NCBI RefSeq assembly: GCF_018860635.1
Contig: NZ_JAHKPT010000021.1
Location: 590,674 to 654,673 of the forward strand
Length of the DNA stretch: 64,000 nucleotides
Origin: Aliiglaciecola lipolytica
GTDB taxonomy: Bacteria; Pseudomonadota; Gammaproteobacteria; Enterobacterales; Alteromonadaceae
Direction of reading: 5' to 3'
Below are positions 1 to 64,000 of the stretch, one piece after another. The notes under the pieces are model-generated. The model was not told the DNA's origin. It ran no database searches and saw only the letters and a list, made by a program, of their open reading frames with translations. The translations under genes and the position numbers were made by a program. Numbering within the stretch: the first letter of the stretch is position 1; every line of letters starts with the position of its first letter.

Positions 1-965
1 GTATCTATAAAGACACCGAGCATTTGTACATAACCCTGTGAAACAGGGTGGTTAGGATTCGGTGATGCTCCAGCTGCTGCATGGGGTACACTTCCAGATC
101 CGGCTTCGTTCGAATAAAGCCCTCGTTGTATACCATTCTTAATTGCTGCACCTAAGGCCCCAGCCGCAGCTTCGTGTAAACCGAAGGCTGATGAAATTAT
201 GTCTGAAAGCATAGCTGGCACAAGTTCGTAATTAGCGATGGCAATTCCCAAGGTTACCAAAACATATGTAATGGCCATAAAAGGCACTATCCATTCGGCG
301 AATCTGGCAATAGCGCGAAGGCCGCCAACGACTATCATACCGGCCATTAGGATAATCACTAGACCTGAATAATGGGTCGGAATTTCATAGGCGTGATTTA
401 AAGCGTCAGTAATAGTGTTTGCTTGTACGGCGCTAAAAATAAATCCATATCCCAAAAACAGAAATAATGAAAATAGCACCGCTAACCAGCGTTTATTGAG
501 ACCTTGTTGAATGTAGTAGGCGGGACCGCCTCGGAATTCACCATTTATATCTCGGACTTTATAAAGTTGGCCCAAAACGCTTTCTGCGAAGCCTGTTGCC
601 ATACCAAGCAAGGCAATCATCCACATCCAGAAAATCGAACCTGAGCCACCGAGTGAAATGGCAACCGCGACGCCAGCCAAATTTCCGGTGCCTACTCGAG
701 CGGATAGGCTGGTACACAATGCTTGAAATGAACTAATTCCTGAGGCATCACTTTGGGTACTGTTTTTCATGATGCTAAACATGTGCCCGAAATGTCGGAA
801 TTGTAAAAAACCTAACCTGACAGTGAACCATACTCCAGCACATACCAACATGACTGCAAGTATAGGAAAGTAAAAATTAGATTGCTCCCCTTCGGTTTCC
901 CATAAAACACTTAACCCTCTGTTCCATAATAGATCGTTTATGAAACTTACAATGTCGTTTATCAC
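1..965 (-). CDS. AGCS family alanine/glycine:cation symporter (3'-truncated by window edge)
   Basis: Reading the minus strand from a GTG at 963-965 gives about 321 residues before the window ends, so the C-terminus is missing. The protein is strongly hydrophobic with many membrane segments. It carries the AGCS hallmark ARVGTGNLAGVAVAI, followed by WMIALLGMATGFAES and the later GLYSNEAGSGSVPHAAA. Family members take up alanine or glycine with Na+ (or H+) across the inner membrane. The GTG start is chosen because AAGGA lies 5 bases upstream; the nearby ATG is out of frame. It lies just downstream of the tRNA operon terminator, on the same strand, so it probably has its own promoter in the roughly 90 bases between. 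Substrate is not decidable from sequence. Confidence 0.9.
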   Translation of the reverse strand, partial: MINDIVSFINDLLWNRGLSVLWETEGEQSNFYFPILAVMLVCAGVWFTVRLGFLQFRHFGHMFSIMKNSTQSDASGISSFQALCTSLSARVGTGNLAGVAVAISLGGSGSIFWMWMIALLGMATGFAESVLGQLYKVRDINGEFRGGPAYYIQQGLNKRWLAVLFSLFLFLGYGFIFSAVQANTITDALNHAYEIPTHYSGLVIILMAGMIVVGGLRAIARFAEWIVPFMAITYVLVTLGIAIANYELVPAMLSDIISSAFGLHEAAAGALGAAIKNGIQRGLYSNEAGSGSVPHAAAGASPNPNHPVSQGYVQMLGVFID

Positions 966-1058
966 TCGAATCCTTGCCCATTTATAATTTTTATAGCTGC
1001 AGTTTGAAGTGATCTAGTTCTTATGTAAAGAGAAGGAGGGCTATCATTTGACAACAAA

Positions 1059-1091
1059 TAAAAAAGCCCAAGACAAAATCTTGGGCTTAAA
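1059..1091 (-). terminator. Rho-independent terminator of the tRNA operon
   Basis: On the minus strand a 10-bp stem (AAGCCCAAGA / TCTTGGGCTT) with a 5-base loop is followed by a T run. It lies 2 bases beyond the last tRNA-Gln and separates the tRNA operon from the AGCS gene. Confidence 0.88.
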
Positions 1092-1093
1092 TA

Positions 1094-1168
1094 TGGCTGG
1101 GGTAGCTGGATTTGAACCAACGAATGGCGGGATCAAAACCCGCTGCCTTACCGCTTGGCTATACCCCA
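1094..1168 (-). tRNA. tRNA-Gln (UUG), second copy
   Basis: A 75-nt cloverleaf with encoded CCA: acceptor TGGGGTA pairs with TACCCCA, and the anticodon loop TTTTGAT gives anticodon UUG. It is the last gene of the Met-Leu-Gln-Gln operon. Its sequence matches the upstream Gln copy throughout. Confidence 0.96.
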
Positions 1169-1206
1169 AATGGCAGCAAGTGCAAATGCACTTGCTACGC
1201 AAAAGA

Positions 1207-1281
1207 TGGCTGGGGTAGCTGGATTTGAACCAACGAATGGCGGGATCAAAACCCGCTGCCTTACCGCTTGGCTATACCCCA
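1207..1281 (-). tRNA. tRNA-Gln (UUG), first copy
   Basis: A 75-nt tRNA with encoded CCA and anticodon UUG, identical to the copy at 1094-1168. The two are separated by 38 bases. The order Met-Leu-Gln-Gln matches the start of the E. coli metT-leuW-glnU-glnW cluster. Confidence 0.96.
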
Positions 1282-1288
1282 ACAAAGA

Positions 1289-1373
1289 TGGTGCGGAAGG
1301 AGAGACTTGAACTCTCACGCCGTGAAGCACTGGAACCTAAATCCAGCGTGTCTACCAATTCCACCACTTCCGC
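1289..1373 (-). tRNA. tRNA-Leu (UAG)
   Basis: An 85-nt class II tRNA with a long variable arm. Acceptor GCGGAAG pairs with CTTCCGC, CCA is encoded, and the anticodon loop TTTAGGT gives anticodon UAG. It lies 7 bases upstream of the first tRNA-Gln on the transcript. Confidence 0.95.
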
Positions 1374-1397
1374 ACATGCTTGTTCTAAAACAAGACT

Positions 1398-1474
1398 TGG
1401 TGGCTACGGCGGGACTCGAACCTGCGACCCCATCATTATGAGTGATGTGCTCTAACCAGCTGAGCTACGTAGCC
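1398..1474 (-). tRNA. tRNA-Met (CAU, elongator type)
   Basis: A 77-nt tRNA with acceptor GGCTACG, anticodon loop CTCATAA (CAU) and encoded CCA. The first base pair is a matched G-C, as in elongator rather than initiator tRNA. It is the first gene of the operon, 30 bases after the promoter's -10. Confidence 0.94.
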
Positions 1475-1504
1475 ATCTATCTTTGGGTACTCCGCTTTGG
1501 AGTG

Positions 1505-1539
1505 GCGCGTATTATGCTGATAAGGCATAAGGTCGTCAA
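1505..1539 (-). promoter_or_regulatory. Strong sigma70 promoter of the tRNA operon with stringent discriminator
   Basis: On the minus strand TTGACG (1534-1539) and CATAAT (1511-1516) are separated by exactly 17 bases. The -10 is followed by the GC-rich discriminator ACGCGCC. GC-rich discriminators are typical of stable-RNA promoters repressed by ppGpp/DksA. Confidence 0.85.
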
Positions 1540-1998
1540 CCCTTTTTTTAACAGAATTGTTTGATTGCTCGATATCTAAGCAAAGCCAGTTAAAAAATCT
1601 ACAACATGACACTTATTTGTACAAATGTATTGAATCTTTTTTAATTTAGTACTGTTTAATTCGATTTTTGAAGGATAGAAACTTTGCATTAAATTGAAAA
1701 TAAAAACATAAAAAACGTTTTTTTTTAGATTGATTGCATGTTTTAGCAGTCATTTGTCGCACTGCTATACGCATTTTAGCTGTGATTTGGCAGATGCAAC
1801 GGTCATTAGGTGAACAAATGATAATTGCCCTTTGCCTGACAACCAATTACCAGCTAGGTATATAAACCAAATGAAGTGTTATCTATTAAGAATATCGTCT
1901 CGTCATAAAACTCCTATATAAAGGACGGCAGACTAAAAATAGTTATCAATTGAAAAGACCGATAGAGAAGTTACCTTCTGTATATTGTGTACAGCGAT
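1540..1998. other. AT-rich intergenic stretch with no recognised feature
   Basis: There is no convincing gene here. A 66-codon minus-strand frame at 1646-1846 is low-complexity (Lys/Phe/Ile-rich), has no ribosome binding site and matches no family I know. The stretch probably holds promoter sequence for the tRNA operon at its left end. Confidence 0.5.
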
Positions 1999-2030
1999 AA
2001 AAAAACCGAGCACTAATGGCTCGGTTTTTT
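1999..2030. terminator. Bidirectional terminator downstream of the small peptide gene
   Basis: AAAAAACCGAGC and GCTCGGTTTTTT form a stem flanked by an A run and a T run, so it can work on either strand. It lies about 45 bases past the stop of the minus-strand 59-codon gene. Confidence 0.8.
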
Positions 2031-2075
2031 AAAATTGATCGCCTGTTTAGACGAAACTAGCTATGTTAATACCGA

Positions 2076-2255
2076 TTAAGCTTGGGTATTAATAACTGAA
2101 CCTACACGTGAGTCAGGTGTAGGACTGTTTTGAGTCGAAGATGATTGAGACGGTGATTCAAGCTCGGCTTGACGTTGTTGAGTTTCAACCTGACGAGCTT
2201 GTTGCTGCGGAGCTGCTTGGGCAGCTGAACTGCTAGATGAAGAACCTACTTCCAT
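2076..2255 (-). CDS. Small Ser/Gln-rich protein, 59 aa, possibly related to YjfB-type small proteins
   Basis: A 59-codon gene read from an ATG at 2253-2255, preceded by GAGG about 9 bases upstream and followed by a clear terminator at 1999-2030. It is therefore a well-bounded single-gene transcription unit. The protein begins MEVGSSSSSS, is rich in Ser, Gln and Ala, has no membrane segment, and ends GSVINTQA. The overall plan (short MxVxS start, Gln/Ala-rich middle, C-terminal G-x-x-IN-T-x-A) recalls the small YjfB-like 'putative motility protein' family, but the similarity is weak and by eye only. It is probably intrinsically disordered. No function can be assigned. Confidence 0.6.
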   Translation of the reverse strand: MEVGSSSSSSAAQAAPQQQARQVETQQRQAELESPSQSSSTQNSPTPDSRVGSVINTQA

Positions 2256-2379
2256 TTTAATAATCCTCGTTGCTGATAACTATTGGTAAATATAGTACAA
2301 AAAATAACAGCATGCACTATTGTGAAATAAACAACTCTGTCAATCGCACAGCGCCTATAACAAGCTAATATGCTTACAT

Positions 2380-3036
2380 TTAGTCAATCCATTGTTCTAA
2401 TTGTTGTTGCATAAAATTCGCGATCATCGGTTGCGCTTGCAAATTAGGGTGGATGCCATCTTTTTGCATTAGTGATTTGTCTAAGGCAATTTCCTGTAAA
2501 AAGAACGGGATTAAAGGAATCTCATTTTCAACGGATAGCTCAGTGAACATGCCGGTGAACATTTGGTTATATCTGCGACCGTAATTAGTGGGTATCTGCA
2601 TTTGCTGTAAAATTACCGAAAGCCCTTGCTGTTGAGCCATATCAATCATCTGTTGAATGTTGGCCTGCATTTTTTTCACTGGGTGACCTTGCAATCCGTC
2701 ATTACCACCCAATTCAATGTATAAATGGGTAGGGGAGTGTTGATCGAGTAATCTGGGAAGCCGAGCTAAAGCACCGTCTGTCGTTTCACCGCTTATTGCG
2801 GCGTTTACAACGTTTATGCCTTGGTTTTGCCATGCATTTTGTAACAAACTAACCCAACCTTGTTCTTGCGTTAGCCCATAAGCAGCGCTTAAGCTATCTC
2901 CTAGAATCAGTATTTTTACCGATTGTGGATCGTCAGCTTGTTGAGCTTGCAAGTGATCTGAAATACTCAGTAAAAGTATAACTATTAACCCAACAATAAA
3001 CAGACGATTTCTGTCTCTTTTAAACCATAAGTGCAC
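2380..3036 (-). CDS. tesA: Multifunctional acyl-CoA thioesterase I / lysophospholipase L1 / arylesterase (SGNH hydrolase)
   Basis: A periplasmic SGNH/GDSL hydrolase. After an N-terminal hydrophobic segment ending near LQAQQADD it shows block I GDSLSAAYG with the nucleophilic Ser, block III GGNDG, and block V DGIHPN with the catalytic Asp and His. Length (about 218 aa from the GTG at 3034-3036) fits TesA. The frame is open further upstream to 3084, but that would run into the divergent ybbA, and GGAG lies 11 bases before the GTG. TesA hydrolyses thioesters and lysophospholipids. The divergent tesA/ybbA-ybbP arrangement is the same as in E. coli, which supports the name. Confidence 0.92.
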   Translation of the reverse strand: MHLWFKRDRNRLFIVGLIVILLLSISDHLQAQQADDPQSVKILILGDSLSAAYGLTQEQGWVSLLQNAWQNQGINVVNAAISGETTDGALARLPRLLDQHSPTHLYIELGGNDGLQGHPVKKMQANIQQMIDMAQQQGLSVILQQMQIPTNYGRRYNQMFTGMFTELSVENEIPLIPFFLQEIALDKSLMQKDGIHPNLQAQPMIANFMQQQLEQWID

Positions 3037-3037
3037 T

Positions 3038-3763
3038 ATGACAACAACTCCAAATGTAATGATAGAAACTAAACGAATCACCAAAGTAGTAAGTACGAGC
3101 GAAGGTGAACTTCAGATCCTTCAACCAATTAGTTTTAAAGTCAAGGCTGGTGAGTCGGTTGCCATTATTGGTGCGTCGGGTTCCGGTAAGTCTACACTGC
3201 TGAGTTTGTTAGCGGGTCTGGATCAGGTAACCGAAGGTGAGATCTTCTTGGCTGGTGCGCCTTTGCATTCTATGGATGAAGAACAGCGTGCTAGGCTACG
3301 GGGCGAAAAAGTTGGATTTATATTTCAAAGTTTTATGTTGGTGCAAAGCTTAACCGCATTGGAAAATATTATGCTTCCGGCTGAAATAGCGGGTTTAGAT
3401 AATGCCAAACAGCTTGGTCAACAAATTCTTGAACAGGTTGGCTTGGGACATCGTGGCAATCACTATCCCAATCAATTGTCAGGTGGTGAGCAACAACGTG
3501 TAGCGATAGCACGTGCCTTTATCACTAAACCTAAAATTTTATTTGCGGATGAACCAACCGGTAATTTGGATGCCGCTAATAGTGAAAAAGTAGAGTCTTT
3601 GTTGTTCGAGTTAAATAGAGACTCAGACACTACTTTAGTGCTTGTTACCCATGATCCCGTATTGGCGAAACAGTGTCAGCGTCAGTTGAGTATGCAAGCG
3701 GGTGTGTTAACTGAGGTTACCTCATCCGATTCACAATCAGACCAACAACAGCAGGCTAGTTAA
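3038..3763 (+). CDS. ybbA: ABC transporter ATP-binding protein YbbA (LolD/MacB type)
   Basis: A 241-aa ATPase of the MacB/LolD class. Walker A is GASGSGKST (around residues 45-53), the signature is LSGGEQQR, Walker B is ILFADEPTGNLD, and the H-loop is VTHD. It ends 2 bases before the YbbP permease gene and surely forms a complex with it. ATG 3038 has no clear ribosome binding site. The ATG at 3059 (MIETKRI) is an alternative start and would remove the tight abutment with tesA. The transported or extracted substrate of YbbAP is not established; the link to TesA suggests envelope lipids. Confidence 0.93.
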   Translation: MTTTPNVMIETKRITKVVSTSEGELQILQPISFKVKAGESVAIIGASGSGKSTLLSLLAGLDQVTEGEIFLAGAPLHSMDEEQRARLRGEKVGFIFQSFMLVQSLTALENIMLPAEIAGLDNAKQLGQQILEQVGLGHRGNHYPNQLSGGEQQRVAIARAFITKPKILFADEPTGNLDAANSEKVESLLFELNRDSDTTLVLVTHDPVLAKQCQRQLSMQAGVLTEVTSSDSQSDQQQQAS

Positions 3764-3765
3764 AC

Positions 3766-6282
3766 ATGAAATATGGTTTTAATTTGGCTTGGCGTTTATT
3801 CAAGCACGAAGCTAAACGTGGCGAACTCACGATTATTTTGTTTGCGATTGTTTTGTCTGTGGCAGCGGTTTTGTCACTCTCATTATTCAGTGAACGACTT
3901 CAAGGTGCTCTGACGGCTAAATCTGCCGAGTTTATTGCCGCTGACAGGCTGTTAGAGTCAGATAAACCCGTTGATCCTAACTGGATTGCAAAAGCAAAAG
4001 AATTAGGCTTGCAAACCACCCAGCAAGTGTATGCCCGCTCCATGGTATTTGGTAACGAGCAAATGACTTTAACCAGCTTACGCGCTGCAGATGACGGTTA
4101 TCCCTTAAAAGGTGAGTTAAAAACCTCAACAGAGCCCTTTGGTTTGGGTCAGGTGACTAAAAATTTACCGGCTTCTGGCGAAGCTTGGGCGGAGTCACTG
4201 TTGTTACAGAAACTCGGTTTAAAGCTTGGTGATAAAATTGAGGTGGGAGATAAGGAGTTCACTTTAACCCGAGTCATTACGGATGTGCCGGATTCTGGGT
4301 TTAGTGTGTTTGGTGGTAATCCGAAGGTATTGATAAGCCTTAACGATTTGGCTGCAACTCATATTACTGGCCCAGGTAGTCGAATTGATTACACCTACTT
4401 TTTCGTAGGGGATAGCGGTGACTTAGATGATTATTATGATTGGCTGCGACCTCAATTAAATCGAGAAATTCACTCTTGGCAATCGGTAGAAGATGACGAC
4501 TCGCAACTTGGGCGTTCTGTAGGCAGAGCTGAGCAATACTTTTTACTTGCCAGTTTGTTAGCAATTGTATTGGCGGCAGTGTCTATTGCCGTTGCTGCTC
4601 AACGTTATAGCCAACGTCATTATGATCCCGTTGCGATCATGAAAACCCTGGGTGCGAGTAAACAATTAGTACAACGGGTTTATTTATATCAAATATCTTT
4701 TATCACCTTGTTGGGTATCTTAGTGGGGACGGTCGTCGGTTTTATCATTCAACAATTAGTCATTTTGGCGATTGCCGATAAAGTCAGTGTTTCCATCGAC
4801 GTATGGCATTGGCGTCCATTGGTCATTGCTGTTTTTACCGGAATGATTTGTGCGGTTCTGTTTTCACTTTATCCCTTGTTAAAATTGTTCTCGGTTCCGC
4901 CTTTGCGTGTACTCAGACGTGATTTAGGTGCTGGGATGAGTTCCAGAGTTCTGCAGTTTGCGGCCACGGGTTCAGCCATATTGATATTGATGTGGGCCTA
5001 TAGCCAAAACTTGCAAATTAGCTTAATCCTGTTTGTTTCCGGTATCGTTTTAGTCTGTGCGTTGTTGGCCATCACTTATGGTTTGATCGCGGTTGGCAGA
5101 AAGTTAGGTCAAGGTAAAATGGGGGCGTGGCAGTTAGCTTGGGCGAGAATCAAAAGACGGGCTATGGATAACAGTGTGCAGCTGATTAGTTTTTCGGTCA
5201 CTATTATGTTGTTACTTGTGGTTTTGGTTATGCGTAACGACATGGTCTCGCAGTGGCGCGACCAGCTACCGCAAGGCACTCCTAACTATTTCATGTCAAA
5301 TATTACTGAGCAGCAACGTCCTGCATTAAATCAACATTTCGAACAGTTAGGTGTTAAAACCGATGTTTTTTATCCGGTCGTTAGGGCTAGGTTTGTGTCG
5401 ATTAACGACGAAAAAATACGAACTGAGATCACTAAAGAAGATGAAGATAAACAAGATAGTGGCCGCAACGGACTCGGGCGAGAGGCTAATTTAACTTGGA
5501 GTAATCAACTCCAAAATGAAAACAAAATTGTTGCTGGAAAGTGGTTAGACGAATGGCAAACCGGAGATGAATATGGGGTATCTGTAGAGCAGAGGTTAGC
5601 GTCAAGATTAAATATTAAGTTAGATGACAAACTAACATTTAATATTGGTAGTGAAGTGATTAGCGTGAAAGTAACCAGTCTTCGCAGTGTCAATTGGCAG
5701 ACCATGCAACCCAATTTCTTTTTTGTATTGCAGCCTGAAGCCATGCAGGCATTTCTACCCACTTACATCACTAGCTTTCATGTTCCAACAGAGCAAAAAT
5801 CGAAAATAGCGCAGCTAATGCAGCCATTTTCCAGTGTCACCTTATTTGATGTAGACGCAAGAATTAATCAATTAAGAGCCATTGTTGATCAAGTCTCTGT
5901 GGCGGTTGAGTTTATTCTAGTGTTAGTGCTGATTGCCGGTTCTTTGGTATTAATTGCGCAAGTTCAGGCGAGCATGGATGAGCGCCAGCAAGAGTTGGCC
6001 ATTTTACGTACGCTAGGGGCCAAAGGCAGCTTGATCCGTGCCAGTGTTATTTATGAGTTTTTAATTATTGGTGCAGTGGCGGGGTTGATGGCAGCCTTTG
6101 CCAATGAACTCACCTTATATTTATTGCAGTCACAAATTTTTGAAATGCAGGGAAAACTACATTTCGAATATTGGATTATTGCTCCAGTTGTTGGTGCGGC
6201 CACTGTAGGCTTGTTAGGTGCTGCAGGATGCTGGAGGTTATTAACCTTAAATACCAGTCAGTTATTGCGGAAAATGGTTTAA
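3766..6282 (+). CDS. ybbP: ABC transporter permease YbbP (FtsX/MacB-like, 838 aa)
   Basis: A large inner-membrane permease. TM1 is at residues about 20-42, followed by a long periplasmic domain, three TM helices around 255-370 with the FtsX-type motif MKTLGASKQLVQRVYLYQI, a second TM pair, a second periplasmic domain (about 495-700), and a final FtsX domain with AILRTLGAKGSLIRASVIYEF. The duplicated FtsX domain and the 838-aa length match E. coli YbbP (about 800 aa). It follows ybbA by 2 bases and is followed by a terminator at 6311-6333, so ybbAP is a two-gene unit. Likely a mechanotransmission-type ABC system; substrate unknown. Confidence 0.92.
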   Translation: MKYGFNLAWRLFKHEAKRGELTIILFAIVLSVAAVLSLSLFSERLQGALTAKSAEFIAADRLLESDKPVDPNWIAKAKELGLQTTQQVYARSMVFGNEQMTLTSLRAADDGYPLKGELKTSTEPFGLGQVTKNLPASGEAWAESLLLQKLGLKLGDKIEVGDKEFTLTRVITDVPDSGFSVFGGNPKVLISLNDLAATHITGPGSRIDYTYFFVGDSGDLDDYYDWLRPQLNREIHSWQSVEDDDSQLGRSVGRAEQYFLLASLLAIVLAAVSIAVAAQRYSQRHYDPVAIMKTLGASKQLVQRVYLYQISFITLLGILVGTVVGFIIQQLVILAIADKVSVSIDVWHWRPLVIAVFTGMICAVLFSLYPLLKLFSVPPLRVLRRDLGAGMSSRVLQFAATGSAILILMWAYSQNLQISLILFVSGIVLVCALLAITYGLIAVGRKLGQGKMGAWQLAWARIKRRAMDNSVQLISFSVTIMLLLVVLVMRNDMVSQWRDQLPQGTPNYFMSNITEQQRPALNQHFEQLGVKTDVFYPVVRARFVSINDEKIRTEITKEDEDKQDSGRNGLGREANLTWSNQLQNENKIVAGKWLDEWQTGDEYGVSVEQRLASRLNIKLDDKLTFNIGSEVISVKVTSLRSVNWQTMQPNFFFVLQPEAMQAFLPTYITSFHVPTEQKSKIAQLMQPFSSVTLFDVDARINQLRAIVDQVSVAVEFILVLVLIAGSLVLIAQVQASMDERQQELAILRTLGAKGSLIRASVIYEFLIIGAVAGLMAAFANELTLYLLQSQIFEMQGKLHFEYWIIAPVVGAATVGLLGAAGCWRLLTLNTSQLLRKMV

Positions 6283-6310
6283 GCAATTAAAGCTATTCAA
6301 AATAATCATT

Positions 6311-6333
6311 AAAAAGGGCGATTCGCCCTTTTT
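6311..6333. terminator. Bidirectional terminator between ybbP and folX
   Basis: A near-perfect palindrome: AAAAAGGGCG, a short ATT loop region, then CGCCCTTTTT. It sits between two convergent genes and can serve both. Confidence 0.85.
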
Positions 6334-6368
6334 CTGATGTTATTTGCTTCAATCTGGAGTGAACAGAA

Positions 6369-6734
6369 TTACCCTTTAGTACATGATAGACACAGTGATA
6401 CTGAGTCTGAGAAACGTAGTGCATGGGGCTTATCTACTTCGGCTTCAGCATAAATTACCCAAGGATGTTCTGCGGCAATTTCCAATACGTCTGATGTTAG
6501 CTTTTCCAGCAGTGAAAAACGGTTGTCTTCTACCAGTTTGATAATTCGTTTGGTAATGATTTTATAATTTAATGCATCTTCCATATCATCTGAGTCTGTT
6601 GCTTGCTCGGCGTTGTAATGAATTTTCACATTAACGATAACGTCTTGTTTGTTCACTATTTCATCTTCATTAATACCAATGTAAGTGCGTAACCTGAGGT
6701 TTTTAATTCTGATAGTGGCTGGATTCAGCTTCAT
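6369..6734 (-). CDS. folX: Dihydroneopterin triphosphate 2'-epimerase
   Basis: A 121-aa tunnelling-fold protein. [19 protein letters not shown] at the start, [12 protein letters not shown] in the middle and [14 protein letters not shown] towards the end match E. coli FolX closely and distinguish it from FolB aldolases. FolX epimerises dihydroneopterin triphosphate (and related pterins) to the monapterin form used for tetrahydromonapterin. It is a single gene, convergent with ybbP across the shared terminator. Confidence 0.93.
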
Positions 6735-6845
6735 TTATTGTCACTTCCTTAAAATTCGCGAAATGTTGTTTAATCGTTGTGTTTTCAATAGGTCTATTAT
6801 CTGCTAGTTTGTGGACCAACATCAAATAATCCAATGTGAATTTAT

Positions 6846-7919
6846 ATGGATACTAAGTCGCCCACTGCGATTAAAGCAATATTAGTGTTAGCCTGTATTG
6901 TTATTATATTAGCTGGTATTAAAGCAGCCAGTACAATCGTAGTTCCTTTTCTTTTATCTATTTTTATAGCGATGGCGTGTCATCCAATTATCCATTGGGC
7001 TTCTAAATACAAGGTTCCTCGTTGGTTATCAGTGATACTAGTTATACTGTTAATTGTGATATTTGGATTTATGTTAGCAGGTTTAGTGGGTAACTCCATG
7101 GCCGAATTTCGTGAAAATATTCCCCAATACAAACAACAATTAAGTGATGAGCTAGTATGGATAACCAGCAAGCTTGAAACTCTGTTTAATATTGAAGTAA
7201 ACAGTGATTTGCTCGTGTCTTATTTAGATCCCGGCATCGCCATGAGTATGGCCACTAATATACTCACCAGTTTTGGCAGTGTACTGACTAACTTTTTATT
7301 AATTATTTTAACTGTCGTGTTTATGCTTTTTGAAGCTGATTCGGTGCCTAAGAAAGTGCATATTGCGCTGGATGATCCATCCATGAAGATTCAGCAAATA
7401 GATAAGTTTTTAGTGTCGGTTAAAAATTATTTAGTAATAAAAACCATCGTCAGCATAGGCACTGGCGTGGTGATTGGCCTTTGGTTATATTTCTTAGGCC
7501 TAGATCACTTTATGTTATGGGCGGTGTTAGCGTTTCTATTGAATTACATTCCAAACATTGGGTCGATTATTGCGGCTGTCCCAGCGGTATTGCTGGCATT
7601 TGTACAATTGGGCCCTGGTGTGGCTGGACTCACCGCCATTGGATATGTGGTCACCAACACTGTTATGGGTAATGTAGTTGAACCGAAATTTTTAGGCAGA
7701 GGCTTAGGCTTATCCACTTTAGTAGTGTTTTTATCGTTAATTTTCTGGGGATGGTTATTAGGCACTGTGGGCATGCTGTTATCGGTGCCTTTGACTATGA
7801 TCGTAAAAATAGCATTAGAGTCCAATCAAGATAGTCAGTGGATAGCGGTCTTGCTCGATAGTGAAGATATTCCAGATGAAAAAGAAGATGAAGCTGAGCT
7901 CAATCAGGCATCCGAGTAA
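6846..7919 (+). CDS. AI-2E family transporter (YdiK/TqsA/PerM type)
   Basis: A 357-aa membrane protein. It has two or three N-terminal TM helices, a cytoplasmic or periplasmic linker (about 80-140), and a C-terminal block of TM helices. The family signature is seen in LNYIPNIGSIIAAVPAVLLAF and in NVVEPKFLGRGLGLSTLVVF. The C-terminus is acidic (EDIPDEKEDEAEL). Members have been linked to AI-2 export or to Na+/H+ antiport, so the substrate cannot be inferred. Its last 20 bases overlap the 3' end of the convergent histidine kinase gene, so the two transcripts are antisense at their ends. Confidence 0.88.
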   Translation: MDTKSPTAIKAILVLACIVIILAGIKAASTIVVPFLLSIFIAMACHPIIHWASKYKVPRWLSVILVILLIVIFGFMLAGLVGNSMAEFRENIPQYKQQLSDELVWITSKLETLFNIEVNSDLLVSYLDPGIAMSMATNILTSFGSVLTNFLLIILTVVFMLFEADSVPKKVHIALDDPSMKIQQIDKFLVSVKNYLVIKTIVSIGTGVVIGLWLYFLGLDHFMLWAVLAFLLNYIPNIGSIIAAVPAVLLAFVQLGPGVAGLTAIGYVVTNTVMGNVVEPKFLGRGLGLSTLVVFLSLIFWGWLLGTVGMLLSVPLTMIVKIALESNQDSQWIAVLLDSEDIPDEKEDEAELNQASE

Positions 7920-9225
7920 AGGTCATTTCAATTTTGGCTCCACCTAGTGTGGAGTCAGTAATTTCCATTTTACCGTGGTAAGCAGAGATTAAATCGGTTA
8001 CCACCGCCATACCAATACCTTGACCTTCTTGATAACTGTCTAAGCGTTTTCCTCGGTGCAATAATTCTTGGCGATGTTGCGGCTCAATGCCGTTGCCGTC
8101 ATCTTCCACGGTAATGCGCAACAATTTATTGGTTTGTTGTGCAGATACTTTGACTTTAGACTTTGCCGCTTTACAGGCGTTATCCATTAAATTTCCGAGT
8201 AATTCCATTAAATCAGTTTGGTCACCTTTGAACTGGCAATTCTCTGCTATTTGTAAGCTAATCGATAAATCTTTATCAGCATGCACTTTAGCCATTGCTG
8301 ATTGTAGTTTTTGAACAATCGGCAATACCGAAACTGCCTGATCCCAGCCACTGCCAGCACCGGCAACGGCACGTTTTAATTGGCGTTGAATAATATTATT
8401 TATTTGTGATAAAGGTTCATTGGCTGAGCTGGGCAGATTCGGGTTACCGGCAAGCACAGCTAAAGGGGTTTTTAAGCTATGGGCTAGATCGCTAAGACTA
8501 TTTTTATAGCGACTACGTTGCTGCTGTTCGGTATCGAGCAGGTGATTGATACTGCGTTTTAGTTTTTCCAATTCAGGCGGGTAGGTTTGTTGTAAGCGTT
8601 CTATATCACCTTCCTCGGTCTTTTTGATTTGACCAATCAATGTGTTTATTGGGCTCAAGGCCATATTTAAACTGGCTATTAATACGATCAAAAGTAACAA
8701 GGCTAAAAAGCCTAGCCAATACCAAAGGGTATTGGAAAAGGCATCCCGCTCTTTTTCAAAGGTGAGTTTATCTTGCACAATAAAAAAGCTGACAGGCTCA
8801 AAATCTACATTACCTTCAAACTCAGCGGTATAGGAATAGAGGAAATAATCAGCGTCCAAACTAAATTCAGCTAAAAATATTTCTTTACCAATAATTGGAG
8901 CGTCTAACTGAGGTTGCTCTGACCAGTTTAAAGTGGATAAAGACTGCCACACAACATCATCGTTTATTTTAATAAATGCATACAATCCAGAGCCAGGAAT
9001 GTTGAGCTTGTCATTAAACAGTTGTTCAGGCATTTCAGGCTCACCGTCTACCATTTCAAATTCAGAAATAAGGGTGAGACTTTGCACCCGCAATTGTTCG
9101 AGCATAGATTGACTGAGACTATCCGTATAGGCTTGTTCTAAGGTCATTGCACCTAAAGGAATGAAAAGTAGCAGTGCCAGCAAGGCGGCCGCAAAACTTC
9201 TGAGGCGCAACGATAACCTGATCAT
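7900..9225 (-). CDS. PhoQ-like sensor histidine kinase
   Basis: 441 aa. TM1 is at about 10-29, a periplasmic sensor at 30-165, TM2 at about 168-190, a HAMP-like linker, then DHp and ATPase domains. The phospho-acceptor is His249 in LAHSLKTPLAVL, the form typical of PhoQ. The N box is DNACKAAKS, G1 DDGNGI, and G2 GQGIGMAVV. The periplasmic domain contains an acidic run (EFEMVDGEPEMPE) reminiscent of the divalent-cation/peptide sensing patch of PhoQ. The start overlaps the regulator's stop by 4 bases. I infer an envelope-stress or cation signal; phoQ orthology is not proven. Confidence 0.88.
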   Translation of the reverse strand: MIRLSLRLRSFAAALLALLLFIPLGAMTLEQAYTDSLSQSMLEQLRVQSLTLISEFEMVDGEPEMPEQLFNDKLNIPGSGLYAFIKINDDVVWQSLSTLNWSEQPQLDAPIIGKEIFLAEFSLDADYFLYSYTAEFEGNVDFEPVSFFIVQDKLTFEKERDAFSNTLWYWLGFLALLLLIVLIASLNMALSPINTLIGQIKKTEEGDIERLQQTYPPELEKLKRSINHLLDTEQQQRSRYKNSLSDLAHSLKTPLAVLAGNPNLPSSANEPLSQINNIIQRQLKRAVAGAGSGWDQAVSVLPIVQKLQSAMAKVHADKDLSISLQIAENCQFKGDQTDLMELLGNLMDNACKAAKSKVKVSAQQTNKLLRITVEDDGNGIEPQHRQELLHRGKRLDSYQEGQGIGMAVVTDLISAYHGKMEITDSTLGGAKIEMTFTRMPD

Positions 9226-9896
9226 AATTCTCGATTGATTCGGTAGCCGCGTCCGCGCAGGGTTTCAATTGGTTTATAATTATTTTCTGGATCTAGTTTC
9301 TTACGTAAACGCCCGACAAACACTTCTATCACGTTACTGTCTAAATCAAAATCTTGATCATATATGTGTTCAGTCAATTCCGTTTTAGAAACTATTTTTT
9401 GTGGATTGAGCAAAAGGTACTCCAACACTTTGTATTCATAAGCCGTGAGCTCTAAGGATTGCCCGTTTACAGCGACTTCTTCGGCTGTGGTGTCGAGTGT
9501 TATAGGACCTTTTTCAATAAGCGGATTGGCTTGTCCTGAGGATCTACGAATCAGCGCTTTTGCTCGGGCGAGTAGTTCTTCATTGTGAAAAGGTTTAGTA
9601 AGATAATCATCTGCTCCAGCATCTAAACCTTCTACTTTTTCCTGCCAACGATCCCGCGCTGTCAAAATGAGTATAGGGCAGGTGACATCGTTTTTACGCG
9701 CATTTTTTATAACATCAAATCCGTCAATTACAGGTAGACCTATATCGACTATGGCCAAATCGTATGGGTGTTCAGCTAACAAATAGCTGGCTTTGGCACC
9801 ATCATCGGCTAAATCGACACTATAACCATGTTGTTGTAATAACTGATCTAATTGGGTTAACAGTCTACTGTCATCTTCCACCACAAGAATACGCAT
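9222..9896 (-). CDS. PhoP-like response regulator (OmpR family)
   Basis: 224 aa: a receiver domain with acidic pocket VEDD, phospho-acceptor Asp51 in LAIVDIGLP and the conserved Lys in LTKPFH, then an OmpR/PhoB winged helix ending in RTLRGRGYRIN-type sequence (here ETLRGRGYRIN). It lies between a small secreted-protein gene (1-base overlap, TAATG) and the kinase gene (4-base overlap), so all are translationally coupled. The tandem 11-bp repeat at 10770-10791, at the head of the operon, is a good candidate for its own binding site. Confidence 0.92.
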   Translation of the reverse strand: MRILVVEDDSRLLTQLDQLLQQHGYSVDLADDGAKASYLLAEHPYDLAIVDIGLPVIDGFDVIKNARKNDVTCPILILTARDRWQEKVEGLDAGADDYLTKPFHNEELLARAKALIRRSSGQANPLIEKGPITLDTTAEEVAVNGQSLELTAYEYKVLEYLLLNPQKIVSKTELTEHIYDQDFDLDSNVIEVFVGRLRKKLDPENNYKPIETLRGRGYRINREL

Positions 9897-10174
9897 TATT
9901 TATCTCTACTACGTTGTTTGGTTATCTTACCTGAACGTTTATCGACATCTACAGTGACCACACGCCCATTTTTCTGTAAAACTTTGACCTTATAGGTATT
10001 TTTACTTTGGTTAACACGCAATACTCGACCGTTAACCTTTTGCAGCACTCTATTTGCAGCTTGGGCTTTATCAATGTTGTCTTTTGATGTTTCTTGGGCT
10101 GACACTTGCCCGCCGAAGCAAAGAGCAAGGGTCATTAACAAGAAAATCAATTTACCTCTGATGTGCACAATCAA
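9896..10174 (-). CDS. Small exported PepSY-like protein upstream of the response regulator
   Basis: 92 aa with a signal peptide (IFLLMTLALCFGGQVSA, cut after VSA) and a short basic mature part. The repeated pattern NGRVLRVNQSKN / NGRVVTVDVDKRSGKI is a single PepSY-like beta-alpha-beta unit. The start appears to be TTG at 10174, with AGGAA seven bases upstream; GTG at 10168 is the alternative. Small PepSY proteins often sit beside PhoPQ-like pairs and may modulate the sensor in the periplasm; that is inference from context. Its stop overlaps the regulator start. Confidence 0.72.
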   Translation of the reverse strand: MIVHIRGKLIFLLMTLALCFGGQVSAQETSKDNIDKAQAANRVLQKVNGRVLRVNQSKNTYKVKVLQKNGRVVTVDVDKRSGKITKQRSRDK

Positions 10175-10217
10175 AATGGGTTCCTGATTTGTTGGCGTTT
10201 TTATGATTACAAATAGT

Positions 10218-10727
10218 TTAATGTCTTACTGGTGATACCTTCACTTTTACTTTCACTGTATTACCTGGGCGCGAATGCATAAAGGTTTCATAGGCTGCAC
10301 CTTGATAACGATATTTTACGTTATAACCTTTGATTTTTCTTACTTTTTTTGCAGGCTCATATACGGTCTCACAATGTTGGGTCACTCGAGTGCTGTATTG
10401 CGGCCCTTGCACGCTATTACCAATTGCGCCGCCGATAATGGCGCCTGTTACTGTGCTCCTGCGGTTGTCGCCAATCACATTTCCAATCACACCACCAATT
10501 ACTGCGCCGGCAATTGTTGAGTTTGTGCGCTGACGATGATCGATGCTGTAGCGAACTGTTCGTTCAACAGGGTAACACTGCTGTATGGGTTGTTTTACCG
10601 TCGAGTATTGATATACCGGATCGACCCGAACTACTTTTGCATAATCATAACGGGTATCGGCTAACGCTTGACCAGCAGAAAAACCGAAAAGTAATGTGGC
10701 AATTGAGATGTTTTTTAGATTTAACAT
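10218..10727 (-). CDS. Periplasmic/outer-membrane glycine-zipper protein (17 kDa antigen-like)
   Basis: 169 aa from the ATG at 10727, chosen because a strong AAGGAGA precedes it; the frame is open to 10757 but without support. A signal peptide ends at GQALA. The centre has the double glycine zipper TIAGAVIGGVIGNVIGD and TVTGAIIGGAIGNSVQ, typical of the 2TM glycine-zipper (Rick_17kDa) family. Two Cys and many Tyr/Arg residues flank it. There is no lipobox Cys, so it is probably a soluble or membrane-associated envelope protein. It is first in the operon with the PepSY protein and two-component genes, 43 bases before the former, and directly behind the tandem-repeat promoter. Confidence 0.8.
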   Translation of the reverse strand: MLNLKNISIATLLFGFSAGQALADTRYDYAKVVRVDPVYQYSTVKQPIQQCYPVERTVRYSIDHRQRTNSTIAGAVIGGVIGNVIGDNRRSTVTGAIIGGAIGNSVQGPQYSTRVTQHCETVYEPAKKVRKIKGYNVKYRYQGAAYETFMHSRPGNTVKVKVKVSPVRH

Positions 10728-10755
10728 TTTGTCTCTCCTTTGAAATCTTAGGTTC

Positions 10756-10791
10756 ATAATAGGAGAGACTAACTGAACTATAACTGAACTA
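10756..10791 (-). promoter_or_regulatory. Promoter with 11-bp tandem repeat (candidate OmpR-family box)
   Basis: The 11-mer TAACTGAACTA occurs twice head to tail at 10770-10780 and 10781-10791 (minus-strand form TAGTTCAGTTA). It covers the expected -35 region of a -10 TATTAT at 10756-10761. Direct repeats with an 11-bp period overlapping -35 are the usual site for PhoP/OmpR-type activators. The regulator at 9222-9896 is the obvious candidate, so autoregulation is likely. Confidence 0.62.
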
Positions 10792-10820
10792 AACCTTATC
10801 GGTTAGTTAAGCATTGGGGT

Positions 10821-11279
10821 TTAAACGGATTGTAGGTTTCTGTTGTGCAATGGATTAACGCAGGTAGCTGAAATCGTACTGTTTCTATTGTTAGTGTAGA
10901 TGTGTATTTCCAAATCTATGTTTTTCAATTTGTACCAAAGGTCTAAGTTATCAGCGCTAGGGCAAATAATTCGTTGTATATACTGTTCTTGAACGCCTTT
11001 GGCTAAATCTAGTTTTTGGGGAATTTTGATGAACGCTCTGACTTCTCCAAAAGACGCATTCGAACCTTGATAGTCCCAGTCTCCTAAATGCAAAGCGGTG
11101 TAAAACGTTCTATCCACACTTTCCAACGTTTTTGGGTCAGCTTGATAGCTGTCTTTATCGGCAAATCGAACAATTTTCATTGAGAAGAGTTGATTACAAG
11201 CAGAAATACTCAACATGATCACAGCCAGCAAAAAAGCTCTTTTGATCAATTTAATCGTAAACTTATGTGTGTTTTTCAT
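10821..11279 (-). CDS. Putative lipoprotein of unknown function, 152 aa
   Basis: An N-terminal basic stretch and hydrophobic core are followed by a lipobox, LSISAC, so the protein should be lipidated at that Cys. The Asn after the Cys gives no inner-membrane (Asp) retention signal, so outer-membrane sorting is likely. The mature part of about 125 aa contains two further Cys and no motif I recognise. A GGGGTGG sequence precedes the ATG. It is on the same strand as the operon downstream (glycine zipper, two-component genes) but separated from it by the tandem-repeat promoter. Function unknown. Confidence 0.7.
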   Translation of the reverse strand: MKNTHKFTIKLIKRAFLLAVIMLSISACNQLFSMKIVRFADKDSYQADPKTLESVDRTFYTALHLGDWDYQGSNASFGEVRAFIKIPQKLDLAKGVQEQYIQRIICPSADNLDLWYKLKNIDLEIHIYTNNRNSTISATCVNPLHNRNLQSV

Positions 11280-11443
11280 TCACCACCCCTTCGTTACTCA
11301 GGGTATCGGCTAGTAATTCATAAGCTTGAGTGCTGCGATGTAGCCAAGTGTCTAATCCTTTTTCACATAACAGCTTTCATAATGGCCGCAGTTAAGTAGA
11401 TAAGAAAGAGGTTGGCTAAGAATTGGAACGCAGGCTTTTATCG

Positions 11444-11866
11444 TTAATCGAAGTCGACTTTTTTTCGCAGAGATTTGGTTTTTCCAGCTTTTTTCTTACT
11501 TTCTACTCGGCGAACTTGGGATGACTTTGTGGGTTTAGTCGCCCGTCTAGGTTTGGGTTTTTCGCCGGCTTTTTTAATAATTTCGATTAAACGAGTAACG
11601 GCATCTTCGCGGTTTTGTTCCTGCGTGCGGTAGTTTTGAGCTTTTATCACCAGAATGCCGTCATTGGTTATCCGGCTGTCGTTACTATTGAGCAAACTTG
11701 TTTTGTAAAACTCAGGCAAAGTAGAGGCGTTAACATCAAAACGAAGGTGGATTGCGCTGGAGACTTTATTCACATTTTGTCCGCCAGCGCCTTGGGCACG
11801 AATAGCATTCATTTCAAACTGATCGTCAGATATGCTGAGGTGTTCGGTTATGCTTATTAGTGCCAT
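11444..11866 (-). CDS. arfB: Alternative ribosome-rescue factor ArfB (peptidyl-tRNA hydrolase YaeJ)
   Basis: 140 aa with the RF-1 catalytic fold and the GGQ loop at residues 28-30 (IRAQGAGGQNVNKV). A basic C-terminal tail (PKPRRATKPTKSS, KKKAGKTKSLRKK) enters the empty mRNA channel of stalled ribosomes. It hydrolyses peptidyl-tRNA on nonstop complexes as a back-up to tmRNA, which is also in this window (53883-54242). The gene starts 10 bases after yciI on the same strand, so it can be read from the trp operon end. Confidence 0.93.
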   Translation of the reverse strand: MALISITEHLSISDDQFEMNAIRAQGAGGQNVNKVSSAIHLRFDVNASTLPEFYKTSLLNSNDSRITNDGILVIKAQNYRTQEQNREDAVTRLIEIIKKAGEKPKPRRATKPTKSSQVRRVESKKKAGKTKSLRKKVDFD

Positions 11867-11876
11867 GATTATCTGC

Positions 11877-12176
11877 CTAAGGTAAGGTTTGTGAAAATGG
11901 TTTCACGACTACACTTTTGAAAACTCCGGCTCCAATGTACGGATCGCTATCTGCCCATTGTTGAGCATCAGACAAACTATCAAATTCAGCAATGATCACC
12001 GAACCGGTAAATCCTGCTTCACCAGGAGTTGGGCTATCAATTGCCGGACAAGGACCGGCAATGACCAAACGTCCTTGTTGTTTAAGTGACTCCAATCTTT
12101 CTAGGTGAGCAGGGCGCACACTCAGTCTTAAAGGTAGACTATTGGCTACGTCCTCTGCGTAAATGACATACAACAT
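11877..12176 (-). CDS. yciI: YciI family protein
   Basis: 99 aa. The start [28 protein letters not shown], the conserved [10 protein letters not shown] and [10 protein letters not shown], and the end [17 protein letters not shown] are characteristic of YciI, a small dimeric ferredoxin-like protein with a putative active-site His/Asp. Its biochemical role is not settled. It follows trpA by 25 bases in the trp operon; E. coli yciI also lies in the trp-tonB neighbourhood, so the linkage is conserved. Confidence 0.9.
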
Positions 12177-12201
12177 TGAATTATCCTTCTTATCAAATTA
12201 G

Positions 12202-13008
12202 TTATTTATGGGTAGCCGCTTTCATCTCACAGACAAAGCTTGCAAGTTGTTCTAGCATTTTACTCGGATTATCGAGGTTTTGTTCGATAATGTTCACCGT
12301 AGCTGAACCGGAAATGGCGCCTGCTGCGCCTGCCGTTATCGCTTCAGTTACTTGTGCTGGTTTTGATATTCCAAAACCTAACAAGGGAGGAGCGACTTGG
12401 TATTGAGTTAGTTTAGCAATTAATTCGTCGGCGGGAATAGTCGCGGCTGTCTCTGCACCCGTTACACCAGCTCTACCAAGTAAATAAGTATAGCCAGACG
12501 ACTTACGACCAATTTCGGCTAAGGTTTCGTCACTCGCATTTGGCGGCGCGATGAGAATTTGATTGATATTATTGCTTTCCGCTACGTCTATAAATCGCTG
12601 TGCTTCGCGCAGGGGAACATCGGCAATTAGAATCGAATCTACTCCCGCAGTGTTAGCCGCCTGATAAAATTCAGTTAAGCCTTTTTTAATGACAAGGTTG
12701 CTATACAGCAGCAGTCCAATTGGCACCTCTGGAAAAATATCGCGAATTTGTTTAATCACATCAAAACAATCTGATGGCGTTATTTTATTCTCCAAGGCGC
12801 GAATACTGGCTTTTTGAATCGTAGGGCCATCTGCGATGGGATCTGAATAGGGAATACCTAATTCCAACGCATCGGCACCGCTTTCTACTAGTGTTTTAAT
12901 GATATTAAATGAGGTTTCTTTATCTGGATCCCCAAGCATTACGAAGGGGACAAATGCGCCTTGGTTAGCTTTATTCAGGCGTTCAAACATGTTGTCGTAA
13001 CGGCTCAT
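12202..13008 (-). CDS. trpA: Tryptophan synthase alpha subunit
   Basis: 268 aa TIM barrel. Seen: [12 protein letters not shown] with the catalytic-loop region, [21 protein letters not shown] with the catalytic Asp, and [12 protein letters not shown] binding the phosphate. It cleaves indole-3-glycerol phosphate to indole and glyceraldehyde-3-P and passes indole to TrpB. The start overlaps the trpB stop by 4 bases. It is the last biosynthetic gene of the operon, before yciI and arfB. Confidence 0.97.
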
Positions 13009-14186
13009 TTTTGTTCTCCCAAAATATTGTAAACGTGGGCTAAGTCTTTATCACCTCGACCAGATAGATTCACCACTATGATAGTTTCCTCTTCTGCTTC
13101 ATCTGCCATATTGAGGGCATGGGCAAGGGCGTGTGAAGACTCAAGCGCCGGAATAATCCCTTCTTTGCGAGCAAGTAATTGGAACGCGTTTAATGCTTCG
13201 TCATCGGTAACTGCCGCATACTGTGCTCGACCTATGTCGTGTAAATAAGCATGCTGAGGACCCACTGCAGGGTAATCTAAACCAGCAGAAACTGAATAGG
13301 ATTCTTCAATCTGGCCGTCGTTATCTTGCATAATGTAACTGTATGCACCATGTAACACACCTTTACTACCTGTGCAGATAGCGGCACCGTGATCCGGTGT
13401 GTGAATGCCTTTACCCGCAGGCTCTACACCAATTAAACTCACACTAGGTTCATCAATGAAATCAGCAAACATACCTATGGCATTTGAACCACCACCTACG
13501 CAAGCCACAACGGCATCGGGTAAGCGTCCTTCTTTTTCCATGATCTGCGCACGGGTTTCTTCACCAATCATTCGATGAAATTCACGTACGATAGTCGGGA
13601 AAGGATGAGGTCCGGCAGCCGTACCAAGTAGATAGTGGGCCTTGTCATAGGTGGCTGACCAATCACGCATCGCTTCATTTACCGCATCTTTAAGAGTACC
13701 TGAACCGGCATTGACGGGGATGACTTCGGCACCCATTAGGCGCATACGAAACACATTTGGTGCTTGACGCTCTACGTCTTTGGCACCCATATAAATACGT
13801 GCTTTTAAGCCCATAAGCGCGCAGGCTAAAGCTGTTGCCACACCGTGTTGGCCAGCACCCGTCTCAGCGATTACTTCGGTTTTGCCCATACGTTTGGTTA
13901 ATATTGCCTGTCCCAAAACTTGATTGGTTTTATGGGCTCCACCGTGTAATAAGTCTTCGCGTTTTAAATACAGTTTTACTTTCGGGTTACTCACTAGATT
14001 TTTAGTAAGAGTCATCGCTGTTGGGCGGCCCGCGTAGTCTTTTAATAAGCCGTTAAATTCTTCCACAAAGCTGGGATCATTTTGCGCATCTATAAAGGCT
14101 TGTTCAAGTTGATCTAAAGCGGGAATAAGTAACTCTGGTACATACATACCACCGTATTCGCCAAATTTACTGTCTAAGTGATTCAT
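13005..14186 (-). CDS. trpB: Tryptophan synthase beta subunit
   Basis: 393 aa PLP enzyme. The PLP lysine lies in [18 protein letters not shown], with the phosphate-binding GGGSNA ([14 protein letters not shown]) and [12 protein letters not shown] also present. It condenses indole with L-serine. It lies 78 bases after trpCF, the largest gap inside the operon, and overlaps trpA by 4 bases. Confidence 0.97.
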
Positions 14187-14264
14187 GTTGCTCTCTTATG
14201 TCTATATTTATTTTAACGTTATTATTTGTCTGTAAGCTATTAGCAATCGTTGCATGATTAAACT

Positions 14265-15647
14265 TCAGTAGCGTCGTAACAGATCAAATAATTGTGCAAT
14301 TTTTTGTTGATCTTTAATGCCTGGGGCGGATTCCACCCCCGAATTTGCATCTAGCCCTAGTACGTTAGTTGCTCTGGCATCTTGAATGTTTAGAGGAGTC
14401 AGCCCGCCAGCTAATATGACATTATTGTTATCTGGCAATTGGGATAACAACTGCCAATCAAATTGTTGTCCTGTGCCGCCGGATTGCTCGCCGACTTTGC
14501 AATCTAACAAAATCCTATCGACGTTCTCTAAATCCATAACCGGTAGGCTATTTGTGACCCCAAATGCTTTCCAAATTTCACAATTGGGCTGTAATTGAGT
14601 ACGCAATGCATCAATAAAAGTTTGATCTTCTTGTCCGTGCAATTGTACCGCAGTTAAATTTAATTGATTGGCATATTCGACAATGGTGTCGATAGTGTTG
14701 TTAACAAAAACGCCCACATAATGAAATGGTACCGAATCGACAATTTGTTTTGCGCTTTGCAGAGTAATTGCGCGCGGCGACTTTTCAGCGAAAATTAAGC
14801 CGCCATAGATTGCGCCACAGCTGGCAATAACTTGGGCATCTTCGACTCTAGTGATGCCGCAAATTTTAACCTCACCGAAAAGTAGTTTTTTAACTGCACT
14901 GATAACGTCGAGTTCTTGCATCACTGAACTGCCGACCAAAAATCCGTCTACTAATGGGGCCAGTCGGCGCACATCTTTATTGGTATAAATACCGGATTCA
15001 GATATCACTACACATTCGTGCTTACTTTGTTTTATTAGAGGAACTAGTTTTTCGGTAGTGGCTAAGTCAGTACTTAAATCACGTAAATTACGGTTATTGA
15101 TACCAATAATTTTAGCCCCCAAAGCCAAGGCTCTATGAGCCTCTTCTTCGTTACTGACTTCCGTCAATACATCAAGTTGATATTGCTTAGCTAGCTCAGC
15201 AAGTTGAGCATATTCTTCATCGTTGAGTACCGAAAGCATAAGCAGTACAGCATCGGCATTGTGATGACGGGCCAAATATATTTGATAAGGGTCTACAAAA
15301 AAATCTTTATTTAAAACCGGCTGGCTAACGCGTTGGCGCACATATTCTAGGTATTCAAATTTACCTTGAAAGTACTTTTCATCGGTTAATACTGAAATGC
15401 ACGCAGCATATGGACCATAGGCTGCAATAATCTCATCGAGATTAAAATCATCGCGAATCAAACCTTTCGATGGTGAAGCCTTTTTACATTCGAGCACATA
15501 GCCTGCATTTGGTTTAGATAACGCTTGATAAAAACTGCGATCTGAAGGAGTCAAATTATCTTTAAATGATGAAAGCGGCAAATCTAATTTACGTTGCACC
15601 AATTCTTCACGTTTATTGGCGACTATTTTTTCTAATACATTTGCCAC
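14265..15647 (-). CDS. trpCF: Fused indole-3-glycerol-phosphate synthase / phosphoribosylanthranilate isomerase
   Basis: 460 aa with two TIM barrels. TrpC occupies about 1-255 (YVLECKKASPSKGLI, VLNKDFFVDPYQIY, VISESGIYT) and TrpF about 256-460 (VKICGITRVEDAQ, LDANSGVESAPGIKD). The fusion is the enterobacterial type. The start is GTG at 15645-15647, immediately after the trpD stop, so translation is probably coupled. It catalyses the two steps between phosphoribosylanthranilate and indoleglycerol phosphate. Confidence 0.97.
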   Translation of the reverse strand: MANVLEKIVANKREELVQRKLDLPLSSFKDNLTPSDRSFYQALSKPNAGYVLECKKASPSKGLIRDDFNLDEIIAAYGPYAACISVLTDEKYFQGKFEYLEYVRQRVSQPVLNKDFFVDPYQIYLARHHNADAVLLMLSVLNDEEYAQLAELAKQYQLDVLTEVSNEEEAHRALALGAKIIGINNRNLRDLSTDLATTEKLVPLIKQSKHECVVISESGIYTNKDVRRLAPLVDGFLVGSSVMQELDVISAVKKLLFGEVKICGITRVEDAQVIASCGAIYGGLIFAEKSPRAITLQSAKQIVDSVPFHYVGVFVNNTIDTIVEYANQLNLTAVQLHGQEDQTFIDALRTQLQPNCEIWKAFGVTNSLPVMDLENVDRILLDCKVGEQSGGTGQQFDWQLLSQLPDNNNVILAGGLTPLNIQDARATNVLGLDANSGVESAPGIKDQQKIAQLFDLLRRY

Positions 15648-16676
15648 TTATTGTGCTCCTTGTTGACTAGTGTTGGCGGCAGATAAAATGGTGTCTAATG
15701 CTTGTTTAGATTGCATGGCCTCAACCGCTATTTGCGCACCTTGTTCATACGTGGATGCGATACCTGTCAACTTCAACAAAGCGCCGGCGTTCATCGCGAC
15801 CGCGGATTGGTGGGCTAGCTGTCCTTTACCGGTTAATACCGCCTCTATTAGTGCTTTATTCTCTTCAGGCTCTCCACCTTTTATACTTTCAAGTGAGTGC
15901 TCTTGTAGACCAAAATCAGCAGGCGTTAATGTGTATTCGTTAATCTCGCCATTTTTTAATTCAGCCACTTGAGATGGACCGTGCAAGGCTAATTCATCTA
16001 AGCCACTGCCATGTACTACCAGCGCATGCTCATAGCCCAACAATTTTAAGGTTTTGGCAAATGGCATGACCCATTCAGGAGCGTATACCCCGATCATCAT
16101 GTGTGTCGGCTTGCCTGGGTTGGCCAACGGGCCGAGTAAGTTAAACAGGGTGCGGGTTTTTAAGGTGGTTCTGACAGGCATCGCAAACTTAATTCCTGCA
16201 TGATAATTTGGTGCAAACAAGAAACATAAATTTGCATCATCTAAGCAGTTTCTCGCGGTCTGCGCACTCATACTAAGATCCATGCCGAATTCTCGAAATA
16301 GATCCGCGGAACCGGATTTACTGGAAACACTGCGATTGCCATGTTTTGCCACTTTTACACCACAGCTAGCGGCCACAATTGCGGCGGCTGAGGAAATGTT
16401 GATGGTGTTGTGACCATCGCCTCCGGTTCCTACAATATCTGCAAAGGGATAATCGGGACGAGGGAAGGGCGCTGCATTATTGATTAACGCTGCCGCTGCA
16501 CCAGCAATTTCTGCTGGCTTTTCACCCTTTATTTTAAGGGCGGTTAACATCGATGAAATCACGATGTCATTTAACTCGCCTTTCACTACCATTGAAAATA
16601 AGGCTTCGCAATCTTGCTGTGATAAATCCTGACCTAGGTATAACGATTCCAAATGGGAAAGAGTATTGATAGTCAT
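15648..16676 (-). CDS. trpD: Anthranilate phosphoribosyltransferase
   Basis: 342 aa. The phosphoribosyl-pyrophosphate loop [16 protein letters not shown], the [14 protein letters not shown] motif, and [11 protein letters not shown]-like [21 protein letters not shown] are clear. It is not fused to TrpG, unlike in E. coli. It lies 2 bases after trpG and abuts trpCF. Confidence 0.97.
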
Positions 16677-16678
16677 AT

Positions 16679-17281
16679 TTATGCCTTTTGCGTTAAATAA
16701 CGAATACTTTGTTCAAGTAGTTGACTTCCATGAGAGGTCAAAATCGACTCAGGATGAAATTGGAAGCCCAACATTCTGTCGGCAGGATGATACACACACA
16801 TGGGAATACCTTCAAAGTTAGCTATTACATTTAGTTCTTTTGGAATATCACTGACTACCAATGAATGATATCGCGCCACGGGCAGTGGATTTGCTAGGCC
16901 ACAGAAGAGTGCGCTGTTGTCATGCTGGATGTATGACGCTTTGCCGTGCATAACTTGTTCAGCTCTAATCACTTTTCCACCGTATGATTTAACAATCGCT
17001 TGATGGCCTAAACAAATTCCTAGTACTGGAAATTGACCTTTAACAAGCTCGATGAGTTCGAGTAAACAACCGGCTTGTGATGGCTCTCCTGGTCCGGGTG
17101 ATAACAATAATAATACTTCTGAATTTTCTGCTTTTTGTTGCATTTGAGAATAGATCATTTGAGCAGAAACTGAATTTCGATAAATAATCAGCTCCATTCC
17201 CATACCACGTAACTCATCTACTAGGTTGTAGGTAAAAGAATCATAATTATCCAGCAGAAACACACTAATTGGACGGCTCAT
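16679..17281 (-). CDS. trpG: Anthranilate synthase glutamine amidotransferase subunit
   Basis: 200 aa class I amidotransferase. The first motif is [18 protein letters not shown] forms the oxyanion region, the nucleophilic Cys is in GICLGHQAI, and the His/Glu pair is in FQFHPES. It supplies ammonia to TrpE. The start overlaps the trpE stop by 4 bases (ATGA). Confidence 0.97.
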
Positions 17282-18876
17282 AAATTATTCTCCTTTGCAT
17301 GGGCACTGACAATCGCGGTGATAACCGCTTGTGCTTTGCCTCTGGTTTCGTCTGCTTCAGATTGTGGATCTGAGTCGTACACCACGCCTGCGCCAGCCTG
17401 GATATAAGCAATATTGTGTTTGACAAATGCGGAGCGAATTACGATACAAGTATCCATGTCGCCATTGCCATTGATATAACCCACTGCACCGCCATAACTT
17501 CCTCTGCGTTTTTTCTCTACTTCACGGATAAGCGATGCTGCACTGACTTTAGGGGCACCTACTAGCGTCCCCATATTCATGCAGGCGGCGTAAGCATGCA
17601 GTGCATCTAAGTCATCTCGTAATTGACCGACTACACGACTGACTAAATGCATTACATGGGAATATCTATCTACTTTTAAAAGATCTTTTACGAAGCGGGT
17701 ACCGGGTTGGGAAACTTTTGCTACGTCATTTCGGGCTAAATCAACAAGCATTAGGTGTTCTGCTTTTTCTTTTTGGTCTTCACGTAGATTAAGCTCAATT
17801 CGACTATCCAAATCTACATTGATACTGCCATCAGCATGTTTTCCTCTGGGGCGAGTACCTGCAATCGGATATATCTCAATTTGATTACTCTGTTTATCGT
17901 ATTTGAGTGCCGACTCGGGGGAAGCGCCAAACATACAAAAATCGTCATCTTGTAGAAAGAACATGTATGGACTTGGGTTTTGTTTCTTTAGATTGGCATA
18001 AGCTGCATAGGGAGAAGGACAAGGTAATTTAAACGTGCGCGAAGGAACAACTTGGAAAATATCGCCAGCCAAAATATGTTCTTTAAGATTTAACACATCC
18101 TGTTTGTATTCGTCATCTGACTTATCCACCTCTAACTTCATCTCAATACCGACTGGCGTTGATTGCATGGGTTGTTGTTTGAGTTGTTTTAATTGGCTGA
18201 TGATTTCTTCTAGTTGTTGACTGACTGAAAAGTAACTACTGCTTACATTTTTGCCACTAAATACTGTGCTAATGACTTCAGTGGTTTGTAATTGATGGTC
18301 TATCACGAGCAATGATTGGGCTAGGTAAAAAACAAAATCAGGGCAGGTATTTTCGCTGTCGGGCACCTCGGGTAGGGATTCAAAACTGGCTAAAAGGTCG
18401 TAAGCGAATGCGCCGCCTAAAAATAAGTTTTGAGGATGTTCACGCAAGCAATGAATATTTTTGACAATTAATCGCAATGCATCAAATACGGCCGGTGCTT
18501 TTAATCGAGTGTCTTCGTCAAGATTCGAATCGGGTATCGAAAACGTTAATTTCAGGGCGGTGTTATTCGAGTCTACTTCAACTTCAACGCCTGCAGGTAT
18601 GTGCTGTTCAAATAACGGTAACACAGAGGCACCATTTTCATTTAACCCTTGAATGAGCACGGTGTGACCATGGCAAGTTAATTTTAATGCGGCATCCAAC
18701 AAGATTAAACTCTTTAAGTTATCCTTACTGTCAATCTCCGCCGACTCAAGCAATAACGTATTGGTTTTGCTTTTGCACAACTGTTGATAGGCGCTGAGAG
18801 GGTCAGCAACATAGGGACCATGTTTAACAATGGTTTCGGCTATTCCGGGTTTTTCACTTAATTGAGTTAAACTCAT
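17278..18876 (-). CDS. trpE: Anthranilate synthase component I
   Basis: 532 aa chorismate-using enzyme. The N-terminal LLES motif at residues 42-45 (NTLLLESAEID) is the tryptophan feedback site. The catalytic half contains FQVVPSRTF, SPYMFFLQ, FGASPES, YPIAGTRPRG, DLARNDVA and a C-terminal GAGVVYDSDPQSE. First structural gene of the operon, 51 bases after the attenuator hairpin. With trpL and the terminator upstream, it is regulated both by transcription attenuation and by end-product inhibition. Confidence 0.97.
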   Translation of the reverse strand: MSLTQLSEKPGIAETIVKHGPYVADPLSAYQQLCKSKTNTLLLESAEIDSKDNLKSLILLDAALKLTCHGHTVLIQGLNENGASVLPLFEQHIPAGVEVEVDSNNTALKLTFSIPDSNLDEDTRLKAPAVFDALRLIVKNIHCLREHPQNLFLGGAFAYDLLASFESLPEVPDSENTCPDFVFYLAQSLLVIDHQLQTTEVISTVFSGKNVSSSYFSVSQQLEEIISQLKQLKQQPMQSTPVGIEMKLEVDKSDDEYKQDVLNLKEHILAGDIFQVVPSRTFKLPCPSPYAAYANLKKQNPSPYMFFLQDDDFCMFGASPESALKYDKQSNQIEIYPIAGTRPRGKHADGSINVDLDSRIELNLREDQKEKAEHLMLVDLARNDVAKVSQPGTRFVKDLLKVDRYSHVMHLVSRVVGQLRDDLDALHAYAACMNMGTLVGAPKVSAASLIREVEKKRRGSYGGAVGYINGNGDMDTCIVIRSAFVKHNIAYIQAGAGVVYDSDPQSEADETRGKAQAVITAIVSAHAKENNL

Positions 18877-18927
18877 GTTTTACTTCTCAAGTTTGATTTT
18901 AATTTTAGCGCGTTGCGGGCAGATACG

Positions 18928-19006
18928 AAAAAGGCCCGATAAACGGGCCTCTTAATAATTATTTGCTACACACACAAACACTCACAGCCCGCTAGTTAGG
19001 GATGTG
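18928..19006 (-). promoter_or_regulatory. trp operon attenuator (1:2 pause hairpin and 3:4 terminator)
   Basis: On the minus strand, segment 1 (CACATCCC) pairs with segment 2 (GGGCTGTG), 18983-19006, right at the Trp codons and stop of the leader peptide. Segment 3 (AGGCCCG) pairs with segment 4 (CGGGCCT) at 18932-18950, followed by a T run: the terminator. CGGGC of segment 2 can instead pair with GCCCG of segment 3, giving the antiterminator when ribosomes stall at the Trp codons. Confidence 0.88.
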
Positions 19007-19051
19007 CCACCACCAGATTTTGCTATTTGTGGAATGAATTGTATTTGTCAT
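18992..19051 (-). CDS. trpL: trp operon leader peptide, 19 aa with Trp-Trp-Trp
   Basis: A 20-codon frame, ATG at 19049-19051 to TAG at 18992-18994, encodes MTNTIHSTNSKIWWWHIPN. Three consecutive TGG codons lie four codons before the stop, exactly where segment 1 of the attenuator begins. This is the classical arrangement for tryptophan attenuation. A weak AAAGTGA sequence about 10 bases upstream may be the ribosome binding site. Confidence 0.92.
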   Translation of the reverse strand: MTNTIHSTNSKIWWWHIPN

Positions 19052-19269
19052 GTGTTTAAATTCACTTTGTAAACTGTAATTAAACCTTAAAATAAGGCTG
19101 TCTATTGACTTTTTTTGAGAATTTATCCAACTCCCAAGGCATTTAACCTGAATATTTTGTGGCGTTTAACATATAATAACGCTATCACCCTTATAGAAGA
19201 AAACAATTCGCTCGTTGTGTCAATACATTGGACGATAAAAAGTTTAAAATTGCCTAATTAAAGCGTTAT

Positions 19270-20145
19270 ATGATAGAAGCCATGAAAATAGATTTGCATT
19301 GCCATAGTAGTTATTCAGACGGTCGATTGACTCCCCAGGAGCTGTTAGATCGTGCTCACAATATGCAAGTAGATGTACTGGCATTAACTGATCATGACAC
19401 TGTTGATGGGGTTCAAGAACTTAAAGATCATCAACAACAGTGTAAACGTAAATTAGCCGTGATTGCTGGTGTTGAATTGTCAACAAGCTGGCATGGATTT
19501 GATATTCATATTGTTGGTCTTAACGTGGATCACAACGACCCAGTATTTTTATCTCGACTTGCACAGCAGAGTCAAAGTAGACAAGAACGGGCGCTAAAAA
19601 TAGCCAATAAATTAGAAAAAGCGGGTGTACCTGATGTGTATGAAACCGCAAAAAGCTTTGCTGGCGTTGGACAAATAACCCGTGCTCATTTTGCTAGAGC
19701 ATTGGTAAAACTTAATGCTGTCAGCAGCCTAGAAGATGCTTTTAAAAAGTATTTAGGGAAAGGTAAAAAGGCCCACGTAAAACCTGAGTGGATAAGCATC
19801 GAAGAAGCGGTGACTTGGATTCAGGATGCCGGCGGACAAGCAGTTTTAGCCCACCCAGGACATTACGACATGACCGCAAAGTGGTTGCGTCGATTGGTGG
19901 CTGAGTTTGCCCTATCAGGCGGCGATGGGATCGAGGCTAATCACATGCATTTAGCTGCAAGCAAAAGGGAATTGCTGGTGGAATTAGCCATCGAACATCA
20001 GCTGCTGGCCTCTACAGGGTCGGATTTTCATTATCCGAGTCGCTGGACGGAGCTAGGGAAAAGTTTAGCCATATCAGAGCGTTTAACGCCTGTGTGGCAT
20101 GATTGGAAAAACCTCTCAGAACTAAACAATAGAATAGGAAATTAG
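19270..20145 (+). CDS. rnm: PHP-domain 5'-3' exoribonuclease / 3',5'-nucleotide phosphatase (RNase AM)
   Basis: 291 aa PHP-fold metalloenzyme. Metal motifs: HCHSSYSDG, LTDHDTVDG, GVELSTSW, VLAHPGHYD and STGSDFHYP. In E. coli the orthologue (YciV) degrades short RNA from the 5' end and matures rRNA 5' ends, and also removes the 3' phosphate of 3',5'-bisphosphonucleosides. ATG 19270 is listed; ATG 19282 (MKIDLHCH) is equally possible. It is divergent from trpL, as in E. coli, and is followed 9 bases later by yciO. Confidence 0.92.
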   Translation: MIEAMKIDLHCHSSYSDGRLTPQELLDRAHNMQVDVLALTDHDTVDGVQELKDHQQQCKRKLAVIAGVELSTSWHGFDIHIVGLNVDHNDPVFLSRLAQQSQSRQERALKIANKLEKAGVPDVYETAKSFAGVGQITRAHFARALVKLNAVSSLEDAFKKYLGKGKKAHVKPEWISIEEAVTWIQDAGGQAVLAHPGHYDMTAKWLRRLVAEFALSGGDGIEANHMHLAASKRELLVELAIEHQLLASTGSDFHYPSRWTELGKSLAISERLTPVWHDWKNLSELNNRIGN

Positions 20146-20154
20146 CGAAAACTT

Positions 20155-20775
20155 ATGAGTCAGTATTTTTATGTTCATCCTGATAATCCTCAGCAACGGT
20201 TATTGCGCCAAGCCTGTGAAATTATTCGAGCTGGTGGCGTGATTGTTTATCCCACAGATTCTGGCTACGCAATTGGGTGCCAAATGGAAGACAAGTCTGC
20301 CCTTGAACAAATTTGCAGGATACGACAGATTGGCAAAGATCATAACTTTACTTTGATGTGCCGTGATATGTCTGAATTGTCGAACTACGCTAGGGTTGAT
20401 AATACCGCCTTTCGTTTGATAAAGAATAATACGCCAGGGCCATATACTTTTATTCTAAAAGCCACTAAAGAGGTACCAAAGCGGTTGCAGAACCCAAAAC
20501 GTAAAACAATAGGTATTCGAGTGCCCGATAACATCATAGCGCTGCAATTGTTAGAAGAATTAAACGAACCCTTAATGTCCACGACCTTGATTTTACCCGG
20601 TGAAACTCAGGCCGAATTTGATCCTGAAGATATTAGAGACAAATTAGAACGTCAGGTCGATTTGATTATTAATGGTGGGTACTTAGGTGAGCAACCCACC
20701 AGTGTGATCGACATGTCTGAGGGGGGGATTGATATCATCCGCGAAGGCAGTGGCGACACTAGCGTATTTGGTTGA
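20155..20775 (+). CDS. yciO: YciO, Sua5/YrdC-family protein
   Basis: 206 aa. The KxR-SxN-type nucleotide site of the Sua5/YrdC/YciO family is seen in VIVYPTDSGYAIGCQMEDKSAL, with KDHNFTLMC, PGPYTFILKA and KTIGIRVPDN. The YciO branch is a paralogue of TsaC/TsaC2, which makes threonylcarbamoyl-AMP for t6A tRNA modification; YciO itself has weak or unsettled activity. It sits between rnm and scpA, the 13-base gap to scpA suggesting one operon. Confidence 0.92.
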   Translation: MSQYFYVHPDNPQQRLLRQACEIIRAGGVIVYPTDSGYAIGCQMEDKSALEQICRIRQIGKDHNFTLMCRDMSELSNYARVDNTAFRLIKNNTPGPYTFILKATKEVPKRLQNPKRKTIGIRVPDNIIALQLLEELNEPLMSTTLILPGETQAEFDPEDIRDKLERQVDLIINGGYLGEQPTSVIDMSEGGIDIIREGSGDTSVFG

Positions 20776-20788
20776 GGCGAATTAGCCA

Positions 20789-21628
20789 ATGACCCAAGAG
20801 TCAGCGCCGAATAAAGCACCTATTCAACAGCCATTGCCCCTTGCATTCGTCAATGGCGAGGCAATGATTGATAAACCGGAAGATTTGTATATTCCGCCGG
20901 ATGCTTTAGAAGTTATTTTAGAAGCGTTTGAAGGACCATTGGATTTACTTTTATATCTAATTCGCAAACAAAAATTCGATATAGTGAATTTGCCAGTGCT
21001 ACAAATTACCCAACAATACATGGAATATGTTGAGGTAATGAAAGAAATAAAGTTGGAGTTAGCCGCTGAATATTTGCTGATGGCAGCGATTTTAGCCGAA
21101 GTCAAATCGCGACTCTTATTGCCTAAACGACCAGACGCCGAAGAAGATGAAGATGATCCTCGCGCTGAATTGATTCGTCGTTTGCAAGAATATGAAGCGA
21201 TAAAGTTAGCAGCCCAAGAAATTGATGGGCTACCTCGAATGGAAAGAGATCTGTTCAGCGCCAGTGCTACACCGAACGAGCATGTCGCACCAATAAAAAT
21301 ACAACCTGAAGTGAACTTACAAGAACTCGTATTAGCGTTTCAATCGGTGATGAAAAAAGCCAAAGCCTTTGAGCATCATCAAATTGAAAGGGAAGTCTTG
21401 TCGACTCGAGAACGAATGAGCAAGATTTTAGAATTATTAGATGAAAAAGACTATCTTGGTTTTGAGACCTTATTTTTTGTATCGGAAGGAAAAGCTGGGG
21501 TAGTAGTGACTTTCTTAGCAATATTGGAGTTGGTAAAAGAGAGTTTGGTAGAATTGGTACAAGCTCAACCTTTCAGTCAAATACATCTGAAACTGCGTAA
21601 TCGAGAAGAGGGTGTATGGCAAGATTAA
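20789..21628 (+). CDS. scpA: Segregation and condensation protein A
   Basis: 279 aa kleisin. The N-terminal domain binds SMC (EAFEGPLDLLLYLIRKQKFDI, ITQQYMEYV, AAEYLLMAAILAEVKSRLLLP), an acidic linker follows (EEDEDDPRAE), and a winged-helix C-terminus (SEGKAGVVVTFLAILELVKE) binds the other SMC head. It acts with ScpB, whose gene overlaps by 13 bases, in chromosome condensation. In gammaproteobacteria that use MukBEF these genes are lost, so this genome probably uses an Smc-type condensin. Confidence 0.95.
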   Translation: MTQESAPNKAPIQQPLPLAFVNGEAMIDKPEDLYIPPDALEVILEAFEGPLDLLLYLIRKQKFDIVNLPVLQITQQYMEYVEVMKEIKLELAAEYLLMAAILAEVKSRLLLPKRPDAEEDEDDPRAELIRRLQEYEAIKLAAQEIDGLPRMERDLFSASATPNEHVAPIKIQPEVNLQELVLAFQSVMKKAKAFEHHQIEREVLSTRERMSKILELLDEKDYLGFETLFFVSEGKAGVVVTFLAILELVKESLVELVQAQPFSQIHLKLRNREEGVWQD

Positions 21629-22284
21629 CCGATGAACAGTTAAAACAACTTGTTGAAGCGGCAATTTTTGTTGCCGATGAGCCATTGAGCAAAGATAAAT
21701 TACAGACCACAGTGTTAGAAGGCCTCAGGGTGTCGAATAAAAAGCTTGATGCCGCGTTAGCTGAGCTGAAATTAGACTATGCCCCGCGAGGGATTCAACT
21801 GATTGAGGTCTCATCTGGCTTTCGGTTTCAATCGGTGGATAGCTTGAGCCCTTGGTTAAGCAAATTGTGGCAAGAACAAGCGCCGCGCTATTCTCGGGCG
21901 CTATTAGAGACTTTATCTTTGATAGCTTATCGTCAACCGATAACCCGAGGAGAGATAGAAGACGTGCGAGGGGTTTCAGTCAGTAGTCACATTATGAAAA
22001 CCCTAACGGAAAGAGAATGGGTGAAAGTGGTTGGTCACAAAGAAGTGCCAGGGCGACCTTCGTTATATGCAACAACTAAAGGGTTTTTGGATTACTTTGG
22101 GATTAAAAGTTTAGCTGATCTACCGCCCATGCAAACAATTGAAGTGCTTCCTGAGTTGGAGCAAAAAGAACAAGACGAACAGCGACTAAAAACAGTGGCT
22201 GAACACATGACATCAGACACAGTGTCCCAAGAAACAGCGATAAATTTGGCTGAACTAGGACCAAATAAAGAGCAAATACATTAA
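21616..22284 (+). CDS. scpB: Segregation and condensation protein B
   Basis: 222 aa with two winged-helix domains. [18 protein letters not shown] starts domain one; [24 protein letters not shown] and [18 protein letters not shown] mark domain two. The C-terminal 40 residues are polar and poorly conserved. ScpB dimers bind the ScpA kleisin linker. It overlaps scpA by 13 bases and rluB by 1 (TAATG). Confidence 0.95.
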
Positions 22285-23141
22285 TGAGTGAAAAACTGCA
22301 AAAAGTACTGGCAAACGCTGGTCAAGGATCCCGTCGTGAGATGGAAAAGTGGATAGAGCAGGGACGTATATCGGTAAACGGTAATGTCGCTACTTTGGGA
22401 GACCGAGTAGAAAATACCGATCAAATACGAGTGGATGGTCAGTTGTTAGCCTTAGCCCAAGAAAAGCCGGTGTGCCGCGTGCTGATGTACAACAAACCCG
22501 AGGGAGAATTGTGTAGTCGCAAAGATCCTGAAGGTCGCCCCACAGTGTTTGACCGCTTACCTAAAATTCAGAATGGTCGCTGGATTGCGGTAGGTCGCTT
22601 GGATATTAACACCAGCGGACTACTATTATTTACTAACGATGGTGAACTGGCTAATCGATTAATGCATCCTAAGCATGAAATCCAAAGAGAGTACGCCGTT
22701 CGCGTGTTTGGTGAAGTTGATAGTAAGATGATAGCGCTATTGAAAAAAGGGGTGGAGTTGGATGATGGTATGGCTAAATTTACTACCATATCTCGTCGTC
22801 CTGGGGATGATGAAAGCCTAAACTCTTGGTTCAATGTTACCTTATCTGAAGGACGTAATAGAGAAGTTCGTCGTCTATGGGAGTCGCAAGGCGTGCAGGT
22901 CAGTCGCCTGATTCGGGTTAACTACGGTGGTTTAGAGTTGCAAAAGCGCTTACCTCAAGGTGGCTGGATAGAATTAACCTTAGATGAGCTTAATCCGTTG
23001 CGTAAATCTGTACAATTACCCAATGAAACTGAAAGTTTGATCAATGAAAAGCGTAACAAGCTTGATCACGTTAGGATTAGTCGCATGCGACGTTCAGTCA
23101 AAAAGCATAAATTGAATAAGAATTTAAAAAGAAGAAAATAA
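22284..23141 (+). CDS. rluB: 23S rRNA pseudouridine(2605) synthase
   Basis: 285 aa. An S4 RNA-binding domain ([21 protein letters not shown]) is followed by the RsuA/RluB catalytic domain with the active-site Asp in [17 protein letters not shown]. The C-terminal tail is strongly basic ([18 protein letters not shown]), like that of RluB. It isomerises U2605 of 23S rRNA. Last gene of the rnm-yciO-scpAB-rluB unit; a terminator follows at 23158-23197. Confidence 0.93.
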
Positions 23142-23157
23142 CAATTTAAAAAATGCG

Positions 23158-23197
23158 AAAAAAGCACCTTTTGATTAAATTCGAAGGTGCTTTTTTT
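23158..23197. terminator. Terminator after rluB (usable by the convergent MAPEG gene)
   Basis: AAAAAAGCACCTTTTGA / TCGAAGGTGCTTTTTTT: a stem of about 10 bp or more with an A run before and a T run after, in the space between two convergent genes. Confidence 0.85.
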
Positions 23198-23212
23198 ATG
23201 CTCTTAAGTGAG

Positions 23213-23596
23213 TTACAAGGAAATAATGAGTAAACCAATTGAACAGGCCAAGCCTACTGACCACACCAAACTTCTCAGTACGTGGATATCTAACCAATAA
23301 CAAATAGCATAAATTAAACGTGAGATAACAAATCCAATCGCTAGGTATTGAGCGATATCACCCACGTTTTGCGTAATTAGCGCCGTTAATGCACCGGGTA
23401 TAAACATGATTAGTGCTTCAAAACTATTTTCGTGAACGGCTTTGGCTCGCGCACCAAAACCGGTGAGTTTACTCTGTTGCGCACGAGGGTTTCGATTGTC
23501 ATAACCTCCCTGCTTATTCTGCGCAATGGCTAAAGGTGCTTTGAATACAATTGGCATAATAGTGGCAATGATTAAACAGATGATAATAGTCGTCAT
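23213..23596 (-). CDS. MAPEG family membrane protein
   Basis: 127 aa with four predicted TM helices. The family pattern is the NP-R-Q block NRNPRAQQSKLTGFGARAKAVHENSFEAL following TM1; glutathione or lipid binds near these residues in characterised members. Bacterial MAPEG proteins of this length are mostly uncharacterised, some with glutathione transferase or peroxidase activity. It is a single gene, convergent with rluB. Confidence 0.88.
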   Translation of the reverse strand: MTTIIICLIIATIMPIVFKAPLAIAQNKQGGYDNRNPRAQQSKLTGFGARAKAVHENSFEALIMFIPGALTALITQNVGDIAQYLAIGFVISRLIYAICYWLDIHVLRSLVWSVGLACSIGLLIISL

Positions 23597-23707
23597 GAGA
23601 TACTCACAATGTGAACCTGATTGTCTAAGTATAACGTTAACATCTAAATATTTGTTTAAACAAATACCTTTTTAATTATCACCGATTTATGTGTGCTGGG
23701 AAATGTA

Positions 23708-23745
23708 AAAAATGGCCGTCTACATAAGAGTTATGAAAGACGGCC
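23708..23745 (-). terminator. Terminator of the repeat lipoprotein gene
   Basis: On the minus strand a GGCCGTCT/AGACGGCC stem with a 16-base loop is followed by ATTTTTT. It lies about 45 bases past the stop at 23788. Confidence 0.75.
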
Positions 23746-23787
23746 GAATAGTCGGGAATGACATTTGGTACCGTTAAATAAAGGTAT

Positions 23788-24474
23788 TTACATATTGCTG
23801 TCGAATTGAAATTCAACTTTATTCAGTAATTGCGCATCATCAATGTTTAGCTCGACTTCACGATAAAGAATGATTTGACCTGCAACAGTTGCCCCTTGTT
23901 TTATACTCAAAGTAGGCACTGAATGATCGTTATTGTTACGATTATTTTTGTGGAAAATGATATCGCCCAGCACTTGCGTGTTGTTGGTTAGCAAAATATC
24001 TCCGTTGTGAGTGTGCACAGAACCTTCGACTACAACACCATTTAACTTAATCTCACCATTGATGGTTTCGACCTCTTGAGCAACTTTCGAAGAATGCTGC
24101 AAACTGATATCACCGTTGACGGTTTTGACAAAACCTGCACTGCTAAAATGGTGACCCGCTTCAATGTCACCATTTACGGTTGACGCATTTTCGACTGTGA
24201 CATAATCACCCATTTCGATACTGCCATTGACCGTATCGACAGTTCGAGCAGTCACATCATCGTGTAACTCAATGCTGCCATTTACTGAGCTGACGTTAGA
24301 GACGTGTTTACCTTGAGATACTTCTAATCCACCAAAAACACTACTCACGCTATTACCGTCCGATGTGTCGTTACTACCGCCTCCAACATGGATGATGCAA
24401 CCAGATAAAACGAGCATAGTAGAGGTGGCGATGATTGCTCGTGAAATAGTTTTTAGTGAGTTAGCGCTTAACAT
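23788..24474 (-). CDS. Lipoprotein with VNGxI beta-repeat (bactofilin/DUF4097-like)
   Basis: 228 aa. Lipobox LVLSGC predicts lipidation at the Cys, and a Gly/Ser/Asn/Asp-rich linker follows. Residues about 55-165 contain roughly six copies of a 17-20-residue unit with core V-N-G-x-I (SSVNGSIEL, DTVNGSIEM, STVNGDIEA, KTVNGDISL, ETINGEIKL, HTHNGDILL). This spacing suggests a right-handed beta-helix like bactofilins or DUF4097 adhesin-like proteins. The final 60 residues are less regular. It is a single gene with its own terminator. I do not know a function; a structural role at the outer membrane is a guess. Confidence 0.78.
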   Translation of the reverse strand: MLSANSLKTISRAIIATSTMLVLSGCIIHVGGGSNDTSDGNSVSSVFGGLEVSQGKHVSNVSSVNGSIELHDDVTARTVDTVNGSIEMGDYVTVENASTVNGDIEAGHHFSSAGFVKTVNGDISLQHSSKVAQEVETINGEIKLNGVVVEGSVHTHNGDILLTNNTQVLGDIIFHKNNRNNNDHSVPTLSIKQGATVAGQIILYREVELNIDDAQLLNKVEFQFDSNM

Positions 24475-24788
24475 AAAATTCCTAAGTATGTGTGATAATT
24501 GTAATTTGAGTTGTATTTTTATAAGAAGTTGCAGAACTCAGGCCATATTTTTAACTGTATGATTTTAATGTATTTTTTATTTTATGAGAATGAAATAATT
24601 AATTTTTTTAGGCAGAATAACAAAATATTAGTCAATTATGCTGAGTGTTTAGCGATTTTCACAGCGCCTTGTTTAGAGAGTAAATGAAGTCGGGTAGGTC
24701 ACTCAAATAACGGGATTTAAGCTATTTGGTATTCCCACAAGCGCCGCCTTTCAACGACGCTTTTGAGGGGTAAATTGGGTTTACTTAT
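24475..24788. other. Intergenic stretch, no gene seen
   Basis: AT-rich on the side of the lipoprotein gene, whose promoter must lie here. Near 24740-24765 there is an imperfect AAGCG/CGCTT hairpin without a convincing T run on the minus strand. Nothing else is recognisable. Confidence 0.5.
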
Positions 24789-25676
24789 TTACTTTTTTTC
24801 TAAAAGGGTGATTAAACTGGACGTGTCGAATCTATCCCCTCCATTGGCCTGAACTTGGCTATAAAATTGATCTACTAGAGCCGTTAACGGTAAATGTGCC
24901 TTCGATACTCTCGCTTGGTCCAATACTATACCGAGATCTTTGCGCATCCAATCGACGGCAAACCCAAAGTTAAACTCATTATCTAACATAGTGCTGGCAC
25001 GATTATCCATCTGCCAAGATTGTGCAGCGCCTTTAGAAATAACCTCAACAACTGCCTCAGCATCTAAGCCATTTTGTTTGGCAAAGTGTAATGCTTCAGA
25101 TAAACCTTGTACTACACCGGCAATGCAGATTTGATTCACCATTTTGGCCATTTGACCACTACCAACCGGACCTAACAGCTTTTGCATTTTGGCGTAACAG
25201 CGAATTAGCGATTCTATTTTTTGATAGTCCCTTGGCTCAGCTCCAACCATCACGGTAAGGGCACCGCTTTGTGCTCCCGCTTGGCCGCCAGAAACGGGGG
25301 CATCTGCATAGCCGATATTTTTGGATTGAGCTATTTGCGCTAGTTCTTGTGCCACTAAAGCCGATGTCGTTGTATGATCAACAAAAATACTGCCTTCTTT
25401 CATTGTATTAAATGCGCCTTTATCACCTACTGTTACTTCACGTAGGTCATCGTCGTTACCTACGCAGGCAAAGACAACATCTTTACCTTTTGCTGCTTCA
25501 GCGGGGGTTGCAGCTTTTGCACCCTTATACTCCTTTAACCAAAGCTCAGCTTTGCTATCAGTGCGATTATAAACGGTCACTTTATGGCCTGCATTGGCTA
25601 AATAGCCCGCCATAGGAAAACCCATGACCCCTAGGCCAATAAACGCGATATTCAGAGAATGATTTTGATTCGACAT
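24789..25676 (-). CDS. 3-hydroxyisobutyrate dehydrogenase-type NAD(P)-dependent beta-hydroxyacid dehydrogenase
   Basis: 295 aa. The Rossmann dinucleotide motif is FIGLGVMGFPMAGYLANAGH. The substrate motif DAPVSGGQAGAQSGALTVMVG, the catalytic-lysine region GSGQMAKMVNQ and the C-terminal MRKDLGIVLDQA are those of the HIBADH/GarR/YihU family. Such enzymes oxidise 3-hydroxyisobutyrate or reduce tartronate or succinic semialdehydes; the substrate cannot be fixed from sequence. It follows the glutamate-synthase-like gene by 17 bases, so the two are probably cotranscribed. Confidence 0.9.
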   Translation of the reverse strand: MSNQNHSLNIAFIGLGVMGFPMAGYLANAGHKVTVYNRTDSKAELWLKEYKGAKAATPAEAAKGKDVVFACVGNDDDLREVTVGDKGAFNTMKEGSIFVDHTTTSALVAQELAQIAQSKNIGYADAPVSGGQAGAQSGALTVMVGAEPRDYQKIESLIRCYAKMQKLLGPVGSGQMAKMVNQICIAGVVQGLSEALHFAKQNGLDAEAVVEVISKGAAQSWQMDNRASTMLDNEFNFGFAVDWMRKDLGIVLDQARVSKAHLPLTALVDQFYSQVQANGGDRFDTSSLITLLEKK

Positions 25677-25693
25677 AGGAATTCCTTTTAAAA

Positions 25694-27370
25694 TTATGCG
25701 CGTTGAGCGCTAGTCTGCTGTTCGTCAGTGGTTTTGGTTTTTAAGCCACTACTGGATTCTAAAACATAGTTTTTTGGCATAAAGCAATCTACCGAAGACT
25801 CCTGCATTTCTTTGTTAAACTGTTCAGGATAATCATCTGTCAGTAAACAGCCAGCTTCAAGGCTAGGGTATATTTCATCATAACGCTTTATTTCTGTTTG
25901 GCTTATGCGCCGATAAATATGCCCTCTGTTGATTGAGCTATGGTCAGTCAGGCCTGCTGAAGAGACTATATCTAAAGTGGCATGTACTGTTTCTTGGTGA
26001 TACCTGGCCACTCGTTGGGCTTTGTCTTCGACCACGATGCCTTTGGCTAAATTCTTATCTTGTGTGGCAATCCCGGTGGGGCATTGGTTAGTATTGCACA
26101 CTAAAGACTGCACGCATCCCAGTGCCATCATCATACCGCGAGCGCTATTACAAATGTCTGCACCTACCGCAATATTTCGCACTACGTGAAAGCCGGTAAA
26201 CGTTTTGCCACTTGCAATGACTTTGATGTCTTTTTTAAGATCGAAACCTTGTAAAATATCGCAAACATACACAAGTGCTTCTCGAAGAGGCATGCCCACT
26301 GAGTTAGAGTATTCTAATGGCGCTGCACCTGTGCCACCTTCACCACCGTCTACAGTGATGAAATCAGGTTTTATGCCGGTTTGAATCATGGCTTTACACA
26401 TCGCCACAAATTCACTTTTTTGACCTATACAAAGTTTGAAACCAATGGGTTTTCCGGCTGATAAATCCCGCAATTGTTGAATAAAATCCATCATTTCAAG
26501 AGGCGTTGAGAATGCACTGTGTCCGGGAGGTGAGTCGACGCGGGTACCTGGTTCGACTAATCTTATTCGTGCTATTTCAGCGGTATTTTTATCCGCAGGA
26601 AGAATACCACCATGACCTGGTTTAGCGCCTTGTGATAATTTTATTTCAATCATCTTTATCGATTCTTTTTGGGCCACTTGCTTAAACGCTTCAGGATCAA
26701 AATTTCCCTGATTATCACGGCAACCAAAGTACCCCGTACCGACTTGCCATACGATATCGCCGCCATTCTCGAGGTGATAAGGGCTAACGCTGCCTTCTCC
26801 AGTATTGTGATAAAAGTTACCTAGCTTTGCGCCTTTGTTTAAGGCGCGAATGGCGTTTGCACTTAACGACCCGAAACTCATAGCTGATATATTAAATACA
26901 CTGGCTTCGTATGGTTGTTTGCAATCTGGACCACCAACCTTAACTCTTGGTTCAGGCTGCTTTTCGTCGTAATGTATCGCGCCTACTGAATGGCTTATCC
27001 ATTCATAGCCAACATTTTGTGTTTGTAGTTTTGTTCCATAGGGCAGGGAGTCTAATTGACCCTTTGCGCGTTGGTATATAACCGAACGAAACATACGATT
27101 AACAGGCACTCCATCAGTTTCTGATTCAAAAAGATACTGGCGCAGAAAGGGTCTTATATCTTCCATTAACCATCGCCCGTGACCGACTATGGGGAAATTT
27201 CGTAACAGTGCATGTTTGGTTTGAAATATATCGTAAAAACCAACAACGGTTAGGGGGATAAGAATAATGAGTCCCCATGTAGACGCTGACCATAAAACGC
27301 TGGCAAGGATTAACAGCCCCCAACTTAAAAAACAAAATACATAAAATGCTAAACGCATGATTTTCCCCAT
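25694..27370 (-). CDS. Membrane-anchored FMN-binding glutamate synthase-domain protein
   Basis: 558 aa. Two N-terminal TM segments (about 5-45) precede a GltB-type FMN/FeS barrel: NISAMSFGSLSANAIRALNKGA, NTGEGSVSPYHL, KLSQGAKPGHGGILPADK, TVDGGEGGTGAAPLEYSNSVGMP and a Cys cluster CNTNQCPTGIATQ. The amidotransferase and GltD-interaction parts of true glutamate synthase are absent, so it probably is not a glutamate synthase. Stand-alone membrane-anchored members (YerD-like) have no assigned reaction. It leads a two-gene unit with the HIBADH-type enzyme. Confidence 0.9.
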   Translation of the reverse strand: MGKIMRLAFYVFCFLSWGLLILASVLWSASTWGLIILIPLTVVGFYDIFQTKHALLRNFPIVGHGRWLMEDIRPFLRQYLFESETDGVPVNRMFRSVIYQRAKGQLDSLPYGTKLQTQNVGYEWISHSVGAIHYDEKQPEPRVKVGGPDCKQPYEASVFNISAMSFGSLSANAIRALNKGAKLGNFYHNTGEGSVSPYHLENGGDIVWQVGTGYFGCRDNQGNFDPEAFKQVAQKESIKMIEIKLSQGAKPGHGGILPADKNTAEIARIRLVEPGTRVDSPPGHSAFSTPLEMMDFIQQLRDLSAGKPIGFKLCIGQKSEFVAMCKAMIQTGIKPDFITVDGGEGGTGAAPLEYSNSVGMPLREALVYVCDILQGFDLKKDIKVIASGKTFTGFHVVRNIAVGADICNSARGMMMALGCVQSLVCNTNQCPTGIATQDKNLAKGIVVEDKAQRVARYHQETVHATLDIVSSAGLTDHSSINRGHIYRRISQTEIKRYDEIYPSLEAGCLLTDDYPEQFNKEMQESSVDCFMPKNYVLESSSGLKTKTTDEQQTSAQRA

Positions 27371-27418
27371 TCAACACTAAACCACTATTTTGATTAGGAT
27401 AATGTTCAGTGAACTAGT

Positions 27419-28738
27419 TTATAACGTCAACCTGAGATTAGATTGAACTTCTTCGATAAGTGTCTTGGGAACATGGTGTTCTTTGGCTAACTTTTGCCAT
27501 TGTGACACCTGTTCTACGACCTCATCTATGATGCGATCAATTTTTCGTTTATTAAAAATTGGACTTAACTGAGCGAAGGAATATAAATCCTTTCTATCAA
27601 AGTTATCACGCTTGCCATTTATAGACATCCAATGACTGTTGACCCATCTACTGCCTGGTTTGTAACTGTACGCTAAGTCATAGGCAGGGGCTAACGTCCA
27701 TTGTTGCTGTTGATCAAACATAAACGAAATATTTTTTGCATGATCATCGTGATTTTTGGCCACCACATTGAATACCATTCTTCTGAATATTTGTTCGGCT
27801 TCTTTAGCAGATAACTTTAAGCTTCGGGCAACGTCAAATAACTCTGCATAAGAATAGATTCCCACTTGCTTAAAACTAACGTGAGCAAGTCCATTTAATG
27901 TTTGGACGTGGACTTTGTCATTGCCGATACGATCAAATCTTTGGGTGATAAAGTGTCGTCGTTTACCTTCGTTGAGCAAATAACAGGGCATCATATCTAT
28001 TTGACTGGCCGTGGCCATTAAATAGTAAACGTATTCCATTGCCCCATAACCGGTGGGATCACCAAATGTTTCCTGGTTCTTATTGTGTTCACTTACCCCA
28101 TCAAATTTCATTAAATAATGGCTGAACCCGTCTGGCGCATTAGTTTGTCCAGAACGCACTTGGGTAAAATCTGAATTAAATGCTAAAACCGCTTTCGGCC
28201 TTGCGCCACCAGCACTCATACCAACCGACATTAGCGCCATCATCGCTTCTTTGTCCTCATAACCTTGTTGATTCAAAGATACATTAAATTTGGACCTTTG
28301 ATTGACAATGTCTTGGGCAACTTCCACGAGGTTTTCAACCTCAAGTTGCTGTGATGAGTTAAGATTTTTATGCCGGGTCGCTGGGGCAAAAGTTAGTGCG
28401 CCCATGCCGCGAGTACCTGTGTATTTTAAGCGTTGAAGAGGGGATATATCCTTTGCTGATTTCCCCTGCGAAGCAACCCATGCATTGATGACGGCATTAC
28501 CAAAATCATCGGGTAGGGAGTCAGCAACCAATCCGGGGAGGCCTTTAAATGCGGCAAAGTCGGTTTCAGGGAAAGTATAAATCTGTTTTGATAAAGGCAT
28601 TTTTAACGGTGACAATTGAATACCGGTTTTGATGAATGCCGGAGTGTACTCGAACGCGCCCAACTGTTTATCAGGATCATAGCTAACCGCACCAACTTGG
28701 TGATCCTGGTAATTCACTATGACTACCTCTTTTACCAT
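27419..28738 (-). CDS. hipA: HipA-type serine/threonine kinase toxin
   Basis: 439 aa, the length of E. coli HipA. Couple-HipA N-terminus (about 1-105), then the kinase-like lobe. The flexible P-loop with the auto-phosphorylated Ser corresponds to VGMSAGGARPKAVLAF. The catalytic Asp is in VAKNHDDHAKNISF and the metal-binding Asp in LAPAYDLAYS. HipA kinases phosphorylate aminoacyl-tRNA synthetases such as GltX and induce growth arrest. The start overlaps hipB by 7 bases, giving coupled translation. Key residues are intact, so it should be active. Confidence 0.94.
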   Translation of the reverse strand: MVKEVVIVNYQDHQVGAVSYDPDKQLGAFEYTPAFIKTGIQLSPLKMPLSKQIYTFPETDFAAFKGLPGLVADSLPDDFGNAVINAWVASQGKSAKDISPLQRLKYTGTRGMGALTFAPATRHKNLNSSQQLEVENLVEVAQDIVNQRSKFNVSLNQQGYEDKEAMMALMSVGMSAGGARPKAVLAFNSDFTQVRSGQTNAPDGFSHYLMKFDGVSEHNKNQETFGDPTGYGAMEYVYYLMATASQIDMMPCYLLNEGKRRHFITQRFDRIGNDKVHVQTLNGLAHVSFKQVGIYSYAELFDVARSLKLSAKEAEQIFRRMVFNVVAKNHDDHAKNISFMFDQQQQWTLAPAYDLAYSYKPGSRWVNSHWMSINGKRDNFDRKDLYSFAQLSPIFNKRKIDRIIDEVVEQVSQWQKLAKEHHVPKTLIEEVQSNLRLTL

Positions 28739-29046
28739 GCCGGATCACCTTTTTTACTTGCTGGATTATTACCTGATGCTCGTTGTCTTTGTTGGCCTTG
28801 CCGTTTGGCTAACTGAATGGGGGACTCGGTTGGAATAGGAATAAACAGATCCAATTGTTTGCTCAATCCCAAGGCGACTAAAATAGCTACCACTGTTTCT
28901 AATTGAGCATGACCTTTTTCCGCGCGCATAACCACCTTTCTGGAAAGGCCTGTTTTATCTGCGATGTCTTGTTGCGTTAAATCAGCATTCAGGCGGGCTT
29001 GTTTCAAACGTTCACCTAAATCGGCTACAATCTCTTTTGTTTGCAT
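28732..29046 (-). CDS. hipB: HipB-type antitoxin, XRE family
   Basis: 104 aa. A Cro/CI helix-turn-helix at about 10-65 (LKQARLNADLTQQDIADKTGLSRKVVMRAEKG) is followed by a disordered basic tail ending in DPAW. E. coli HipB also ends in a disordered tail with a terminal Trp, which contacts HipA and serves as a degradation signal, so the last residue is a meaningful match. It represses its own operon; a four-site operator array lies just upstream (29054-29194). Confidence 0.93.
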   Translation of the reverse strand: MQTKEIVADLGERLKQARLNADLTQQDIADKTGLSRKVVMRAEKGHAQLETVVAILVALGLSKQLDLFIPIPTESPIQLAKRQGQQRQRASGNNPASKKGDPAW

Positions 29047-29053
29047 AACTACC

Positions 29054-29194
29054 TAAAGTGATAAAAAGGACACATTAATAAACAATATACCAATAATGTC
29101 CCAATTTAATGACTTTATCAACATCTATCTTAGTATGCTTATTTTGGGACTTAACATGAATTATGTTTGTTAAAGTCCTATTTTTGGGACTTTA
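29054..29194 (-). promoter_or_regulatory. hipBA operator array: four spaced TAAAGTCC-N8-GGACTTTA sites
   Basis: A perfect inverted repeat TAAAGTCC-N8-GGACTTTA is at 29171-29194. Related sites are at 29094-29117 (TAATGTCC-N8-TGACTTTA, 14/16), 29131-29154 (right half 7/8, left 4/8) and 29054-29077 (11/16). Centres are about 40, 37 and 40 bp apart. The half-site-N8-half-site form parallels the E. coli HipB operators (TATCC-N8-GGATA), which are also four in number. Confidence 0.75.
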
Positions 29195-29205
29195 TTCTTG
29201 GCTGG

Positions 29206-29646
29206 TTATAATCGGTTTTGATTAAAGAATTGGGTAATTGCGTTAGCATCTATATCAACACCATGATTTTCAAGCCAATGGATCGCATCTACCAGTGAAG
29301 AGAAAAACTGATAATTAACCTCGGCAGCTTGATAACCAGTAGATAATTGTTGCTTGATTGTATTACTGATATCAGAATCTAGAATCACTACTGCCACCGC
29401 TGTAATCCCCAGCTGCTTGCGTAAAAAGGTCTGCTTTTTAAACAAGTTATAAGTTGAAGGTGGAAATAAACTTTCTCCATATAAACAACTTAATTGCGCC
29501 CATGGACGGTTTTTATCAACCGTGTGGAAATTGTCAATCGTTTGCTGCAGTGAACCCTCTAATGCTTCATCATTCCATGGGCCTCGCCCACTAAAAAGTA
29601 ACACTTGGCCACATTTTCCTATGACATGCTCACCATGTTTTTGCAA
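29206..29646 (-). CDS. Uncharacterised 146-aa protein, possibly SpoIIAA/STAS-like
   Basis: The frame opens with a TTG (29644-29646) preceded by AGGGA about 9 bases upstream; there is no in-frame ATG nearby. No signal peptide or membrane helix. The alternation of hydrophobic strands (QVLLFSGRG, ITAVAVVILDSD) and a closing helix with LVDAIHWLENHG resembles the SpoIIAA-like/STAS fold seen in many small bacterial proteins, but I cannot name a family with certainty. It lies just upstream of the hipBA operators on the same strand, with no terminator visible, so read-through into hipBA is possible. Confidence 0.65.
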   Translation of the reverse strand: MQKHGEHVIGKCGQVLLFSGRGPWNDEALEGSLQQTIDNFHTVDKNRPWAQLSCLYGESLFPPSTYNLFKKQTFLRKQLGITAVAVVILDSDISNTIKQQLSTGYQAAEVNYQFFSSLVDAIHWLENHGVDIDANAITQFFNQNRL

Positions 29647-29809
29647 AATAACTGTCCCTTTAAATGCTTGTCTGACTAAGTTAAAACTATAGACCGGAAA
29701 AAGTAAAATTGTTATAAAAAATAACGCGAAATGTCACGAATAAATCTAATTATTGTTTTAAATATCAGTGGCTATTGCAATCTATCAAAAAGATAAACAA
29801 AAAATCTTG

Positions 29810-30946
29810 TTATCGTTTAAAAAAATAAAATGCAGGGATTGCAGTAACCCCTTTTTCTAAAATATCGTTACCATCCGCTATATGGATTTTAGGAGTTGGA
29901 GCGAAAACATCTCCATAGGAAGCACCAGTAACAACGACTTTTTCAGATAGCGATTTCTGTAACTCAATTGGTAATCTGCCGGTAAAAACAATTGCTTCTG
30001 GATCAAGTAGACTTTGGATGGCTTTGAGTGGGAACTTCATAGTTTCAACACATGCTGTTACCCAAGATTTGATGTTAGTGTCTTGATTGGCAATCGCTGC
30101 CTGAATTTTCTCAGGAGTGGCCTCTTCCCCCCAAACAGCACTCAAATGTTTGTAAAGTGATCCCAAGTTGGGCCTTAGTTGCGATTTATCGCTACTAAAT
30201 AAGGTAGAAATTTCGCCAGCATTTCCAAAAGCACCATCGACAACCTCACCTTCAAAAACAAAACCACCACCTATATCTAGAGTAAACAGCATGAGATAGA
30301 AACTTTGCAGCGTAGCTCCTTTTTTAGTTAACGAAAAACCAATAGAGGCAGCGTTTCCGTCATTTTCTACAAAACAGTGTTGTTTGTATCGTTTTGCAAA
30401 GGTTTCTTGAAAATTAACAACAGACCAACCTTGCGGATCTTGTTGGGAACAAATACGGCCTTCTTCGTTAGTAAAAAATCCAGAAATAGATATACCTATC
30501 CCTAAAATATTAATTGAGGGATCTAACTCTGAAAATAATTGGTCGAGCATAGATAAGGCTGCTTTAATTGCTAGTTCTGCCGATAAGAATGTCCCATCTT
30601 TACAAAATCTAACGATGTTTGTGCGGTCGAGATCATCTAATAGAACTACCACTCTATCGTGTTCGAAAACCACCCCAACACTAGCAAAAACTCCGGGGAT
30701 TAACGTCAAGTAAGTAGCTGGTTGTCCTCGCTGCCCAGCGATTTTTGAGTGCTCTTCAACTATGCCAAGGGATATTAAGTGCTTAGTCAGTCTCGTTAAA
30801 GTTTGATTAGATAATCCCGTTGCCTTGGCTATTTCCGCACGAGTTGCTTTGCGGTTTCTACGAATATTTTCAATTACTTTTTTATGGCTACTATTTAGCT
30901 GTTTTTCGATGTGCGAAATGGATGTTATTTGCTGTAGCGTTTGCAA
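29810..30946 (-). CDS. ROK-family transcriptional repressor of the GlcNAc locus
   Basis: 378 aa. The N-terminal winged helix (IENIRRNRKATRAEIAKATGLSNQTLTRLTKHLISLGIVEE) is followed by a ROK sugar-kinase-like domain: DIGGGFVFEGEVVDGAFGNAGE carries the sugar/zinc-site region but the canonical GHxxxxxxGxxCxCGxxGCxE zinc motif is absent. The architecture is that of NagC/Mlc-type regulators. It is divergent from the TonB receptor that begins the GlcNAc gene cluster, with three palindromes between them. I infer that it represses the locus and senses GlcNAc or GlcNAc-6-P. Confidence 0.88.
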   Translation of the reverse strand: MQTLQQITSISHIEKQLNSSHKKVIENIRRNRKATRAEIAKATGLSNQTLTRLTKHLISLGIVEEHSKIAGQRGQPATYLTLIPGVFASVGVVFEHDRVVVLLDDLDRTNIVRFCKDGTFLSAELAIKAALSMLDQLFSELDPSINILGIGISISGFFTNEEGRICSQQDPQGWSVVNFQETFAKRYKQHCFVENDGNAASIGFSLTKKGATLQSFYLMLFTLDIGGGFVFEGEVVDGAFGNAGEISTLFSSDKSQLRPNLGSLYKHLSAVWGEEATPEKIQAAIANQDTNIKSWVTACVETMKFPLKAIQSLLDPEAIVFTGRLPIELQKSLSEKVVVTGASYGDVFAPTPKIHIADGNDILEKGVTAIPAFYFFKR

Positions 30947-31032
30947 TGTAAACCCCTTGAAGGAAGTAAATGACGAAAACCAAGAACAATTAGAAATCTA
31001 GCCCACTGTATAGAATAACAATTAGGTAACTT

Positions 31033-31051
31033 AATTACCACCTTGATAATT
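31033..31051. promoter_or_regulatory. Candidate ROK operator 1
   Basis: AATTACCA-CCT-TGATAATT, 15 of 16 arm bases match the palindrome consensus AATTACCA-N3-TGGTAATT. It lies on the regulator-proximal side of the intergenic region and could control the regulator's own promoter. A longer 10-bp inverted repeat (AACTTAATTA / TAATTAAGTT, 31028-31056) surrounds it. Confidence 0.6.
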
Positions 31052-31150
31052 AAGTTAATTGGCAGGTAAATAATACAAAACTCCAAATTAGTTATAACCT
31101 TTTGAATATTATTATTATTTTTGTAAATCCAAAATTATTTTTGAAATATT

Positions 31151-31169
31151 AAGTATTGACGTGGTAATT
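31151..31169. promoter_or_regulatory. Candidate ROK operator 2
   Basis: Right arm TGGTAATT is perfect, left arm matches 4 of 8 (12/16 overall). It lies just upstream of the -35 element of the TonB receptor promoter. Confidence 0.5.
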
Positions 31170-31174
31170 AATGG

Positions 31175-31206
31175 TTGACAATTTATTCTTGCGTGGCTAG
31201 TTTAAA
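31175..31206 (+). promoter_or_regulatory. Promoter of the TonB-receptor gene
   Basis: TTGACA at 31175-31180 is a perfect -35. The -10 is less clear: TAGTTT (17-base spacing) or TTTAAA slightly further on. Operators 2 and 3 flank it, a repressor-type layout. Confidence 0.55.
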
Positions 31207-31222
31207 TACCAGAGTGGTAATT
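31204..31222. promoter_or_regulatory. Candidate ROK operator 3
   Basis: AAATACCA-GAG-TGGTAATT, 15/16 to the palindrome consensus, placed over the likely transcription start of the TonB-receptor gene, about 37 bases before its ATG. Confidence 0.62.
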
Positions 31223-31259
31223 AATAATAAAAACACACTGTCAACATCGAGGAAAATTA

Positions 31260-33983
31260 ATGAGCAGAACAAATGTTACTCCCAGAGCAAGTAAATTCAG
31301 CAAGGTCTCGACTGCGGTAATCTTAGGATTGTTAAGTAGCGCGTCTGCTAACCTTTATGCCCAAGAGTCAAGTGAAGGTGACGTTGAAGCCATTACGATT
31401 AAAGGTGTAAGAGGTAGCCTTTTAAAATCTCTTAATCAAAAACGATTTGCAAATAAAGTGGTCGATGTCATTACCGCCGAAGATATAGGTAAGTTTCCAG
31501 AAGCTAACCTGTCTGAAGCGATTCAACGTGTACCGGGTGTCACCTTAAATCGAAACCCTACAGGTGAGGGGACTGCAATTAACTTACGTGGTCTTGGTCC
31601 TGAATTCACCTCTACTGAAGTTAATGGAATGTTAGCGGGGGGTAGTGATGGTACTCGTGGCTTCTCATTCGAAATTTTTCCAGCTGAATTATTTAACAGT
31701 GTAGAAATATCCAAGTCAGTGACTGCAGATCAAGTGGAAGGCGGCATTGCTGGAAGCGTTTCTCTGTATACGCCAGATCCGCTAGCAACCAAAGATCAAG
31801 TGCTCAATGTTTCTGTTTACAATAACTACAGTGATAATACTGGCACAAACAGCCCAAAAGCGTCAGTAGTATTTAATCAAAACTGGGATGACACTTTTGG
31901 TATCAATGCCGCATTGGTGTATTCAGATACAGATATGCAGAATAATGAAGTACGTGGCAGTAGCCATAGTCCTTTATCAGCCGTTTGGACTGGACCTGAC
32001 GTGGGCGAAGAAGGTGGTCCTACCCAAGAGCAACTTGATGCATTATATCCTCGTATTGAGAGTTTTGGTTATACTTCAGAGGAACGTGAAACCCTCGGCG
32101 CTGTATTAGGTCTGCAGTGGCGCCCTAATGATGATCTTGATATTAAAGCACGGGCACTTGTTGGTAAGATTGATGGTGATCGTGTAGAAACAATTTTAGA
32201 TGCACCCTCAGAGAGTAATATTACCGCTGTTAGTAACACTGTGATTGAAAACGGTATAGCAACTCAAGCCACATTAACTGGTGTGCAACAACGTGTTGGT
32301 GCAAGACAAGAAGCGATTGATGAAGAGGTAAACCAGTTCACTTTAAGTGCAGATTGGCACATCTCTGATAGCTTGAAATTTTCACCCTATATTGGCCACT
32401 TTAGTCGCGAAAAGACCAACAGTAATGACTTGTTTTCATTTCGCAGAATGGAAGAAGACGGCAATTTCTATCCAGCTGATGTAAGTTACATTATGCGCGA
32501 CAACTACTTAGAGTGGTCTACCCCTGATACTGATTTTGCAAGCAACCCTGAAGAATTTGTTGTTAACGTGTTCATTCGTCGTCCTCTTGAAACCAAGGAC
32601 TCAAACAATACCTTGAAGTTGGATTTTGAATACGATAACGGCGACTTGATGAAAGTTGACTTTGGTTTGCGATTTACCGACAGAGAATTGGAACAACATC
32701 AAACCAGATCTGATATCAGGGCAGAAAGCTTCTTAGCTGATGGGGTAACCCCACTAAATCGTCGCACTGATTTACCTACTTTAGCGGATGTATATACTCC
32801 ACTAGACCGTTTTAATGTAGATGGTGCAGGCTTTGCGCCATCGACGTTAATTGGTGGTGATCCTGCGCAAATTCTATCAACTTTCTTTAATGCAGATGGT
32901 TCGCCCATCGATGGTTTATACGAAGATGTAAACGAACCTTTTGAACTAATCAACAGCTTTGAATTGCAAGAACAAACCATTGCAGCCTATGCTCAAGCAA
33001 ATATTGAAGTAAGTGAAAGTGTTACCTTAAGTACTGGCTTACGTTTTGTTCGAACCATTCAAACCATTGATTCGCAAGTGACTACGGATTCGTCTGATGT
33101 AAATGCGTTCAGCCCAGTTACCTTGAAAAGCGATTATCAAGAGATTTTACCGAACATGAACGTACGTTATGCTCTTAATGACGATATGGTGGTACGTGCG
33201 GCTTACTTTAAGAGTTTAACACGACCTGCGCTAGGTGAATTAGCTGCGTTTGAAAGCTTTAACGGCATCGATGAAGGCGGCGGTCTTGGTTCACGTGGTA
33301 ACCCTGATCTGCAACCGTTTACAGCAGATAACTATGACATAGGTTTTGAGTGGTACTTTACTAGTGAAGCTGTAGCTGCGATCAATATTTTCTATAAAGA
33401 TTTAGATGGTTTCATTGATACCTCATCTACGACTGAAATTAGAGAGTTTCCTAGACAAAGTGATGGTGTAATTGTAAGTGGACCTATTATCTTTACCCAA
33501 CCTGCAAATGGCGTTGGTGCAACCATTACCGGTATTGAGTTAGCTTATCAATCTAGACTCGGATTCATCAGCGAATCCTTAGACGATTTTGGTCTGTTGG
33601 CAAACTACACAATGATTGATAGTGCCGCGCAATATTCAGACGAAGGTGACGTGCGTAATTCTGGTTTACCTGGATTGTCAGAAAGTAGTTACAACTTGGC
33701 CTTGTACTATGATGTCCCTAGCTTTAATGCGAGATTGTCTTATACATGGCGAGATGAATATTTGGTGGAATTTGCTTCAACCGCGGGTATTCCACAATGG
33801 CAAGAAGAGTATGGACAGCTTGACTTTTCCGCCAGTTACAATGTGACTGATGCACTGCAAATACAAGTGCAAGGGTTAAATCTGTTAACTGAGCAAGAAG
33901 TGAATCGTTCGGTTCAAAATACCCCGTACGATCTTGCACAAATCGATAGAAGATTTGTTATTGGTGCCAGATACTCGTTTTAA
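31260..33983 (+). CDS. TonB-dependent outer-membrane receptor of the GlcNAc locus
   Basis: 907 aa. A signal peptide (VILGLLSSASANLYAQ) is followed by a TonB-box-like EAITIKG, a plug domain with DVITAEDIGKFPEANLSEAIQRVPGVTLNR and a 22-strand barrel ending in the expected aromatic C-terminus (FVIGARYSF). The KFPExNLSEAIQRVPGV signature is that of the large carbohydrate-receptor group in Xanthomonas and Alteromonas relatives. It imports oligosaccharides using the proton motive force via TonB/ExbBD. GAGG precedes the ATG. A hairpin follows at 34000, which may reduce expression of downstream genes relative to the receptor. Confidence 0.92.
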   Translation: MSRTNVTPRASKFSKVSTAVILGLLSSASANLYAQESSEGDVEAITIKGVRGSLLKSLNQKRFANKVVDVITAEDIGKFPEANLSEAIQRVPGVTLNRNPTGEGTAINLRGLGPEFTSTEVNGMLAGGSDGTRGFSFEIFPAELFNSVEISKSVTADQVEGGIAGSVSLYTPDPLATKDQVLNVSVYNNYSDNTGTNSPKASVVFNQNWDDTFGINAALVYSDTDMQNNEVRGSSHSPLSAVWTGPDVGEEGGPTQEQLDALYPRIESFGYTSEERETLGAVLGLQWRPNDDLDIKARALVGKIDGDRVETILDAPSESNITAVSNTVIENGIATQATLTGVQQRVGARQEAIDEEVNQFTLSADWHISDSLKFSPYIGHFSREKTNSNDLFSFRRMEEDGNFYPADVSYIMRDNYLEWSTPDTDFASNPEEFVVNVFIRRPLETKDSNNTLKLDFEYDNGDLMKVDFGLRFTDRELEQHQTRSDIRAESFLADGVTPLNRRTDLPTLADVYTPLDRFNVDGAGFAPSTLIGGDPAQILSTFFNADGSPIDGLYEDVNEPFELINSFELQEQTIAAYAQANIEVSESVTLSTGLRFVRTIQTIDSQVTTDSSDVNAFSPVTLKSDYQEILPNMNVRYALNDDMVVRAAYFKSLTRPALGELAAFESFNGIDEGGGLGSRGNPDLQPFTADNYDIGFEWYFTSEAVAAINIFYKDLDGFIDTSSTTEIREFPRQSDGVIVSGPIIFTQPANGVGATITGIELAYQSRLGFISESLDDFGLLANYTMIDSAAQYSDEGDVRNSGLPGLSESSYNLALYYDVPSFNARLSYTWRDEYLVEFASTAGIPQWQEEYGQLDFSASYNVTDALQIQVQGLNLLTEQEVNRSVQNTPYDLAQIDRRFVIGARYSF

Positions 33984-33999
33984 TAACGAAAATTAGGTT

Positions 34000-34027
34000 A
34001 AGGAGCATCATAAGATGCTCCTTATTT
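34000..34027 (+). terminator. Hairpin after the TonB receptor (partial terminator)
   Basis: A perfect 10-bp stem AAGGAGCATC / GATGCTCCTT with an ATAA loop, followed only by ATTTAAG. The weak T run suggests partial termination or 3'-end stabilisation rather than a full stop. Confidence 0.65.
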
Positions 34028-34085
34028 AAGCCTACCAATCTAAACTATCAACTCTAAGCCAATATTTCTTACCGAGTGAATTATC

Positions 34086-35708
34086 ATGCCAGTGTTCGGT
34101 TTTTCAATAAGATGCTTTGTCATTGTTTGCGCATTATTGGTAAATGCGTGTTCCACTCCAGTGCAGACTAAAACTGGCTTGCCAGTAGCATTTACTGATG
34201 CAACTCAAACAGTCATTTCGCCTGGACTAAGCTACTTTAAGGTGGATAGAGGTGAGCTATCTGGATATTTTGAATTGACCAGTTCAGTGATGTCTGTAAC
34301 CGACGCTAACGCCTTAGTAGATGCATTGAACAAACATGTATCGAGACTAACGATAAATTCAAGAAGTCACAGTTTAAAACCTAAAATGATTGATCTGGTT
34401 GAACAGGCACCTGATGGCAGTGATTTAGGAAAGTTAGTTACAATTGGTCAGTTTAATACCTTAGCTGATGCACAAATTATGCAACAACAACTTGCGGCAA
34501 TTGGTTTACAAATGCGTCCTTCACACAGTACCCAACGAAGTGGCGGTATGGGTAAACAAGAAATCAGTATTCTTAAATTAGTGCCTTCTCAATACACCGG
34601 CACTCTAACGTCGTCTTTAGCTAAGCAACAAATAACAGGTGTTGAAAAAGTATCGGAAATAGCTAAAAAAAATCTAGCGGTAGCTGCCGTCAATGGTGGT
34701 TTTTTTGCATTTAATTCAAGCCAAGGGATCATTGGCGATGTGGCAGGCTTAGCAGTAATTGACGGCATATTAGTTAGTGAAGCTGTGGCCGGCAGACCTG
34801 CTTTATTAATCAACAATCAACCCTCATTATCGGTTGAAATTTTAAATAATGTGCAATCTCAAATTAGTTTAACTGTTGAGGATAAAAACTTTTATGTAGA
34901 TGGCATTAATCGTCTATCGGGTAAAATATTTAACTGTGGTTTCGGTCATCCTAAAGTTGTGGCAATACACGATTTTGTTTGTCACAAATCTAATGAAATC
35001 ATTGTTTACAATCATTATTTTGGCAATCTTCATCCGGTGTTAAGCAACCGCGAGTTTCACTTTTTCGTGGATCAAAACAATTCTGTTTATTTTAATCGTC
35101 CGGATATGTCAACTTCTTTACCTGTTGGCCACCGTCTTGTTGTTGCTTCTGGTGATTCAGTCTCACAACTCGAAAAGTTTGTATCAACAAAAACAAAGGT
35201 AGTTATTAATCAGCAGGTAACTAGTGACTCAGGTGAACTGACTTTGCGCAAAGGTATGTATGTGATTAATGGTGGACCAACACTATTAGTTGATGGCAAG
35301 CAACCTATTTCTCAACGACGTTCGCAAGGGTGGGGAGTGACCCCTGTTAAAGGTGGTACCGCTGCTATTGATCATCGAGACGATATTTCTGAAGCGTTGC
35401 CAGAGAACAATCGAATCAACTTTTACCAAAATTGGGTTTTAAAGCGCCATCCTCGTACAGCGGTGGGCGTTACTAATACAGGCGATGTATATGTAGTAGT
35501 GGTTTATGGAAGAGATCCGTTTAAAAGCATAGGGGCATCTATTACTGAAATGTCAGAGCTTATGTTGGAGTTAGGTGTTCAAAAGGCGATCAATCTAGAT
35601 GGTGGCGGTTCTAGTGTAATGGTTGTTAATGGCCAGATAACAGGAAAGCCATCGGATAGTAATGGGGAAAGGGCAGTCGCTGAAGCGTTGCTATTTACGG
35701 CGAAATAA
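34086..35708 (+). CDS. Lipoprotein phosphodiester glycosidase (NAGPA domain) with SPOR-like region
   Basis: 540 aa. Signal peptide with lipobox LVNAC gives a lipid-anchored periplasmic protein. An SPOR-like segment at about residues 105-145 (IGQFNTLADAQIMQQQLAAI) precedes the catalytic domain. That domain shows the hallmarks of the NAGPA (phosphodiester glycosidase) family: AAVNGGFFAFN, YVINGGPTLLVDG, HPRTAVGVTNTGDV and the strongest motif INLDGGGSSVMVVNGQ. The human homologue removes GlcNAc from GlcNAc-1-phospho-6-mannose. It leads a tight operon with GlcNAc kinase, deaminase, deacetylase and permease, which makes a GlcNAc-1-phosphodiester the likely substrate here. Exact glycan unknown. Confidence 0.87.
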   Translation: MPVFGFSIRCFVIVCALLVNACSTPVQTKTGLPVAFTDATQTVISPGLSYFKVDRGELSGYFELTSSVMSVTDANALVDALNKHVSRLTINSRSHSLKPKMIDLVEQAPDGSDLGKLVTIGQFNTLADAQIMQQQLAAIGLQMRPSHSTQRSGGMGKQEISILKLVPSQYTGTLTSSLAKQQITGVEKVSEIAKKNLAVAAVNGGFFAFNSSQGIIGDVAGLAVIDGILVSEAVAGRPALLINNQPSLSVEILNNVQSQISLTVEDKNFYVDGINRLSGKIFNCGFGHPKVVAIHDFVCHKSNEIIVYNHYFGNLHPVLSNREFHFFVDQNNSVYFNRPDMSTSLPVGHRLVVASGDSVSQLEKFVSTKTKVVINQQVTSDSGELTLRKGMYVINGGPTLLVDGKQPISQRRSQGWGVTPVKGGTAAIDHRDDISEALPENNRINFYQNWVLKRHPRTAVGVTNTGDVYVVVVYGRDPFKSIGASITEMSELMLELGVQKAINLDGGGSSVMVVNGQITGKPSDSNGERAVAEALLFTAK

Positions 35709-35719
35709 AAGGTTTAGAA

Positions 35720-36670
35720 GTGGTAACGGGAATAACAAATACATTGAAAAAGAACTCAACACCAGGTGAATCCCTCATTTTAGGAATTGATGGTGGTGGT
35801 ACTAAATGCAAAGCCGTTTTGATGTCACCAGATAATGTGGTTTTAGGTGAAGGTACTGCAGGGCCTGGAAACCCTGTTTATGGTATCGAGCAGGCTAAAG
35901 ACTCTATTAAAAACAGTGCGCTCATGGCATTAAAACAAGCGGGTATCAGTCCAAGTGAATTGACTAAAATTCCGGTAGGGTTAGGTCTTGCAGGCGTAAA
36001 CCTACCTAAGCATTACGACACCATTATGAAATGGCAGCATCCGTTCAGACAAATATTTTTAGCCACGGATTTATTGATTGCCAGTTTAGGTGCTCATAAC
36101 GGGGGGGATGGCGCTGTCATAGTGACAGGCACGGGATCGTGTGGGTTTTCCTATGTGAATCAAAAGTCAACGATATTAGGCGGGCATGGATTTCCCCAAG
36201 GAGACAAAGGCAGTGGGGCTTGGTTTGGTTTAAGGGCGGCAGAACAGGTTTTACTGTCACTTGATGGATTAGGCCATCCAACCAAACTCGTTAACGTTAT
36301 GCTGGAACAACTTAATGTGAAAAACAGCGAAGAGCTGACAGAAAAAGTTGCAGGTAAACCAGCATCATTTTTTGCTCAATTGGCTAATTGCGTTTTTATT
36401 GCGGCAAGTTCAAAAGATGAAATAGCAATTTCTATTGTTCAAGAGGGAGCAGGTTACATTAACGGCATGGCTGAAAAGTTAATGAATACCCATCCTCCCA
36501 GAATATCCCTTATTGGTGGTTTAGGAACCTCATTGTTCCCATGGCTAAACAAAGCAATCCAAAATGCACTATCTGCTCCCTTGTCGCCACCGGAAGTAGG
36601 GGCTGTCTATTTTGCTAGACAAAATATGAATGGCTTCCCATCAGATAAATCAATTTCAATAGCTACATAA
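35720..36670 (+). CDS. nagK: N-acetylglucosamine kinase, BadF/BadG family
   Basis: 316 aa of the ASKHA fold. The phosphate-1 motif is LGIDGGGTKCKAVL; phosphate-2 is VIVTGTGSCGFSY; and an adenosine motif is at SLIGGLGTSLFPWL. It belongs to the BadF/BcrA-like GlcNAc kinases found in marine GlcNAc clusters, not to the ROK kinase NagK of E. coli. It makes GlcNAc-6-P in the cytoplasm. The start is GTG at 35720, supported by AAGG seven bases upstream and the 11-base gap from the glycosidase gene. Confidence 0.9.
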   Translation: MVTGITNTLKKNSTPGESLILGIDGGGTKCKAVLMSPDNVVLGEGTAGPGNPVYGIEQAKDSIKNSALMALKQAGISPSELTKIPVGLGLAGVNLPKHYDTIMKWQHPFRQIFLATDLLIASLGAHNGGDGAVIVTGTGSCGFSYVNQKSTILGGHGFPQGDKGSGAWFGLRAAEQVLLSLDGLGHPTKLVNVMLEQLNVKNSEELTEKVAGKPASFFAQLANCVFIAASSKDEIAISIVQEGAGYINGMAEKLMNTHPPRISLIGGLGTSLFPWLNKAIQNALSAPLSPPEVGAVYFARQNMNGFPSDKSISIAT

Positions 36671-36683
36671 ATAAGAGTTTTAC

Positions 36684-37682
36684 ATGACACAAACAATAAT
36701 GGAAAAAGAAGCGCGACAAACCCCTAAAGTTATTCGCGAACAAATTCAGAAAAATCAAAAAACAGTCACAAACATTGCCAATAAGTTGCACCAATTCAAA
36801 CCTAAAATGGTGATGATTATTGGTCGAGGGTCGTCAGATCATGCTGGTGTGTTTGCTAAATATTTAATTGAAATTGAAGCTCAAATTCCGACCTTTGCTG
36901 CTGCACCTTCAGTTTCAAGTGTGTACAACAAACAACTGGTCTTGGATAATGCTTTAGTGATTGTTATTTCGCAGTCTGGACGCAGTCCCGATATATTAGC
37001 TCAGGCAAAGATGGCTAAAAAAGGCGGAGCATATTGCATTGCTTTGGTGAATGATGAAAGCTCGCCATTGAAAGATATTGTAGATGATGTTTTGCCTTTA
37101 AACGCGGGCAAAGAAGAGTCTGTTGCGGCAACTAAGAGCTACCTCTCAACTCTTTCCGCTCTTCTGCATTTAGTCGCAACGTGGACAAACAATCAAGGTT
37201 TACTCGATTCCCTGAATCAATTGCCTAGTTTACTTGAAGCAATCATTGATTCACCTTCACAATTAGCGCCCACAGATGTTGATAACGTCAATAACCTAGT
37301 TGTATTGGGACGGGGATTGGGTTTTGCGGTTTCTAAAGAAATAGCGTTAAAACTAAAAGAAGTCTGCAGTATTCATGCTGAGGCTTTCAGTAGCGCTGAA
37401 TTTTTGCATGGCCCCATTACTTTGATAGAGCAAGGCCTAGCAATATTAGACTGTCTGGTTCTGGACGAAAGTGAAGCTTCTCATATTGAACAAATAAACG
37501 AAGTTAAACGACGAGGGGCACAGGTTCTGCATTTACACCAGAGTAAACTAGCTGCGCATCCGCGAATAGCTCCTCTGTTAGTCTTACAACGTTTCTATAT
37601 TGATGTTGCTAAGCTTTCAACCCATCGCGGCTTAAACCCTGACGTGCCTTTGGGCTTGAATAAAGTAACCAAAACATTATGA
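36684..37682 (+). CDS. nagB-II: Glucosamine-6-phosphate deaminase, SIS type (NagB-II)
   Basis: 332 aa with two SIS domains: MIIGRGSSDHAGVFAKYL, VISQSGRSPDILAQAKMAKKGG, AATKSYLSTLSAL, and EVCSIHAEAFSSAEFLHGPI. This matches the non-homologous glucosamine-6-P deaminase first described in Shewanella rather than classical NagB. It converts GlcN-6-P to fructose-6-P and ammonia. The lack of an N-terminal glutaminase domain distinguishes it from GlmS. It overlaps nagA by 4 bases. Confidence 0.92.
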   Translation: MTQTIMEKEARQTPKVIREQIQKNQKTVTNIANKLHQFKPKMVMIIGRGSSDHAGVFAKYLIEIEAQIPTFAAAPSVSSVYNKQLVLDNALVIVISQSGRSPDILAQAKMAKKGGAYCIALVNDESSPLKDIVDDVLPLNAGKEESVAATKSYLSTLSALLHLVATWTNNQGLLDSLNQLPSLLEAIIDSPSQLAPTDVDNVNNLVVLGRGLGFAVSKEIALKLKEVCSIHAEAFSSAEFLHGPITLIEQGLAILDCLVLDESEASHIEQINEVKRRGAQVLHLHQSKLAAHPRIAPLLVLQRFYIDVAKLSTHRGLNPDVPLGLNKVTKTL

Positions 37683-38848
37683 CGCAACAAATGAGATTAC
37701 ATGCCCAAAGATTATTTGATGGACAGGCATATCATACTGATCAAGTGCTTGTGATTGAAGGCGAAGAAATCATTGCAATCGATCAGGATATTTCACAGGT
37801 TGATACGGTGCTGAGCGGGCTAGTTGCCCCAGGATTTGTAGATTTACAAGTAAACGGCGGAGGCGGGGTATTATTCAATGCTCAGCCAACCCTAGACTCG
37901 TTAAAGACCATCTTCGCCGCTCACGCCCGTTACGGTACAACAGGACTATTACCCACGGTAATTACTGATGATATCGACGTAATGAATAGGGCGGCTGACG
38001 CAGTTGCGCAAGGGATTCGTCAAAATGAGCCAGGTATCTTGGGAATTCATTTTGAAGGTCCACATATTTCCACGATTAAAAAAGGTGCCCATAGTCAACA
38101 ACATATTCGTCCGATTACAGATCAAGAGTGGACTCTGTTTAAACGTCAGGATTTAGGTAATATAGTTGTGACCTTAGCGCCAGAAGTGGTACCTGAGGGG
38201 CAAATTAAAGAGTTAGTCAGCTTAGGTGTGAAAGTTTGTATCGGGCATAGTAACGCTGACGGAATTACCACAAGCAAAGCAATACAATGTGGTGCCTCTG
38301 GATTTACCCATTTGTTTAATGCCATGTCGCCTATTTCTGCTAGAGAGCCTGGTGTAACAGGCGTTGCTTTAACATCTGAAACGACGCGTTGCGGACTCAT
38401 AGTCGATGGACATCACGTGGATGATTTAAATATTCAATTAGCGCTCAAGACGAAACCTAAAGGTGGAATCTTTTTGGTAACCGATGCGATGCCTCCAGTT
38501 GGTTCAGATGCGACGGAATTTGATTTTTTCGACCGGCAAGTAACGGTAAGAGATGGACGATTAACATCTACTACCGGAGAGTTAGCTGGTGCTGCCATCG
38601 ATATGGCATCATCGGTAAGATACTGTCATTTTAATTTGGGGATCTCTGTGGATGAGTCTATTCGCTTAGCAAGCCAATATCCTAAAGATTATTTGTCAGG
38701 CTCACCTATGCAAACCAATCCGAAAGTACAGCTTGCGCCAGGTAAAATCGCCAATTTCATTCAATTGGATGAGAAACTCGTTGTGCAGTCAACTTGGGTA
38801 AATGGTAATAAGGTGTTTTTTCAAGAAACAATGGCTAATGAGGTCTAA
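37679..38848 (+). CDS. nagA: N-acetylglucosamine-6-phosphate deacetylase
   Basis: 389 aa amidohydrolase barrel. Metal and substrate motifs: LQVNGGGG, HFEGPHIS, CIGHSNAD, THLFNAMSPI and the catalytic Asp in LVTDAMPPVG. It makes GlcN-6-P from GlcNAc-6-P. The start overlaps nagB-II (TTATGACG) and the stop lies 4 bases before the permease gene. Confidence 0.95.
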   Translation: MTQQMRLHAQRLFDGQAYHTDQVLVIEGEEIIAIDQDISQVDTVLSGLVAPGFVDLQVNGGGGVLFNAQPTLDSLKTIFAAHARYGTTGLLPTVITDDIDVMNRAADAVAQGIRQNEPGILGIHFEGPHISTIKKGAHSQQHIRPITDQEWTLFKRQDLGNIVVTLAPEVVPEGQIKELVSLGVKVCIGHSNADGITTSKAIQCGASGFTHLFNAMSPISAREPGVTGVALTSETTRCGLIVDGHHVDDLNIQLALKTKPKGGIFLVTDAMPPVGSDATEFDFFDRQVTVRDGRLTSTTGELAGAAIDMASSVRYCHFNLGISVDESIRLASQYPKDYLSGSPMQTNPKVQLAPGKIANFIQLDEKLVVQSTWVNGNKVFFQETMANEV

Positions 38849-38852
38849 CAAT

Positions 38853-40166
38853 ATGCAAACTATAACAACAAATAAAACCAGTACCCTTGTTCCAATGATC
38901 GTTGTTGGCATCTTATTTTTTATTTTTGGTTTCGTCACTTGGCTCAATGGCTCATTGATTCCATTTCTTCAATTAGTATGTGAATTAAATGAGTTTGAAG
39001 CTTTGTTCGTGACCTTTTCATTTTATATTGCGTACACAGTGATGGCCTTGCCGATGTCCATTATTCTTAAAAAAACCGGTTATCGAAACGGCATGGCGTT
39101 AGGGCTTGGGATCATGGCTGTTGGCGCACTGTTACATATACCAGCCGCTATTACTGCAAATTATGCTTTTTTCTTAGTCGCTTTGTTTGTGTTAGCTGCG
39201 GGGTTAACGATATTACAAACCGCATCTAACCCTTATATAGTTTATTTAGGACCTGTTGAAAGTGCAGCTATGCGCATTAGCATCATGGGACTGATAAACA
39301 AAAGTGCGGGTGTATTGGTGCCAATTCTGTTTACCTCTTTGATATTGTCTGACATGGGAGACTTTTCAGAACAAGCGCTTAGTGGATTGTCAGAGGTAGC
39401 CAAAGATCAGCGCCTAATGGAATTATCACATAACTTAATCGTGCCATATGTTTTAATGGCAATTGCACTCACAATATTAATCGCTCTGGTTAAATTTTCT
39501 TCATTGCCTGAAATTTCATCAAGCAATACTGAAACAGAAGAAAGCGTGAGTAAATCATCCATATTTCATTTCCCACACACAGTGTTGGGTGCAATTGCGT
39601 TATTTTTCTACGTAGGTGTAGAGGTGATTGCCGCAGATACGATTGGCCTCTATGGTTCTTCATTGGGTGTAAGCAACTTTGCTGCTTTAACCTCATTCAC
39701 TATGGTCTTTATGGTATTCGGTTATTTAATCGGTGTTAGCTGTATTCCGCGCTTTATCTCCCAAGAGCGCGCTTTACTCGGCTCAGGGATTGCTGGCTGT
39801 TTGTGTATTTTGGGTATCGTCTTGTCTTCTACACAATCCACCAGTATTGCAGATGTATTGTGGGGATGGACAGGTATTCCGGTAATTCCTAACACTATTA
39901 CGTTTGTGGCGTTAATGGGGCTGGCTCACGCGTTAGTGTGGCCATCTGTATGGCCTCTAGCATTAAAAGGACTCGGGAACTACTCGGCGCAAGGCTCAGC
40001 TCTACTGATTATGGGTATCTCTGGTGGTGCAATTTTACCTTTGTTATTTGGCAAAATCTCCCACGAAATAGGCGATCTACAGTCTGCTTACTGGATAGGT
40101 TTGCCATGTTATTTATATATTTTCTTTTACGCGATTCGTGGACACGCTATCCGCTCATGGAAGTAG
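38853..40166 (+). CDS. nagP: GlcNAc permease, MFS FucP-type
   Basis: 437 aa from the ATG at 38853, which has GAGGT about 9 bases upstream; the frame is open to 38802 inside nagA but without support. About 12 TM helices. FGFVTWLNGSLIPFLQLVCELNEFEALFVTFSFYIAY in the first two helices is characteristic of FucP-like sugar/H+ symporters, of which NagP is the GlcNAc member in Shewanella and relatives. It moves free GlcNAc from periplasm to cytoplasm, where the neighbouring kinase acts. Confidence 0.9.
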   Translation: MQTITTNKTSTLVPMIVVGILFFIFGFVTWLNGSLIPFLQLVCELNEFEALFVTFSFYIAYTVMALPMSIILKKTGYRNGMALGLGIMAVGALLHIPAAITANYAFFLVALFVLAAGLTILQTASNPYIVYLGPVESAAMRISIMGLINKSAGVLVPILFTSLILSDMGDFSEQALSGLSEVAKDQRLMELSHNLIVPYVLMAIALTILIALVKFSSLPEISSSNTETEESVSKSSIFHFPHTVLGAIALFFYVGVEVIAADTIGLYGSSLGVSNFAALTSFTMVFMVFGYLIGVSCIPRFISQERALLGSGIAGCLCILGIVLSSTQSTSIADVLWGWTGIPVIPNTITFVALMGLAHALVWPSVWPLALKGLGNYSAQGSALLIMGISGGAILPLLFGKISHEIGDLQSAYWIGLPCYLYIFFYAIRGHAIRSWK

Positions 40167-40205
40167 CACGTTAAACCTTAACTATCATTAAAAAATAGGC
40201 TCAGT

Positions 40206-41582
40206 ATGAAATGTAAAATAGGATTGCTCTCATTGTCGCTAATGCTTTTTGGCTGCAATGATCAACAACAGACAAATCAAACCATTGTGGTACCTGAAAA
40301 ACCAAAAAATATCATTATGGTTGTGGGTGATGGCATGGGCCCCGCATATATTAGTGCGTATCGATATTTTCACGATGACCCCAATACAGCAGAAATTGAG
40401 CAAACAGTTTTTGACCGCACTTTGGTGGGAATGAGTAGTACGTATCCGGCTCCTATTTCCGGATACGTGACAGACTCTGCAGCCGGTGCAACAGCGTTGT
40501 CAGCTGGGGTGAAAACCTACAACGGTGCCATTGCTATGGATGTGAACAAGCAACCGGTAACCACGGTTTTAGAAGTATCCAAACGTTTGGGAAAGAAAAC
40601 TGGAGTCGTCGTCACCAGCCAAATTAATCATGCCACTCCTGCCAGCTTTATGTCCCATAATGAAGCTCGCGGTAATTACGATGAAATAGCTGATAGTTAC
40701 GTAGATAATTACCAAATGTATGATGTTGTACTCGGTGGTGGCTGGAAATTCTTTTTGCGTGATGATAGAGACTTAGTCAGCGAGTTTACGGAACTGGGTT
40801 ATCAATATGTTGATGACTATGCAGCCCTAAACAATGTTGCAAAAGATAAACCGCTTTTGGGCTTGTTTGCTGATGTTGGCTTACCCTGGGCCTTAGATGA
40901 CACTGATGCTAATCGTTTGAAAACCATGACATCGACAGCCTTGGAGCAGCTAGAAAATGATAACGGATTTTTTATGTTGATAGAAGCGAGTCAAGTTGAT
41001 TGGGGTGGGCACAGCAATGATATAGCTGCTGCCATGGGTGAAATGCAAGATCTCGCCAATACATTAGAAATGCTTGAAGAGTATGTAGCTCAGCATCCTG
41101 ATACCTTGGTGGTGGTAACTGCTGATCACAGTACTGGTGGTATGACATTAGGTGCTAATGGAAAGTATGAATGGAAACCTAAAGTTTTACGTACAATGAA
41201 GCATTCTCCAAGTTACATTGCTGAGCAGTTGTTACAAACTGATATTACTCAACAGTCAACTTCTGATTTGCTCAATTTTACTTTGACAGAATCTGAACTT
41301 GCCTTGTTAAAAAGCAGCAAAAACATCGGTGAAGATAATCAGCCGTTATCCAGCGAGGGTAATCCCTACGCAGATGTATCCGCTGATGCGGTTAAAAAAG
41401 CGCTTTACGTCAATATTAAACACATTATTGATGCAAGAACTCTCACCGGTTGGACGACAGGCGCTCATACAGCCGTAGATGTTCCAGTATTCGCGTTTGG
41501 TAGCCACAGTGAATCGTTTGTAGGGCTAAACAACAATACTGATATTGCGAATACGGTTTTTTCATTACTTGAACACAAATAA
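40206..41582 (+). CDS. Lipoprotein alkaline phosphatase (PhoA family)
   Basis: 458 aa. The lipobox LFGC directly follows a short signal peptide. The PhoA catalytic set is visible: VVGDGMGP (metal Asp), VTDSAAGATALSAGVKT with the nucleophilic Ser, HATPASFMSHN, EASQVDWGGHSND, VTADHSTGG and GWTTGAHTAVDVPVFAFG. It hydrolyses phosphomonoesters in the periplasm. It follows nagP by 39 bases and ends before two terminators, so it is the last gene of the GlcNAc operon. I infer that it releases the phosphate left after the phosphodiester glycosidase has removed GlcNAc. Confidence 0.9.
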   Translation: MKCKIGLLSLSLMLFGCNDQQQTNQTIVVPEKPKNIIMVVGDGMGPAYISAYRYFHDDPNTAEIEQTVFDRTLVGMSSTYPAPISGYVTDSAAGATALSAGVKTYNGAIAMDVNKQPVTTVLEVSKRLGKKTGVVVTSQINHATPASFMSHNEARGNYDEIADSYVDNYQMYDVVLGGGWKFFLRDDRDLVSEFTELGYQYVDDYAALNNVAKDKPLLGLFADVGLPWALDDTDANRLKTMTSTALEQLENDNGFFMLIEASQVDWGGHSNDIAAAMGEMQDLANTLEMLEEYVAQHPDTLVVVTADHSTGGMTLGANGKYEWKPKVLRTMKHSPSYIAEQLLQTDITQQSTSDLLNFTLTESELALLKSSKNIGEDNQPLSSEGNPYADVSADAVKKALYVNIKHIIDARTLTGWTTGAHTAVDVPVFAFGSHSESFVGLNNNTDIANTVFSLLEHK

Positions 41583-41590
41583 TCTAGTGG

Positions 41591-41618
41591 AAAGGATACC
41601 TTTTGGTATCCTTTTTTA
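41591..41618 (+). terminator. First terminator of the GlcNAc operon
   Basis: AAAGGATACC-TTTT-GGTATCCTTTTTT: a 10-bp stem followed by a T run, 9 bases after the phosphatase stop. Confidence 0.88.
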
Positions 41619-41631
41619 TATTGAAAGGGCA

Positions 41632-41656
41632 GGGCGTGAGAGTAAACGCCCTTTTT
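41632..41656 (+). terminator. Second, tandem terminator
   Basis: GGGCGT-N8-ACGCCC followed by TTTTT, 14 bases after the first terminator. The pair isolates the GlcNAc operon from the convergent usp gene. Confidence 0.75.
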
Positions 41657-41695
41657 ACTGGCGAATTTAGGGTTTCTTTGTTTTAGAGCTCAGCT

Positions 41696-42607
41696 TCACT
41701 CACTCTCATCTAAGTTCAGAGCCAATACCTCACAATTGAGTTCTGCCAAAATGGATTCAGCAGTATTCCCCAGAAATGCAGCGGAAATGCCTTTACGTGC
41801 CACTGTGCCTAAAATCACTAGCTGCGCATCAATTTGCTTGACCACATTTGGAATCACTTTTTCTGGCAAGCCTGCAACAACATGTTTTTTTGCCATACTT
41901 ATTTCATGTTCTTTTTCCATCCCATCGAGTTTTTCACTATGAAATTGGGCACTATTGGCGCTGAGCTTTTCAAAATTGATAGTAGGAAAGTCAATCGACG
42001 CACTCATGTTATGCACTAAATAGGCGCTAACAGTATGTATTTCACTGCCGCCTAATTTGGCAAAAAGTCTAGCGGCTTCTAGTATGTCTTTATTTAATGC
42101 TACATGATTATCGTCTTTGGCCAACACATCTACCGCTGCCAAAATCGGCGAGTTTGTCCAAGTCTGGTGTTTCACAAGCAATAGCGGCGCTTTGCAATAT
42201 CGCAGCAAATGCCGATCTAATGGTAACGCAAAGGGATTAATGCTCATGGCATCTGCAGAAATACGTTTTATAACCAGATCAGGTTGAATTTTGTCTACGG
42301 CGTCTTCTATCCCTTCATAAACTTCGCGACACCATTCAACATGGGTGGTGCACTTTATGTTCTTTTTCTCGAGATCTTCAGCAATGCTATTCATATAGAG
42401 ATAGCGATCTGCAAGATATTCTTTTTTCATTTCTTTACGGTGGTCACTAGATAGAATATCGGTCAATTCTAAAATAGGTTCATAAATGACATTGAGAAGA
42501 TGAATGTGCACTTCATTGAGCTCTGCAAATTTCAAGGCTCGAAGCAATGCTTCATGCTGCTTGCGCTTACCACTGATCACAACTAGAATTTTTTGCGGGG
42601 TTTTCAT
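41696..42607 (-). CDS. Universal stress protein with tandem Usp domains (UspE-like)
   Basis: 303 aa from the ATG at 42605-42607, which has GGAGA 7 bases upstream; the frame is open to 42685 but runs into the FNR box. Two Usp domains (about 7-145 and 155-300); the second has the ATP-site motif LVILGTVARKGISAAFLGNTAESIL. Tandem Usps of this type (UspE, and Anr-induced Usps of Pseudomonas) support survival under oxygen limitation. Its promoter carries a perfect FNR box. It lies 148 bases downstream of the N-ATPase operon on the same strand. Confidence 0.9.
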   Translation of the reverse strand: MKTPQKILVVISGKRKQHEALLRALKFAELNEVHIHLLNVIYEPILELTDILSSDHRKEMKKEYLADRYLYMNSIAEDLEKKNIKCTTHVEWCREVYEGIEDAVDKIQPDLVIKRISADAMSINPFALPLDRHLLRYCKAPLLLVKHQTWTNSPILAAVDVLAKDDNHVALNKDILEAARLFAKLGGSEIHTVSAYLVHNMSASIDFPTINFEKLSANSAQFHSEKLDGMEKEHEISMAKKHVVAGLPEKVIPNVVKQIDAQLVILGTVARKGISAAFLGNTAESILAELNCEVLALNLDESE

Positions 42608-42644
42608 AGTAATCTCCATTAATGAATCAAACTTATACATTCCG

Positions 42645-42685
42645 ACCATACACCGATTACCCAAGCAAAACTTGATGTCGATCAA
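42645..42685 (-). promoter_or_regulatory. FNR-dependent promoter of the usp gene
   Basis: A perfect FNR box TTGAT-GTCG-ATCAA (42672-42685) is followed, in minus-strand direction, after exactly 21 bases by a -10-like TATGGT (42645-42650). That is class II spacing, with the box centred near -41.5. Confidence 0.78.
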
Positions 42686-42754
42686 ACTTGATGAATAAAC
42701 AGTTTAGTTCAATATTTCAGAACTAAATTTTAATTTTTCTGTTCTGCTTCGTTT

Positions 42755-43657
42755 TTATTCAGCCGAAGGGCTGAGGGCTTCAAAACCATTGACTAAGTCA
42801 GAAAGCTCTTCATCAATTGCACTTTGTCTGAGTTTGTTAAATGTCTTTTGCATCTGCTCTTGTAACTCTTCGATATTTTTTTCAGCGCGTTGCATGGCGA
42901 TTAACCGACTGGCATTTTCGCTCGCGAGTGACTCAATGCAACCTTTGAAAAGTGATGTGAAAATGTATTCTTTTATCAGCGTGCTAATGGTGAGCGTATT
43001 ATTGACTAACAATTGTGGCAGACATTGATTAGGCCAAGGTAGAGAAACAAATTCGTGTTTCCACTTTTGGTCAATGGGTAATATTCGCTGAAAACAGGGG
43101 GCATAGTTAGGTTTATCTAGGGTACGATTGAAAAACAGGTAGACCTCTTTGAGCTGATTGGTTTTTTGTTGGTGTTCAATTTCCAACAAAATTTCAGATA
43201 CAAAAGAAGTAATGCTTTCTATTGAATTAGGCAGTGAAAACTGTTTTCCAAGTGGTGCATTTACGCCTTCTAGCAAAGATTGAATTCGTTCACCGGCGGT
43301 CCAAATAACTTGCGCTGCGCCGAAGTCTTTCCGTTTTGAATTTAAAAAGTCTACTAAAATATCATTAAATTGCCCCACTAATCCTTGATCTGAGCCAATT
43401 ACAATTATGCCTATTTGGGTTTTATGATCTGATGGTTTAGATACTTTATCTGTTGTTGGGTAGTCACTTTTGTCGGTATTTAGAAAATAAGCCACTAGTC
43501 CTAATTGCACAGTTCGATAATAATCATCAAGTGAAAGCACGGCGTTTTCATATTGGTTGATATTGGCGGCAGCCATAGCTTTCATTGTTCTAACAACTGA
43601 TTTTAAATCAGTTGCACTTGCAATTTTACGTTGTAAATCGCTATTCGATTCACTCAT
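42755..43657 (-). CDS. atpG: N-type ATPase gamma subunit
   Basis: 300 aa from the ATG at 43655-43657 (MSESNSDLQRKIASATDLKSVVRTMKAMAAANI), where the conserved gamma N-terminal helix begins; the frame is open upstream inside atpA. The C-terminal helix (SRLIAMQRAEKNIEELQEQMQKTFNKLRQ) is the other half of the coiled-coil shaft. It is divergent from housekeeping AtpG in the middle part, as expected for N-ATPases. It is last in the atpDCQRBEFAG operon, 1 base after atpA. Confidence 0.92.
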   Translation of the reverse strand: MSESNSDLQRKIASATDLKSVVRTMKAMAAANINQYENAVLSLDDYYRTVQLGLVAYFLNTDKSDYPTTDKVSKPSDHKTQIGIIVIGSDQGLVGQFNDILVDFLNSKRKDFGAAQVIWTAGERIQSLLEGVNAPLGKQFSLPNSIESITSFVSEILLEIEHQQKTNQLKEVYLFFNRTLDKPNYAPCFQRILPIDQKWKHEFVSLPWPNQCLPQLLVNNTLTISTLIKEYIFTSLFKGCIESLASENASRLIAMQRAEKNIEELQEQMQKTFNKLRQSAIDEELSDLVNGFEALSPSAE

Positions 43658-43658
43658 A

Positions 43659-45236
43659 TTAAGCTTCGCCAGTGACAGTGCTTTGGTCAATAGCAGAGTC
43701 AGTATTTGTATGGAAAGGTTCAAGCACCTCTTTAAACATTGCAAAGATAAGGTTTTGTTCATCTTTATTAAGGTCGTTGCTTAATTCTAAGTTGTTCAGA
43801 ATATCCTGACTGAGGGTATTTATTCCTTTCACTACCGCATCTTGTGCCTCTTGGATATGTTCTAACGAAATGGTGTCAAAGAAATGATTTGTCAGGGCTA
43901 AGAGCACAACAATTTGTGCCGACACTGCTAGCGGTGACGATTCAGGTTGTTTAAGACAGGCACGAATGCGTTTTCCGTGCTCAATAGTCGCCAAACTATT
44001 TTCGTCTAGGCGTGCACCAAAACGGGCAAATGATTCCAACTCTTCAAATTGTGCATACTCTAATTTTAACGTACCTGAAACGGCTTTGAATCCAGCGCGT
44101 TGGGCTTTTCCGCCTACTCTGGAAACTGATTTTCCTACATCTACTGCCGGTAAAACCCCTAAATCAAATAATTTAGGAGATAAGTAAATTTGTCCGTCGG
44201 TGATTGAAATTAGGTTTGTGGGGATATAAGCCGACATATTTTGTTCTTCGGTTTCGATTATGGGTAAAGCGGTAAGAGAGCCGCCTCCATTTTCTTGATT
44301 TAAATGGGTAGAGCGTTCAAGTAATCTTGAGTGCAGATAAAAAATGTCGCCTGGAAATGCCTCTCTTCCTGGTGGTCTGCGTAGCAATAAAGACAACTCC
44401 CGATAGGAACGAGCATGTCGAGTTAAATCATCATAAACAATTAATACGTCTTTACCCGCATGCATGAAGTACTCGCCAATACTGGTTGCAGCATAGGGCG
44501 CGATATAATCTAAGCCTGGTGGATCATTACCCTCAGTGACCATTACAACCGTATAATCGAGGGCATTATGCTGTTTTAATGTGGCGATAGTTTTTGCAAT
44601 CGAAGATGACTTTTGGGCGATTGCACAGTAGATACATATTACATTTTTGTCTTGCTGATTTAATATGGTATCAATGGCGATGGAGGTTTTTCCGGTTTGC
44701 CGATCGCCCATAATTAATTCCCTTTGCCCGCGTCCAACGGGGAGTAGGGCATCGAGTACCTTAATTCCGGTTTGTAATGGTTCTGTAACTGGTAAGCGTG
44801 ACATGATCTCTGGTGCTGGACGCTCAATAGGTAAGCGTGGCGTTTGTGCAAGTTGACCTTTGCCATCTACGGCATGACCTAGAGGATTAATGACACGCCC
44901 CAATAGGTGTTCGCCCACTACAATGTCCATTACTCGGCCAGTTCGCTGAACTTGGTCACCCACGCTTAATTGACAATAGTCACCTAACAATACTACGCCA
45001 ACCTCATTTTCATCTAGATTAAACGCAATGCCGAAGATATTATTTGGAAAAAGTACTAATTCCTCAAAGCCAACACCTGGTAGGCCAGTAACCGATGCGA
45101 TACCTTGGGACACACTTTCAACAATGCCTATTTCCTGAAGCACAAAATTGATATTCGCATCACCATTGGATTGTTTTAGTTGTGCAAACAGTGAGTCATA
45201 GTTTTGCTTTAAACTAGGCTGAGGATCCGGCTTCAT
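43659..45236 (-). CDS. atpA: N-type ATPase alpha subunit
   Basis: 525 aa from the ATG at 45234-45236, selected because GGAG lies 7 bases upstream; the frame extends into the b-subunit gene. P-loop GDRQTGKTSIA, and the alpha-specific SVSRVGGKAQ region and FARFGARLDENS are present. Non-catalytic nucleotide-binding subunit of the F1 head. It starts 13 bases after the b subunit. Confidence 0.95.
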   Translation of the reverse strand: MKPDPQPSLKQNYDSLFAQLKQSNGDANINFVLQEIGIVESVSQGIASVTGLPGVGFEELVLFPNNIFGIAFNLDENEVGVVLLGDYCQLSVGDQVQRTGRVMDIVVGEHLLGRVINPLGHAVDGKGQLAQTPRLPIERPAPEIMSRLPVTEPLQTGIKVLDALLPVGRGQRELIMGDRQTGKTSIAIDTILNQQDKNVICIYCAIAQKSSSIAKTIATLKQHNALDYTVVMVTEGNDPPGLDYIAPYAATSIGEYFMHAGKDVLIVYDDLTRHARSYRELSLLLRRPPGREAFPGDIFYLHSRLLERSTHLNQENGGGSLTALPIIETEEQNMSAYIPTNLISITDGQIYLSPKLFDLGVLPAVDVGKSVSRVGGKAQRAGFKAVSGTLKLEYAQFEELESFARFGARLDENSLATIEHGKRIRACLKQPESSPLAVSAQIVVLLALTNHFFDTISLEHIQEAQDAVVKGINTLSQDILNNLELSNDLNKDEQNLIFAMFKEVLEPFHTNTDSAIDQSTVTGEA

Positions 45237-45249
45237 TTTGTCTCCGCAC

Positions 45250-46101
45250 TTATTTAATTTCATCTGTGTTTGGGCTCTTACTGGCGTCAAACTTGGTCTC
45301 GTCATCTGCTAGGTCATCTGTTAAGTCAAGTGAACTTGTTTTAGGTATCTGATGATTGATACTCTCTTTTAATAGATTTAAATAATTGTGTGCACTCCAG
45401 GGTATTTTCCAACCATCAAAAATAACCTCTATGCCACAAATTAGCTCAGGGTTGAGTGTGTAAATAAATTTGATTGCTTCAGCGTTATCTTTCGAATAGG
45501 TTTTAATGAACCATTGCTGTAAGGTGTTTTTTTGCGCCGCGCTTAACGCAAAGGTACTGTGAATAGAAATGTGTAAATTTGAGTTAACAGCTTTATCTAT
45601 TTCAGCGTGTTGTTTGCTGTCCATAATGGTGAGTTGTAGTAATAATTTGTCGAACATCAAATTTTGAACGTCACTATCAGCAAGATCCCGCAGTACTTTT
45701 CTACAGGTGGCATATACTTCCTGCATACTTTTTATTACAACTTCTTGTTGCAAACTTTGCATATCTTGCTCTATTCCTTGCAGCCTATTAGCAAGAATAT
45801 CCGCGGCTTCTTGTTGTGCCAAGGCAAGTAATTTTTGTCGTTCGTCTTTGGCCTCTTGATTGGATTGACGAATAATCTCGCTGCGCTGTTTTTCTATTTG
45901 GCTTAGTTTTAATTGATACTCAGCTTGAAGTGCTTCTGCTTGCTGGTTTTTATCATTTGCGGCACTTAAAATCTGCGCAATTTTGGTTTCTCGTTTATTC
46001 AGACCGTTGATAATGGGGTGATATAAAAAGCGTTTTAATAACCACAATAATATTAAAAAATTGACGGTTTGAGCGATTACGGTAAACCAATCGATAGGCA
46101 T
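45250..46101 (-). CDS. atpF: N-type ATPase b subunit, long form
   Basis: 283 aa, much longer than the usual 156-aa b. One N-terminal TM helix (WFTVIAQTVNFLILLWLLKRFLY), then a long charged coiled coil (about 35-125). A C-terminal part (about 130-260) containing VMQEVYATCRKVLRDLADSDVQ-like and GIEVIFDGWKIPWSAHNYL sequence resembles the delta subunit's C-terminal region. The operon has no separate atpH, so this extension probably takes over the delta role, as proposed for N-ATPases generally. The stator arm attaches it to alpha. Confidence 0.92.
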   Translation of the reverse strand: MPIDWFTVIAQTVNFLILLWLLKRFLYHPIINGLNKRETKIAQILSAANDKNQQAEALQAEYQLKLSQIEKQRSEIIRQSNQEAKDERQKLLALAQQEAADILANRLQGIEQDMQSLQQEVVIKSMQEVYATCRKVLRDLADSDVQNLMFDKLLLQLTIMDSKQHAEIDKAVNSNLHISIHSTFALSAAQKNTLQQWFIKTYSKDNAEAIKFIYTLNPELICGIEVIFDGWKIPWSAHNYLNLLKESINHQIPKTSSLDLTDDLADDETKFDASKSPNTDEIK

Positions 46102-46104
46102 TAT

Positions 46105-46383
46105 TTAGTTCCCAACTTTATCTACAAAATAGTTCCAAAAGGGATTACTAAAAAGCACGATCATCGAAACTACAAAACAATAAATGGCCGTAGACTCAAT
46201 CATGGCTAAGCCCACAAATAGCGTTCGAGTTATGGTTGATGACGCATCTGGTTGTTGTGCGAGTGCTTTTAATGCATTTGCTATCGCTGTCCCTTCAGCT
46301 AAAGAAGGGCCTAATACTCCGATGCCAATTGTTAGCCCCGCAGTGATGATCGAACAAATAGCAATTAGGGTGAGGTTATCCAT
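46105..46383 (-). CDS. atpE: N-type ATPase c subunit with Na+-binding signature
   Basis: 92 aa, two TM helices. Helix 1 has GPSLAEGTAIANALKALAQQPDA, with Glu where the Ilyobacter Na+ c-ring has Gln. Helix 2 has the ion site AMIESTAIY: Glu, Ser, Thr and Tyr in the spacing of the Na+-binding c-rings. The two-carboxylate pattern and EST-x-x-Y motif are those described for N-ATPases, so Na+ is the predicted coupling ion. The start overlaps the atpB end by 8 bases. Confidence 0.95.
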   Translation of the reverse strand: MDNLTLIAICSIITAGLTIGIGVLGPSLAEGTAIANALKALAQQPDASSTITRTLFVGLAMIESTAIYCFVVSMIVLFSNPFWNYFVDKVGN

Positions 46384-47101
46384 TAGTTTTCTCCTGTGTC
46401 GAAACGGATATTGATGTAAATTTGGGGGTGCTTTGCTGATCCTGCGCAGTAGCTGCAGCGATATACACAGCTGCGAGAATAAAGAATATGTAGGCTTGTA
46501 CCATTCCGGTTAATAGACCTAACAAAGACATAATAATGGGGAATACAAATGGGGAGATAATCAGCAAAATAGCGATAATCATGGCTCCGCTCATCATATT
46601 TCCAAATAAGCGTACCGACAACGCTAAGGTACGAGACAGCTCACCTATGATATTAAACGGCAGCATAAAGACATTAGGTTGAGCGTAAGACTGCAAATAT
46701 TTTAATACTCCCTTTTGTTTTATTCCGTAATAGGGGACAGAAATAAACACACAGAACGACAATGCGATTGTGGTAGACAAAGAACCTGTTGGTGGCTCAA
46801 AGCGAGGAAATATAGTGAGTAAATTAGCTGTTGCAATAAACAAAAATAGGGTGCCTAGAAAGCCAATGTATTTAGCCGGCTTACGCAAACCTGCTTCGCT
46901 TATTTGCTGCAAAATAGTCACTACTAATACTTCTAAACCATTTTGCCAGCGAGTAGGCTGCAATTGATCATTCAATTTACGGGTAATCAGATACGCACTT
47001 AGTACTAAAATAGCCATTATCAACCAAGTGAAAACGATAGTGGCATTTAGCTTTAAAAAGCCAAACTGCCAAAAGATGATTTCATCGGGCGTAATATGCA
47101 T
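46376..47101 (-). CDS. atpB: N-type ATPase a subunit
   Basis: 241 aa, about six TM helices. The essential stator Arg is in LALSVRLFGNMMSGAMI, and IGELSRTLALS and the closing AYIFFILAAVYIAAA are typical of a subunits. It forms the two ion half-channels against the c-ring. It is separated from atpR by 67 bases, the largest gap in this operon. Confidence 0.93.
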   Translation of the reverse strand: MHITPDEIIFWQFGFLKLNATIVFTWLIMAILVLSAYLITRKLNDQLQPTRWQNGLEVLVVTILQQISEAGLRKPAKYIGFLGTLFLFIATANLLTIFPRFEPPTGSLSTTIALSFCVFISVPYYGIKQKGVLKYLQSYAQPNVFMLPFNIIGELSRTLALSVRLFGNMMSGAMIIAILLIISPFVFPIIMSLLGLLTGMVQAYIFFILAAVYIAAATAQDQQSTPKFTSISVSTQEKTNG

Positions 47102-47168
47102 GGTTGTGAACCTTCTCTGTTATTTCTTAATTACCAATAAGTGAAACCTTATGCTTCCCATTTAGTTG

Positions 47169-47456
47169 TTAAACTGGATTGGGTTTTGCACTAATTGACA
47201 ACATTCTATTAGTTACGACTCGACCAATTAGAAAACCGATCAAGCATGAAATAAGTAGCCAAAATTGCTGATTTGAAATTAAATAGAAGGCAATTAAGCT
47301 CAACCCCATGCGCAAAATAAAACCACCGATAAACCAATAAACCGGTTGTGCTGATCGCAGTCCTTTTTGCACCGTAATCCATAAGCTATAGAAAAAGCTA
47401 ATGCCTAAAACAACACCCGCAACCAACGCAAATAGCATATTTAATGGTTCGTTCAT
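47169..47456 (-). CDS. atpR: N-ATPase subunit AtpR
   Basis: 95 aa, three TM helices. Arg residues lie inside predicted membrane segments (FILRMGLSLIAFYL and FLIGRVVTNRML). AtpR is found only in N-ATPase operons, and its membrane Arg have been suggested to interact with the extra Glu of the c subunit. It lies 2 bases after atpQ. Confidence 0.87.
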   Translation of the reverse strand: MNEPLNMLFALVAGVVLGISFFYSLWITVQKGLRSAQPVYWFIGGFILRMGLSLIAFYLISNQQFWLLISCLIGFLIGRVVTNRMLSISAKPNPV

Positions 47457-47458
47457 GG

Positions 47459-47815
47459 TTAGTCTTCCTCGTCTGTTGAGTTGTTATCATTCTGGTTGTG
47501 AATCGCTTGATGCTCTTTGGTGACCCAGCCCCATGCAGTGAAGCAACCAATAGCTAAGCCGGCCAATAATAACGCTAAAGTCCAAGAGCGTTGTCCATCG
47601 TAATTTTTGTCTATCCAAATGCCTAAACTGACCCCCAAAAAAGTCGGTACCGCCACTGACCAACCTATGACTCCCATCATGCCTAACCCAAACCATACAC
47701 CGGGATTTTTGTGGCGTTTCGCTTTTAGTTTTAATTGCGCTTTTGTTTCTACTTGCTTCACCAAAGAATGCGTTGTGTGTTTTTCGGGTTGTGACTTGCC
47801 ATCTTTGCTAGACAT
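47459..47815 (-). CDS. atpQ: N-ATPase subunit AtpQ (AtpI/AtpZ-like)
   Basis: 118 aa. A polar N-terminus (about 45 residues) is followed by two TM helices (VWFGLGMMGVIGWSVAVPTFLGVSLG with WIDKNY, then TLALLLAGLAIGCFTAWGWV). This is the AtpI-like layout of the accessory subunit in N-ATPase operons, thought to help c-ring assembly or cation entry. It lies between atpC and atpR with gaps of 6 and 2 bases. Confidence 0.87.
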   Translation of the reverse strand: MSSKDGKSQPEKHTTHSLVKQVETKAQLKLKAKRHKNPGVWFGLGMMGVIGWSVAVPTFLGVSLGIWIDKNYDGQRSWTLALLLAGLAIGCFTAWGWVTKEHQAIHNQNDNNSTDEED

Positions 47816-47821
47816 TAGGCA

Positions 47822-49667
<1,846 letters not shown>

Positions 49668-49694
49668 TTACGATGCACCTTAGTTGACATGATC

Positions 49695-49735
49695 ATTATA
49701 AATTTCATTGCTGCTTGCGAATTGATCTCGATCAA
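49695..49735 (-). promoter_or_regulatory. FNR-dependent class II promoter of the N-ATPase operon
   Basis: A perfect FNR box TTGAT-CTCG-ATCAA (49722-49735) and a perfect -10 TATAAT (minus strand; 49695-49700) are separated by 21 bases. That places the box near -41.5, the classical activation position. The spacing is identical to that in front of usp. Confidence 0.82.
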
Positions 49736-49803
49736 ACTCACAAATGATAATGGTTTATAAATTAAGTAAAGGTTATCGCTAATTTATTTATATTTATTGG
49801 GTT

Positions 49804-50883
49804 TTAAGAGTTAGACGTATCTTCTAGCTTAGCAACCCCAAAACTTATACCTAACGAGATGGCGCTTTGCAGGGTTAGGTCGTCCACTGAAACCCCTTTG
49901 GTTTGATTTGCGACTTGTTCTAAAGGGACGCTGGTTAATTGGTTATTTTGTTGTACAACAACCCGTCCGAATTGTTTTTCAGTAACCAGTTTTGCTGCAA
50001 AGGTACCCACGTTTGTAGCAAAAATACGGTCATTTGCTGTGGGCGAACCGCCGCGCTGAATATGTCCTAAAGAGGTTGCTCTTACTTCAATACTTAAGCG
50101 TTTTTCCAGCTGACTTTTAAGTACATTTGAAATACCGCCTAAACGTATCGGATCTGGGCTGTCAGAAATCGTTTGTTGCACGGCCATAGATCCATTTTCA
50201 GGTTTTGAGCCCTCTGCAATCACAATAATAGAATAGTGCTGATCACTGGCTCTTAATTCGCATGCTGAGACGATTTCATCCAGATTATAAGGAAATTCTG
50301 GAATCAGAATGACATCTGCTCCCCCTGCAACGCCTGCATGTAGCGCAATCCATCCGGCGTAACGTCCCATGGTTTCAAGGATCATAATTCGTTTGTGTGA
50401 ATGGCCGGTGGTACGCAATCTATCAATTGCTTCGGTTACAATTGATACCGCCGTTTCAAAACCAAATGTGCGTTCGGTGCACATCAAGTCGTTATCAATT
50501 GTTTTCGGAACCCCAACAATATTCATACCTAGTTTTGTTAGTTCATAGGCAATTGACATAGTGCCATCACCGCCAATCATCACTATGGCATCAAGACCGA
50601 GCTCTTGATAATAAGACTGCACATCTTGTGAGCAGTCTTTACCTTGGTAATCAAAAGGATTTGCCTTATTACTGGTACCTAAAATGGTACCGCCTAAGGG
50701 TAAGATCCCACTGCAGTCAGCATAACTTAATTGACGTACTTTACGTTTTAGTAGGCCATCAAAACCATCTTCGATACCTATAATTTCGGCATTGTTGTTT
50801 AACATTAACGATTTTGCTACAGCGCGTATTGCTGCATTTAAACCCTGACAATCACCACCGCCAGTCAGAATGCCTATCCGCAT
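49804..50883 (-). CDS. pfkA: 6-phosphofructokinase (mixed G104/K124 type)
   Basis: 359 aa. GILTGGGDCQGLNAAIRA binds the phosphoryl donor, MIGGDGTMSIA has Gly at the E. coli 104 position, and PKTIDNDL has Lys at the 124 position. ATP enzymes normally have Gly/Gly and PPi enzymes Asp/Lys; Gly/Lys is found in the 'group III' enzymes, some of which use ATP. RIMILETMGRYAGWIALHAG and GHIQRGGSP are further PFK motifs. It lies 137 bases upstream of atpD on the same strand. Donor (ATP or PPi) cannot be fixed from sequence. Confidence 0.9.
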   Translation of the reverse strand: MRIGILTGGGDCQGLNAAIRAVAKSLMLNNNAEIIGIEDGFDGLLKRKVRQLSYADCSGILPLGGTILGTSNKANPFDYQGKDCSQDVQSYYQELGLDAIVMIGGDGTMSIAYELTKLGMNIVGVPKTIDNDLMCTERTFGFETAVSIVTEAIDRLRTTGHSHKRIMILETMGRYAGWIALHAGVAGGADVILIPEFPYNLDEIVSACELRASDQHYSIIVIAEGSKPENGSMAVQQTISDSPDPIRLGGISNVLKSQLEKRLSIEVRATSLGHIQRGGSPTANDRIFATNVGTFAAKLVTEKQFGRVVVQQNNQLTSVPLEQVANQTKGVSVDDLTLQSAISLGISFGVAKLEDTSNS

Positions 50884-51096
50884 TTTTTAAACTTCCTACG
50901 TATTCTAATAATTGATATTGGTCATCTATTTATATCGGGGAGTATCACCCAACGACTTTACCACTGTCTGGTGATTGCGCTATTAGTAATAACCCTTACT
51001 TTGTATATCAAAATAGCAGAAGAAGAGGCGAGTTTGTTCCATCTCGCAAAGCAAATATGCGGGTATGTCGTCAGTTAATCTCTCATTTTAAACCGA

Positions 51097-52164
51097 CTAT
51101 AACCACTTTCGTTTTTTGAAAAATAGCAACATGCCACAAACCATGCTTAAAATAATTAACCAAACTACCAGGTAACCGTAGGGTGACAATAATTCAGGCA
51201 TACTCAGAGGGCCGGCGCTGGGATTGAAATTCATGCCATAAATACCCACCACAAAAGTAGGTGGTATAAATAGCGTGGCAATGATGGTCAATACCCGCAT
51301 GACTTCATTTAATTTCAAACTAACTAAACTCATGTACAGCTCCATCAAACCATTTGTCATTTCATGGTAGGTTTCGATTAATTCAAGTAACGAAATACTA
51401 TGGTCGTAACAATCCCTTAAAAAAACTTTAGTTTTTGCGCTTATTAGGCTTTGCGTGTCGTCTCTGATGAGTTGGTTAAGCAGCTCTCGTTGTGGCCAAA
51501 TTTGCCTTCTTAGTAAAACCACATCGCGGCGTAATTGATGAATTTTCTGTAAGATTTCTTTATCGTGATTTTTTAATAATAGCTCTTCTGTTGAATCAAT
51601 CAGCTGCGCATAAGTTTCCAGTACCGGAAAGCACCAATCAACCACGGAATCAATTAAACTGTAAAACAAGTAGTCAGCTTTATGGGTTCGCATCTTGCCG
51701 CTAGCAAGGTTTAATCTGGTTTTGACGCCAGAGAACGGGTTGAATTGACCACTGCAAAAAGAAACCACAGTGCCCTTCATTAAAAATAAGCTAACTTGTT
51801 GCAGATAAATATTCGATTCGCTTTGCACAGGTAGCGAAAAAATAGAGAAAATTTGACCATCGTGGGTTTCTATTTTAGGCCGTTCGGCTCGGTTGGCAAC
51901 GTCCTCAATATATAACTCGTGTATTCCAAAATTCGTTGCCAAATGACTCAATAATGCTTTGTCAGGATTACCCTGAACGTGCACCCAAGTGATATTGTCT
52001 TTATTGACGTATTCCATGCATTGTTCGACCGTAATACCACTTTGTTCAACCACTTGATGTTCATTGTAGTTAAACAAAGTAATGTTAACCGCCCCATCAA
52101 CAGATGCATCAATAAGCCCTGGTTGCGCCCCTGGCTGACCATATTGTTTGCGGAATAGTTTCAT
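51097..52164 (-). CDS. corA: CorA-family divalent cation transporter
   Basis: 355 aa. A large cytoplasmic N-terminal domain (about 1-290) and two C-terminal TM helices with the defining GMN loop (VVGIYGMNFNPSAG, followed by MPELLSPYGY). The C-terminus is basic (FFKKRKWL). Forms homopentamers for Mg2+ (or Co2+/Ni2+) transport. It is a monocistronic gene in a loosely packed region. Confidence 0.92.
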   Translation of the reverse strand: MKLFRKQYGQPGAQPGLIDASVDGAVNITLFNYNEHQVVEQSGITVEQCMEYVNKDNITWVHVQGNPDKALLSHLATNFGIHELYIEDVANRAERPKIETHDGQIFSIFSLPVQSESNIYLQQVSLFLMKGTVVSFCSGQFNPFSGVKTRLNLASGKMRTHKADYLFYSLIDSVVDWCFPVLETYAQLIDSTEELLLKNHDKEILQKIHQLRRDVVLLRRQIWPQRELLNQLIRDDTQSLISAKTKVFLRDCYDHSISLLELIETYHEMTNGLMELYMSLVSLKLNEVMRVLTIIATLFIPPTFVVGIYGMNFNPSAGPLSMPELLSPYGYLVVWLIILSMVCGMLLFFKKRKWL

Positions 52165-52520
52165 AATTGTCCTTATATGATGGCTTAGATAACACCACTA
52201 ACTCTAGGCTATATTTCGTTGCTAATTTAGCACTACAGGAAAAGATGTAACATCATCATTAAACTAGAAAAGGATTTAATTAACCACATAATTGGTCGTT
52301 CACCCCGAATACTCGTGAAGCAATACAGACATTTTAATTATCGACGCAGCAAGCACCATTTTAAAGGGGAGGGCTGTTTTCCCTCCTTTGTTGGGGGGAA
52401 CCTTTATATTCGATATGTTTTGAGGATGGGAATATGTTGATACTTATAGAAAATTTTGTTCAATTGGCTTCGTAGTTGGTTTTCAAATACCCAAGACTTA
52501 GTTAGATCCGGTTATCTAAA
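52165..52520. other. Intergenic region, no gene; one terminator-like hairpin
   Basis: GGAGGG-CTGTTTT-CCCTCC with AAAG before and TTTG after, at about 52351-52382, may end the upstream minus-strand gene. The rest must hold the corA promoter. No open reading frame is convincing. Confidence 0.45.
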
Positions 52521-52543
52521 TTGATCCTAAGTACAAGGATCAT
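52521..52543 (-). terminator. Hairpin overlapping the stop of the 198-aa gene
   Basis: TGATCCT-TGTACTT-AGGATCA followed by ATTTA on the minus strand. The stem covers the last codons and stop. The T run is short, so it is a weak terminator candidate. Confidence 0.4.
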
Positions 52544-53123
52544 ATTTAGTTAATAAATTCCCATTGCTGCCATAAAGTGAGCGATAAATGCTCAATACAC
52601 TCTGCCTTGCGTTTTCTTCTTCTGCAATTTTAACGGTTCTAATTTGATGTTTCCTGTATTCGATTGCGGCTCTATTAATGAGGGGGAATGTTAAGGGCTT
52701 GAATTTTTCAGTGTATAGTCCTTTCACTAGACCAACGAATAGGTCAACATCATTTTCCATCTCGGCTTTAATAATTGCGTAACCTAGGGTGCCCATGTCA
52801 GCGATTATATAATAATGCTCTCTCATCTTTTTATATGGTGTCATCTTAGGAGAGTTAGCATTAGTGGCAATTAACTTATTTAAATTGTCTATTACCTGTT
52901 CTGCATTTTCTTTATATTGTTTGACTAATTCCAAGACGTTGTTGCTGTTAATGCTTGTAGAATGATCAGCATAATTAAACTGCATGTCTCGGGACAAACT
53001 TTTTGCGTAGAGTCCATAATAAATATTACAAACTGGGTTTGAATTCGCATTATTGGCGTAAAAAAGCGTTACTAATAAGAATAAACAACTAAAAAAGCGG
53101 TTGAGCGTTAGTATATTTACCAT
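52527..53123 (-). CDS. Uncharacterised exported protein, 198 aa
   Basis: A signal peptide (FFSCLFLLVTLFYANNANS) is followed by a mature protein of about 175 aa, mostly helical, with two Cys (NPVCNIYYG near the N-terminus and DPCT at the very end) that could form a disulphide. I recognise no family. Neighbours are corA and a small membrane protein on the other strand, with long gaps on both sides and AT-rich sequence, which suggests a locally acquired or poorly conserved gene. Confidence 0.6.
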   Translation of the reverse strand: MVNILTLNRFFSCLFLLVTLFYANNANSNPVCNIYYGLYAKSLSRDMQFNYADHSTSINSNNVLELVKQYKENAEQVIDNLNKLIATNANSPKMTPYKKMREHYYIIADMGTLGYAIIKAEMENDVDLFVGLVKGLYTEKFKPLTFPLINRAAIEYRKHQIRTVKIAEEENARQSVLSIYRSLYGSNGNLLTKYDPCT

Positions 53124-53353
53124 TGGATCCTTCCTTGCGCTTAAATCGTGTTAGGGTAATTTAATTCTGCCATTAAGTATTTTATTGGTCAATATTTGAA
53201 CAGTGTGTTTTAGGGGGGCGACTTTTTTATTGGCATTTAGCGCATATTTTAACGGGTTAGTTGAAGACGAATTGATTGTTAAAGTTATTTATTTGAAATT
53301 TGTGAAAGAGCCTCCTAATTTAATGTAATACATTTGCCTTAAATGGAATTAAA

Positions 53354-53638
53354 ATGTCAAATAATGACTTAGGTACACTCGCTTCCTCAAAACGTGAACT
53401 CACTTTCATCCGGTACCTCGCGGCGTTAGGCGCTATTGTTGGTGGAAATATTGGATATGAATTTTATTTAGGTAGTGGCGACACACTTCCAATCTTAGCG
53501 GGGGTGTTAATTGGCGCAATAGCAGGCGCACTGTGCGCAAAAGCGCTGAGCATCGCCATTCAAATCGCTTTAATGGCACTCATTGTTTTATATTACGCAA
53601 ATCGAATTTTCAATATCTGGGCTTTGATAACCTCATAA
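53354..53638 (+). CDS. Small membrane protein, 94 aa
   Basis: A polar N-terminus (about 20 residues) is followed by three hydrophobic segments: LAALGAIVGGNIGYEFYL, ILAGVLIGAIAGALCAKAL and IQIALMALIVLYYANRIF. The Gly-rich second segment is typical of packed helices. AAATGG-like sequence, but no strong ribosome binding site, precedes the ATG. Family not recognised. Confidence 0.6.
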   Translation: MSNNDLGTLASSKRELTFIRYLAALGAIVGGNIGYEFYLGSGDTLPILAGVLIGAIAGALCAKALSIAIQIALMALIVLYYANRIFNIWALITS

Positions 53639-53813
53639 CCCATATATCTGTGGGGTCACCAATAAGTCAGCCGTTGAAATATATCCAGTGGATTTACATC
53701 CTGAGTTGGCTGTTCTGCATAGAGAAGTTTATAGCGGTAGATACACTAATTTGTACCCCTAAATGTCAAACTATCAACGGTCATTAGCGAACCTTCTCCG
53801 ATCAAAAACGCAT

Positions 53814-53861
53814 AAAAAAACCCTGTTAATCACCGTTTTTAGTGGCTTTGGCAGGGTTTTT
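53814..53861 (-). terminator. Terminator of ssrA
   Basis: On the minus strand AAAAACCCTG and CAGGGTTTTTTT form the outer stem of a branched hairpin followed by a T run, 22 bases past the tmRNA 3' end. Confidence 0.82.
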
Positions 53862-53882
53862 GTCGTTCGTCGAACGTAAATT

Positions 53883-54242
53883 TGGTGGAGCTGGCGGGAC
53901 TTGAACCCGCGTCCAGAAAGCTTCAACCGTCGGTACTACATGCTTATTTTGTCTTTTATTTAACTATTTTGGACTCCGACAAACAGGATTCCTAGTAGCT
54001 GTTCCGATACTATTTCGCGGTTCAACCTCGGACAAGTTTCCCTCGCTATTCTATTAGTATGACCTTCCAAACCTTCACGAATAGAAGACGGCTGAAGTGG
54101 AAGGGCCTATACAGGTTATTAAGCTGCTAGTGCGTAGTTTTCGTCGTTTGCGACTATTTTTTTGCGGCTGTTTAAAGAGGCAAACCGCACCTCTGCATGC
54201 ACCTAAGGCATCCCGATTCCTGTCGAATCCAAAATCAGCCCC
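53883..54242 (-). ncRNA. ssrA: tmRNA (ssrA), tag peptide (A)ANDENYALAA
   Basis: 360 nt. The 5' end GGGGCTGATTTTGGATTCGA and 3' end CAAGTCCCGCCAGCTCCACCA-type sequence form the alanyl-tRNA-like domain with encoded CCA and the G-U pair. The tag frame (54119-54151) reads ANDENYALAA, followed by two stops (TAATAA); it is the same as in E. coli. It rescues ribosomes stalled on broken mRNA and marks products for ClpXP. smpB lies 1.7 kb away. Confidence 0.97.
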
Positions 54243-54608
54243 GATGTAGTACTTTTTCAAGTAGCAGATAGGATAACACATCCTTCTCTAAAACAATATG
54301 TGGGGACAATAAATTTTACTTCAAGTGCTTGGGTTTTAATCGTTTTTTTATAGTTTGCGTTTTTGAGTATTATTTTTGTTCAATTGTTCTGATTAAAACG
54401 CGGCGGATTAGACCTTATTTAATCTCAATGGGGCTGGCATTAGCATTTTGACAACCTAGGGCATAGAGATGATAAGATTTTGCGAGTGAGTTATATGTAA
54501 GCTTTAAATCATATTTTTAAGATATCTAAACATTGGGTGGTTGCTGAATTACGGCTATTTTTGTTTTGATAGCATAATCAGTAGTTTTTTCCATCATAAG
54601 AAGGGTGT
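54243..54608. other. Intergenic region holding the ssrA and oxidoreductase promoters
   Basis: A pre-tmRNA leader probably starts 25-30 bases upstream of the mature 5' end, after a TATCCT-like -10; the -35 is unclear. The remainder is AT-rich with no gene. The oxidoreductase ATG at 54609 has AAGGGTG upstream. Confidence 0.45.
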
Positions 54609-55847
54609 ATGTCTTCAGATATATTTGCAGAATTTTCGTTACCTTGCGGTAAAACATTAAAAAACCGTTTTGTCAAAGGGGCAATGGAAGAAAACCTAGC
54701 CAATGCCAAACAATTACCCGATGAAACCTTGTTCAATTTGTATCAAAAGTGGGCGCAGGGCGGAGTAGGCTTAATTATTACTGGTAACGTAATGGTTGAT
54801 CATATGGCCATGACTGGTCCTGGAGGCATGGCATTAGAACAAGATACCGATTTAGTACCCTTTCAAACATTGGCGCAAAAAGCCAAACAAAATAATACAC
54901 AGGTGTGGATGCAAATTAATCATCCTGGACGACAGGTATTTAAGAAAATGGGCGGTAAAGTGCTGTCAGCATCTGATGTGGCACTGGATCTTGGTAAACA
55001 CTCTAAACTGTTTAGCCAACCTAAAGCAATGTCGGAAGAGGAAATTGAAGACGTTATTCAACGATTTAAGCGCACCGCATTATTGGCAGAAAAAGCGGGG
55101 TTTGACGGCGTTGAGGTGCATGCCGCGCATGGTTATTTACTGGCTCAATTTTTATCGCCTTTAGTGAATAAACGTAGCGATCGCTGGGGAGGAAGTTTAG
55201 AAAATCGAGCTCGCTTACTATTGGAAATTGTTAGCCAAATAAGGGCTGCTTGTGCTGCCGATTTTGCTGTTGCAGTAAAGTTAAACTCTGCTGATTTTCA
55301 ACGTGGAGGTTTTGATGTCGAGGATGCCTTAGCGGTAGTTAAAATGCTTGAATCATTAAACGTCGATGTAATTGAGCTTTCAGGTGGTAGCTACGAAGCT
55401 CCTGCCATGCAAGGGCGTACAGCGGATGATCGAACACTTGCAAGAGAAGCGTATTTTCTTGAGTTTGCAAGTCAAATTGCCCAACAAAGCCAGATACCAA
55501 TTATGACTACTGGTGGCATCAAACGTTTACCGGTGGCCCAAAAAGTACTCGACTCTGGTGTTGATTTAGTAGGAATGGCCACTGCGCTTGCCTACAATCC
55601 TGATTTACCTAATCATTGGCAACAGGTGCCTGGAATGGTCAGCATGACACCGAAGGTTGAATGGAAAAATAAAACCTTAAGTGGAATGGCAAATATGGCC
55701 CTTGTAAAACGCCAATTGCGTCGCATTGGCACGGGAAAACCTGCAAAAATTGATGCTTCAGCCATATATACATTAATCTTGGAGCAAATTTTGTCTGCTA
55801 AGTTAACCAAGCGTTATCGTCGTAATGTGAAACTTGGTGCTGAATAG
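54609..55847 (+). CDS. NADH:flavin oxidoreductase, Old Yellow Enzyme family
   Basis: 412 aa TIM barrel with FMN. The N-terminal KTLKNRFVKGAMEENLA, MQINHPGRQ, and the strong family block VEVHAAHGYLLAQFLSPLVNKRSDRWGGSLENRARLLLEI are present; the His-Ala-Ala-His region holds the substrate-binding pair. The FeS domain of 2,4-dienoyl-CoA reductases is absent (ends at about 412), so it is a single-domain ene-reductase type. Physiological substrate unknown. Convergent with smpB. Confidence 0.9.
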   Translation: MSSDIFAEFSLPCGKTLKNRFVKGAMEENLANAKQLPDETLFNLYQKWAQGGVGLIITGNVMVDHMAMTGPGGMALEQDTDLVPFQTLAQKAKQNNTQVWMQINHPGRQVFKKMGGKVLSASDVALDLGKHSKLFSQPKAMSEEEIEDVIQRFKRTALLAEKAGFDGVEVHAAHGYLLAQFLSPLVNKRSDRWGGSLENRARLLLEIVSQIRAACAADFAVAVKLNSADFQRGGFDVEDALAVVKMLESLNVDVIELSGGSYEAPAMQGRTADDRTLAREAYFLEFASQIAQQSQIPIMTTGGIKRLPVAQKVLDSGVDLVGMATALAYNPDLPNHWQQVPGMVSMTPKVEWKNKTLSGMANMALVKRQLRRIGTGKPAKIDASAIYTLILEQILSAKLTKRYRRNVKLGAE

Positions 55848-55917
55848 TATTTTTGTATTTTGCATAAAAGAACCTAACCAACAGGGTTTGATTAGGCTCA
55901 TTGCCTGATAATTGTAA

Positions 55918-56397
55918 TCAGGCGCTATGTTTCATCATGCGTTCTTTTTGACGTGCCCAATCACGATCTTTAACCGTATCCCGTTTGTCATGGGCGTCTT
56001 TACCTTTGGCTAAGTGTATTTCTACTTTCACCCAGCATTGTTTCCAGTACATTGCCGTAGCAATAATCGAATAACCTTGGCGTTCGCGCGCGCCCATTAG
56101 CCGGTCAATTTCGCGGCGGTGAATAAGCAGTTTTTTTTGTCGATCAGGATCACACACAACATGGCTTGAGGCTTGGTTTAAAGGCGTGATTTTACACCCT
56201 TGTAAGTAGGCTTCGCCGTTGTGAATGTTCACAAAACTATCTGTTAAGTTAACTTTGCCTGCACGAATGCCTTTTACTTCCCAGCCTTGTAATTCTATAC
56301 CTGCTTCGATTTTATCTTGCAGGTGATAATCATGACGGGCTTTTTTGTTTAAAGCTATCGTGTTGCTTTGATTTGATTTAGCGTTCTTTTTCTTCAT
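55918..56397 (-). CDS. smpB: SsrA-binding protein SmpB
   Basis: 159 aa. [39 protein letters not shown]-like LNQASSHV and [14 protein letters not shown] are family signatures; the basic tail [19 protein letters not shown] enters the decoding centre. It brings tmRNA to stalled ribosomes. It is transcribed from the smpB/ratA intergenic region, divergent from ratA, as in E. coli. Confidence 0.96.
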
Positions 56398-56537
56398 AGT
56401 GGCGAATTATATCAGGACCAATTAATTTGTCTGTAGAAGAGTTAAAAAATAGTTGTATTTACATGGATGAACTATGAAATATGATATTTCGTGGTAAACT
56501 TCAACGAGAAATTGCAAGGTTACATAGAGGAAAATGA

Positions 56538-56969
56538 ATGGCAAGTGTTCATCGCAGTGCGCTAGTAGCATTTAGTGCCGAATCGATGTTTGATTTAGTC
56601 AATGACGTAGCTTCTTATCCTGAATTTTTGCCTGGCTGCGCACAAACTAAAGTACTAGAACATAACAAAGATTCGATGAAAGCGGCTGTGCTCATTGCCA
56701 AAGCGGGTGTTAAACAATGGTTCACTACGCTAAATGCGTTAGATAGAGGCAAAACCATTGAAATGAATTTAGTTGAAGGGCCTTTCTCGCATTTAAGTGG
56801 TGGCTGGTCTTTTACTGCATTAGCTGATGATGCCTGTAAAATTGAATTGAAACTGGATTTTGCGTTCTCCAGTCGATTGGCTGAAATGGCCTTTGGAAAA
56901 GTGTTTAACACAGTCGCAACTAATATGGTGAATGCCTTTACCGCCAGAGCAAAAGAGGTATACCTATGA
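56538..56969 (+). CDS. ratA: RatA, START/COQ10-domain protein
   Basis: 143 aa. [30 protein letters not shown] is the START-domain opening and [10 protein letters not shown] the end. It is called a toxin that blocks 70S association in E. coli (RatA) but is also close to ubiquinone-binding Coq10 proteins, so the biological role may be lipid or quinone binding. GAGGAAAA precedes the ATG. It overlaps rnfH by 4 bases. Confidence 0.92.
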
Positions 56970-57298
56970 CCGACTCGCAAATCACTGTTGAAGTAGTGTA
57001 CGGCTTGCCTAAAGAACAGGCGCTTATCAGTGTAACAATAGAGAAGGGCAAGACAGCAGAAGAAGCAATTCAAGCATCTGGTATTTTACGTCGTTTTCCT
57101 GAGATAGATTTATCGGTGTTGAAAATAGGTAATTGGAATCGGACATGTAAACTTACCGACATACCTAATGACGGCGATAGAATAGAGATATATCGTCCGC
57201 TAATTGCTGACCCTAAAGAAGTACGTCGAATACGCGCTGAAAAGGCCAAAGTAGAAGGGCGGGCAGATAAAGTCACAGGTGGCCGAGTAAAGTCGTAA
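56966..57298 (+). CDS. rnfH: RnfH / RatB ubiquitin-like protein
   Basis: 110 aa. [34 protein letters not shown] and [25 protein letters not shown] are family signatures of the beta-grasp RnfH proteins. It is encoded with ratA in many gammaproteobacteria. The molecular role is unsettled. The C-terminal tail is basic. Confidence 0.92.
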
Positions 57299-57480
57299 AT
57301 TAGCAGGTGCTTTAGGTAAATAGAACGTTTTTTTTGCATATGTTTAGTTAGATTGACCTTAATCCCTTGCACTGAAGTTGCGCTCAAGCACGTCATTCAT
57401 GGCTAAACGCCCATGGGCCCACTATCGTTCGGTAATAGTGGAAATCATAACTAATTAAGTAACTAAAAAAGAATTTTAAA

Positions 57481-58473
57481 ATGGCGATTCAGTGGTATCC
57501 CGGGCACATGCATAAGGCCCAAAAAGAGATAAAAGATGTGCTACCTAGCGTGGATCTGGTCATCGAAGTGCTAGATGCACGGATACCATATTCCAGTGAA
57601 AATCCTGCGATTAAACACTTAAGAGGTGATAAACCTTGCATCAAAGTGCTGAGTAAAACAGATTTGGCTGATCCTGAACTCACCCTTAAATGGCAAGATT
57701 ATTTAGAGCAAGAAAAAGGCGTTAAAACCTTTCCCACCACCACAGAACAACCGGCCAAAATTAAACAAATAGTTGATTTGTGTCGCAAAATGTTACCCGA
57801 AAAAGACGCAGGCATTAAATCTATTAATACCATGATTGTGGGTATTCCTAATGTCGGGAAATCGACACTGATTAATACCTTAGCTGACAGAGTTATTGCG
57901 CAAACTGGGAATGTTCCAGCGGTTACTAAAACTCAGCAACGGATTAATTTGGGCAGCGGCATTGTGTTATTTGATACTCCAGGTATTTTGTGGCCCAAAA
58001 TTGAAAATGAAAACAGTAGTTATCGTTTGGCAGCGTCTGGCGCGATTAAAGATACGGCGATGGATTACGAAGATGTTGGATTTTATGCGGCGGATTACCT
58101 GATTAAAGCCTATCCTGAGTTAATGAAAGAGCGATTTGCTTTAGAATCCATACCTGAAACTGAAATTGAATTTTTAGAAGCTGCGGCAAGCAAACGAGGT
58201 GCCTTACGTGCAGGGGGGAGGGTTAATTTACATAAAATTTGTGAACTACTGATTAATGAACTTCGTTCCGGTAAATTAGGCCGTATCACCTTAGAAACGC
58301 CAGATATGGTGATTAAAGAAGAAAAACTTGTGGCGGAATTAGCAGCTCAAAAAATAGCTGAAAAAGAAGCCAAAAAACAACGTTTCAAGGACGGTTCTGC
58401 AACCCCAAATAAGCGTGATGCTAAAGCCATAAAAATGGAGGGAAAAACTAAAAATAAACGACGTAAACGTTGA
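57481..58473 (+). CDS. ylqF: Ribosome biogenesis GTPase YlqF/RbgA
   Basis: 330 aa circularly permuted GTPase. The G4 motif SKTD comes first (around 60), then G1 GIPNVGKST (around 121), then G3 DTPG (DTPGILWPK). N-terminal MAIQWYPGHMHKAQKEI is diagnostic of YlqF. It acts in late 50S subunit assembly. The lysine-rich C-terminal tail (EGKTKNKRRKR) fits RNA binding. Single gene; a hairpin lies upstream at about 57418-57440. Confidence 0.95.
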   Translation: MAIQWYPGHMHKAQKEIKDVLPSVDLVIEVLDARIPYSSENPAIKHLRGDKPCIKVLSKTDLADPELTLKWQDYLEQEKGVKTFPTTTEQPAKIKQIVDLCRKMLPEKDAGIKSINTMIVGIPNVGKSTLINTLADRVIAQTGNVPAVTKTQQRINLGSGIVLFDTPGILWPKIENENSSYRLAASGAIKDTAMDYEDVGFYAADYLIKAYPELMKERFALESIPETEIEFLEAAASKRGALRAGGRVNLHKICELLINELRSGKLGRITLETPDMVIKEEKLVAELAAQKIAEKEAKKQRFKDGSATPNKRDAKAIKMEGKTKNKRRKR

Positions 58474-58599
58474 AATGGGTAGCCTAATTTTACCGAATAT
58501 TCAAATGTTTGGGTAAAAAAATCACCGTTCGGTTAGCGTTTCCAAGTAATTAGACGGAACGGGCTTTTGCTCTATACTTAATAAGTATTCATTTTGTAG

Positions 58600-60003
58600 A
58601 TGATCTTGATGACTGACTTTATTGAGCTAAATACCAAGAAGCTTCTCGAAAACGCCCACATTGGCGTCGTTATCCATCGCTGGGATACTTCCGTTATATA
58701 CGCAAACCCAACGTCATTACGTTTATTAAGATTGAGCTATAAACAAATAATCGGTAAAAGTTCCATCGATCCTCAGTGGCGATTTTTAGATGAGTCAGGC
58801 AAAAAACTGCTGATTGAAGATTATCCTGTCAATAAAGTAAAACGAACCCGTGAACGCCTCAAAAACGAGGTGCTTGGTGTGTTAGACAGCTCTGTGGATA
58901 CTATTAGTTGGTTTTTTATTAACGCCTATTTTGAAGGGGAACCTGGCAGCCCAGAAGCCTTTATTGTGGTGACCTTTACTGATATTTCAGATTCTAAACA
59001 ATTGTTTTCCTTTAAAGCCATTGTTGAAAACACCCAAGACATGGTAATCGTTACAGACGCGACAGATATTAACTACCCACTTAGTCCCAAAATTATTTAC
59101 GTCAATAAAGCCTTCGAGAAAATGACCGGTTACAGTAAGGACAGTGTAATTGGTGAAACGCCGAGAATTTTACAAGGCCCTTTAACAGATAAAGAAACTA
59201 CTAATCGTATTCATCGTGCGCTGAAAAATTGTCAGGAAGTCAGTGAAACCTTATTAAACTATGATGCCAATGGCAGACCCTACTGGGTTGATATGAACAT
59301 CATTCCTCTCAAAAATAAATATGATGAAGTAACGCATTTTGCTGCCATAGAGCGTGACATTTCAGAACGTAAATTTTATCTCGAGCAATTAAAAAACAAA
59401 AACAATGAATTCAAAAAGTTGAAGACGGAACTAGAAAACTTAATTGATGAAAGAACCAAAGAGCTTCGTCAAGCCAACGCTAAACTAGAAAAAATAGCCT
59501 ACTACGATCCTTTAACTAATATCCCCAATCGACGTTTTTTTATTGATCATGCCCACCGGTTAATTAAGTCGTGTAACAGGCGAGGGGCGTTGGTTGCTTT
59601 TGGTTTATTAGATATTGATGATTTTAAGGTGTTTAATGATAGCTTTGGTCATGATGCTGGTGATATTGTCCTAGTAGATATCGCTAAATTCTTAAATGGT
59701 TTCTTTCGAGTAGATGACGCTTTTTGTCGATACGGAGGAGAAGAGTTCGCCTTTGTTGCAGCAATTAAAGAAGCCGATGATGCAACTAGTTTGGCGGACC
59801 GCCTGTTGGACGGAATTCGTAACCTTAAAATAGATATTAACGCTACCACGCAGATATCGGTAACTGTGAGTATGGGGGTGCAAGTGTCTATGCCCTCGGA
59901 AGAACTCGATTTAGAAAAAGGTTTAAAAGATGCCGACGTCACACTTTATCAATCAAAAGGAGAGGGCAAGAATCAAGTTAAAATCACCTTCGAACATAGA
60001 TGA
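58600..60003 (+). CDS. PAS-PAS-GGDEF diguanylate cyclase
   Basis: 467 aa. PAS1 (about 10-125), PAS2 with PAC (about 135-265: VNKAFEKMTGYSKDSVIGETPRILQGP is a typical FAD/LOV-like or heme PAS, followed by IERDISERK), a coiled coil, then GGDEF (about 305-465). The active loop is YGGEEF and the allosteric I-site RVDD is exactly five residues upstream, so product inhibition is expected. Makes c-di-GMP. ATG 58600 and 58609 are both possible. Monocistronic, before a degenerate EAL protein. Confidence 0.93.
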   Translation: MILMTDFIELNTKKLLENAHIGVVIHRWDTSVIYANPTSLRLLRLSYKQIIGKSSIDPQWRFLDESGKKLLIEDYPVNKVKRTRERLKNEVLGVLDSSVDTISWFFINAYFEGEPGSPEAFIVVTFTDISDSKQLFSFKAIVENTQDMVIVTDATDINYPLSPKIIYVNKAFEKMTGYSKDSVIGETPRILQGPLTDKETTNRIHRALKNCQEVSETLLNYDANGRPYWVDMNIIPLKNKYDEVTHFAAIERDISERKFYLEQLKNKNNEFKKLKTELENLIDERTKELRQANAKLEKIAYYDPLTNIPNRRFFIDHAHRLIKSCNRRGALVAFGLLDIDDFKVFNDSFGHDAGDIVLVDIAKFLNGFFRVDDAFCRYGGEEFAFVAAIKEADDATSLADRLLDGIRNLKIDINATTQISVTVSMGVQVSMPSEELDLEKGLKDADVTLYQSKGEGKNQVKITFEHR

Positions 60004-60231
60004 TAAGTGACATATTTTGCTCCCGCTCCCTTTACCTAAAAATAAGTCACCTTTAAAAAGCCATCTTTAAAAAAGTAAAATGTTGACGCTAAAAATATTT
60101 ACCTGTGAGTGCCAACCCTTAAATGCGCGTATTAGCTTAAAGTGGAATATAAAAATGTTACACATCTGTTTATAATTCACAGTTAAAAGATTATTATTAA
60201 ATTATACACTTGTTGTATTTTTAGGAAGCCT

Positions 60232-61452
60232 GTGGAAGAGACTATTTTATTTGCTAGACAACCTATTTTTGATAGAAATTGTAAAATGGTCGCCAGTGAG
60301 ATTCTTTATCGAGGAGATATATTCAACTCTGATAGTGATGCCAAAAATCTGATCGCCACACGCGACCTGCTAGTTAATGTTTGCACTTCAGTTTTCAATA
60401 GTAATGTAAACCTAGATCTTCCCATGTTAGTTAACGTTGATATGGATTTTTTAGACTCAGATTATTTTTTCCCTCTACCACCTCATAATCTTATTTTTGA
60501 AATATTAGAAACCGTTGAACCTAGTGAAAAAGCGTTAAAAAGAATCGCTGAATTAAGGCGTCTTGGTTACGAATTTGCTTTAGATGACTACATTCTTGAA
60601 CCCTCTAAATTTCCTTTTTTCAAACATATTAAAATATTAAAAATTGATATCCTTGATATTAATTTCAATAAATTAAAAGCTGTTTTTCCGAAATTAAAAA
60701 AAATTGGTTTTCAGTTATTGGCAGAAAAAGTTGAAGACCAAGCAAGTTTTGATGAATGCATGGAATTGGGTTTCGACTTATTCCAAGGTTATTTTTTGGA
60801 AAAACCGTCAATAATTACCGGTCAAAAAATTGATGCCAACAAAAATTCAGCATTGCAATTGGTTTCCCAGTTAAGTCGGACAGATATTGAAGCTGCAGAA
60901 GTTGCGGAGTTGATATCGCGCGATCCTGTACTCACTGTAAAAATATTAGCTCTTATAAATTGTCCAATTTATCAATTGGTTAGAGAGGTTAAGTCGGTTA
61001 AAGATGCGGTTGTTAGGCTTGGCTTAAACGTGGTCAAACAGTGGGCCATGATCTTAACTCTTGCATCAGAGTCGTCACAACCTTCAGAGTTATTTAGAAC
61101 CTTATTAATCAGAGCTAAAACCTTGGCGTTATTTTCTGATAGCCCAATCACAGGTGGTGTAAAAACTGATTCGTCAGAGAGTTTTCTGGTGGGATTGTTA
61201 TCTGGCATTGATGCTGTTTTTCAGGTTGAGATTAAAGATATTCTAGATAGTTTAACCCTCAGTGAATCTATTAAATCAGCATTGTTATCCCATGATAATG
61301 ATCTTGGGAAGTTACTGAAAAATACCATAGGTATTGAACGCTTAGACGATCAGGTATTCGAACGCCTGTCGAAACAGGAACTCGAATTATTTAAAAAGTG
61401 CTATTCACAAGCACTGAAATGGACTGACGAAGTGATGACCTATATTGATTAA
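60232..61452 (+). CDS. Degenerate EAL-HDOD signalling protein (YuxH/CdgJ type)
   Basis: 406 aa from a GTG at 60232, with AGGAAG just upstream. The N-terminal EAL-like domain (1-195) starts FARQPIFDRNCKMVASEILYRGD. The EAL motif becomes EILYR, but the catalytic DDFGTG is replaced by DDYILE, so phosphodiesterase activity is unlikely. The C-terminal HDOD domain (about 200-400, ELISRDPVLTVKILALINC) is typical of the YuxH/CdgJ family, which affects motility and biofilm. Codons are more AT-rich than neighbours. It follows the diguanylate cyclase by 228 bases, but has its own promoter region. Confidence 0.9.
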   Translation: MEETILFARQPIFDRNCKMVASEILYRGDIFNSDSDAKNLIATRDLLVNVCTSVFNSNVNLDLPMLVNVDMDFLDSDYFFPLPPHNLIFEILETVEPSEKALKRIAELRRLGYEFALDDYILEPSKFPFFKHIKILKIDILDINFNKLKAVFPKLKKIGFQLLAEKVEDQASFDECMELGFDLFQGYFLEKPSIITGQKIDANKNSALQLVSQLSRTDIEAAEVAELISRDPVLTVKILALINCPIYQLVREVKSVKDAVVRLGLNVVKQWAMILTLASESSQPSELFRTLLIRAKTLALFSDSPITGGVKTDSSESFLVGLLSGIDAVFQVEIKDILDSLTLSESIKSALLSHDNDLGKLLKNTIGIERLDDQVFERLSKQELELFKKCYSQALKWTDEVMTYID

Positions 61453-61544
61453 GTTTTTGTTACTCAACTTTAGTTAAAATCACTACTGAGCCCTGAAAAC
61501 TCACTAGTTTTTGAAAAGGCGACTTACAGTCTGAAGTCAAATCG

Positions 61545-62228
61545 TTAAAATCGCAAAGCCAGTGCATCACATAAAAACTTTTGAAAAGGCTGGGCTCTGC
61601 CATAGCGTCTAGCGACTTCCTCACATAGATTACCAGCAAATAAGAAATCTTCGGCAAGCGGACATATTGCGATAAAGTCTTTGCGCTTAATTTCTTCGAT
61701 TAATTTGTGATCAGCATTAAATCCTTTAGGTGGTCGTTTTAATTTCTCCCCTGAGAGGGCATAAATTTCGGTAAACGGTGCGTGTTGTATCGCGTCTTCG
61801 TATGAATCAGGTTTGAGAGCAATATAGTCACGAATTGATTTCAATGCGTCAGGTTCTGGACGCCAAGTTCCGACCCCTAAAAATACATTGTCCGGCTCGA
61901 TATGCAGGTAGAAACCTGGGGCGTGGACGTTTTTGCCAATTTCATGGCGGAACTGAATCCCAACGTTGGTTTTGTATGGAGATTTGTCTTTGGAAAAGCG
62001 CACATCTCGGTAGGGCCGCATCATAGAGCCACCTACTTTTTTTGGGATGGCTTCGTAATGGGGAGAAATCATTTTAATCCAAGTGTCCATACCCTCAATA
62101 AATTCTAGGGTAGGGGTGCGAACCTTATCTTCATACTCTTGTTTATGATCTGCAAACCAATTTTTATCATTGTTATTAGCCAACTGCCTCAGGAAAGTCA
62201 TCAAGCTTGGGTCGAAATGGGTAAACAT
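61545..62228 (-). CDS. DUF2461 (TIGR02453) protein
   Basis: 227 aa. NNDKNWFADHKQEYEDKVRTPTLEFI, GSMMRPYRDVRFSKDKSPYKTNVGIQF and the closing KLPKPPKGF-like RPPKGFNADHKLIEEI are the family signatures. Function is unknown; members are cytoplasmic and widely distributed. It follows ppsR by 11 bases on the same strand and is probably cotranscribed with it. Confidence 0.9.
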   Translation of the reverse strand: MFTHFDPSLMTFLRQLANNNDKNWFADHKQEYEDKVRTPTLEFIEGMDTWIKMISPHYEAIPKKVGGSMMRPYRDVRFSKDKSPYKTNVGIQFRHEIGKNVHAPGFYLHIEPDNVFLGVGTWRPEPDALKSIRDYIALKPDSYEDAIQHAPFTEIYALSGEKLKRPPKGFNADHKLIEEIKRKDFIAICPLAEDFLFAGNLCEEVARRYGRAQPFQKFLCDALALRF

Positions 62229-62239
62229 ACGATAACTTC

Positions 62240-63052
62240 CTAATATTTGCGTCTTTGAATACCTGTTTCAGCTAAAATTTTAGCTGACATCTCTTCTATG
62301 GAAAACTTGGTGCTGTTCAAAAATGGGATTTTTTCTTTACGATATAGATTTTCAACTTCTCTCAATTCCATTCGACACTGCTTCATTGACGCATAACGGC
62401 TATTGGCCCTTCTTTCAGAGCGTATTGAATGCAATCTTTCCGGTGCAATGGTTAATCCAAATAGCTTATCTTTAAAGCGCCTTAGTGCTGGGGGGAGTTT
62501 TAAAATATCGCCCATATCTTCTTCAGTGAAAGGGTAATTTGCTGCTTTAATACCAAATTGCAGAGCTAAATATAAACTGGTTGGAGTTTTACCCGAACGA
62601 GATACACCACACAAAATAATATCCGCTTCGTTATAGTCTTTAACATTAGAACCGTCATCATTTGCAAGGGCATAATTAACCGCATCAATTCTGTTGTCGT
62701 AAGTTTTTTCATGGATGCTGTGGGTACGATGTTTTTCCGGCATCGAAGGGACGCCTAATGCTTTTTCCAGAGGCGCAACAAATTGGTCAAGAAAGTTATA
62801 ATTAATGCCTACTGACTTAGCGACCATTTTTCTAACTTCGGTATTCACGATGGTATAAAATACTAAAGGACGCAAACCAGTCTCTTTGAATTCCTCTGAA
62901 ATTTTATTTAAGACTTTTTGGGCTTGTTGTTCAGTTTCTACGAATGGTTCTGTGTAATGTTTAAATTCGACGGTAAAAAGTGACAGCAATGCATGCCCAA
63001 ACACTTCCGCAGTAATGGCTGTGCCATCAGATATGTAAAAAGCTGATCTCAC
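62240..63052 (-). CDS. ppsR: PEP synthase regulatory protein (bifunctional kinase/pyrophosphorylase)
   Basis: 270 aa DUF299 protein. The P-loop CGVSRSGKTPTSLYLALQFGIKAANYPF is diagnostic. It uses ADP to phosphorylate, and phosphate to dephosphorylate, PEP synthetase on a threonine next to the catalytic His, so it switches the enzyme off and on. Divergent from ppsA, the usual arrangement. The C-terminal basic helices are as in the E. coli protein. Confidence 0.95.
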   Translation of the reverse strand: MRSAFYISDGTAITAEVFGHALLSLFTVEFKHYTEPFVETEQQAQKVLNKISEEFKETGLRPLVFYTIVNTEVRKMVAKSVGINYNFLDQFVAPLEKALGVPSMPEKHRTHSIHEKTYDNRIDAVNYALANDDGSNVKDYNEADIILCGVSRSGKTPTSLYLALQFGIKAANYPFTEEDMGDILKLPPALRRFKDKLFGLTIAPERLHSIRSERRANSRYASMKQCRMELREVENLYRKEKIPFLNSTKFSIEEMSAKILAETGIQRRKY

Positions 63053-63264
63053 TACAATTCCTTAACAATGTTGTAATTTTATTACAGAAAAAAATTAAAT
63101 TTTACTTTCTTCTTTACACCATTCTAAAATCCCTGACGCAAAAAGCCAGAAGGTGAACAAAATAAATTCATAAGCACCATTCTGACAACTTTATTGCATT
63201 AAAACTTATTTCGTTTGCGCCTTAGCAATCGGGCCCAGGACAAAAAAACTTTGAGGTGTTAGCA

Positions 63265-64000
63265 GTGCAAGAATATGTACTTTGGTATGAGCAGTTGGGA
63301 ATGAATGATGTTAATCGCGTTGGCGGTAAAAACGCATCATTGGGTGAAATGATTTCAAACCTGTCTAATGCAGGTGTTCAAGTTCCGGGGGGCTTTGCTA
63401 CAACCGCATACGCATTTAACGAATTTTTAGAACAAAGTGGACTCGAAGAGCGTATCCATGACGTGCTGAATAGTTTAGATGTTGACGATGTTGAAGCACT
63501 AGCTAAAGCCGGTGAAAATATTCGTAACTGGGTGATTGAAACCCCGTTTTTGCCAAAACTTGAAGAAGAAATTAAAACCGCATTTGAAAAGCTACAGGGT
63601 GACGCTGGTGATGAAGCTTCATTTGCTGTGCGTTCTTCAGCCACTGCTGAAGATATGCCAGATGCTTCTTTTGCTGGTCAGCAAGAGACTTTTTTGAATG
63701 TAAAAGGTTATGACTCTGTGCTTGTAGCCATTAAGCATGTTTTTGCATCATTGTTTAATGACCGAGCTATTTCTTATCGTGTTCACCAAGGTTATGACCA
63801 CAAGGGCGTTGCATTGTCTGCTGGGATACAGCGGATGGTTAGAAGTGACGTGAGTTCTTCTGGTGTTATGTTCACCATCGATACTGAATCAGGTTTTGAA
63901 GACGTGGTATTTATTACTTCTTCTTATGGTTTGGGTGAAATGGTTGTTCAAGGTGCTGTAAACCCTGATGAGTTTTACGTACACAAGCCTACCCTAGACA
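63265..64000 (+). CDS. ppsA: Phosphoenolpyruvate synthase (3'-truncated by window edge)
   Basis: 245 codons seen, from a GTG at 63265 with GAGGTG 6-7 bases upstream. The N-terminal nucleotide-binding domain reads [59 protein letters not shown] and [22 protein letters not shown], the PEP-synthase/PPDK family. It converts pyruvate, ATP and water to PEP, AMP and phosphate in gluconeogenesis. Controlled by the divergent ppsR. Confidence 0.96.

Follow-up and report, generated by a model that had tools for sequence, protein, structure and literature searches.

Organization of the locus

The window analyzed in this study is a 64,000-nucleotide stretch of the Aliiglaciecola lipolytica genome, and seven genes are arranged head to tail on its plus strand between positions 31260 and 41582. 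Gene families were assigned by Pfam and NCBIfam profiles with their curated cut-offs. The first gene, tbdr (31260-33983), encodes a TonB-dependent outer-membrane receptor (TIGR01782, 616 bits, cut-off 310), and the second (34086-35708) encodes a NAGPA lipoprotein with a SPOR-like N-terminal domain and a C-terminal phosphodiester glycosidase domain (PF09992, 6ozd homology). These are followed by nagK (N-acetylglucosamine kinase, 35720-36670; NF046058, 419.3 bits, cut-off 370), nagB-II (glucosamine-6-phosphate deaminase with a SIS domain, 36684-37682; NF046059, 546.3 bits, cut-off 430) and nagA (GlcNAc-6-phosphate deacetylase, 37679-38848; TIGR00221, 247 bits, cut-off 225.65), the product of the last gene falling below the narrower profile NF008371 (260.8 of 483 bits). 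The next gene (38802-40166) encodes an MFS sugar permease whose best match is the NagP equivalog NF046060, from residue 25; as the score of 507.7 bits is under the cut-off of 625, the protein is named only “NagP-like”, and its true start is probably one of the later ATGs. The last gene (40206-41582) encodes a lipoprotein alkaline phosphatase, the nag-linked PhoA paralogue (PF00245, 317.9 bits, cut-off 24.4). Like NAGPA, PhoA has a lipobox-like motif. All gene positions in the original prediction were confirmed, and a divergent gene for a ROK-family transcriptional regulator (29810-30946, minus strand; HTH plus ROK; PF00480, 58.5 bits; PF13412, 30.3 bits), which lies outside the region considered there, was added to the locus.

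From nagpa through phoA, the intergenic gaps are 11, 13, −4, −47 and 39 bp, in that order. The gap between tbdr and nagpa is 102 bp and contains a hairpin with an 11-bp stem (33999-34024, plus strand); a hairpin is also present in this gap at five other loci, with a different stem sequence in four of them. A terminator-like hairpin followed by TTTT is located 48 bp 3′ of phoA (41631-41652, plus strand), terminator-like sites not being significant as a class across the region (15 versus 11.3 in shuffles). The locus is the known nag pathway in a new form.

The NAGPA lipoprotein

PF09992 matches residues 351-537 of the NAGPA lipoprotein (113.7 bits, cut-off 25), and the AlphaFold model of the protein has a pLDDT of 82.9. 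Using this model, Foldseek retrieved 6ozd, 5h3k, vertebrate NAGPA and 3ohg with E values from 2e-44 to 3e-10; 6ozd is a solved homologue across the full length of the lipoprotein, and vertebrate NAGPA is among the next matches. The stretches NGGFF, RTAxG, NLDGGGS and PSD are common to the lipoprotein and the vertebrate enzymes. Domain score, fold and motifs place the lipoprotein in the phosphodiester glycosidase family, and hydrolysis of GlcNAc-alpha-1-phosphodiesters is its predicted activity.

The N-terminal domain of the model has a beta-alpha-beta-beta-alpha-beta pattern, and its profile matches the SPOR-type structure 1x60 (E 0.00029). If this domain holds peptidoglycan, NAGPA might cut the GlcNAc-1-phosphate link attaching the wall polymers of other bacteria, and the operon would feed on wall debris. 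It is consistent with this possibility that full-length relatives of the lipoprotein are common, among the named matches, in Streptomyces, Arthrobacter and Bacillus-type genomes. However, the SPOR match is weak, none of the block genes is named by Pfam as a peptidase, amidase or lysozyme, and the NAGPA of one block genome, G413, is without the SPOR-like domain even though this block is otherwise kept except for phoA. We consider feeding on wall debris unlikely.

Distribution of the block

Nine of 395 sampled genomes of the family are NAGPA-positive, and the block is present in seven of these nine, which represent six species in three genera. Its recurrence in six genomes other than that of the window, one of which is from the same species, goes beyond chance. 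Receptor orthologues (74-100% identity) are found in exactly the seven block-bearing genomes of the 395, and a ROK gene adjoins the block in the six other genomes as well.

Another explanation is that NAGPA and PhoA are incidental passengers in a standard nag operon that serves free GlcNAc, the pathway for which is complete without either of them. Against this, the block has been kept across these six species and three genera while NAGPA identity goes down to about 40%, and the blocks of G451 and G565 retain NAGPA and PhoA even though they have no nagB-II or nagA. This explanation appears very improbable.

Elsewhere, most NAGPA relatives lie apart from nag genes: nagK, nagA, nagP and phoA were present at none of 80 named loci of NAGPA relatives, within the flank examined, and two of the nine NAGPA-positive family genomes are without the nag block. 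Clusters of the type SSF-ROK-NAGPA-TonB occur in G341 and Eilatimonas with no adjoining nag genes. Co-occurrence of NAGPA with nag genes, for which a search had been proposed, is seen in seven of the nine family genomes, in six of them with phoA in the block. Conservation of the enzyme without nag genes, named at the outset as evidence against the prediction, was found in part.

Replacement of hexosaminidase and the extra PhoA

The original statement that no chitinase or hexosaminidase is present holds genome-wide for the two families searched, GH20 and GH18 (each at E 1e-10), and the block genomes G436, G395, G554 and G413 likewise have no GH20 and no GH18. The two block genomes with GH20, G451 and G565, have it at a separate locus carrying nagK, nagA and nagP, and no nagB-II homologue was found in these GH20 loci (L143, L147). 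Among the same-genus genomes lacking NAGPA, six were sampled, and five of these possess GH20, with nagK scoring 326 to 368 bits and no more than 0.5 kb between the GH20 and nagK matches in all five; the sixth, G337, is without GH20, and its nagK match is weak (78.8 bits). These comparisons support the view that the NAGPA gene occupies the position held by GH20 in sister nag loci. A point against the favored explanation is that the nagK of the GH20 locus in G562 groups in the tree with the nagKs of the NAGPA blocks.

By sequence, the nearest solved structure to PhoA is 3a52, a cold-active alkaline phosphatase; the score on the E. coli PhoA equivalog NF007810 is 173.4 of the 540 bits needed. The window genome carries a second PhoA copy elsewhere, the nag-linked one being an additional paralogue, and in six of the seven block genomes the block includes PhoA over and above another copy; the block of G413 has NAGPA without PhoA. 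In a 23-row tree, the nag-linked PhoAs form one group, with only moderate support (87/86) and including the long branch L017. As G562 has a ROK-TonB-nagK-phoA cluster without NAGPA, the role of PhoA need not depend on NAGPA.

This G562 cluster, together with clusters of NAGPA, ROK and TonB genes without adjoining nag genes (L019, with PhoD, and L031), would be in keeping with NAGPA cutting the phosphodiester of another sugar, with the nag genes handling GlcNAc freed otherwise, either from elsewhere in that glycan or from GlcNAc phosphomonoesters opened by PhoA alone. However, NAGPA lies between the receptor and nagK in the window and the six other genomes, and the window genome contains neither of the two families searched, GH18 and GH20, to free GlcNAc. 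A different sugar seems to us an unlikely target.

The substrate might also be a nucleotide- or lipid-linked pyrophosphate sugar, for example UDP-GlcNAc from lysed cells, which NAGPA would convert to GlcNAc and UDP, the latter being stripped to uridine and phosphate by PhoA. According to PMC12024695, human UCE splits UDP-GlcNAc into UDP and GlcNAc, in addition to uncovering GlcNAc-P-mannose. The adjoining PhoA fits the removal of released phosphates, and the beginning of the NAGPA frame at the Flaviramulus locus L023 lies in an overlap with a neighboring member (9079-9987) of the nucleoside-phosphorylase superfamily (PF01048). On the other hand, nucleotide sugars are about 600 Da in size and a dedicated TonB receptor suits a larger ligand, and no nucleosidase, nucleoside transporter or nucleotidase is named by Pfam or NCBIfam in the window block. 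We assign this possibility a small but appreciable chance.

The ROK regulator and its predicted operators

Judged by profile scores, the regulator is a ROK-family protein and not NagC, as it reaches 47.4 of the 650 bits of the NagC equivalog NF047937; its homologue in G562 is 66% identical. Upstream of tbdr, predicted operator 1 (31031-31053) has one mismatch to the motif TTAAWTACCANNNTGGTAWTTAA, and predicted operator 3 (31202-31224) has none and overlaps a −10-like TAGTTT (31198-31203). The predicted weaker operator 2 (31149-31171), in which one half-site is perfect, lies just before TTGACA (31175-31180), and its equivalent in G395 is found at three mismatches; all three are given on the plus strand. 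Two operator-like sites were found in the window versus 0.04 expected, the consensus having been derived from the same regions in which it was then found. Across the 5.03-Mb genome, the motif at zero to one mismatch is present at this locus only, and in the block genomes the best operator-like sites are in front of the block, although several genomes show no more sites than the controls when three mismatches are allowed (G562, 6 versus 10; G565, 7 versus 7). Backed by this conservation, the sites are supported as candidate operators of the ROK protein.

PHO boxes of the E. coli form gave four matches at three mismatches in the window versus 4.85 expected; none is in front of phoA or tbdr, and one is at 38592, inside nagA. 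The ROK protein and its likely operators look like sugar control.

Proposed mechanism and significance

The explanation that we favor, and hold to be reasonably probable, is a ROK-controlled GlcNAc operon in which NAGPA, in the place of hexosaminidase, would free GlcNAc from a GlcNAc-1-phosphodiester and PhoA would remove the exposed phosphate. It builds upon the observed gene content, co-inheritance, local operator-like sites, GH20 replacement and extra PhoA paralogue, and postulates the bond, the glycan and the ROK ligand. In view of its family and linkage, the TonB receptor would take an oligosaccharide bearing GlcNAc-phosphate through the outer membrane. Membrane-anchored NAGPA, if active like its animal relatives, would convert GlcNAc-alpha-1-P-R to free GlcNAc and R-phosphate, and the lipoprotein PhoA might then yield Pi and R-OH. 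GlcNAc would enter via the NagP-like permease and be converted to fructose-6-phosphate by NagK, NagA and NagB-II, the established pathway of these families. The ROK protein may repress from the sites at the tbdr promoter until released by GlcNAc or GlcNAc-6-P.

The original interpretation is supported in part, by a recurrent, locally regulated seven-gene unit with NAGPA in the GH20 place and PhoA as an extra paralogue. Phosphorus, in the combined carbon, nitrogen and phosphorus scavenging envisaged there, is a possible aim; PHO boxes were not above chance, and control appears to be of the sugar type. There is about an even chance that the locus is devoted to taking up and using GlcNAc-1-phosphodiester glycans, with an uncovering-enzyme homologue in place of hexosaminidase at the entry to GlcNAc catabolism, a co-inherited phosphatase releasing the phosphate, and carbon, nitrogen and phosphorus all obtained through one operon.

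NAGPA-domain proteins occur widely in bacteria, and for most of them, to our knowledge, no physiological role is known. The gene neighborhood described here suggests one that can be tested, the freeing of nutrients from amino sugars linked through phosphate. It points to GlcNAc as the product, to PhoA as a likely partner and to a regulator for which there are candidate operators, and the genus itself supplies natural controls in its GH20-type sister loci. Our literature search found no description of phosphoglycans of the GlcNAc-1-phosphodiester class as a nutrient. If the proposal is true, phosphoglycans would be food for these bacteria, and such loci could supply new uncovering enzymes; these are wanted for making mannose-6-phosphate glycoproteins (PMC12024695).

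Comparison with known systems

The lipoprotein resembles vertebrate NAGPA (the uncovering enzyme; 6pkg, 6pki, 6pku, 6pky, 6u11) in its fold and in NGGFF/NGGYF, RTAxG, NLDGGGS and PSD, but it is a bacterial lipoprotein with a SPOR-like N-terminal domain and 12-16% identity in Foldseek alignments, and its activity is a predicted one. BPSS2145 (6ozd) matches over the full length, including both domains, at 24% identity; its entry is titled a putative exported protein, a title that names no function.

As described in PMC2996990, the Shewanella GlcNAc pathway shares the non-PTS route with an MFS permease, kinase, deacetylase and second-type deaminase, as well as committed TonB-type outer-membrane transporters; it has a LacI-family NagR and is listed as a GlcNAc and chitin pathway, whereas the present locus combines a ROK regulator with NAGPA and PhoA, in a genome that has no GH18 or GH20. 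E. coli-type NagC is likewise a ROK regulator of nag genes (PMC5343134 and PMC2996990), but the present protein scores 47.4 of 650 bits on that equivalog, and its motif TTAAWTACCANNNTGGTAWTTAA (zero to one mismatch) is confined to this locus. Within the genus, the nag loci of chitin type (L134, L136, L138, L139) have the upstream TonB receptor and the same nagK-nagB-II-nagA-nagP order, but GH20 is beside nagK and no PhoA or NAGPA homologue is present in the 19.9 kb examined; the window receptor is 26-29% identical to theirs, and the nag proteins are 43-58% identical.

Results

The window lies at G000:C1:590674-654673 in its genome, and the block in it is led on the + strand by a TonB receptor gene (31260-33983), followed on the same strand by genes for a NAGPA-domain lipoprotein (34086-35708), NagK (35720-36670), NagB-II (36684-37682), NagA (37679-38848), a NagP-like permease (38802-40166) and a lipoprotein PhoA (40206-41582). 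A ROK-family regulator gene (29810-30946) is divergent from the receptor gene. From the NAGPA gene to phoA, the intergenic distances are 11, 13, -4, -47 and 39 bp, and a terminator-like hairpin with TTTT is located 3' of phoA (41631-41652). A strong hairpin is also present inside the 102-bp gap between the receptor and NAGPA genes (33984-34085); the gap contains a hairpin in all five other loci folded, with another stem sequence in four and the same stem in G395. Such a structure would fit unequal expression of the receptor and the downstream genes. Near the block are ATP synthase gamma, alpha and A subunit genes on the - strand with, by eye, a b-like frame between them (42755-47101), possibly an alternative F-type ATPase, and a HipBA-type pair (27419-29046) in which a small HTH protein accompanies a HipA-like one.

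A NAGPA homologue was found in nine of 395 genomes sampled from the family (E 1e-5), and in seven of these nine (G000, G436, G395, G451, G565, G554 and G413) the ROK, TonB receptor, NAGPA, nagK and nagP genes form a block. The original prediction took these genes to be one linked system, and they are a real co-inherited unit: as the block recurs in six other genomes, including one of the same species (G436), chance adjacency was rejected. The block is without nagB-II and nagA in G451 and G565, and without phoA in G413. The NAGPA gene of G341 is arranged differently (SSF transporter-ROK-NAGPA-TonB-PhoD), and G296 carries a shorter NAGPA protein adjoining an amino-acid kinase. When all 395 genomes were searched, orthologues of the TonB receptor (74-100% identity) occurred in exactly the seven block genomes, the next-best matches (G341, G345, G374 and G402) being 42-43% identical. 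An order-wide sample of 295 genomes gave three NAGPA matches at 1e-10, the window's own included.

Chitinase and hexosaminidase had been predicted to be absent, and for GH18 and GH20 this holds genome-wide: neither was found in the window genome, and an ordinary chitin nag locus was therefore rejected. Both families were likewise not found in G436, G395, G554 and G413. Six sampled genomes of the same genus have no NAGPA match. In five of them (G272, G368, G417, G454 and the 59% complete G470), nagK (326-368 bits) has a GH20 match at most 0.5 kb away, and the four of these GH20 loci that were read have a TonB receptor upstream, followed by nagK-nagB-II-nagA-nagP; in the sixth (G337), GH20 was not found and nagK gave only a weak match. 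G451 and G565 possess GH20 at another site, next to further copies of nagK, nagA and nagP, and no nagB-II homologue was seen at that locus; nagA may be absent from their NAGPA blocks because this locus supplies its own.

The window genome has a second nagK-nagA pair (L133:9325-11539) with a MauG-type peroxidase gene a few kb off; the 19.9 kb read there gave no homologue of nagB-II or nagP. A third, weaker NagK-like kinase (L163:2380-5853) adjoins, by eye, AgaS/aldolase-type genes as well as TonB receptors, and is perhaps part of a GalNAc locus.

The palindrome TTAAWTACCANNNTGGTAWTTAA was read from the gaps between the ROK and receptor genes and from the nagK-receptor gap of G562, a genome with a related locus. 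Predicted ROK operators in the window are located at 31031-31053 (1 mismatch) and 31202-31224 (0 mismatches), and a weaker one, in which one half-site is perfect, at 31149-31171. The two stronger matches contrast with 0.04 expected in the window, and 0/100 shuffles reached two. Genome-wide, these two are the sole sites with 0-1 mismatch, six others all having 3, and the reversed pattern gave no match. Thirteen further genomes were scanned. The best sites of the six block genomes and G562 lie ahead of the block (0-2 mismatches), with two extra 2-mismatch sites away from the block in G565; five of the remaining six have 3-mismatch sites only, and G368 has one site at 2. Totals of 3-mismatch sites are not above the reversed control in several genomes (6 vs 10 in G562, 7 vs 7 in G565 and 4 vs 4 in G454). 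As the consensus was built from these same gap regions, the presence of sites there is by construction; nothing in that construction confines the good ones to the locus. By eye, the predicted operators flank a TTGACA-17-TAGTTT pair. A promoter scan was not above chance (29 vs 33.4 in shuffles). A wide ROK regulon was rejected, as two of the six 3-mismatch sites elsewhere were examined and both fall within open reading frames. Phosphate-starvation control of the operon was also rejected, since no PHO box in the window rose above chance.

A PF00245 protein was found in 14 of 15 genomes searched, and each of the six genomes whose block includes phoA has at least one additional PhoA copy elsewhere. 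In a 23-row tree, six nag-linked PhoAs, that of G562 among them, form a moderately supported cluster (87/86, one long branch) separate from the other included copies of the same genomes; the tree is without two further G395 copies (contig C6), those of G436, G470, G337 and G296, and two of G413. G562, which came to light by comparing rows of the family-wide nagK and PhoA surveys (among the matches listed), has ROK, a different TonB receptor, nagK and phoA (L149:9549-16473), its ROK being 66% and its receptor 25% identical to those of the window; the 395-genome search found no NAGPA in it. PhoA thus goes with this nagK/ROK lineage even without the glycosidase, and a strict order of NAGPA then PhoA is weakened. 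PhoA alone could release GlcNAc from a phosphomonoester in G562, and the locus is perhaps a system for GlcNAc phosphomonoesters, which fits a phosphorylated-GlcNAc theme.

In the NagK tree, the six NAGPA-block proteins included and both G562 copies, of which one lies in a GH20 locus, form one group (8 of 23 rows, 100/99); row L141 was retained despite a stop in the translated stretch, and row L145 is a long branch. Inside the group, G554 lies less close to its congeners G451 and G565 than to G413, which belongs to a different genus; this suggests transfer of the block.

Discussion

The lipoprotein has a C-terminal NAGPA domain and an N-terminal SPOR-like domain; the latter matches 1x60 by profile at E 0.00029, and its pattern is also in the predicted model. 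The lipoprotein's model (pLDDT 82.9, pTM 0.85) matches 6ozd at TM 0.76-0.79 and vertebrate NAGPA at 0.52-0.65 by target length and 0.31-0.36 by query length; NGGFF, RTAxG, NLDGGGS and PSD stretches are common to it and the vertebrate enzymes. PMC12419801 describes NAGPA as freeing phosphodiester-linked sugars. As human UCE is reported to cleave UDP-GlcNAc to UDP and GlcNAc (PMC12024695), nucleotide sugars stay candidate substrates.

The original prediction tied the enzyme to nag genes, a link kept by the block in seven of the nine NAGPA-positive genomes of the family. Among the best 80 of 541 named relatives, mainly from Actinomycetota, with Bacillota and others, none has a nagK, nagA, nagP or phoA homologue in flanks of up to 10 kb per side (some shorter). 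A general NAGPA-nag link across bacteria was therefore rejected, and the enzyme in general is not a nag enzyme; among the genomes and loci examined, the link is an Alteromonadaceae arrangement. An SIS deaminase-like gene adjoining NAGPA in an acidobacterial locus (L082) was too weak to count (220.9 bits, below the NagB-II cut-off of 430). ROK and TonB genes lie near NAGPA in Eilatimonas (L031); this locus (L031:6349-14261) and L019:6064-15292 each have an SSF transporter, ROK, NAGPA and a TonB receptor, with no nag genes beside them. Their proteins are 38-45% alike, and L019 also has a PhoD phosphatase. In G154, a genome from a different family within the order (L021:614-11354), NAGPA occurs with GH3, a ROK-family protein and nagA about 4-8 kb away.

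Two Bacteroidota loci (L023 and L024) have SusD beside NAGPA; no nag genes were found in their flanks, and they were rejected as nag-linked. In Flaviramulus (L023:9079-11584), where SusD precedes NAGPA, a nucleoside-phosphorylase-family gene overlaps the NAGPA frame start, and the locus is perhaps a nucleotide-sugar system. This neighbour favours an alternative in which NAGPA and PhoA act on UDP-GlcNAc-like sugars instead of a glycan phosphodiester, which we consider unlikely for the window; it also lowered our confidence in the preferred reading. Sugar scavenging via a phosphodiester glycosidase is still the best explanation, and somewhat favoured. The original reading of the unit was a good one; its phosphorus-scavenging part is possible, with no regulatory sign found for it.

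No published description of the ROK-TonB-NAGPA-nag-phoA combination was found in the open-licence PMC literature, a weak absence. NagC, NagR and NagQ regulons, and the Shewanella pathway, are described in PMC5343134 and PMC2996990, whose passages on these subjects do not mention NAGPA or PhoA. PMC12419801 and PMC11488536 mention bacterial NAGPA domains as parts of large proteins of the cell surface or of conflict systems, a setting that differs from that in the window.
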